Translations under genes and position numbers: made by a program
Part shown: positions 1 through 27,460 of the stretch, in pieces
Numbering within the stretch: position 1 is the first letter of the stretch
Layout of the letters: each line of letters begins with the position of its first letter
DNA from: a virus
Direction: 5' to 3' (one strand)
Virus record (IMG/VR): IMGVR_UViG_3300025313_000105
Coordinates: 1 to 27,460 of that record
DNA: 27,460 bases
The notes under the pieces: model-generated
What the model saw: the letters and a program-made list of their open reading frames with translations, nothing else
Database searches by the model: none
Told to the model about the DNA's origin: nothing

Positions 1-85
1 TCTTCAGACCGATCCGCGCACCCTCGACCGCCTCCCGGGTGCAGCGCCCCGGACGAGGAAGACGACGTTCAACTCGGCCGTGTAG
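1..85 (+). CDS. 3' end of a truncated gene, function unknown
   Basis: The frame beginning at base 2 is open and ends at TAG 83-85. It reads as a basic C-terminal tail (LDRLPGAAPRTRKTTFNSAV). The start lies outside the window. The only support is an open frame that ends cleanly before the next gene's leader, so this is weak. No family is recognisable. Confidence 0.3.
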   Translation, partial: LQTDPRTLDRLPGAAPRTRKTTFNSAV

Positions 86-109
86 CCGCCCGCTGTCGGT
101 ACCGGGCGC

Positions 110-115
110 TACGAT
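110..115 (+). promoter_or_regulatory. possible -10 box (TACGAT)
   Basis: TACGAT lies about 28 bases before the ATG at 144 and fits an actinobacterial -10 of the TAnnnT type. No convincing -35 lies 16-19 bases upstream. A G-rich Shine-Dalgarno follows at about 134-140. Weak call. Confidence 0.25.
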
Positions 116-143
116 CCGGGCCACCAACGTCCTTGGGGGGACC

Positions 144-437
144 ATGCGCCGTCGCACCATCCTGATCATCGCCGTCGCCGTCATCGCCGCAGGTATCGCG
201 TTCACCGTCTGGCGGATCAACACCCCGTCGTACGGCACGATCGCCAAGGACTGTGCCCGCGCGCTCGCGAAGCATCTGCCGGAGTCGAAAGCGGAGAAGC
301 CGTCCGAGTGCGACGGACTGAAGGACGACGACTACATGGCGTTGTACATGAACCAGACCATGGCCAATGAGGGCTGGCTGGACGAGAACGGGGACCTCGA
401 CGAGCGGAAGATGCTGGAGAACACGCTCAACGACTAG
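144..437 (+). CDS. small membrane-anchored or secreted protein, unknown function
   Basis: A 97-residue protein. After a basic MRRR start, a hydrophobic stretch at about residues 5-20 (ILIIAVAVIAAGIAFTV) looks like a membrane anchor or uncleaved signal. The remaining 75 residues are polar and acidic with two cysteines, and would lie outside the cytoplasm if the N-terminus is inside (positive-inside rule). The ATG at 144 is preferred over an upstream in-frame start at 39, because a GGGGGG ribosome site precedes 144 and the upstream extension is arginine-rich and low in information. The gene stands alone and is followed at once by a strong terminator hairpin. I do not recognise a family. It resembles the many small exported proteins of Streptomyces and their prophages. 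Confidence 0.75.
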   Translation: MRRRTILIIAVAVIAAGIAFTVWRINTPSYGTIAKDCARALAKHLPESKAEKPSECDGLKDDDYMALYMNQTMANEGWLDENGDLDERKMLENTLND

Positions 438-449
438 CCGCACGCGAGA

Positions 450-472
450 GGCCCCGCCGGATCGGCGGGGCC
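450..472. terminator. bidirectional hairpin terminator
   Basis: A perfect 10-bp stem, GGCCCCGCCG (450-459) pairing with CGGCGGGGCC (463-472), with a 3-nt loop, followed by TTCGTCGT. It lies 12 bases after the stop of the rightward gene and 16 bases past the stop of the leftward operon, so it can serve both directions. There is no U-tract, as is usual in high-GC actinobacteria. Confidence 0.75.
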
Positions 473-488
473 TTCGTCGTGCGGTGGG

Positions 489-596
489 TTACTCGTCTGC
501 CGTGTGGCAGATGCAGGTGCACAGGTTCGGGTAGATCGGTTCGTCGTCCTCGGTGAACTGCCGGTTGTAGTGCGGGCAGCAGCAGCCGTCGCTCAT
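489..596 (-). CDS. 35-residue Cys-rich microprotein
   Basis: This short leftward frame starts with ATG at 596 and ends with TAA at 489. It begins MSDGCCCPHYNRQF and ends with an NLCTCICHTADE-like tail. Three adjacent cysteines, then H, then a CxCxCH cluster in the second half make a metal-binding knuckle plausible. It is the last gene of the leftward operon. Its ATG overlaps the upstream TGA (ATGA), and the upstream gene's final Glu-Glu codons supply a GAGGAG ribosome site, which supports real translation. A stable terminator follows. Function unknown. Confidence 0.65.
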   Translation of the reverse strand: MSDGCCCPHYNRQFTEDDEPIYPNLCTCICHTADE

Positions 597-913
597 GTGG
601 TCGGCTCCTCGCCGCGCGCGCTCGCGTTCTGTCGTGCCCGGTGCTTGCGTACGCCGTCCTCGTCGTACGGCGCGTCCACCCCGATCTCCGAGTGGATGCG
701 CTGGTACACGCCGTCCTCGATCAGCTCAATGTCGAGCTCCTCCCACGGGGTAGGCCCGACGAGCGGCGTGAGCGTCTTGATGCGCCCGACGAACCAATCG
801 CAGTGCATCGACCACTGGCCGTTGATGGCGGCGCGGCGTGCGGTCTGGAGATCGGTCCACAGGCAGGACAGTTCCTCGGCCAGGGCCGCGCGTAGGGTCT
901 CGGTCTCGCTCAT
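593..913 (-). CDS. hypothetical 106-aa phage accessory protein
   Basis: Starts at ATG 913 inside the stop overlap of the upstream HTH gene (ATGA) and ends in ATGA with the next gene, so it sits in the middle of a tightly coupled three-gene operon. The protein is acidic and helical at its N-terminus, with a central WSMHCDWFVGRIKTL segment that is typical of small Streptomyces phage orphans. It ends GEEPTT, where GAGGAG doubles as the ribosome site of the next gene. A longer upstream extension in the same frame is antisense-like and overlaps the HTH gene, so it is not used. Function unknown. Confidence 0.75.
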   Translation of the reverse strand: MSETETLRAALAEELSCLWTDLQTARRAAINGQWSMHCDWFVGRIKTLTPLVGPTPWEELDIELIEDGVYQRIHSEIGVDAPYDEDGVRKHRARQNASARGEEPTT

Positions 914-1473
914 CCGCTCTCCTCCTCGCTGCTCACCGGGCGCACCGGCTCGCCTGCTGGTGGGTCGGCGAGCTCCGGCGGCTTGCGCCCCTGCCGGAAC
1001 CCCACGTCGACGATCAGGTAGCAGAGCCGGAGTTCGTTCGCGTCGGGGTACTCCTCCCGGATCTCCGCGACCCACTGCGGCTGCCGGGCCTCGGCGGTCG
1101 CCGCGAGGTTCCTGACTCGCTCCATCGAGAGGGCGGCCACCTCGGGGGAGATGCCGGTCAGGTCGATCGGCTCGGGCTTCGGCAAGGCCTGGGTCACCTG
1201 CTGGCGAGGCGTAGCGGTGGCGGGGTGTGGCTTCTTCCCGGCGCTCAGTTCCTCGACTTGCTGGCGGAGGGCCTCCAGTTCCGCCTTCTCCTTCAGCCGC
1301 CTCAGGTGTTCGCGGCTCCATCCGGTGACGCGGGCGACGTCGGCCTGCTTCACGCCGTCGCGCTGGAGGAGTACGACGGCTGTCTCCTGCATCTCGGCGC
1401 GGACTGTGTCGAGGGCGTCGGTCGCCCGCTTGTAGCGCTGGGCTACGTCTTCGAGGTCGCTCATCTCGGTCAT
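910..1473 (-). CDS. helix-turn-helix protein with coiled coil, likely regulator
   Basis: A 187-residue protein. Residues about 41-60 (VKQADVARVTGWSREHLRRL) form a clear helix-turn-helix. They are flanked by helical segments likely to form a coiled coil (about 5-35 and 58-80), a Pro-rich linker, and a C-terminal domain of about 70 residues with no known family. It heads the leftward operon and reads away from a divergent promoter region that carries two inverted-repeat operators, so autoregulation and control of the rightward WYL operon are reasonable inferences. The start is ATG 1473 or ATG 1464. Neither has a good ribosome site, so leaderless or weak translation is possible. The extreme C-terminus overlaps the next gene as ATGA. 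Confidence 0.8.
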   Translation of the reverse strand: MTEMSDLEDVAQRYKRATDALDTVRAEMQETAVVLLQRDGVKQADVARVTGWSREHLRRLKEKAELEALRQQVEELSAGKKPHPATATPRQQVTQALPKPEPIDLTGISPEVAALSMERVRNLAATAEARQPQWVAEIREEYPDANELRLCYLIVDVGFRQGRKPPELADPPAGEPVRPVSSEEESG

Positions 1474-1504
1474 GGGGTCATGGTTGCACGTGGCCTACGT
1501 GTAC

Positions 1505-1562
1505 GCCAATCCCTACGGCCAATGCCAACACGGTTGACAATGCCAACAGAGTTGGCCATGAT
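1505..1562 (+). promoter_or_regulatory. promoter with two tandem inverted-repeat operators
   Basis: A -35 TTGACA at 1534-1539 and a -10-like CATGAT at 1557-1562 are separated by 17 bases. GCCAAC-ACG-GTTGAC (1524-1538) overlaps the -35. GCCAAC-AGA-GTTGGC (1542-1556), a perfect 6-bp inverted repeat, fills the spacer. The 10-mer AATGCCAACA is repeated exactly 18 bases apart (1521, 1539). Two further GCCAAT half sites lie at 1505 and 1518 on the side of the leftward HTH gene. A protein on these sites would block RNA polymerase for the rightward WYL operon. Candidate binders are the adjacent HTH or WYL proteins (inference). Confidence 0.7.
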
Positions 1563-1595
1563 GAGTTACGTAAGCATCGCACCGAGGGGGACAAG

Positions 1596-1985
1596 ATGAG
1601 GCACACCAAGAACGAGACCAGCACCCAGACCCTCACCCGCCTCATCAAGGCCCTCGACCGCCGCCAGCCGGTGACCCTGACCTACGTGAAGGCGGATGGG
1701 ACGGAGACGATCCGCACCGTCGAGGCATATGACCTGGTCGTGAGCAGCGCGGGCGACATCCTCCTGAAGGGCATGGACCGCGAGACGGGCGAGGCTCGCT
1801 CCTTCCGCGTCGACCGCATCGTCAGCTACTCCACCCACCGGACCTCGTACCTGGTCGCCCGCCCCGCCGCCGACGAACCCAAGACCCGCGTAACCGCCGG
1901 TCTCGCCACCGTCACCGTCCTCTACCCCGTCGACTGCCCCGCCACCACCCGCGTCCAGCTGCTGGCCGACGCGCTCGCTGCCTAG
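1596..1985 (+). CDS. WYL-domain protein (ligand-sensing regulator fragment)
   Basis: A 129-residue protein. Residues about 12-85 match the WYL pattern: an ALDRRQPVTLTYVKADG strand, then R-x-V-E-x-Y-D-L, then a G-x-D-R-E-T-G turn and the closing SFRVDRIVSY strand (R-x-F-R-x-D-R-I). WYL domains bind nucleic acid or nucleotide ligands and usually sit behind an HTH domain in repressors of phage-defence and DNA-repair loci. This copy has no HTH, so it may act with the divergent HTH protein or as a stand-alone sensor. The ATG at 1596 follows GAGGGGG. It is the first gene behind the operator-covered promoter. The last 40 residues (about 88-129) are not part of the domain. Confidence 0.8.
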   Translation: MRHTKNETSTQTLTRLIKALDRRQPVTLTYVKADGTETIRTVEAYDLVVSSAGDILLKGMDRETGEARSFRVDRIVSYSTHRTSYLVARPAADEPKTRVTAGLATVTVLYPVDCPATTRVQLLADALAA

Positions 1986-1994
1986 GAGCCGACC

Positions 1995-2198
1995 ATGCTC
2001 GCCTACCCCTACGCCGAAGGCCAGACCGTCACCTACCACGGCTCCCACACCGAACGGCACGGACGCACCTACCAGGCGTGGCTCTGCCGCTGCCGTCACG
2101 CGCACGCGGTCGAGCAGCCCCGGTTCATGCTCAGCGATCCCGACACCAACCGGGCCGTGGCTTGGCACGTCCGGCCCACGTCACTCACACCCGCCTGA
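1995..2198 (+). CDS. small hypothetical protein, paralogue A of a tandem pair
   Basis: A 67-residue protein that follows the WYL gene by 9 bases, with GGAGC before the ATG. It contains a TVTYHGSHTE...HGRTYQAWLCRC core and ends TSLTPA. The next gene encodes a protein with the same layout (VRYHGSH, G-x-Y, CxC or CxxC, VR-x-x-S-(L/I)-TPA), so the two are a tandem duplication. The paired cysteines suggest a small metal-binding or beta-barrel fold. No known function. Confidence 0.75.
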   Translation: MLAYPYAEGQTVTYHGSHTERHGRTYQAWLCRCRHAHAVEQPRFMLSDPDTNRAVAWHVRPTSLTPA

Positions 2199-2212
2199 CC
2201 GAACGGAACGCC

Positions 2213-2425
2213 ATGCTGAACCCGCTCATCCGCTGGGAGCCCGGCACCCTCGTCCGCTACCACGGCAGCCACCCCGACCTGTGCGACGGCATCTACAAGG
2301 TCCACCCCTGCACCTGCCTGCGCTGCGACGACCCGATCCTCGGAACCGTCCGCTACCAGCTCGTCGACGGAGCAGGGCGGACCGTCGTGTCCTGCGTCCG
2401 CGCCCGCTCCATCACACCCGCCTGA
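2213..2425 (+). CDS. small hypothetical protein, paralogue B of a tandem pair
   Basis: A 70-residue protein starting at ATG 2213, 14 bases after its paralogue. The core TLVRYHGSHPDLCDGIYKV followed by CTCLRCDD parallels the upstream gene but has gained extra cysteines (C at about 23, 33, 35, 38), giving a fuller zinc-knuckle pattern. It ends RSITPA. A longer in-frame extension upstream overlaps the paralogue and is rejected. Function unknown. Divergence after duplication is visible mainly in the cysteines. Confidence 0.75.
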   Translation: MLNPLIRWEPGTLVRYHGSHPDLCDGIYKVHPCTCLRCDDPILGTVRYQLVDGAGRTVVSCVRARSITPA

Positions 2426-2445
2426 ACGATCGACAGGAGCACCTC

Positions 2446-2916
2446 ATGAACTTCCGCGACGCCATCAACACCGCCATCGCCGACCTCACCCCGCAGCCCT
2501 GGGACTACACCATGGCTTCCGGCACCACCCTCCGCGTCATCCCCGCCGGCCTCCGCGCCGACAAGGGCGAAGCCGAGGTACTCATCCGCATCACCCGCCC
2601 GGACGCCACCGGCCTCTACGAGTACGGAATCACCGGCCCGGACAGCCGCGGCGTCGCCGAGGTCGGCGTACCCACCGCCGTCCTGACCGGCCTGATCCAG
2701 GCGCTCACCGATCAGGAAACCTGGGAGGACAACACCCTGATCGCCGGTGCTCTCTTCGTGCGCCCGGACGTCTCCGGTGTGGCCGTGACCGTGACCGAGA
2801 TCCATTCCGTGGAGCGGCAGGAGGAGGCGTTCGCCAGTCTGCCGGAGGCGCAGCGTCTGCCGCTCGCGTCCGCACTGCGCCGCGCCCTGGACGTCGCCCG
2901 CAGCTGGGAGGACTGA
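2446..2916 (+). CDS. hypothetical 156-aa protein
   Basis: Starts at ATG 2446 after GACAGGAGCACCTC (AGGAG ribosome site). The sequence looks like a compact alpha/beta fold: strands TTLRVIPAG and EAEVLIRITRP, a GLYEYGITGPDSRG turn, and a helix at VLTGLIQALTDQETW. The last 30 residues are helical and arginine-rich (ALRRALDVARSWED). It is the last gene of the rightward WYL operon before a terminator hairpin and the transposable element. No family recognised. Confidence 0.7.
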   Translation: MNFRDAINTAIADLTPQPWDYTMASGTTLRVIPAGLRADKGEAEVLIRITRPDATGLYEYGITGPDSRGVAEVGVPTAVLTGLIQALTDQETWEDNTLIAGALFVRPDVSGVAVTVTEIHSVERQEEAFASLPEAQRLPLASALRRALDVARSWED

Positions 2917-2973
2917 CCGCCCGACGCCCGTTCGGTGGCCCGCTCCGATGTCGGGCCACCCTGACCGCCCGAC
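2913..2973 (+). repeat. 13-bp direct repeat flanking a hairpin
   Basis: CTGACCGCCCGAC occurs at 2913-2925, overlapping the stop of the preceding gene, and again at 2961-2973, just outside the right end of the inserted element. The copies bracket a terminator hairpin. Confidence 0.7.
2934..2960 (+). terminator. hairpin terminator of the WYL operon
   Basis: GGTGGCCCG (2934-2942) pairs perfectly with CGGGCCACC (2952-2960) across a 9-nt loop, 18 bases after the last stop codon of the rightward operon. There is no U-tract. Confidence 0.6.
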
Positions 2974-2981
2974 ACGACAGG

Positions 2982-3150
2982 TTGACTTCCTCCCCCTCCT
3001 GAAGGAGGGGGATTCCTACGGCTCGCGCTGTAGGGGTTCCTGCTTCAACGCCGACTGCCCGCCAGGAGAACTCCCTTGAGGTCTTACACCAGCTCCACAG
3101 GCCGAGACGGCCAGCCCGGCCGCCTTGATGTTGCGTGCCGCGTTGATGTC
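2982..3150 (-). ncRNA. predicted omega (guide) RNA of the tnpB element
   Basis: Placement rests on family knowledge: TnpB guide RNAs derive from the 3' end of tnpB and the element's right end, and their guide is the flanking DNA. Here the scaffold would include the hairpin at 2991-3012. The guide would begin at 2981 and run leftward (CCTGTCGTGTCGGGCGGTCA on the element strand). The 5' limit is a guess. Confidence 0.4.
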
Positions 3151-4206
3151 GCGGTCATGCGTGGCGCCGCAGTCACACGTCCACTCACGGACGTTCAGCG
3201 GCATCTTCGCCGCGATCGTGCCGCAGGTTCCGCACAGCTTCGAGCTGGGGAACCAGCGGTCAATCACGACGAGTTCGCGCCCGTACCAGGCGCACTTGTA
3301 CTCCAGCATGGAGCGGAGTTCCGTCCACGACGCGTCGGAGATGGCGCGCGCCAGCTTGTGGTTCTTCAGCAGGTTGCGGACGGTGAGGTCCTCGATTATG
3401 ACCGTTTGGTTCTCACGGACGAGTCGAGTAGTGAGCTTGTGCAGGAAGTCGCGGCGCCGGTCGGCGATCCGCGTGTGGACCTTGGCGACCCGCTTGCGGG
3501 CCTTCTCCCGGTTCGCGGAGCCCTTCGCCTTCCGGGACAGTTCCCGCTGCGCCTTCGCCAGGCGGGCGCGGTCGCGGCGTTCGTGCCGGGGGTTGGTGAC
3601 CTTCTCCCCGGTGGACAGGGTCACGAGGCTGGTTATGCCCGCGTCGATACCGACCGCGTTCGTCGTGGCCGGAGCCGGAGCAATGCGGTCATCGCACAGA
3701 AGGGAGACGAACCAGCGGCCCGCTGCGTCGCGGGACACGGTCACCGTCGTCGGGGCGCTGCCCTCCGGGAGCGGACGCGACCAGCGGATGTCCAACGGCT
3801 CCGCCATCTTCGCCAGTGTGAGTTGCCCCTCGCGCCACTTGAAAGCGGAGCGGGTGTACTCGGCCGACGCGCGGGACTTCTTCCGGCTCTTGTACCGGGG
3901 GTACTTGGCGCGCCTGGCGAAGAAGTTCCCGAACGCCGTCTGAAGGTGGCGCAGCGCTTGTTGGAGCGGGACGGAGGGCACCTCCGTCAGGAAGGCGAGT
4001 TCCTCGGTCTTCTTCCACTCCGTCAGTGCGGCCGACGACTGCACGTAGGAGACGCGGCGCTGCTCGCCGTACCAAGCGCGGGTGCGCTCCTCCAGCGCCT
4101 TGTTGTAGACGAGGCGGACGCAGCCGAACGTGCGCGACAGCTCTACTGCCTGCTCGTCCGTGGGGTAAAAGCGGTACTTGAAAGCCCGCTTGACCTGCTG
4201 CGTCAT
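3016..4206 (-). CDS. tnpB: TnpB, RNA-guided DNA endonuclease of an IS605-like element
   Basis: A 396-residue protein of normal length. It has an N-terminal helix-turn-helix/OrfB region (KRAFKYRFYPTDEQ, then RLVYNKALEE), a beta-rich central part, and a split RuvC nuclease. The likely catalytic acids are D188 in VGIDAGI, E272 in VIIEDL and D353 in HDRDINAARNI, all intact. A zinc ribbon lies at C325, C328, C344 and C346. TnpB cuts DNA complementary to the guide of its right-end RNA, which favours retention of the element. ATG 4206 follows a GTGAGGC leader. The C-terminal 30 residues (about 367-396) are variable. No tnpA partner is present. A long frame on the opposite strand is only its antisense shadow. 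Confidence 0.92.
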   Translation of the reverse strand: MTQQVKRAFKYRFYPTDEQAVELSRTFGCVRLVYNKALEERTRAWYGEQRRVSYVQSSAALTEWKKTEELAFLTEVPSVPLQQALRHLQTAFGNFFARRAKYPRYKSRKKSRASAEYTRSAFKWREGQLTLAKMAEPLDIRWSRPLPEGSAPTTVTVSRDAAGRWFVSLLCDDRIAPAPATTNAVGIDAGITSLVTLSTGEKVTNPRHERRDRARLAKAQRELSRKAKGSANREKARKRVAKVHTRIADRRRDFLHKLTTRLVRENQTVIIEDLTVRNLLKNHKLARAISDASWTELRSMLEYKCAWYGRELVVIDRWFPSSKLCGTCGTIAAKMPLNVREWTCDCGATHDRDINAARNIKAAGLAVSACGAGVRPQGSSPGGQSALKQEPLQREP

Positions 4207-4368
4207 GCCTCACATTCTATCAGCCCCCGTGTGAGCCAAGAGTGTTGGCCGGTGGCCGGTGGACGCCGGTCCGCCCTGACGGCGAACCGGCTTTGCCTGC
4301 CCTGCTCCGCAGGAGCTTCGTTTCCTCCCCGCCCTAAAGGACGGGGTATCCACGAAGGAGAGCACCTG

Positions 4369-4764
4369 ATGAACCACATGCTGAAGGACTGCACCGCTAC
4401 CGAACTCGCCGACGCCCTCGACGCCATGCAACACCATCCGCACAACACTGGTGGCCTCTCCATGCTCGACGAGGCCACGCTGGAATTCGGCTGGCGCTAC
4501 GACACCGTTGGCCCGGCGCAGCAGGCGTTCGCCAACGCCAGGCACGCCCACATGCGGTCGTACAACACCGACCACGGCCTCCCCGCCGACGAGGCATGGG
4601 GTGCAGCCATGGACGCCGCCCGACATCTTGCCGCCGCGCTCCGCCCCTTGGGCGATGCCCGCATTCCGAGGTGCAAGGCGCAGGCGGGCTGGGGGACTTG
4701 CAACATTGGACTCAAGGCCGATGGGCGCTGCTCCGCCGAAGGTGAGCACATCACCACCGCCTGA
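4369..4764 (+). CDS. hypothetical protein with C-terminal Cys/His motif
   Basis: A 131-residue protein starting at ATG 4369, 8 bases after GAAGGAG, just outside the inserted element. The N-terminal 90 residues are helical (ELADALDAM, then PAQQAFANARHAHM, then ARHLAAALRPL). The C-terminus carries C-x8-C-x9-C-x4-EH (RCKAQAGWGTC, then DGRCSAEGEH), a small zinc-knuckle pattern seen in many Streptomyces phage proteins. A much longer upstream in-frame extension runs antisense through tnpB and is rejected. A hairpin follows. Function unknown. The insertion has separated this gene from the WYL operon. Confidence 0.75.
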   Translation: MNHMLKDCTATELADALDAMQHHPHNTGGLSMLDEATLEFGWRYDTVGPAQQAFANARHAHMRSYNTDHGLPADEAWGAAMDAARHLAAALRPLGDARIPRCKAQAGWGTCNIGLKADGRCSAEGEHITTA

Positions 4765-4779
4765 CCCCGCGTACGCCGA

Positions 4780-4808
4780 AGGCCCGCCCCCACCCGGGAA
4801 GCGGGCCT
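4780..4808 (+). terminator. hairpin terminator
   Basis: AGGCCCGC (4780-4787) pairs with GCGGGCCT (4801-4808) over a 13-nt loop, 15 bases after the preceding stop. It shares a GTACGCC leader and a GGCCCGCCCCC arm with the hairpin at 5151-5195. Confidence 0.6.
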
Positions 4809-4844
4809 CTCGCCACCGCCTACCGAAGCAAGGACACTGAACCC

Positions 4845-5135
4845 ATGGCCCTCATCGACGACATCGAGTTCTACGGCCGCGCCGCTGACGCCGAAGCCCG
4901 CGACGCCGCAGCCGCAGCACTCGCCGAAGCCAGCGGGGGCGGACTCACCCTCGTAGGCGCCGAGCGGGCCATCGACGACTGGGCGGGCACCCGCGCCCGG
5001 CTCGAACGCCAGCACGCGGACACCGTCGACTCGCTGCGCGCCCTCCGTAACGGCAAGCCCGTACCTGAACATGTGCAGCGACATTCGCGGGAGGACGCCC
5101 TGTGGATGACCCGCCGACAGCCGGACACCGACTGA
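4845..5135 (+). CDS. hypothetical 96-aa protein upstream of terminase
   Basis: Starts at ATG 4845 after a CAAGGACACTGAACCC leader (AAGGA ribosome site). The protein is mostly helical. An acidic, alanine-rich N-terminal half (IDDIEFYGRAADAEARDAAA) is followed by a basic helix (DDWAGTRARLERQHADTVDSLRA) and a polar tail. It is bracketed by two related terminator hairpins, so it is probably expressed on its own. No family recognised. The position just before the terminase genes is shared by many small phage orphans. Confidence 0.7.
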   Translation: MALIDDIEFYGRAADAEARDAAAAALAEASGGGLTLVGAERAIDDWAGTRARLERQHADTVDSLRALRNGKPVPEHVQRHSREDALWMTRRQPDTD

Positions 5136-5150
5136 ACCACCCGGTACGCC

Positions 5151-5195
5151 AGAGGGCCCGCCCCCGATCGCCACCGACCCGGGATCGGGCCCTCT
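5151..5195 (+). terminator. strong hairpin terminator before the packaging genes
   Basis: AGAGGGCCCG (5151-5160) pairs perfectly with CGGGCCCTCT (5186-5195). An inner CCCGATC...GATCGGG match gives alternative pairing. It isolates the terminase operon from upstream transcription. Confidence 0.65.
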
Positions 5196-5229
5196 CGCGT
5201 GCGCAGCCGCCGTCCAGTTGCGCGCCGTC

Positions 5230-5257
5230 GTTACTATCACAGCATGTCAACCGGTAA
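5230..5257 (+). promoter_or_regulatory. AT-richer leader of the terminase operon
   Basis: The stretch between the terminator and the small terminase is less GC-rich and contains TACTAT (5232-5237), a possible -10 element without a clear -35. It also carries GTTAC (5230-5234) and its inverse GTAAC (5253-5257). A promoter is expected here because a terminator lies just upstream, but the sequence does not prove one. Confidence 0.3.
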
Positions 5258-5275
5258 CGAAAGGCGGTGACCGTC

Positions 5276-5854
5276 ATGGCCTCAGCTTCGGATGGCGACC
5301 GTCATGGCGTGCCGCGGTGTGGCGGGCGGAAGAAGCAGGGCGAGGGGACGTGCACGCAACCGGCGGGATGGGGAACAGATCATCTGGGCGTCGGGAGCTG
5401 CAAGCTGCATGGGGGGTGTACTCCGAACCAGGTGGCGGGCGCAGTGCGGCGGTTGGCGGAGACTGGGGCCCGCGCCCTCCTCGCCGAGCTCCATGTCGCA
5501 CCAGTCGAGGACCCGCTTCAGGCGCTACTCAAAATCGCCGGTCAGGTCCTTGCCTGGCAGGAGGCGACGGCCAGTCTCGTCAACGAGCTGGAGGAAGTCC
5601 GCTACGAGGGCGCGACTGGGGCGGAGCAGTTGCGTGCCGAGGTTGCCTTGTACGAGCGGGCGATGGACCGGGCGGTGGCTGTGCTGTCGGCGATCGCCCG
5701 TCTGAACATTGAGGAGCGGTTGGCCCGGGTGACGGAGCGGCAGGCGGACGCGGTGATCGACGCGATCGATGCGGCTCTCGCTACTGCGGGTGTGACTGGG
5801 CAGGATGCGGCGCGGGCGAAGCAGGCTGCGGCCCGTCACCTTCGGTCCGTGTAG
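5276..5854 (+). CDS. terS: terminase small subunit (DNA-recognition packaging protein)
   Basis: A 192-residue protein that sits 8 bases before the large terminase. Its N-terminus has the Cys/His motif common in actinophage small terminases: C15, C26, C42 and H45 in a C-x10-C-x15-C-K-L-H-G-G arrangement. A helical body of about 145 residues follows, containing PNQVAGAVRRLAE and a long acidic helix (about 85-140), suited to oligomerisation. The small subunit binds the packaging site and loads the motor. ATG 5276 is chosen because GGTGA lies 5 bases upstream; an in-frame GTG at 5267 has a poor ribosome site. The gene changes from C-ending to G-ending codons compared with the genes before it. Confidence 0.75.
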   Translation: MASASDGDRHGVPRCGGRKKQGEGTCTQPAGWGTDHLGVGSCKLHGGCTPNQVAGAVRRLAETGARALLAELHVAPVEDPLQALLKIAGQVLAWQEATASLVNELEEVRYEGATGAEQLRAEVALYERAMDRAVAVLSAIARLNIEERLARVTERQADAVIDAIDAALATAGVTGQDAARAKQAAARHLRSV

Positions 5855-5862
5855 GCCGCCGG

Positions 5863-7311
5863 GTGAACGCGCTCACGCTCGCCGCGGGCCGCCTGGAGGA
5901 TCAGGCGGAAGAGGCTGCCGTCGCGGAGCAGTACATCGATGATCCGGGCTTGTGGGCGCTGGAGAAGCTGGGCACGCATCTGTGGTCGAAGCAGGTGCAG
6001 ATCGCGGAGTCGGTGCGCGATCATCGGCAGACTGCGGTGCAGTCCTGTCACGGTGTCGGGAAGTCGTTTCTGGCCGCGCAGTTGGTGGCGTGGTGGTTGG
6101 ACATTCATCCGCCGGGTGAGGCGCGGGTGGTGACGACGGCTCCGACCGGGGATCAGGTGAAGGCGATCCTGTGGTCGGAGATCAATGGGGCGTTCGCGAA
6201 GGCGGAGTCGCGGGGCCGGCCGTTTCTGGGGCGGATCAATGAGACGGATTGGAAGCTGGGGAAGCGGCTGATTGCGTTCGGCCGGAAGCCGTCGGACTAC
6301 AACCCGCACGCTTTCCAGGGCATTCACGCCAAGTACGTTCTTGTGATCTTGGATGAAGCGTGCGGGATCAACAAGCAGTTCTGGACGGCGGCGCGCGCGA
6401 TCGCGACGGGCGAGCACTGCCGGATCCTTGCCGTCGGCAACCCTGACGATCCGGGTACCGAGTTCGCGCGGGTCTGTTCCGGTGGCCGGTGGAACACCAT
6501 CAAGATCTCCGCGTTCGACACCCCGAACTTCACGGGCGAGGAAGTGCCCGACGAGTTGCGGGAGATGCTCGTCAGCCACGCGTACGTGGAGGAGATGCGG
6601 CTGGAGTACGGCGAGGAGTCGCCGACCTACATCTCGAAGGTGCTGGGCGAGTTCCCGTTGGATGCGGAGGACGGGGTGGTGCGTCTGTCGAAGGTGCGGG
6701 CTTGCTGCCGGCCCCGCGATGTCCCGTGGGCGCCGGAACAGTTGGTGCCTGTCGAGTTGGGCGTCGACTTGGGTGCGGGCGGCGATGAGACGTGTATTCG
6801 GGAGCGGCGTGGTGTGGTGGTGGGCCGGGAGTGGCGGTTCCGTGAGCGGGATCCGAAGAGGACGGCGGCCCGGATTGTTGAGGCGATCAACGAGTCGCAG
6901 GCCGAGGTGGTGAAGGTGGACGCGATCGGTATCGGCTGGGGGATGGTCGGCATGCTGCAGGAGAAGCAGTCGCAGGGGCTACATCGGGCTCATGTGGTGG
7001 GGGTGAATGTGTCGGAGTCGTCGACGAGGCCGGATCGGTTCAAGAATTTGCGGTCGCAGATCTGGTGGGAGATTGGCCGGCAGTTGTCGGAGGATCAGGC
7101 GTGGGACATGTCTGGGTTGGAGGAGTCGGACCGGGAGCGGTTGGTGTCGCAGTTGACGGCGCCGAAGTACACGACGGACTCGGCGGGTCGGACGGTGGTG
7201 GAGCCGAAGGATGAGACGAAGAAGCGGATCGGCCGGAGTCCGGATAACGCAGATGCCCTGCTCCTAGCCTTTTACAGCGCGGGAGTCCCGCGGATGAGGT
7301 GGTTGCCTTGA
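5863..7311 (+). CDS. terL: terminase large subunit (packaging ATPase-nuclease)
   Basis: A 482-residue protein, a usual length for the family. In the N-terminal ATPase, Walker A is SCHGVGKS (61-68), Walker B is YVLVILDE (158-165, acids D164 and E165), and the coupling motif AVGNP is at 190-194. The C-terminal RuvC-like nuclease has D302 in GVDLG, D353 in KVDAIGIG, and D461/D464 in SPDNADALLLAF. The protein pumps DNA into the prohead and cuts the concatemer. The GTG start at 5863 follows the small subunit by 8 bases. Codons end mostly in G (GTG, GCG, CGG), unlike the head genes further right. The 3' end overlaps the next gene. Confidence 0.95.
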   Translation: MNALTLAAGRLEDQAEEAAVAEQYIDDPGLWALEKLGTHLWSKQVQIAESVRDHRQTAVQSCHGVGKSFLAAQLVAWWLDIHPPGEARVVTTAPTGDQVKAILWSEINGAFAKAESRGRPFLGRINETDWKLGKRLIAFGRKPSDYNPHAFQGIHAKYVLVILDEACGINKQFWTAARAIATGEHCRILAVGNPDDPGTEFARVCSGGRWNTIKISAFDTPNFTGEEVPDELREMLVSHAYVEEMRLEYGEESPTYISKVLGEFPLDAEDGVVRLSKVRACCRPRDVPWAPEQLVPVELGVDLGAGGDETCIRERRGVVVGREWRFRERDPKRTAARIVEAINESQAEVVKVDAIGIGWGMVGMLQEKQSQGLHRAHVVGVNVSESSTRPDRFKNLRSQIWWEIGRQLSEDQAWDMSGLEESDRERLVSQLTAPKYTTDSAGRTVVEPKDETKKRIGRSPDNADALLLAFYSAGVPRMRWLP

Positions 7312-7493
7312 GGAAGTGGAAGGTTCTGCCTCCGGTGCGTGCGGGTGTGGTGGGTTCTGTGCTGCTGGTGGCGGCCGGTCTTATGCTCATGTGCATCGGA
7401 TTGCACATGATCTATCCACCAGTGGGTTGGATGGCCGCCGGTCTCGGGGTGTGGTACCTGGAGTCGCGGATCTTCGGCACCCGCCGCGAGTAG
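7308..7493 (+). CDS. two-helix membrane protein between terminase and portal
   Basis: About 61 residues. TTG 7308 overlaps the terminase stop (TTGA) and has GAGGTGG 5-6 bases upstream. GTG 7299 in the same frame would add three residues but has a weaker ribosome site. After a basic KWK start, two hydrophobic segments (about 10-30 and 35-50, around AGVVGSVLLVAAGLMLMCIG and GWMAAGLGVWYL) predict two transmembrane helices, followed by a basic tail. Size and topology resemble holins, but the position inside the packaging module argues for another role. Function unknown. Confidence 0.65.
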   Translation: MRKWKVLPPVRAGVVGSVLLVAAGLMLMCIGLHMIYPPVGWMAAGLGVWYLESRIFGTRRE

Positions 7494-7502
7494 GAGGCCC
7501 TC

Positions 7503-9764
7503 GTGCCCCGGACCCTGTTCAGTGACCTCGCCAACGCGGTGACGACGTTCCGCAACAAGGCCCCCGTCCCCTATGTGGCGGGCGGCCGGTCTCGCGGTCT
7601 GATGCTGCCGTCGGTGTCGCCTGCGGGGATGGAGGCGCAGATGCGTGCCGCCGGTTCGGTGGGCACGCTGTTTGCGATCGTCGACCGGATCATCACCGCC
7701 TACAGCCAGGTGGAGTGGCATCTGTACAAGTCGGCGAAGTCGGGGCGGAAGGAGGACCGGGAGGAGGTCACGGATCATCCGGCGCTGACACTGTGGCAGT
7801 CGCCGAATCCGTTCATGACGGGCCCGGCGTTTCGGGAGACGACGCAGCAGCATGAGGAGCTGACTGGGGAGCAGTGGTGGGTGATTGTTCCGCATGAGCG
7901 GTTGAACATGCCGGGCGAGTTGTGGCCGGTGCGTCCGGACCGGATGGAGCCGGTGCCGGATGCGGAGGAGTATCTGCTGCGGTATGACTACCGGGCTCCG
8001 GGTGGCGGTGTGATTGAGCTGGGCCGTGAGCAGGTGGTGTTTCTGCGCAGGCCGAATCCGCTGGATCCGTACCGGGGTATGGGTGCGGTGCAGACGATCA
8101 TCGCAGACCTCGAAGGGTCCAGGCTGGCGGCGGAGTGGGTGCGGAACTTCTTCTACAACTCGGCCCAGCCGGGTGGCGTGATCGAGGTTGATCACAATCT
8201 GACGGATCCACAGTGGGACGAGTTCCAGGCCAGGTGGGCGGAGTCACACCGCGGTGTCAGCAACGCGCACCGGGTGGCGATGCTGGAGAACGGCATGAAG
8301 TGGGTGGACCGCCGCTTCACCATGCAGGAGTTGCAGCTCACAGATCTGCGCAAGGCGTCCGGCGAGATGATCCGGGAGGCGTTCGGGTTCCCGCGCCCCA
8401 TGCTCGGCACGGTCGACGACACGAACCGCGCGAACATGGAAGCCGCGGACACGATGATGGCGCGCTGGCTGTCGGCGCCGCGCCTGGAGCGCACGAAGCA
8501 GGCATTCAACACGCGGGTGCTGCCGCTGTACGGGCCGCTCGGCCGCGGTTACGAGCTTGACTACGACAACCCGGTGCCTGCGGACGTGAAGACGGATGCC
8601 GAGGTGCTGGCCGCGCAGGCGGGTGCCGCGCGGGCGCTGGTGTCTGCGGGCTATGACCGGGCTGCGGCGGCGCAGGCGGTTGGCCTGCCGGAGATGTCGT
8701 TCGATGTGGACCGTGAGTTGTTCTCGTCGATTGCCCGTGGTGCTCCATCGTTGGGGCCGCTGATGGTGACGATGCTCGGCTACAAACTGCCGGACAACTG
8801 GCGGGATCTGATGCCGAATCGGGGGCCGGAACCTGCGGGGCCGGCTGCCGCACCGTCGAATGCGTGGGGTGAGGCGGTCGCGGGTCTGCTGGGTGGCGGG
8901 GTCGCCGAGATCGAGAATGCGCCGCGCCTCGGGGCGAATGCGGCGCCCCGGTGGGCGCTCACTGCGGCGGTCGAGGATGGCGAAGGGGAAGAGGGCGAGG
9001 AGGAGGGCGAGGTGGAGGATGGCGATCCGGTCCGTCGGCAGTTCGAGACTGCGCTTGAGGATCTCCTCGACGGCTGGGTGCCGGTGGAGGACGCGTGGGT
9101 GGACGTCCTGGGGGATGCGGTTGAGGCGGCGGTGGATGACGAGGATGCGGGTGCGCTCGGTGCGTTGAGCGTGGACTCGGAGGAGGGTGCGGCCGTGCTG
9201 CGCCGGGCGCTCGCCGGCATGGCGAAGGCTGCGGCGGATCGGATGGTGGCGGAGGCTGCGGAGCAGGGCGTGGAGGTGGACACGCCCGAGCTGGAGGCGG
9301 GCGTGTCGAATCGGGTGTCTGTGGCGGGGATCCGGGCGGCGTACGGCTCAGAGTTGGCGGCGGTGGCTGTGGCGACTGCGGCGCTGCTGGGGTCGGAGTT
9401 GGCGCGGTCGGCTGCTACTGAGGCGCTGCGCTTGTTCACGCCGGGTGCGGTGGGCCGTCAGGTTGCGGACGGCGTGAAGTCGTTCCTGCGCGGGCTGAAG
9501 GGGCGTTTCAAGAAGGATCAGCTCGGTGGTGCGTTGCATCGGGCGCAGAACACGGGCCGGATTGCGGTACTGGAGGAGGCGCCGACTGCCCGGTATGTGG
9601 CTTCGGAGCGTGGGGACCGTAACTCATGTCAGCCGTGCAAGGACGTCGACGGCACCGAGTTCGACGACTTGGATGCGGTGCGGGCCGCGTACGGGACGGG
9701 CGGCTATCTGCGGTGCGAGGGCGGCATCCGCTGCCGGGGGACGGTTGTGGCCGTCTGGGAGTGA
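7503..9764 (+). CDS. portal protein fused to a MuF-like head morphogenesis domain
   Basis: A 753-residue protein, far longer than the usual 400-450 residues of HK97-type portals. Residues about 1-400 are a typical portal: SVGTLFAIVDRIITAYSQVEW, NPLDPYRGMGAV, NSAQPGGVI, and the conserved tail-proximal FGFPRPMLG. An acidic low-complexity linker lies near 489-505. Residues about 580-753 look like the Mu gpF/MuF minor-head family: ALHRAQNTGR, then C709-x2-C712 in NSCQPCKDVDG, then C738 and C744 in CEGGIRCRG. The portal ring is the DNA entry channel; MuF proteins sit on its inner face and can be ejected with the DNA. The GTG at 7503 follows AGGAGG. Codons end mostly in G, as in the terminase. Confidence 0.9.
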   Translation: MPRTLFSDLANAVTTFRNKAPVPYVAGGRSRGLMLPSVSPAGMEAQMRAAGSVGTLFAIVDRIITAYSQVEWHLYKSAKSGRKEDREEVTDHPALTLWQSPNPFMTGPAFRETTQQHEELTGEQWWVIVPHERLNMPGELWPVRPDRMEPVPDAEEYLLRYDYRAPGGGVIELGREQVVFLRRPNPLDPYRGMGAVQTIIADLEGSRLAAEWVRNFFYNSAQPGGVIEVDHNLTDPQWDEFQARWAESHRGVSNAHRVAMLENGMKWVDRRFTMQELQLTDLRKASGEMIREAFGFPRPMLGTVDDTNRANMEAADTMMARWLSAPRLERTKQAFNTRVLPLYGPLGRGYELDYDNPVPADVKTDAEVLAAQAGAARALVSAGYDRAAAAQAVGLPEMSFDVDRELFSSIARGAPSLGPLMVTMLGYKLPDNWRDLMPNRGPEPAGPAAAPSNAWGEAVAGLLGGGVAEIENAPRLGANAAPRWALTAAVEDGEGEEGEEEGEVEDGDPVRRQFETALEDLLDGWVPVEDAWVDVLGDAVEAAVDDEDAGALGALSVDSEEGAAVLRRALAGMAKAAADRMVAEAAEQGVEVDTPELEAGVSNRVSVAGIRAAYGSELAAVAVATAALLGSELARSAATEALRLFTPGAVGRQVADGVKSFLRGLKGRFKKDQLGGALHRAQNTGRIAVLEEAPTARYVASERGDRNSCQPCKDVDGTEFDDLDAVRAAYGTGGYLRCEGGIRCRGTVVAVWE

Positions 9765-9795
9765 GCGCGCCCGCGTCCGGCCTGTCGGTGTGTCG

Positions 9796-10095
9796 TCACG
9801 TGGTGTGCAGCCAGAAGCCATCTGGGTCGAAGTGCGCTGGTACCGGGCTCACGGTGAACCGGTGCAAGCATGCGCCCAAGTCGATCTCCAGCAGCCCGCC
9901 CGGACCTTGGTCGTATGTAGACCACACGACATGTTTCGCGGGTATGCCGCATTCGGGGCAGCCCGGGTAGTGCACGGACTCGCCGCCGTCGGCCAGCTGG
10001 TCGAGTCTTTCCGTCCGGATGTACTCGCGGCGGTTTTCCAGTGCCTTGTCGAAGGCGGTGGCCCGGTCGGGGTCGAGCGAGATGCGCCCGCTCAT
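9796..10095 (-). CDS. hypothetical protein with CxxC motif, last gene of leftward operon
   Basis: A 99-residue protein. ATG 10095 overlaps the upstream stop (ATGA), and the upstream Glu-Glu codons supply GAGGAG. A helical N-terminus (LDPDRATAFDKALENRREYIRTERLDQL) precedes a beta-rich half. That half has HYPGCPECGIPAKHV (one CxxC), then an EIDLGACLHRF strand and a conserved-looking HFDPDGFWLHTT end. The layout fits a small zinc-binding protein of Streptomyces phages. It ends 31 bases from the convergent portal gene, with no clear terminator between. Function unknown. Confidence 0.75.
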   Translation of the reverse strand: MSGRISLDPDRATAFDKALENRREYIRTERLDQLADGGESVHYPGCPECGIPAKHVVWSTYDQGPGGLLEIDLGACLHRFTVSPVPAHFDPDGFWLHTT

Positions 10096-10391
10096 GGGGT
10101 GGGCTCCTCGTCCTGCGCTTCGGTCGTGGTGCGCCATGCCGGGTCGGTCCACTCGTATCGGCGCACAGAGTCCGGCGGCATGCCGAGCGGCTGCTCTTCC
10201 ATCTCCTCGCGTACGGCTTTCGCGTAGTCGGCTGCGGCGATGAGTGCGGCGCCGAGTTCGCGGGCCTCCTCGTTGGTGAGGAAGCAGAGGTCGTCGGCAT
10301 GGAGGTAGACCTGTCCGGTGCCGTTGACGGTTTCGGGTCCGACGATGGCGCCGTCGTCGCCGAGGATGCTGGCGTACGCGTAGTTGCTCAC
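10092..10391 (-). CDS. hypothetical 99-aa accessory protein
   Basis: Starts at GTG 10391 within a GTGA overlap and ends in an ATGA overlap. The N-terminal half is beta-like (YAYASILGDDGAIVGPETV, then GQVYLHADDLCFLT). A helix follows (NEEARELGAALIAAADYAKAV). The tail is acidic and ends DEEPTP, whose codons are the next gene's ribosome site. No family recognised. It is translationally coupled on both sides. Confidence 0.72.
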   Translation of the reverse strand: MSNYAYASILGDDGAIVGPETVNGTGQVYLHADDLCFLTNEEARELGAALIAAADYAKAVREEMEEQPLGMPPDSVRRYEWTDPAWRTTTEAQDEEPTP

Positions 10392-10651
10392 GGCGTGGAC
10401 TCCTCGCCCGGATCTGCGAGATCGGCGGCGTGGCTCATCCCTCGGATGAAGTCGGGTGAGGCCGGGCTGCCCGGCACGTCAGCCTCGTCCCGCTCACGGC
10501 GAATCTCGCGTGCGACCTCGCGGGCGATGACGTCGTACACGAGCTGCCGGTGGTCGTGCAGGGGATAGAAGCCGAGTTCCTTGCGTAGGATGGCCCAGGC
10601 GCGGCTGACGGGCTCGGGTTCGTTGAGAACGTCGCGGAGTTCCCTGCTCAT
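10388..10651 (-). CDS. hypothetical 87-aa accessory protein
   Basis: ATG 10651 overlaps the preceding TGA and is served by GAGGAG from the upstream EESTT codons. An upstream in-frame start would overlap the neighbour and is not used. The sequence is helical and charged (RELRDVLNEPEPVSRAWAIL, then YDVIAREVAREIRRERDEAD) and ends EESTP. No motif recognised. Confidence 0.7.
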   Translation of the reverse strand: MSRELRDVLNEPEPVSRAWAILRKELGFYPLHDHRQLVYDVIAREVAREIRRERDEADVPGSPASPDFIRGMSHAADLADPGEESTP

Positions 10652-10905
10652 GTGGTCGACTCCTCGGGTGTGGGGATGATCGCGGATGGGCATCGACCTT
10701 GGCTGCATTCGTACGAGCAGCACGTCAGGCCCATGCAGCGGCCGGGACGGCAGTGCTCCGACCGGGGGTACGGCAACGGGATGCCGCGTGCCGGGTCGGT
10801 GCCACGGTCACCGGCGGCGAGCCGTTCGGGCTGGCGACAGACGCCCCAGTCGCAGGGCGTGCCGGGCTCGTAGTGCCAGCACGCCTGCGGATCGTCGCGG
10901 TTCAC
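10648..10905 (-). CDS. Cys-rich 85-aa accessory protein
   Basis: Starts at GTG 10905 overlapping the upstream TGA. Eight cysteines lie in a loosely repeated pattern: C9, C18 and C23 in the first third, then C52, C57, C62, C63, C67 and C72 around SEHCRPGRCMGLTCCSYECSQ. Such spacing suggests two zinc clusters or disulphides. It ends EESTT, with GAGGAG acting on the next gene. No signal peptide is visible, so zinc binding in the cytoplasm is the likelier reading. Cysteine numbering is approximate. Confidence 0.7.
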   Translation of the reverse strand: MNRDDPQACWHYEPGTPCDWGVCRQPERLAAGDRGTDPARGIPLPYPRSEHCRPGRCMGLTCCSYECSQGRCPSAIIPTPEESTT

Positions 10906-11174
10906 GGTTGCCCCTCGCCGTACAGTTCGTTTCGTAGCCGCAACTCCTCGGCCGTCAGGTCTTTGCCGTACAGGAACGCTGTGAAGATCGTGACCGTCAC
11001 GCCGTCCCGCTTGCGTTGGTGTGGGCGTACGGCGCGTTGACTGTCGTGGCCGGGTGGGAGATCACATCCCGAGGCGCCCCAATAGACGTCGCAGGTTTCG
11101 GATTCGTCGCGGCAGCCGCACAGGCACCCGTCGTCGTCTTCGCGGTGCGGGATCAGCTCACCCCAACGGCTCAC
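10902..11174 (-). CDS. Cys-rich 90-aa accessory protein
   Basis: GTG 11174 lies 2 bases beyond the upstream stop, with GAGGGG as ribosome site. The N-terminal half has CLCGCRDESETC, then a GCDLPPGHDSQ segment that resembles the C-x-L-P-x-G-H motif frequent in small Streptomyces phage zinc proteins. The second half is a basic strand (VTVTIFTAFLYGK) followed by a helix (LTAEELRLRNEL). A 301-residue extension upstream in this frame is an arginine-rich shadow of the neighbouring genes. Function unknown. Confidence 0.68.
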   Translation of the reverse strand: MSRWGELIPHREDDDGCLCGCRDESETCDVYWGASGCDLPPGHDSQRAVRPHQRKRDGVTVTIFTAFLYGKDLTAEELRLRNELYGEGQP

Positions 11175-11176
11175 GA

Positions 11177-11605
11177 CTACCCCTCGGCCTGGTCGAGCGC
11201 GAGGCTGATCCGGCGCGCCGATCCCTCGATGGCGAGCGCAGACGTCTCGTGACCCATCAACCGGGCGCTGGCCGCGTCGGCGTGGAGGGCGGCCACGGCC
11301 TTCTGCACTCGTTCCACGGCGGCGAGCAGTACGGGGCGGGTGGGTTTCTCGTACGGCTCCCACCATGCGGGCGGCTCCACCAGCAACGGGACGGTACGGA
11401 GTTCGAGGGCCGCGCAATCCTCCCGCTCGTCGAGCAGCACGCGCCCGTTCTCGCCTCGCACCATGACCTCGACACGGATGGCGCGTCCCGTGTCGGCGTC
11501 GACGATGGTGAGGTCGCCGTCTATGGGTACGTCGCGGGAGTCGATGTGGTTGGCGGCGAGCCAGTCGCAGAGTTCCTTGCGGCGGCCGTCCAGTTCGAGC
11601 GCCAT
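11177..11605 (-). CDS. hypothetical 142-aa accessory protein
   Basis: ATG 11605 lies 2 bases after the upstream stop, with GGAGG (from the CCGGAGGCGTGA tail of the previous gene) as ribosome site. The N-terminal half is beta-rich (LTIVDADTGRAIRVEVMVRG, then GRVLLDEREDCAALELRTV). The C-terminal half is a long helix (RPVLLAAVERVQKAVAALHADAAS and following). No family recognised. It lies in the centre of the leftward operon. Confidence 0.7.
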   Translation of the reverse strand: MALELDGRRKELCDWLAANHIDSRDVPIDGDLTIVDADTGRAIRVEVMVRGENGRVLLDEREDCAALELRTVPLLVEPPAWWEPYEKPTRPVLLAAVERVQKAVAALHADAASARLMGHETSALAIEGSARRISLALDQAEG

Positions 11606-11607
11606 GG

Positions 11608-12339
11608 TCACGCCTCCGGGGTGTCGGGCTTGTACAGGGCGAGGGCACTGAGGTGCGGCTCGACCACCGCGAACGCGCGCTCGCCGGGAGTCGGCTCCGG
11701 GTCCGGTACAGGCAGGCCGAGATCCTCGCGCAGCCATTCGGGCATGGGCGTCGGAGCGGGCCCAACAACCTTGACGAGGAGCCTCGGCTCCACCAAGCGC
11801 GTGCCAAGGATTCTCTCGGTGAGCGCGGTCATGTGCTCCTGGATGATCGGCGGCATGATGCTCTGCGAAGGCGCGGGGCGTTCGGCCTCCGGTCGATCCA
11901 GCGCCGCCCGCTGCTCCTCGGTGAGCCCGTACCCCTCGGCCAGCGCGAGCAGGGTGGGGCAGTCGTTGACGTGCGGAGTGTTGGGTTCGGAGCAGTAGTC
12001 GGCGCCGTCGTAGCCGCAGCCTTCACAGACGTAGTCGTCGTACCACCTGCGATCCCTGGGCGCGTGTACAGCGAGGATCTTCCGGTCGGCGGCACACCGG
12101 CGGAGGACGGCGGCCGGGTCATGAAGGGCGATGTGCCGCGCGTCTTCGATGCGCTCGACTCCGCCGCCCTCGTGGCCATGGCCGACCACGTCGACCTCGC
12201 CGGGTACGGTGCCGACGCCCGCGTCGAAGTCGGTCTGCCAGTTGTACTCGGTGACGTGCCAGGGGCCGGGCGTTGCGGCTCTGGCGGCGGCCTCGCGCTC
12301 GTCGATCTGCTGGACGATCCAGCCGTGCAAGTCAGGCAT
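11608..12339 (-). CDS. DUF6221-like protein with extended C-terminus
   Basis: A 243-residue protein. The first 95 residues follow the DUF6221 pattern common in Streptomyces genomes and phages: MPDLHGWIVQQIDEREAAAR, TPGPWHV, a Gly-rich loop, then ARHIALHDPAAVLRRCAADRK. A Cys patch follows (YVCEGCGYDGADYC, then NDCPTLLALA). A C-terminal part of about 100 residues (TLALTERILG...) is not part of that family. ATG 12339 is chosen for its AGGAGGAGA ribosome site, formed by the Glu codons of the overlapping upstream gene. The biochemical role of DUF6221 is unknown to me. Confidence 0.75.
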   Translation of the reverse strand: MPDLHGWIVQQIDEREAAARAATPGPWHVTEYNWQTDFDAGVGTVPGEVDVVGHGHEGGGVERIEDARHIALHDPAAVLRRCAADRKILAVHAPRDRRWYDDYVCEGCGYDGADYCSEPNTPHVNDCPTLLALAEGYGLTEEQRAALDRPEAERPAPSQSIMPPIIQEHMTALTERILGTRLVEPRLLVKVVGPAPTPMPEWLREDLGLPVPDPEPTPGERAFAVVEPHLSALALYKPDTPEA

Positions 12340-12556
12340 CGGTCTCCTCCTCGTCAAGCGGCTTCACCCGGTGTGCGTTGTCAGGCTTGCCATGCAGAGC
12401 CAGCCAGCGCGACCGGAATTCCTCCACCTGCGCCTCGGAGAGTGAAGCGGTCCAGGTCGAGGGTTCGAGAGTGAGGCGCCGGTCGGGGAGTCGCTCCCAC
12501 GAGTACGGCTTACCGAACAGCCACACGGTGCGCAGCGCGTCAGGGTCACGGATCAC
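12332..12556 (-). CDS. hypothetical 74-aa accessory protein
   Basis: GTG 12556 overlaps the upstream TGA (GTGA). The sequence has a strand-rich N-terminus (DPDALRTVWLFGKPYSWERLPDR), a helix (SLSEAQVEEFRSRWLALHGK) and ends DEEETDA, whose GAGGAGGAGA serves the DUF6221-like gene it overlaps by 8 bases. A longer extension upstream in this frame is antisense-like and excluded. No family recognised. Confidence 0.65.
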   Translation of the reverse strand: MIRDPDALRTVWLFGKPYSWERLPDRRLTLEPSTWTASLSEAQVEEFRSRWLALHGKPDNAHRVKPLDEEETDA

Positions 12557-12780
12557 GAGGACTTCCGGTGCTTGTAGTCGAACATGCCGCAGCTGGCACA
12601 CAGGCCACTGTCGGCAGAGGTGGCGGGCACCCGGTAGGCGGAGCATGTGGCGCCGTCCACAGGCTTCCGTCGGGCGAGGAACCGGTTCACGGCGTCGCAG
12701 TACTTGGAGAACGCGACCGCCAGCCAGGGCATGGCGAGGAAGAGGGCCGCGAGCAGGCCGAGCGGGATCAGGTAGAACAC
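12553..12780 (-). CDS. small membrane protein with C-terminal CxxC
   Basis: A 75-residue protein. GTG 12780 follows GAGGAGCAGAC. The first 24 residues (FYLIPLGLLAALFLAMPWLAVAF) form one transmembrane helix without a basic start, suggesting an N-out or signal-anchor topology that cannot be settled here. A basic stretch follows (NRFLARRKPVDG). The end carries C46 and a CASCGMFDYKH knuckle. It is the only predicted membrane protein in the leftward operon. Function unknown. Confidence 0.65.
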   Translation of the reverse strand: MFYLIPLGLLAALFLAMPWLAVAFSKYCDAVNRFLARRKPVDGATCSAYRVPATSADSGLCASCGMFDYKHRKSS

Positions 12781-12789
12781 GTCTGCTCC

Positions 12790-12987
12790 TCAGTCGCCGT
12801 TGCGGTCGTCGATGACGTACGCGCTGCCATCCCACGAGAACGACAGGGTGTTGTCGTCGACCCCGAGGTACTGCCTGCCGTGCGGGGCGAGGTCCACGCC
12901 GTGCGTGCGGGTGATGTCGGCCATCGCGTCGAGTGCGGAACCGAGCCTCCGGAGCTGCTCGGCGGTCAGGTTGAGAGGAGCGCTCAC
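12790..12987 (-). CDS. hypothetical 65-aa accessory protein
   Basis: Starts at GTG 12987 within a GTGA overlap with the large upstream gene, served by GGGGAG in that gene's GESTP codons. It has a helix (TAEQLRRLGSALDAMADITRT) and a short beta region ending FSWDGSAYVIDDRNGD. This resembles the small helix-plus-hairpin orphans of actinophages. No function can be assigned. Confidence 0.65.
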   Translation of the reverse strand: MSAPLNLTAEQLRRLGSALDAMADITRTHGVDLAPHGRQYLGVDDNTLSFSWDGSAYVIDDRNGD

Positions 12988-14972
12988 GGGGTCGACTCCC
13001 CTTCAGCCGGCGCACGGTGCGGGGTGGCGCCGGCGTGGTGGTCGGTCCACAGCGTCTTGCCCGCGTCGCCCATGCGGGGCCCGACGTGGTTCTCCGGGTG
13101 TCCGGCCTCGCGGGTGCACTGGACGGGGCCGCCGCCGAGGACGTGGGGGCCTTCGATGGTGGCGGTGCAGTCGGGCTTGCCGTCGGGCATGGGTTGCTCC
13201 CGGGATGTGTAGTGGACGCTGGTGCCGCAGCCGCAGGGCGTGTCGTACGTGCAGGTGCAGATGGTGCGGCCGTCTGCGTCGGTGAGCACCGCGGGACTGT
13301 TGTGGGCTTTGGCGATATAGCGGAGCACGGTGGTGATCGCGGATCGGGTCGCCGTGTTCACGAAGGCGCCGACCTGGACGGGCCCTTCGGTGGCGTCGAG
13401 GTGCCGGGCGGCGAGGATGGTTGATCCGTCGGGCGGGTCGATGGCGATGCCCTTCGGGCTGGGTGCGGTCTGCCCCTTCGGCTGACCGAGGGCGGAGACG
13501 ATCGCGTCGGCGAGCGCGGCCACCCACTCCTGCGTGTCCGGGGACTCTTCAAGCAGGTACGAGACGCTGTCGAGGCCGTAGTCGTCGAAGGGGAAGCGGC
13601 GAATCGTGTCGGCGACGACTTCGCGGCGGTCGTTGGTGGCCATGGGGAGGGGCTCCTCGGGGTGGCGTTCGGCAGCATGCCGGTCCCGTGCACGCTCGGC
13701 GGACTCCTGCGTGTAGTGGTCGAGCGACAACCAGCCGTCGCAGGTGCTGGCGCCCCAGCAGCGGAACACCCAGGCGCTCTCACCCCGGTCGTTGCGGTAC
13801 GGCTCGACGACCAGCGGATCACCAGACGTCTCACCCTGGGCGATGTGCTCCGGGCGGGCGAAGGGAACGAAGCCGGACGGGGGTTCGGCCGCGCCCGGCT
13901 CCTCCGGCTCTTCCAGCGCGCGGGTGACCGCATCGAGGAGGCGCCGCACCTGGCCCGGCTCCAGCGTCATCAGCAGCCAGGAATCCCGGAGCCCCGTCAC
14001 GCGGGCGACGGTCGCCCACGCCTGCCGGTCCTCTTCGAGACGCCGCACGTGGTTCATCTCGAAGCACTCGCCGGCCGTCGCCGTGTAGCCGATGACCCGC
14101 CTCGCCACATCGAGGCGCTCCTCAGCGGACGCCTGATTGAAGCGGGCGATCCACTGACCGGGGGTGGGGACCGTGAGCGGGTCCCAGCCATGCTCCTCGC
14201 CTGCGTGGAGGCGGGTGAGTTCGGCCTCGGCCTGCCGCGCGCGCTTCTGCGCCGCGTCCCGCTCGTCCAAGAATCCGCGCGCCGCCAGCTCGCGAACAGT
14301 GGCGAGTTCGGTGATCCGGGGTGCGATGTCGTCACCGACCTCGTCGGCGGTGAAGTAGCCGTCGCGTACGAGGGCTTCGCGGACGAGACGGAGGCGCGCC
14401 TCGGCGTTGTCTGCGCGGGTGCGCTGCTGCTCGGTCAGCAGCTCGGCCGGGACTTCGGACATGCGCGTGAGCGTCTCGGCGGGGATCGGCGTGCACACGG
14501 TGGTGCCCTCTATGTCCCGGGCGGGCGGGATGCCCCCGAGGACGGCGTGCACGTTCTCGGCCTGGCCGATCCGGTCCATGGCCTGTGTGGCGCCCCGGAA
14601 CCAGTCGGGGTCGATGCGGGCCATCTTCCGGATGGCGTCGTGCAGTTCACGCTCGGGCAGCGAACGGACCGTGGCGGCCGGGCTGGTCCGCCAGTCTTCG
14701 GCGAGTTCGAGGATGAGCGCCGCTGACTCCGCGTCGTAGCCGACGACTTGGTACAGGGCCTGGTCGGCGATGTTGACCTGATCGGCGCCCACCAGGGCCG
14801 CGCCCCAGCCGTGTTCGGTGAGGACGTTGAGCGCCATCTGGGCGCGGGCCGGGGCGGTGTCGACGCGGACGCCGTGGCCGAGTTGGCGGGTGAGTTGGAT
14901 GTCGCCGAGGCCGGGGCAGTCGTGCCCGCCATCGGGGAGGCCGGGCTGGAGGCAGGTGGCGCAGACGCTCAC
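12984..14972 (-). CDS. 662-aa multi-module accessory protein with zinc motifs
   Basis: GTG 14972 overlaps the upstream TGA (GTGA). Modules in order are: an N-terminal zinc knuckle (C4, C7, H17, C19); a helical domain (about 40-140); a charged helical and coiled-coil region (about 165-260); a domain with GQWIARFNQASAEERLDVARR (about 272-350); a beta/Cys module with WVFRCWGASTCDGWLSLDHY (about 400-435); a helical module from M444; and a C-terminal Cys-rich part (C572, C574, C580, C582, C602, C619, then GHPENH). Residues 439-444 (EEPLPM) encode GAGGAG followed by an in-frame ATG at 13643, the same signal that joins separate genes nearby. An internal start or a gene fusion is therefore likely. 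Function unknown. Confidence 0.75.
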   Translation of the reverse strand: MSVCATCLQPGLPDGGHDCPGLGDIQLTRQLGHGVRVDTAPARAQMALNVLTEHGWGAALVGADQVNIADQALYQVVGYDAESAALILELAEDWRTSPAATVRSLPERELHDAIRKMARIDPDWFRGATQAMDRIGQAENVHAVLGGIPPARDIEGTTVCTPIPAETLTRMSEVPAELLTEQQRTRADNAEARLRLVREALVRDGYFTADEVGDDIAPRITELATVRELAARGFLDERDAAQKRARQAEAELTRLHAGEEHGWDPLTVPTPGQWIARFNQASAEERLDVARRVIGYTATAGECFEMNHVRRLEEDRQAWATVARVTGLRDSWLLMTLEPGQVRRLLDAVTRALEEPEEPGAAEPPSGFVPFARPEHIAQGETSGDPLVVEPYRNDRGESAWVFRCWGASTCDGWLSLDHYTQESAERARDRHAAERHPEEPLPMATNDRREVVADTIRRFPFDDYGLDSVSYLLEESPDTQEWVAALADAIVSALGQPKGQTAPSPKGIAIDPPDGSTILAARHLDATEGPVQVGAFVNTATRSAITTVLRYIAKAHNSPAVLTDADGRTICTCTYDTPCGCGTSVHYTSREQPMPDGKPDCTATIEGPHVLGGGPVQCTREAGHPENHVGPRMGDAGKTLWTDHHAGATPHRAPAEGESTP

Positions 14973-15685
14973 GGGGTCTCCTCGGTGCGGTCGTGGCGCC
15001 CGCCGTGCGGGATCGCGGCCAGTTCCCGCAGTCGCGGCAGGTGTTCGGCCGTAGTACCGAAGGAGCGGGACCGTTCGCAGCGGGCGCACTTGCCGTAGGT
15101 GTCGTGCTCCAGCACGGGCCACTCGCACACGCAGGTGGCGTGCGCGGACTTGATGGCCGAACAGTCGTGATGGAACAGGCCGGGCTCGCCCTTCCACCAG
15201 CGCCCGCGTGGGCCGCCCCACTGGTGGGAGATGTTGACCTGGTCGCCCTTGACGGAGCGTTGGCCGCACCAGGCGCAGCGGGTGAGGAGTCGCCGCCGGA
15301 GCTGCTGGTAGGTACGGAACTGGATCTTGTAATGGTGGATGTGGCAGCGCCAGCCGCGCGTGCGCCTCCACGTGCCGTCGCGGCGTTGGACGCGCTTGCT
15401 GCACACGGACAGGCCATCGCGTCCGCCGGGCTCGCGATGCCACACAGTGATCAGGGACGGGAAGTAGTAGTCGCGGCCGGCCAGGCGCCAGAACGCGCTG
15501 TAGCTGGAGGGGCGCCACCAGGGGAATGCTCCGTCGCGGTGGGGCGGGTCCTGGCCGCAGCTGGGGGTGCAGGTGTGGTGGAGGCGGATGCGCCAGCGCA
15601 CGGACGCGTGGCCCGCCGCGGGAAGAGGCGAGCGCTCTGGCCAGGGGCGGCGGATCTCGAACGCGACGGTCAGCGGGTCATGCAC
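14969..15685 (-). CDS. Cys/His-rich protein, first gene of the leftward operon
   Basis: A 238-residue protein. GTG 15685 follows AGGAGG by about 7 bases. It is strongly basic and aromatic, with several Cys/His pairs: HHTCTPSCG (about 36-44), CAWCGQRS (about 136), FHHDC (about 170), CVCEWPVLEHD and CARCERSRS (about 200). The pattern suggests three zinc-binding sites and nucleic-acid contact. The layout CAWCG...FHHDC also resembles a degraded HNH fold, but no clear catalytic HNH triad is visible. It starts the twelve-gene operon and ends EETP with the coupling signal for the 662-aa gene. Confidence 0.72.
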   Translation of the reverse strand: MHDPLTVAFEIRRPWPERSPLPAAGHASVRWRIRLHHTCTPSCGQDPPHRDGAFPWWRPSSYSAFWRLAGRDYYFPSLITVWHREPGGRDGLSVCSKRVQRRDGTWRRTRGWRCHIHHYKIQFRTYQQLRRRLLTRCAWCGQRSVKGDQVNISHQWGGPRGRWWKGEPGLFHHDCSAIKSAHATCVCEWPVLEHDTYGKCARCERSRSFGTTAEHLPRLRELAAIPHGGRHDRTEETP

Positions 15686-15853
15686 GGGGGGCCTCCTTCG
15701 TGGTGGTGGTGCCGCATTCGGCGGAGGGGAATCTCAGGGGCGGCGTGCAGCCTGTGACCTGCGTCAACTTCCCCAGATGCCGGGGCACTTGGACCCATCC
15801 CGGCGTAAAATGACCATGAGAAGACCCCCGCGACTGCGTCAACAGTCCGGGGG
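15686..15853 (+). promoter_or_regulatory. divergent control region with a leader hairpin before the nuclease gene
   Basis: This gap separates the leftward operon from the rightward nuclease. TAAAAT at 15806-15811 is a good -10, but no -35 lies at the right distance. A strong hairpin follows: CCCCCG (15825-15830) and GACTG (15832-15836) pair with CAGTC (15843-15847) and CGGGGG (15848-15853) around a 6-nt loop. The hairpin ends directly before ATG 15855 and would hide its ribosome site, so it probably acts as a 5' leader element or attenuator for translation from ATG 15882. Confidence 0.5.
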
Positions 15854-15881
15854 CATGGCCGACCTGAGAAAGCAGATCGAC

Positions 15882-16706
15882 ATGACCGAGATTACCCTCG
15901 CCTGTGCGCGCTCGACGAAGCGGCGCCCCCACGGCAGCACGGGAACTCCAACGGGCTACATCACCCATCGGGGGAAGCGGGAGCCTGTCTGCGGGCCGTG
16001 CATGGATGCCTGGCGCGCCAAGGAAGCTGAACGGAAGGCGAACATGAGCCCCGTCTTCCTGGCGCGCGAGCGGGCGAAGAGCGCTGAGCGGGCCCGTCGG
16101 AAGCGGATGGCGACGAGCCCCTGCCTGGCCCCCGCTCCAAAGCACCCGAACGGACAGCAAGGAACACTCGACGGATACCTCGCACACGTAGCGGCTGGAC
16201 AGTGGCCATGCGGCGAATGCCGGGAGGCTGCTGATGCGCACGACTTCGGCCCGCTGTGCGCGCGACCGACTGCGACGCATCCGCAGGGGCGAACCGGAAC
16301 CCGGGCCGGGTATCACGCGCACATGTATGCGGGTGAGCCTGCGTGCACAGCATGCCTGAATGGAAACGCGGCAGCTCAGGCGCGACGTCGCGTGGACGAC
16401 CCCGAGTTGGCCCTTCGCGGTTCTCTGTGGTCTAAATACCGGCTGTCGCTGGAGGCGTACAAGGCCATGCTCGACGCGCAGGGCGGTGCGTGCGCCATAT
16501 GCAGGATTGACTCCCCCACGGACATCCGCACCAGCCGTTTCCACGTCGACCACGATCATGCTTGCTGCCCTACGTCGCGGAAGACCTGCGGTAAGTGCAT
16601 CAGGGGTCTGCTCTGCCACGCTTGTAACACCGCGCTCGGCAACTTCCAGGACGACCCGGGGCGGCTGCGTGCTGCTCTCGTCTACCTGGCGGGCCATCGG
16701 AGTTAG
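15882..16706 (+). CDS. endonuclease VII family nuclease with three zinc modules
   Basis: 274 residues from ATG 15882. ATG 15855 is in frame but lies against a stable hairpin. Residues 8-40, 81-113 and 126-158 are three copies of a module of exactly 33 residues: C-x9-G-x2-G-T-x2-G-Y-x2-H-x7-C-x2-C. Residues about 190-272 match the recombination endonuclease VII group of His-Me/HNH nucleases: C204-x2-C207, FHVDHDH (220-226), C236-x2-C239, GLLCHACN (242-249), then a LGNFQDDPGRL helix. Family members resolve branched DNA or act next to terminase during packaging. The modules probably bind zinc and DNA (inference). The stop overlaps the convergent next gene by 4 bases. Confidence 0.9.
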   Translation: MTEITLACARSTKRRPHGSTGTPTGYITHRGKREPVCGPCMDAWRAKEAERKANMSPVFLARERAKSAERARRKRMATSPCLAPAPKHPNGQQGTLDGYLAHVAAGQWPCGECREAADAHDFGPLCARPTATHPQGRTGTRAGYHAHMYAGEPACTACLNGNAAAQARRRVDDPELALRGSLWSKYRLSLEAYKAMLDAQGGACAICRIDSPTDIRTSRFHVDHDHACCPTSRKTCGKCIRGLLCHACNTALGNFQDDPGRLRAALVYLAGHRS

Positions 16707-17224
16707 CCTCCTCCTCGCTCCTGCTCGCCCGGCTGCTTCGCGTCGCGGAGTCGGGCGAGTTCGGCTTCGACGTCGGTGAGCCGGTCTTCGTGGTCGGTGA
16801 CGCGCCGGTTGATCTGCCGCGCCCACTGGGCGACTTGAGCGAACCCGAGCGTCATGCTGTTGACGATCTGGCGTTCCTCGCTGGTGAGTTCGTCTAGGCG
16901 GACGTTCTCGGTGAGGTCGTGGCCCTTGTCGAGGGCGTTGCCTGCCTTCTCGATCTGCTTCCCGGCGAGGGGGATTTGCTGGGCGGCTGTGACGATGCGG
17001 TAGCCGGTTTCGGGGACGTTCTCGACGGCGCGTGCGTCGTTCTTCAGGAGCCGGTTTGCGGCTTGTCGGGCTGCGGCTTGGATGCGGGGGCGTTGGGTTT
17101 TGGGGTTGAGGTTGAGGGCTTTGGCGAGGGTGTCGTAGGTGATGGTGCCGTTAACGGGGGTTTTCTTGAACAGGTCGTAGACGGTTCGCCATTGAGCGGT
17201 GTCGCCTTTGGGTTTGAAGGGCAT
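16703..17224 (-). CDS. winged-helix-like protein with C-terminal coiled coil
   Basis: A 173-residue protein. ATG 17224 follows AGGAAGGAGA. Residues about 10-75 resemble a winged helix: TVYDLFKKTPVNGTITYDTLAKAL, then an ARQAANRLLKND recognition-like helix, then the VENVPETGYRIV wing. The rest is helical, with a C-terminal coiled coil (INRRVTDHEDRLTDVEAELARLRD). A longer upstream frame extends into the AT-rich promoter region and is not used. It reads leftward between two rightward virion genes and starts beside an AT-rich island with several inverted repeats, so it is a candidate regulator of the head operon or of itself. Confidence 0.75.
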   Translation of the reverse strand: MPFKPKGDTAQWRTVYDLFKKTPVNGTITYDTLAKALNLNPKTQRPRIQAAARQAANRLLKNDARAVENVPETGYRIVTAAQQIPLAGKQIEKAGNALDKGHDLTENVRLDELTSEERQIVNSMTLGFAQVAQWARQINRRVTDHEDRLTDVEAELARLRDAKQPGEQERGGG

Positions 17225-17324
17225 GTGCCGTCTCCTTCCTGCGGGTGATGCTCCGAGCCTTGCCAAGCCTCGCCGGACCAGACCGAGCCCTGCCTTGCCG
17301 CGCCCGTCCCTGCCGCGCAGGCGC

Positions 17325-17436
17325 CAATGTATCGCATAAATATGCAACATGTGGCCGGATCCGGCGTGCACAGCTATGTAATAGCAGGTCAGAGGCATAA
17401 TGAACACGTTCAAAACTTGCTCCCGTAGTGCACAAT
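17325..17436. promoter_or_regulatory. AT-rich divergent regulatory island with inverted repeats
   Basis: This is the least GC-rich stretch of the window. It holds GCATA-AA-TATGC (17334-17345), the perfect palindrome GCCGGATCCGGC (17354-17365) and TGAAC-AC-GTTCA (17401-17412). A rightward promoter could be TTCAAA (17409-17414) with CACAAT (17431-17436) at 16-bp spacing, which would overlap the last repeat. The head operon and the leftward winged-helix gene diverge from here. Confidence 0.5.
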
Positions 17437-17494
17437 TAGCCACGTGACCGCGCAGCCGACCCGCCCGTCACGGCCGAACGGGAGGCATAAAACG

Positions 17495-17572
17495 ATGGCC
17501 GACGCATACCCATGCATCACCAACGCCGCCCCCGAACAGGCCACCGCGCACGCCGCCCGAAAGGGGGCGTAA
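17495..17572 (+). CDS. possible 25-residue leader peptide
   Basis: ATG 17495 follows GGGAGG with 9-base spacing. The frame ends at TAA 17570-17572, 4 bases before the protease ATG. It starts MADAYPC. Its last codons (AAG GGG GCG) form the ribosome site of the protease gene, so the two would be translationally coupled. Only the start context and position support it. Confidence 0.4.
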   Translation: MADAYPCITNAAPEQATAHAARKGA

Positions 17573-17576
17573 CCCG

Positions 17577-18947
17577 ATGCCGTTCATTGACCTCCCCGAC
17601 CGCATCCCCGGCCTGCGCATGCGCGCCCGGGGCGACCAGCCCTGGTATCAGTTCAAGAACATCGCCGCCGACGAGGCAGAGCTGTTCCTGTACGACGAGA
17701 TCGGGGGCTGGGGCACCCTCGCTGAGGACTTCATCGCCGAGCTGAAGACCATCACCGCACCGAAGCTCCGGGTGAGAATGTCGAGCCCTGGCGGTTCGGT
17801 GTTCGAGGGCATTGCTCTGGCCAACGCCCTGCGCACTCACCCGGCCGAGGTCACCGTCCAGGTGGACGGCATCGCCGCATCGATCGCATCAGTCATCGCC
17901 ATGGCCGGCGACCGGGTAGTGGTCCAGCCCCAAGCGATGATCATGTGTCATGACGCGTCCGGGATGTGTCTCGGGGACGCGCAGGACATGCAGGACATGG
18001 CGGATCTCCTCGACAAGATCTCCGGAAACATCGCCGACGCCTACGCGGCGAAGGCGGGCGGCACCCGCGAGGAGTGGCGCGAACTCATGCGCGCCGAGAC
18101 CTGGTACACCGCCGAGGAAGCCGTCGAGGCGGGACTCGCGGACGAGTGCATGCCGATCCCCAAGCGCGGCGAGGACCAGCCCGAGCCCGAACCGGAGATG
18201 CGGAAGTCGTTCGACTTCGCCGCCTACGGCTATCAGGGCCCGAAGCAGCCGGAAGACAAGTCGACGCTGACCATCGACATCGGGACCGCGCTCGGCGAGC
18301 AGATCGCGAACGCCCTCCGCGCCTCCGTCACCCCCGAACCCGCCACGCCGGCCGTCACCGACACCGCCGTCGCCCCCCACAACACGGCAGTCGAAGACGG
18401 CACATGGGACAAGGGCGTCAACGTTGGCCGCCTCCCCTCTCCACTGCCGGTGGCCACCGTGAAGAAGGTGTACGCGGTCTACGACGAGACCCGCGCCGAG
18501 GACGGCAGCCTCCCCAAGGACGCCTGCAACCTCCCGCACCACTTCGTCGACGCCGACGGCACTCCCGGCGCCGCGTCCGTCGCGGCCGTACGCAACGCCC
18601 TCGCCCGCCTCCCGCAGACCGAAGGCCTCACGGACACCGAGCGCGACGAAGCCGAACGCCACCTTCAGGCACACCTCGACGCCTACAACGACGGCGCCGA
18701 CCAGACGGCCACCACCCCCGAAGCACAGCGGATCGTCGTGCAACTCGACACGGCCGCACTCGCCGCAGCCCTCATCGAAGCCAGCCGGCCCGCGCCCGCC
18801 ACGGCCACCCCCGAGCCCATCGCAGCAACCGGACTCGCCGCACGCACCGCCCACCTCAAACCCGCCCGACCGGCAGCCCCCACCTGGCGGGACCGCGTCG
18901 CCCACCTGAACCCGCCGTCCAGCGCGACGACGCAACCCGCCCCATAA
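17577..18947 (+). CDS. ClpP-like head maturation protease with C-terminal extension
   Basis: A 456-residue protein. Residues about 30-195 are a ClpP/S14-type serine protease: SSPGGSVFEG (69-78, oxyanion loop), catalytic S102 in GIAASIAS, H125 in MCHDASG, and a likely acid around D143-D146. Such enzymes process the scaffold and capsid delta domain in HK97-like heads. After a Pro/Glu-rich linker come about 100 residues around CNLPHHFVDADGTPG and LTDTERDEAERHLQAHLDAY, then an Ala/Pro-rich tail. This extension is a candidate scaffold moiety, since no separate scaffold gene is seen (inference). ATG 17577 is followed by the capsid gene after 10 bases. Confidence 0.88.
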   Translation: MPFIDLPDRIPGLRMRARGDQPWYQFKNIAADEAELFLYDEIGGWGTLAEDFIAELKTITAPKLRVRMSSPGGSVFEGIALANALRTHPAEVTVQVDGIAASIASVIAMAGDRVVVQPQAMIMCHDASGMCLGDAQDMQDMADLLDKISGNIADAYAAKAGGTREEWRELMRAETWYTAEEAVEAGLADECMPIPKRGEDQPEPEPEMRKSFDFAAYGYQGPKQPEDKSTLTIDIGTALGEQIANALRASVTPEPATPAVTDTAVAPHNTAVEDGTWDKGVNVGRLPSPLPVATVKKVYAVYDETRAEDGSLPKDACNLPHHFVDADGTPGAASVAAVRNALARLPQTEGLTDTERDEAERHLQAHLDAYNDGADQTATTPEAQRIVVQLDTAALAAALIEASRPAPATATPEPIAATGLAARTAHLKPARPAAPTWRDRVAHLNPPSSATTQPAP

Positions 18948-18957
18948 GGAGGCACCC

Positions 18958-20325
18958 ATGGCACCCACCATCGCCGTCCCGCGCACCGAGGACGAACTCG
19001 CCGAAGCATTCTCCGACCCCGAACTCTTCGCCAAGTTCACTACCCAGGACGAGATGCGCGGCTGGGTCGCCGACTTCGCCAAGGAGTACGCGGCGAACCG
19101 GCATGACGCAGGCGAGATCAAGGCGCAGATCAAGGACGAGACCGAGAAGGTCGTCGCCAAGATGCTCGCCGAGCTCGGCGTGAAGGACCCCACCAACACG
19201 GCCCGACGCCTCGACCTCACCCCCGCCAGCGCACCCTCCGCCGCGCGCGCGGCCGGCTACAACCCGAACGCCCCGGGCGCGAAGGTCGACAGCCTCTTCC
19301 CCGGCGGGACCCGGGACTTCCTCAAGGCGACCTGGCACAAGGCCGCCACCCCGGAAGCCCTCGCCCTTCAGGGGAAGATCCGGGAGATCCAGAACAGCTT
19401 CGGCAGCACGGTGCCGTCCGACGGCGGATTCCTGATCCCGGAGTATCTGCGCTCCGAGCTGCTTCAGGTGGCGCTGGAGAAGTCCCTGATCCGGCCGCTC
19501 GCCCGCGTCATCCCGATGGAGACGCTCACGGTCCCGTTCCCGACCATTGACACCACGTCGAACGCCTCCTCGGTGTTCGGCGGGGTGATCGCGTACTGGA
19601 CGGAGGAGTCCGGGGCGCTCACCGACACGAACGCCAAGTTCGGCCGCGTGAAGCTCGAAGCCAAGAAATTGACCGCGTATTCCGAAGTCCCCAATGAGCT
19701 GTTCACCGACTCGGTCATCAGCCTGGAGTCGTTCATCGGGCAGGTGTTCCCGCAGGCCATCTCCTGGTTCGAGGACGTCGCGTTCTTCTCCGGCACCGGC
19801 GCGGGCGAGCCCCTCGGCTTCCTCAACGCGGATGCCGCCGTGCCCGTCACCAAGGATGCCGGGCAGACCGCGAACACGATCACCTGGCCGAACATCGTCA
19901 ACATGTACTCCCGCATGCTGCCGTCCTCCCTCGGGTCAGCCGTGTGGATCGCACACATCGACACGATGCCGCAGCTCGCGCAGATGGCCCTCAATGTCGG
20001 CACCGGCGGCTCCGCGATCTGGTTCACCAACGGCGCCGAGAAGTACCCGATGACCATCCTCGGGCGGCCGGTGTACTTCTGCGAGAAGGCGGCCAGCGTC
20101 GGCAGTGCGGGCGACATCAACTTCGTCGACCTGTCGTACTACCTGATCGGCGACCGGCAGACCCTCATGGCCGACACGTCGCCGCACTACAAGTTCGCCA
20201 ACGACCAGACGGCGATGCGGTTCATCACCCGCGTCGACGGACGGCCTTGGATTCAGAGCGCCATCACACCTCAGACCGGATCCAACACCCTCAGCCCGTT
20301 CGTGAAGATCGCGGCCCGCGCCTGA
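18958..20325 (+). CDS. major capsid protein, HK97 fold
   Basis: A 455-residue protein. The ATG follows AGGAGG. Residues about 1-120 are a charged, helical delta-domain-like region that should act as internal scaffold and be removed. The rest has HK97-fold hallmarks: FGSTVPSDGGFLIPEYLRSEL, the long spine helix region, a Y-W-T-E-E-S segment, KKLTAYSEVPNELFTDS, FFSGTGAGEPLGFL, and the C-terminal P-domain (FVDLSYYLIGDRQTLMAD, then FITRVDGRPW). It builds the icosahedral shell. The protease lies directly upstream and a hairpin terminator directly downstream, which fits high expression. Confidence 0.93.
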   Translation: MAPTIAVPRTEDELAEAFSDPELFAKFTTQDEMRGWVADFAKEYAANRHDAGEIKAQIKDETEKVVAKMLAELGVKDPTNTARRLDLTPASAPSAARAAGYNPNAPGAKVDSLFPGGTRDFLKATWHKAATPEALALQGKIREIQNSFGSTVPSDGGFLIPEYLRSELLQVALEKSLIRPLARVIPMETLTVPFPTIDTTSNASSVFGGVIAYWTEESGALTDTNAKFGRVKLEAKKLTAYSEVPNELFTDSVISLESFIGQVFPQAISWFEDVAFFSGTGAGEPLGFLNADAAVPVTKDAGQTANTITWPNIVNMYSRMLPSSLGSAVWIAHIDTMPQLAQMALNVGTGGSAIWFTNGAEKYPMTILGRPVYFCEKAASVGSAGDINFVDLSYYLIGDRQTLMADTSPHYKFANDQTAMRFITRVDGRPWIQSAITPQTGSNTLSPFVKIAARA

Positions 20326-20335
20326 CCAACCGCCA

Positions 20336-20367
20336 GCCCCGGCCAGCAGTAACGCCCTGACCGGGGC
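20336..20367 (+). terminator. hairpin terminator after the capsid gene
   Basis: GCCCCGGCCAG (20336-20346) pairs with CTGACCGGGGC (20357-20367), with one mismatch and a 10-nt loop, 10 bases after the capsid stop. It probably separates high capsid expression from the genes behind. Confidence 0.55.
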
Positions 20368-20407
20368 CACATCCACAGAGGCAATCAATCCCCTCCAGGA
20401 GGGCACC

Positions 20408-20914
20408 ATGGAAGGCCTCGGCCGTCTCTTCGACATCTCCACCTGCTTCACCCCGGTGGACACACAGACCGGCACGAACACCGGGAAGCGCGTCTCCCTC
20501 CGTAACGCGGGCGGCGTCACCATCGTCTTCTACAAGGGCGCAGGCACCGCCAACGATGACCCGGTCATCACCCTGAACGAGCACACCGCAAGCTCGGGCG
20601 GCACATCCCAGGTTCTGGCGGAGCTCACCAAGCACTACCGGAAGCAGGAAACCACCCTCGACGGCGACGAGACGTGGACTGCGGTCACTCAGGCCGCCGG
20701 GTCCACGATCACACTGAACGCCACTTCCGCCGAAAGCGAGGGCATCTACGTCATCGAGCTGGAATCCACTCAGCTGTCCGACACGTTCGACTACATCTCG
20801 GTCGATGTGGCTGACACCGGTTCGGCGGGTGCGCAACTCGGCTGCGCTCTATACATCCTGCGTGACCTCGCCGTGGGCCGTACGCCCGCCAACCTCGTCG
20901 CCCCCCTGAGCTGA
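20408..20914 (+). CDS. probable virion (head decoration) protein
   Basis: A 168-residue protein starting at ATG 20408 after GGAGGGCACC. It is beta-rich and Gly/Thr-rich (VSLRNAGGVTIVFYKGAG, then GIYVIELESTQLSDTFDYISVD, then YILRDLAVGR). This looks like a beta-sandwich of the kind used for capsid surface or head-vertex proteins. The position right after the capsid gene supports a head role. There are no enzymatic motifs. The family is common in Streptomyces phages, but I cannot name its exact role. Confidence 0.65.
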   Translation: MEGLGRLFDISTCFTPVDTQTGTNTGKRVSLRNAGGVTIVFYKGAGTANDDPVITLNEHTASSGGTSQVLAELTKHYRKQETTLDGDETWTAVTQAAGSTITLNATSAESEGIYVIELESTQLSDTFDYISVDVADTGSAGAQLGCALYILRDLAVGRTPANLVAPLS

Positions 20915-20933
20915 GAGAGGACCACACCCAGCC

Positions 20934-21872
20934 ATGGCTTCCACTCAGTCCAGTTTCAGCACCCTGTTCTCCCGCCACACACCGGGCGGGATCTACACGT
21001 TCGCCGGGATCGACCAGGCGCCCGGCGACGTGTGGTTCGTCGACGGTGCGACCGGCAGCGACGCGGCCGGATACGGGGTGTCCCCCGACGCCCCGTTCGA
21101 CACCCTCGCCTACGCCTTCAGCAGCGACTCCGTCACCTCGGGCGACGTCGTGTACCTGATGCCCGGCCACACCGAGTCCATCGGCGGCGCCGCAGCCATC
21201 GCCATGGATATCGCCGGTGTGCGCGTCGTCGGCCTCGGCAAGGGTTCCGCACGCGCCACCTTCACATGGACCGCAGCCGCCGGAACATGGACGATCGCCG
21301 GAGCGAACTGCACCGTCGAGAACGTCCTGTGCACCACGTCGGGCACGATCGACGTGACCGCCGGGATCCTCGTCACCGGCGCCGATGTGACGGTCCTCGA
21401 CATGGAGGCCCGCGACAATGCCGCCACCTCCCAGTTCGTGGACTTCCTCGGCTTCGGTACTGGCGCGGCACGCGGCACCGTGAAGCGGTTCAAGTTCCTC
21501 GGCAGCGGGACCGGCGATGCCAACGCGTCGGCATGCCAGGTCACCGCGGCTGTGGACGGGTTCCGGGTGGAGGATTTCTGGGCGATCGGCCTGTTCGCCG
21601 CTGCCGGGCTGGAGACGACTGCGGCGAACACCAACATGCTCGCCAAGGGCGTCTACGTGGAGCAGCAGCACGCCACCACCGACGCGGGCATCACTCTGCA
21701 CGCATCGACGACGGGCCTGCTCATCGACTGCGTCGTCAAGTCCGCGACCAACGACGCGAACGGCTTCAACAACGCGATGGTCGGTGCGGGTGCGGCCTGG
21801 TTCAACCCGCTGGTGTGCAACCTGGCCGGTGAGCGTGGCGGGGCTCCGCTGACCGCGTCGGCGGCAGCCTGA
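20934..21872 (+). CDS. virion protein with parallel beta-helix repeats
   Basis: A 312-residue protein. The N-terminus has WFVDGATGSDAAGYGVSPDAPFDTL, a G-S-D-x-x-G-x-G-x-x-P-x-x-P-F-x-T-L segment typical of the entry to right-handed beta-helices. Short Val/Gly/Ala strands then repeat (GVRVVGLGKGS, TIAGANCTVENV, GADVTVLDMEARDN, TTGLLIDCVVKSATND). Such folds occur in phage surface and depolymerase-like proteins, but the sequence shows no clear catalytic residues. It is probably a decoration or head-surface protein. It follows the preceding gene by 19 bases with GAGAGGACC. Confidence 0.65.
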   Translation: MASTQSSFSTLFSRHTPGGIYTFAGIDQAPGDVWFVDGATGSDAAGYGVSPDAPFDTLAYAFSSDSVTSGDVVYLMPGHTESIGGAAAIAMDIAGVRVVGLGKGSARATFTWTAAAGTWTIAGANCTVENVLCTTSGTIDVTAGILVTGADVTVLDMEARDNAATSQFVDFLGFGTGAARGTVKRFKFLGSGTGDANASACQVTAAVDGFRVEDFWAIGLFAAAGLETTAANTNMLAKGVYVEQQHATTDAGITLHASTTGLLIDCVVKSATNDANGFNNAMVGAGAAWFNPLVCNLAGERGGAPLTASAAA

Positions 21873-21873
21873 C

Positions 21874-22302
21874 ATGGCGGGGTCGGTGACGCTGACGTCG
21901 TCCGCGGTGGCGGGCGGGGCGGGGGTACGCAAGTACAGCCTCGACTGGACATCGGACGCGTCCGGCGACGTGTCCGGGAATTCGGTGACCCTGCCCCCGG
22001 GGACGATCATCGCCGTCACCTTCACCCCGGACTCCGGCGGCACGCAGCCGACCGACCTGTACGACGTGACGATGACCTGCGATGTGCATGGGGTCAACAT
22101 CTTGGACAACGGTGCGGGCACGAGCATCGGCGCGAACCTGTCCAACGTCACGGGCACACACAAGGTGCCGTTCATTCAGGGCGCCACGGAGACGTTCGTG
22201 AGGCAGTGGGCTCACGGTGGCGGCTACACCCTCGTGGTGGCTGCCGCCGGTAACGCCAAGGGCGGCGTCGTGGACGTCTACATCGCGCCGGGGGTGCTCT
22301 GA
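21874..22302 (+). CDS. small beta-rich virion protein
   Basis: A 142-residue protein. ATG 21874 comes one base after the previous stop (TGACATG). The protein is a likely beta-sandwich: RKYSLDWTSDASGDVSGNSV, IAVTFTPDSGGTQPTDLYDV, GVNILDNGAGTSIGANLS, and a hydrophobic C-terminal strand (GVVDVYIAPGVL). Proteins of this type follow the capsid in many siphoviruses and are structural by position. There is no catalytic motif. Confidence 0.65.
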   Translation: MAGSVTLTSSAVAGGAGVRKYSLDWTSDASGDVSGNSVTLPPGTIIAVTFTPDSGGTQPTDLYDVTMTCDVHGVNILDNGAGTSIGANLSNVTGTHKVPFIQGATETFVRQWAHGGGYTLVVAAAGNAKGGVVDVYIAPGVL

Positions 22303-22303
22303 C

Positions 22304-22996
22304 ATGTCGCTGGAGATCTGCGCATCGTGCTCGACCCGGTATGCGGTCGGCCTCACGGCGTGCCCGAACTGCCGGTCTGTGGAGCGTGCGGACGGGCCTG
22401 CGGTCGAGGTGCCGCTGTGGGCGGACACCGCGTGTCCCAATACGGCGTGTCCGGCGGCCGGCGTGCAGCGGCGGGTGATGTTGCCGCGGCCTGCGGTGGG
22501 GGTGGTGGAGCTTCCGGCGTTGCTGTGTGCGCGGTGTGGGTGGGCGCTGCCGCTGGTGTGGCCGGGCCCCGACGTGGAGAGCGATGGAGATTCGATGAGC
22601 CCGAAGATCACCCGCCATGGCGGGCCGAGCAACAAGCGCGACCCCGAGAGCGCCGCTGCCGCCGAGCCAACGTCCACGCCCGCGGCGGCAGCGGACCAAC
22701 CCGAACCCGCGTCGCCCGCAGACGCCATGTCGGAGGCGGGCGTTGAGGTCAGTGCAGGGCCGGCCGGCGGCCTGCCCGATCCGGAGGGAGGCGAGTCGCC
22801 ATCGCCTGGGAACAGCTCCTCGACATCCACCGAGAAGCCATCGGATACGCCCGAGCCGAGCAAGCCAGCGCCCCGCAAGCAGACGCTGGCGGCGAGCCGC
22901 TCGACTCGGGCCCGGACGGAGAACTCTTCAGCAAGTTCTCCGGCTACCAGTGGCCCCGAGACGGACGCCCCTACTGACGACGAGGGCGAGGTGTAG
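22304..22996 (+). CDS. zinc-ribbon protein with Ser/Thr/Pro-rich tail
   Basis: A 230-residue protein starting at ATG 22304, one base after the previous stop. Residues 6-23 hold C6-x2-C9 and C20-x2-C23. A second pair of motifs follows (C44 and C49, then C75-x2-C78). Residues 98-106 (MSPKITRHG) look like a second gene start with GATGGAG upstream, so an internal product from ATG 22595 is possible. The last 65 residues are Ser/Thr/Pro-rich (SPGNSSSTSTEKPSD) and are encoded on top of another coherent frame. Codons end mostly in G before about 22590 and change after it. Role unknown, probably head-associated by position. Confidence 0.68.
   Translation: MSLEICASCSTRYAVGLTACPNCRSVERADGPAVEVPLWADTACPNTACPAAGVQRRVMLPRPAVGVVELPALLCARCGWALPLVWPGPDVESDGDSMSPKITRHGGPSNKRDPESAAAAEPTSTPAAAADQPEPASPADAMSEAGVEVSAGPAGGLPDPEGGESPSPGNSSSTSTEKPSDTPEPSKPAPRKQTLAASRSTRARTENSSASSPATSGPETDAPTDDEGEV
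22801..22977 (+). CDS. overlapping 58-aa frame, degraded zinc-motif protein, ATC start
   Basis: In the frame one base behind the previous gene's frame, an open reading frame from ATC 22801 to TGA 22975-22977 gives AWEQLLDIHREAIGYARAEQ, then GEPLDSGPDGELF and a WPRDGRPY end. I recall this layout from small Streptomyces phage proteins whose usual form has C-P-N-D-G-E-P-L and L-F-C cysteines. Here both cysteine positions are replaced. No ATG, GTG or TTG is available, yet GGAGGGAGG (22783-22791) sits 9 bases before the ATC. Either a rare start is used or the gene has lost its start and metal site. Confidence 0.5.
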   Translation: MAWEQLLDIHREAIGYARAEQASAPQADAGGEPLDSGPDGELFSKFSGYQWPRDGRPY

Positions 22997-22999
22997 CCG

Positions 23000-23224
23000 A
23001 TGCAGCCGAGCGTGGGCCGCATCGTCCACTACGTCAGCTACGGCACGCCGGGCGGCGAGTACGCCCGCGAGTGCCGCGCCGCGATCGTCACCGAGGTTAT
23101 CAACCCCGACCTCGTCGGACTCGCCGTCCTGAACCCCACCGGGATGTTCTTCAACAGGGAGATCACGCACGACGAGAGCGGGACCGTCGGCGGCACGTGG
23201 CACTGGCCCGAGCGCACCGCCTAA
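23000..23224 (+). CDS. conserved small phage protein (74 aa)
   Basis: ATG 23000 follows GAGGTG, 3 bases after the previous stop. The sequence is a small beta-barrel-like fold: VGRIVHYVSYGTPGGEY, CRAAIVTEVINPDLVGLAVL, NPTGMFFNREI, and GGTWHWPERTA at the end. Proteins with this pattern are common in Streptomyces phages and prophages near head and connector genes. Function unknown. Confidence 0.78.
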   Translation: MQPSVGRIVHYVSYGTPGGEYARECRAAIVTEVINPDLVGLAVLNPTGMFFNREITHDESGTVGGTWHWPERTA

Positions 23225-23262
23225 CCCACCACGCCACAACGCCGAGGAAGGAGGTACGGCAG

Positions 23263-24096
23263 ATGACCGCAACCGGCTACGTCTCCACGACCGGCGACAC
23301 CCGCAAAGTGGATGTCGCAGGCGACACCATGACCGGCGAACTCGTCCTGCCCGACTCCTCCCCCGACACGACACTCGCCGCAGGCTCAAAGGGCTACATC
23401 GACACACAGGTCGCAACACGGGCAGCAGCAGCCACCCAAGTCATCGCCGGAACCGGACTCACCGGCGGCGGCACCCTCGCCGCCGACCGAACCCTCACCG
23501 TCTCGTTCGGCACAACCAGCACGACCGTCTGCGTCGGCAACGACAGCCGCCTCTCGGACACCCGTACCCCGACCTCGCACGCCGCCTCGCACGCCGCGGC
23601 CGGAGCGGATGCGGTGACGCTGACACAGGCGCAGATCACCGGCCTGACTGCGGCGCTGGCCGCACTGGCGCCGCTGGTAGGGGCGACGTTCACGGGTGCG
23701 GTCGTCGTCGACGATGCGAACTTCTCGGTGCTGGGCACGGACAAGGGCTACCGCTTCCGACCCCTCGGTTCACGCCTGGACTGCGAGGCCACCGGCTCGG
23801 ACTGGATCTTCTCCGTGTTCTCCGGCACCGCGTTCGACGGCACGCAGCGCACCTACCTGCGTCTCGAATCCGGCGTCACCCTGGCGCACGCCTGCGGCAC
23901 GTGGATCTTCGCCGATACTGCGGACTCAGGAGCCGTGCACACCCTCGACGGGACCGGGAACAAGCTCGGCTTCCACGGCGCGACGAGCGTCGCTCAGCAG
24001 ACCGTCACCGGCTCCCGCGGCGGGAACGCGGCACTCGCCGACCTGCTCACCAAGCTCGCCACGCTCGGGCTGATCGTCGACGGGAGCAGCGCGTAA
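23263..24096 (+). CDS. head-fibre-like structural protein
   Basis: A 277-residue protein. ATG 23263 follows GGAAGGAGG. The N-terminal part has V-A-G-D-T-M-T-G-E-L and a GTGLTGGGTLAADRTLTVSF segment, both common in phage fibre proteins. A DSRLSDTRTPTSHAASHAAAG segment follows (about 93-113), also typical of fibres. Residues about 225-277 (NKLGFHGATSVAQQTV, GSRGGNAALADLLTKLATLGLIVD) match the trimerising C-terminus of head-fibre-like proteins. It probably projects from the head or connector. Its stop overlaps the next start (TAATG). Confidence 0.75.
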   Translation: MTATGYVSTTGDTRKVDVAGDTMTGELVLPDSSPDTTLAAGSKGYIDTQVATRAAAATQVIAGTGLTGGGTLAADRTLTVSFGTTSTTVCVGNDSRLSDTRTPTSHAASHAAAGADAVTLTQAQITGLTAALAALAPLVGATFTGAVVVDDANFSVLGTDKGYRFRPLGSRLDCEATGSDWIFSVFSGTAFDGTQRTYLRLESGVTLAHACGTWIFADTADSGAVHTLDGTGNKLGFHGATSVAQQTVTGSRGGNAALADLLTKLATLGLIVDGSSA

Positions 24097-25475
24097 TGAC
24101 CGATGTCATCGCAGGCCAGTCCGTCACGCTGCTCGGGCAGTTCTACGACTTCGAGGGCGGCAGTCTCACCGACCTGGATGCCACCCCGTCGATCGCCGTC
24201 ACCAGCATCGCCACCGGTTCGACCGCCCTCGCCTCGACCACATCCGGGGTGACGCATCCCGCGACGGGCTCGTACGGCTACGCCTGGACGCCTTCCTCGT
24301 CGCTCACCCCCGGCAGCTACCTCGCCACCTGGTCCGGGCTGAAGAGCGCGGCTGCGGTCACCGCGACCGAGACTGTCACCGTCTACGCACCCGCCTCCGC
24401 CGAACAGACCAACACCAGCCCGGACGGCGTCTGGTACGCCACCCGCGAAGAGGTGAAAGCGGAGCTGGACGTGAAGGAGACGGCCCGCTCCAACACACGC
24501 ATCGACCGCACCCTCGAAGACGCCTCCCGCCGCATCGAAGGCCTCTGTCACCGCAGGTTCTTCCCCGCACAGGCCACCCGCTACTTCGACTGGCCATCCC
24601 CCTCCAGCAGCACCTCATGGATCCTGCGCCTCAACCGCCAGGAACTCGTCTCCGTCGCCACACTCGCATCCGGCGGCACGACGATCACCTCCAGCCAGTA
24701 CAACTTGGAACCCGTCAACGACGGGCCCCCCTTCAACCGCGTCGAGATCGACCTCGGCGAGGACGCCAGCTTCGGCGGCGGCGACACCCACCAGCGCGAC
24801 GTACAGATCGCCGGACTGTGGGGCTACCGCAACACCGAGACCACGGCCGGCGCTCTCGCCGAAGCCCTCGACGCCAGCGAGACCAGCGTCGACGTCACCG
24901 GCGCGACATCCGCTGCCGCCGGTGTCGGGTCGATCCTGCGCATCGACTCCGAACGGGTCATTGTCACCGACCGACAGCAGCTCAGCACCGGGCAGACCCT
25001 CGGCGGCAGCATCACCAACCAGAACAACATCGTCACCGTCGCCGTGCAGACAGGCACCGCGTTCACGGCCGGCGAGTCGATCCTCATCGACTCCGAGCGC
25101 ATGCTCATCGAGGACATCGCCGGGAACAACCTCACGGTGCGCCGGGCGTGGGACGGCTCGACGATCGCCGCCCATACGGTCGGCGTGACCATCTACGCGC
25201 CGCGCACCCTCACCGTCACCCGCGGCGCGCTCGGCACCACAGCTGACACGCACGGCGATGCGAGCACCGTCTACCTGTGGCGGCCACCCGGACCGATCCG
25301 TCAACTGTGCATCGCCGAAGCCCTCACCGACCTGCTGCAAGGCCGCTCCGGGTACGCCCGCACGTCGGGCTCCGGAGACTCCGAGCGGGAGTCGTCGGGG
25401 CGCGGACTGAAGGACCTGCGGGACCGCATCTACAGCAGCGAGCTGGGCCGCAAGGGCCGGACGAGGAGCATCTGA
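24096..25475 (+). CDS. head-tail connector (adaptor) with N-terminal Ig-like domain
   Basis: A 459-residue protein starting at ATG 24096 in a TAATG overlap. Residues about 5-100 form an Ig-like beta-sandwich (VTLLGQFYDFEGGSL, GSYGYAWTPSSSLTPGSYLATW). From about 110 the sequence follows the HK97 gp6-like adaptor pattern: YATREEVKAELDVKETARSNTRIDR, EDASRRIEGLCHRRFFP, then a beta-rich insertion (about 160-405). It ends with the adaptor helix (PIRQLCIAEALTDLLQGRSGYA, then GLKDLRDRIYSSELGRKGR). The adaptor binds under the portal. The extra beta domains make it much longer than a typical adaptor of about 110 residues. Confidence 0.78.
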   Translation: MTDVIAGQSVTLLGQFYDFEGGSLTDLDATPSIAVTSIATGSTALASTTSGVTHPATGSYGYAWTPSSSLTPGSYLATWSGLKSAAAVTATETVTVYAPASAEQTNTSPDGVWYATREEVKAELDVKETARSNTRIDRTLEDASRRIEGLCHRRFFPAQATRYFDWPSPSSSTSWILRLNRQELVSVATLASGGTTITSSQYNLEPVNDGPPFNRVEIDLGEDASFGGGDTHQRDVQIAGLWGYRNTETTAGALAEALDASETSVDVTGATSAAAGVGSILRIDSERVIVTDRQQLSTGQTLGGSITNQNNIVTVAVQTGTAFTAGESILIDSERMLIEDIAGNNLTVRRAWDGSTIAAHTVGVTIYAPRTLTVTRGALGTTADTHGDASTVYLWRPPGPIRQLCIAEALTDLLQGRSGYARTSGSGDSERESSGRGLKDLRDRIYSSELGRKGRTRSI

Positions 25476-25849
25476 TGCGCCTTGATGTGTCCACCGACGT
25501 CCGCGGCCCCATGTCCGACGGCCGTGCCGTACGCGTCCTCAACTCGTACGTGGACCACCTGGAGCGCCAACTCGCCGACACCGGCCGCGGCATCCTCCTC
25601 GACGAACTCGACCGCGTCCTCAAAACGCAAACCCCGTACTACACGACCCGCATCGAAGTCGTCGACGGCACCAAGATCTGGGACAACCGCGTCATCTACG
25701 GGCCATGGCTGGCGGGCATCGGGTCCCGGAACTATCCGGTGACGAAGTTCAAGGGCTACGACCACTGGATCACCACGCGCGCCCAGCTCAACGCCCGCAA
25801 GCAGGGCATCGGCGAACGGCTCCTGCGCCGCTACACGGGCAGGATGTGA
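25475..25849 (+). CDS. head-tail connector/neck protein
   Basis: A 124-residue protein. ATG 25475 overlaps the previous stop (TGATG) with ACGAGGAGC upstream. It has a helical N-terminus (VLNSYVDHLERQLADTGRGILLDELDRVL), a beta turn (TPYYTTRIEVVDG, then VIYGPWLAGIGSRNYP), and a basic helical end (RAQLNARKQGIGERLLRRYT). Its place between adaptor and tail terminator suggests a stopper or neck component (inference). The aromatic WLAGIGSRN motif recurs in such proteins of actinophages. Confidence 0.7.
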   Translation: MRLDVSTDVRGPMSDGRAVRVLNSYVDHLERQLADTGRGILLDELDRVLKTQTPYYTTRIEVVDGTKIWDNRVIYGPWLAGIGSRNYPVTKFKGYDHWITTRAQLNARKQGIGERLLRRYTGRM

Positions 25850-25855
25850 TGCGCC

Positions 25856-26317
25856 GTGGCTGACCTCGACCTCGCCGCCTACCGCAGCGCAGCCATGTCG
25901 CATGCCCAAGGGCTCGGCATGTTCGAGCAAGTGCTGGGACACGAGCCCGTCTCGGCTCCCGGTTCCGGCCTGATCTACGCCCTGTGGGTATCGGACCTCG
26001 TAGCGGTCCCGGCGCGGTCCGGCCTGAACGTGGTGTCGGTCCGCCTGGAACTGACCGGGCGGGTGTTCATGCCCGCCGACAGTCAGCCCGAAGACGACGT
26101 CGACACGGCGGTCACAGGCGCGGTGAACGGGCTGATGCGCGAGTACTGCGGCGACTTCACCCTCGGCGGGACCGTCGCAAACGTCGATCTCCTCGGCGCA
26201 CACGGCGCCCCGCTGCGGGCGAAGTTCGGATACGCCCGATTCGACTCGACAACGTACCGGGTGGCCACGCTCACTATCGGGCTGATCATCAACGACGCGT
26301 GGACGGAGGCCCCGTAG
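25856..26317 (+). CDS. tail terminator protein
   Basis: A 153-residue protein starting at GTG 25856. It has the layout of actinophage tail terminators: a SHAQGLGMFEQVLGHEPVSAPG start, ALWVSDLVAVPARSGLNVVSVRLELTGRVFM, a helix (DTAVTGAVNGLMREY), then GDFTLGGTVANVDLLGAHGA and a C-terminal strand pair ending LIINDAWTEAP. It caps the tail tube and joins it to the head connector. Its stop overlaps the next GTG start (TAGTG), placing it directly before the tube gene as expected. Confidence 0.78.
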   Translation: MADLDLAAYRSAAMSHAQGLGMFEQVLGHEPVSAPGSGLIYALWVSDLVAVPARSGLNVVSVRLELTGRVFMPADSQPEDDVDTAVTGAVNGLMREYCGDFTLGGTVANVDLLGAHGAPLRAKFGYARFDSTTYRVATLTIGLIINDAWTEAP

Positions 26318-27060
26318 TGGCAAAGACCTCGGGACTTGGTGACAATTTTTACCTGCACGGCTACGACGTCAGCGGCGACATCGGGTCCATCAGCACCTCC
26401 GGCGGCCCGGCCCTCCTCGACGTCACCGGCATCGACAAGTCCGCCTATGAGCGCATCGGTGGACCGCGTACCGGCGGTATGTCCTGGTCGGCGTTTTTCA
26501 ATCCGGCCACCAACCAGGCGCACCTCCGGCTGTCGACGCTGCCCCGGACCGACGTACACGCCGCCTACTTCCGGGGCACCACGTTGGGCAATCCCGCCGC
26601 CTGCATGGTCTCCAAGCAGATCAACTACGACGGCACGCGCGGCGCGGACGGCTCATTCACCTTCGCCGTCGAGGCCCAGTCCAACGGGTTCGGTCTGGAG
26701 TGGGGCAGGTCGCTGACGGCCGGCGTGCGCACGGATACGGCGGCGACGAACGGGACGGGCATCGACACCGCGGCGTCCGCCTCGTTCGGGGCGCAGGCCT
26801 ACTTGCAGGCGCACGCGTTCACGGGCACGGACGTGACGGTGAAGGTCCAGGACTCGGCGGACAACGTCACGTTCGCGGACGTCACCGGGCTCAGCTTCAC
26901 GCAGCTCACGGCGGGGCGGACGGCGGAGCGGCTGGCCACCTCGAACACGGCGACGATCCGGCGCTACCTGCGGGCGGTGACGGTGACGACGGGCGGTTTC
27001 ACGTCGCTCGCGTTCTCCGTGGTGATCGTGAAGAACGAGATTGCGAGCCAGGTGTTCTGA
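26317..27060 (+). CDS. major tail tube protein
   Basis: A 247-residue protein starting at GTG 26317 and coupled to the tail terminator. The N-terminal domain (GDNFYLHGYDVSGDIGSIST, then LLDVTGIDKSAYERIGGPRTG, then FFNPATNQAH) has the form of tube proteins. The C-terminal half is beta-rich, with ASFGAQAYLQAHAFTGTDVTV and DSADNVTFADVTGLSF, suggesting an added Ig-like or discoidin-like surface domain. It stacks to form the tail tube. The stop overlaps the following ATG (TGATG). Confidence 0.8.
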   Translation: MAKTSGLGDNFYLHGYDVSGDIGSISTSGGPALLDVTGIDKSAYERIGGPRTGGMSWSAFFNPATNQAHLRLSTLPRTDVHAAYFRGTTLGNPAACMVSKQINYDGTRGADGSFTFAVEAQSNGFGLEWGRSLTAGVRTDTAATNGTGIDTAASASFGAQAYLQAHAFTGTDVTVKVQDSADNVTFADVTGLSFTQLTAGRTAERLATSNTATIRRYLRAVTVTTGGFTSLAFSVVIVKNEIASQVF

Positions 27061-27460
27061 TGACGATGCAGATCAATAGGCCGATCCCGCGCCTTCCCGC
27101 TTCGGCGCGGAAGACGTTCTCGATCCTCATGCCGACCGAGTCGCACTGGCGGAAGGCCACCTGCGCCGAAGTGGACTGCCCCCGCTATCTGAAGGGGTGG
27201 AAGGCGCAGGTCGAGGTGATGACTCCGCAGCAGATCGGCTCCATCAAGCGCGGCGGGTGGCGGTACCGGGAGTTGTCTGTGGCGCCGGGCGAGACGTGGT
27301 GGCTGTTCGAGGCTGGGCAGACCTGTTTCCAGGCTCCGGATCACCGGATTCAGCTGGGCAAGCCGGAGTTGTTTGTGGTGCGGGACGGGGACTGGCGGGG
27401 CAATCCGCGCAGGACTCCGGTGCTGCGGCACAAGCGGCCGGAGTTGTGGGAAACAGGTCT
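27060..27460 (+). CDS. tail-region protein, truncated by the window end
   Basis: The frame is open from ATG 27060 to the end of the window (133 residues and part of a codon). It begins MTMQINRPIPRLPASARKTF, followed by two C-rich positions (ATCAEVDCPRYL), a basic strand (SIKRGGWRYRELSVAPGE), and a WWLFEAGQTCFQAPDHRI segment. The next frame positions continue past the edge. Proteins with this start commonly follow the tube gene in actinophages, where their role is unknown. An antisense frame here is a shadow. Confidence 0.7.
   Translation, partial: MTMQINRPIPRLPASARKTFSILMPTESHWRKATCAEVDCPRYLKGWKAQVEVMTPQQIGSIKRGGWRYRELSVAPGETWWLFEAGQTCFQAPDHRIQLGKPELFVVRDGDWRGNPRRTPVLRHKRPELWETG

Follow-up and report, generated by a model that had tools for sequence, protein, structure and literature searches.

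Gene content of the island

The analysed stretch of DNA from an actinobacterial virus (hereafter the window; 27,460 nucleotides) contains an island of 12 leftward genes, m1–m12 (positions 9796–15685), which is flanked by the portal gene on one side and the gene of a ClpP-type head protease on the other (Table 1). This confirms the backward gene block that the first-pass annotation had described between the portal (ending at 9764) and the head protease (starting at 17577). Its proposed start near 15700 fits the GTG codon of m12 at 15685, which has AAGGAGG just upstream. The flanking nuclease and leftward winged-helix genes named there are also present; the nuclease gene runs rightward, and the winged-helix gene forms a separate leftward unit. 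The description of the island proteins as mostly Cys/His-rich was too broad as worded and applies to about half of them (m4, m5, m7, m9, m11, and m12).

The genes of the island are tightly coupled in translation. Exact 4-bp ATGA/GTGA overlaps occur at seven of the 11 junctions between m1 and m12, including that of m12 with m11, and a GAGGAG-like ribosome-binding site is embedded in the preceding gene at nearly all of them, a pattern that is far from chance for a GC-rich sequence with many spurious open reading frames. A coding-potential caller recovered 10 of the 12 genes and missed the Cys-rich m4 and m5, which are supported as genes by their junctions (m4 has a 4-bp overlap and a ribosome-binding site at each end). 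Comparison with aligned relatives revealed fewer nonsynonymous than synonymous changes in m1 (dN 0.09, dS 0.46), m2, m6, m7, and m10, which therefore encode selected proteins; the divergence of m8 (dN 0.73, dS 0.97) is too high for a verdict on selection. The GC content is 0.68–0.72 across the island and 0.64–0.71 in the flanks, so that the island has no compositional mark of foreign origin and does not show the deviating base composition used as a criterion for morons.

Table 1. Coordinates of the island genes, flanking genes, and candidate control elements in the window.
Feature	Position	Strand	Description
portal gene	7503..9764	+	left flank of island; tblastn to annotated portals; relatives 42-55% identity
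m1	9796..10095	-	99 aa, backbone family; 86-87% in L005, 84-85% in L032, also L313
m2	10092..10391	-	99 aa, backbone family; 74-76% in L005 and L007, 70% in L326
m3	10388..10651	-	87 aa; without relative among compared phages
m4	10648..10905	-	85 aa, nine Cys; without relative among compared phages
m5	10902..11168	-	88 aa, five Cys; 4-bp overlap with m4; no family match
m6	11177..11605	-	142 aa, backbone family; 41% over 76 aa in L005, colinear place
m7	11608..12339	-	243 aa, DUF6221, backbone family; 48-52% in L005, L032, L008, L007
m8	12332..12556	-	74 aa, backbone family; 36-50% local identity, colinear, in L005, L008, L032, L007
m9	12553..12780	-	75 aa, one hydrophobic segment, four Cys (read from sequence; junctions)
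m10	12790..12987	-	65 aa, backbone family; 57-78% in L005, L032, L139, L314, L319
m11	12984..14972	-	662 aa, multi-module protein
m12	14969..15685	-	238 aa, 11 Cys, 17 His; first gene of twelve-gene operon
GCAGGTCAGAGGC-like element, 1 mismatch	15750..15762	-	~65 bp upstream of m12; candidate regulatory site
endonuclease VII-family HNH nuclease	15822..16706	+	PF02945 8.6e-22; start uncertain
winged-helix-like gene	16703..17224	-	173 aa; right-end gene of island
inverted repeat TCGCATA-AA-TATGCAA	17332..17347	.	sequence only; candidate operator for winged-helix protein
GCAGGTCAGAGGC element	17384..17396	+	upstream of protease; candidate promoter-proximal site restarting late transcription
ClpP-type head maturation protease	17577..18947	+	right flank; CLP_protease PF00574 1.5e-28; phrog_2976 1.5e-77

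Protein families

The m7 protein belongs to the DUF6221 family (PF19730, 1.2e-17; 65.1 bits against a curated cut-off of 27.6), and the rightward HNH nuclease scores 77.3 bits against a curated Pfam cut-off of 23.6. A literature search on DUF6221 found nothing, and the predicted structure of m7 (pLDDT 66) gave no fold match in the PDB; a DksA-like reading of the domain was rejected at a non-significant sequence similarity (E = 0.2). Relatives of DUF6221 are present in 14 of 121 Streptomyces genomes, and m1 and m10 have no match in 296 Streptomyces genomes, so that only DUF6221 is at home in chromosomes. A search of 50,697 deposited phage records gave no hit for m2 or m7 and, for m11, matched one short module only. 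The m11 modules at residues 431–495 and 507–562 are fused as one 120-aa protein in L032, and other modules match non-structural proteins of G003 and G004. The m12 protein has weak similarity to endonuclease VII (0.02), and m9, judged by eye, looks like a protein with a single membrane helix.

The winged-helix gene has a 96% identical counterpart within the L314 island, and its product has a 27% relative in G002, outside the gap. Modelling did not confirm the winged-helix fold (pLDDT 57, too poor for use), and the PDB sequence matches of this protein were discarded as chance coiled-coil matches. The right-end gene of the L005 and L030 islands encodes an Xre-type HTH protein with a profile similar to the P22 C2 repressor (8e-4). 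A PADLOC tally of defence-system models over 51 proteins pooled from the islands and related gap loci returned HTH, methyltransferase, and nuclease-type models only.

A recurrent insertion site with variable content

Leftward islands are present at the portal–protease junction in 11 contigs including the window, a set made up of the nearest relatives and of contigs found through island genes. The nearest relatives, with TerL proteins 87–90% identical, carry islands of 0.9–6.6 kb in this gap; further carriers are L139, L313, L314, L319, and L326, and islands among relatives reach about 19 genes. In the synteny comparison that the first-pass annotation had proposed, the gap was without an island in about 48 of 61 portal relatives, as measured by ORF extension (in a few “empty” loci, for instance L044, the protease is preceded by a rightward gene). 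Most relatives thus do not carry the same genes in this place, which rules out a core feature. The junction is occupied in some close relatives and vacant in others, as in morons, and the earlier description as an accessory operon is borne out, with only the nearest clade carrying an island, of variable content.

The order of the backbone families is kept across islands and runs from a head DNA-binding gene through an m11 module, m10, m8, DUF6221, m6, and m2 to m1 beside the portal. Wherever m1 is seen beside the portal, it is always the immediate neighbour. The other island genes are swapped in and out, and content varies strongly even among near relatives. Between L005 and the window, m1 is 86–87% identical, compared with 49% for the portal and 42% for the protease, and the window portal does not belong to the clade that the other carriers form; the block has therefore been exchanged between head types. 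Since relatives carry rearranged versions at this place while most have nothing, the island is, as judged from these comparisons, an exchangeable accessory gene cassette, neither core nor misplaced early genes.

An assembly chimera or inversion artefact can practically be discounted as the source of this layout. Rearrangements do occur in this zone, as the related prophage-like contig G019 has its terminase–portal cassette inverted relative to the protease and capsid genes; however, the arrangement of the window recurs in 10 further contigs, which stem from several metagenomes and share both the colinear genes and the right-end region. An inversion joining the window to L003/G019 was also rejected, since the inverted cassette of G019 is the terminase–portal cassette itself and the early genes of G019 belong to other families.

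The window, L005, and L035 have HNH-type nucleases in their islands or beside the portal (in L035, a relative of the window nuclease occupies the portal–protease gap), and in G001 and L313 such nucleases lie between the TerL and portal genes. They would fit a self-mobile element that homed through its nuclease or entered between portal and protease as a transposon-like or satellite insertion. Such an origin is nevertheless improbable. The nuclease family of the window is absent from most islands, a search for bracketing repeats found none, and the annotated island genes of the window include no integrase, transposase, or replication gene, families that are also missing from a Pfam tally over the wider set. 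PICI-like satellites, by comparison, are defined by an integrase and replication genes of their own.

The first-pass annotation had further suggested an early or host-takeover module in the wrong place, that is, early lytic genes shifted into the late region and expressed directly after infection. Early genes of phages often encode small Cys-rich proteins, and the non-structural arms of G002, G003, and G004 encode relatives of DUF6221, the winged-helix protein, and the m11 modules, so that kinship with early or accessory genes is real. We nonetheless consider this reading unlikely. In G001 and G004, which are complete or near-complete and carry an island, the genes for replication and recombination form a region of their own that runs mostly rightward, which speaks against a displaced early region. 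Moreover, 11 contigs share the island site, most relatives live without the island, and its content differs strongly between near relatives.

Putative control region

Upstream of the protease, the GCAGGTCAGAGGC element is found with at most two mismatches in six of the seven headed islands and in weaker form in the seventh (L032); it is absent from this place in all 57 comparison loci, almost all of which lack an island. This distribution suggests that the element may also restart late transcription. The inverted repeat at 17332–17347 has a perfect counterpart in L314 (TCGCATA-AC-TATGCGA). A search for sigma-70-like promoters of the island found none. The two terminator-like sites detected are no more than shuffled sequences give, and a terminator at the portal/m1 junction was dropped, as the hairpins at this end are not better than those of shuffles. 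Because the opposing nuclease gene lies between the winged-helix gene and m12, the winged-helix gene cannot head the m12 transcript.

Proposed mode of expression

With a probability of about 0.68, we interpret the island as a regulator-headed, moron-like accessory operon at a recurrent portal–protease insertion site of temperate Streptomyces-type phages. The window, a 27 kb fragment, encodes no integrase, whereas its relatives do, and we infer its temperate nature from them. Leftward promoters of its own would drive the island separately from the late genes, probably in the prophage, under control of a DNA-binding protein whose gene lies at the right end of the island. This putative regulator would be of the Xre type in L005, L032, L030, L139, and L319 and the winged-helix protein in the window and L314. 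The divergent region beside the protease may supply a new rightward promoter that keeps the downstream head genes expressed. During lytic growth, late transcription arriving from the terminase side would run head-on into the island and reduce its expression. As cargo, the island carries small proteins that probably act on functions of the host or of competing phages; roughly half of these proteins are Cys/His-rich and may bind zinc.

The island marks a fixed place in the head block of temperate actinophages that stores long, putatively regulator-headed operons of small proteins, exchanged across head types. Such places are good ground for seeking lysogenic-conversion, superinfection-exclusion, and counter-defence genes, and the antisense layout offers a testable model of how a foreign operon can sit among late genes without loss of head assembly.

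Related arrangements

Precedents for the layout exist in two phage clusters. In Cluster O mycobacteriophages (Corndog and relatives), non-structural genes lie between the portal and the capsid maturation protease, and small leftward genes interrupt the rightward structural operon; one of them encodes a predicted DNA-binding protein and has a leftward promoter of its own (PMC4351075). However, the genes named between portal and protease code for methyl- and glycosyltransferases, and only very small sets of genes run leftward, whereas the window has 12 leftward genes of other families in one long coupled operon at the portal–protease site. Microbacterium phages of Cluster EJ (Goodman, Johann) carry four leftward genes within the structural operon (PMC7302621). 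The likeness is one of layout; these phages are lytic and without temperate features, unlike the integrase-encoding relatives of the window.

The island shares with morons and lysogenic-conversion genes a variable presence among close relatives, a position between core genes, and an apparent independence of the surrounding operon. A classical moron comprises one or two genes, has a promoter and a terminator that can be recognised, and often stands out by its GC content, whereas the island is a long regulator-headed operon with GC like that of the host genome, in which no terminator was found.

Tentatively, regulator-headed operons may form a general class in Streptomyces-type phages, assembled from common components (HTH head, m11 modules, m10, DUF6221) and lying antisense at late-gene junctions (portal/protease, and lysis/tail in L315–L317). 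Operons of this kind would be expressed in lysogens and shut off when late transcription runs against them, and each would contribute a promoter from which the interrupted late genes are transcribed again. In L315–L317, an antisense operon opposed to the neighbouring late genes lies between lysis and tail genes. It resembles the island through m10, through DUF6221 in L316, and, in L317, through an HTH head gene and an m11-like protein, but occupies another site and carries mainly glycosyltransferases, a 2OG-Fe(II) oxygenase, and a methyltransferase as cargo.

The portal-protease operon

The first-pass annotation described twelve leftward genes between portal and head protease, an operon borne out by its layout, junction overlaps and ribosome-binding sites. 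The genes, named m1 (next to the portal) to m12 (first of the operon), overlap by exactly 4 bp at seven of their eleven junctions, and at nearly all junctions a GAGGAG-like ribosome-binding site lies inside the upstream gene. Translation of m12 starts at a GTG (15685) preceded by AAGGAGG. Synonymous change exceeds nonsynonymous change in relatives of m1, m2, m6, m7, and m10. Beyond m12 lie an endonuclease VII-family nuclease gene on the opposite strand and a leftward winged-helix-like gene, the fold of whose product was not confirmed by structure prediction. An 18-nt repeat, made up of ribosome-binding site and stop/start, is present at five island junctions; leftward blocks elsewhere have similar junctions, and uniform joints of this kind could make genes easier to swap.

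At 27,460 bases, the window spans an entire IMG/VR record, which is classed as linear and is therefore perhaps a fragment. A comparison with 50,697 phage records gave no near match. Many viral contigs contain relatives of its terminase, portal, protease, and capsid, and terminase relatives are also found in Streptomyces, Actinacidiphila, and Amycolatopsis genomes, so the host is likely an actinomycete.

Coordinates of features in the window and in related contigs
Feature	Location	Strand	Remark
Portal	7503-9764		left flank of island
m1-m12	9796-15685	leftward	twelve genes
Head protease	17577-18947		right flank of island
18-nt repeat	10089, 10385, 10645, 12981, 14966		gene junctions
Inverted repeat	17332-17347		perfect in L314; candidate operator
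CGCAGGTCAGAGGC	17384-17396	+
CGCAGGTCAGAGGC	15750-15762	-	one mismatch
TnpB gene, IS605-type	2971-4206	-	Pfam OrfB_IS605, 1.6e-34
Second small block	489-1473	-	upstream of terminase
Inverted cassette	G019 (L003), flipped contig, 22223-25608		small terminase-like gene, terminase, portal
HNH-like gene	G001, 40005-40619	-	between terminase and portal
HNH-like gene	L313 (reversed), 6827-7453	-	between terminase and portal

Occupancy of the gap in related phages

The annotation also asked whether related phages have this gap occupied or empty. Among 61 portal relatives, with gap lengths measured by ORF extension, the gap is below 340 bp in 49; since a few such gaps (e.g., in contig L044) contain a rightward gene, the relatives without an island number about 48. 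The other 12 have gaps of 0.9-6.6 kb, eight of them with leftward genes. In phages that combine a similar terminase with a different portal type, the portal is likewise not followed by a leftward island. Islands are present in the closest terminase relatives (L005, L032, L008, L007, and L030; 87-90%), and further carriers were found through m1, m2, and m10 searches (L313, L314, L319, and L326) and a motif search (L139). In total, 11 contigs, including the window, have common island families at this junction.

Conserved backbone and exchange

Where present, the common families share one order from protease to portal: head DNA-binding gene, m11 module, m10, m8, m7 (DUF6221), m6, m2, and m1. Not every island has all of them, and the sole departure noted is L314, with m10 ahead of the m11-module gene. 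In L032, two modules of the multi-module protein m11 are fused within one 120-aa protein in reversed order; other modules match non-structural proteins of the relatives G003 and G004. Relatives of m3, m4, m5, m9, and m12 are absent from the compared set.

The m1 proteins of the window and L005 are 86-87% identical, compared with 49% for portal and 42% for protease, and DNA comparison showed the same patchwork. In the portal tree, the window falls outside the clade of other carriers, and leftward occupancy amounts to about five changes. Given these patterns, the island is a block swapped between head types and recurring at one junction.

Putative control elements

The protease-adjacent gene encodes an Xre-type HTH protein in L005, L032, L030, L139, and L319, resembling the P22 C2 repressor domain in profile comparison, and a winged-helix protein in the window and L314 (96% identical to each other). 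The intergenic stretch between this head gene and the protease is kept in all seven headed islands and carries GCAGGTCAGAGGC or a variant, with 0-1 mismatches in six and three in L032, which retains CGCAGGTCAG. None of the 57 loci in the portal-protease comparison set has GCAGGTCAGAGGC within two mismatches. The element would belong to a rightward promoter region serving to restart the late genes that the island interrupts. Layout, coupling, and conservation are observed directly; a search for a sigma-70-like promoter or a terminator identified neither, so we infer island control, promoter and operator included.

The sequence CGCAGGTCAGAGGC recurs in many viral contigs (at least 124 copies; L132-L251 and others). 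Among the matches listed, AAC or TTC precedes 89 of 124 copies; 43 of these 124 fall within no ORF of 60 aa, compared with 2 of 53 matches to the reversed control. Its sole occurrence in the literature searched is a phiJoe int-attP primer.

Relation to early regions and known phages

The operon had been read as an early or host-takeover-like module. The accessory part of this reading holds; an early region is not supported, as the island-bearing relatives G001 and G004 keep their genes for replication, recombination, and regulation elsewhere, in a distinct region that runs mostly rightward. G001, G002, and G004 encode integrases. The G002 gap retains a single leftward lipoprotein-like gene, and its non-structural arm holds DUF6221 and a winged-helix relative, so the gene stock is common to non-structural arms, but the island itself is a separate accessory locus.

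Besides DUF6221 and the nuclease, no curated family names the island proteins of the window. DUF6221 received no assignment by predicted fold; m2 and m7 have no matches in deposited phages, and m11 has one short matched module. L315-L317 have an operon (about 6300-14300) in which m10, DUF6221, and an m11-like protein are again present. It opposes the amidase and tail genes on either side and also encodes glycosyltransferases, a 2OG-Fe(II) oxygenase, and a methyltransferase, a combination that hints at lysogenic conversion.

Such genes within structural operons are already known: in Cluster O mycobacteriophages, non-structural genes occupy the portal-protease junction and small leftward sets lie inside the structural operon (PMC4351075), and the structural operon of Microbacterium Cluster EJ phages includes four leftward genes (PMC7302621). 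What is new here is the variant, in which a regulator-headed operon that is both long and coupled keeps a conserved backbone at a single junction. It is a good place to look for new accessory functions.

Other loci

An HgcC RNA match at the 3' end of the TnpB gene is sub-threshold (23.8 bits; gathering 50) and is possibly the TnpB guide RNA. The first gene of the second leftward block looks HTH-like (weak Pfam hits), and in G001, G003, G004, and G005 the terminase is likewise preceded by a comparable leftward block. The cassette of the integrase-bearing contig G019 is inverted relative to its protease, capsid, and tail genes.
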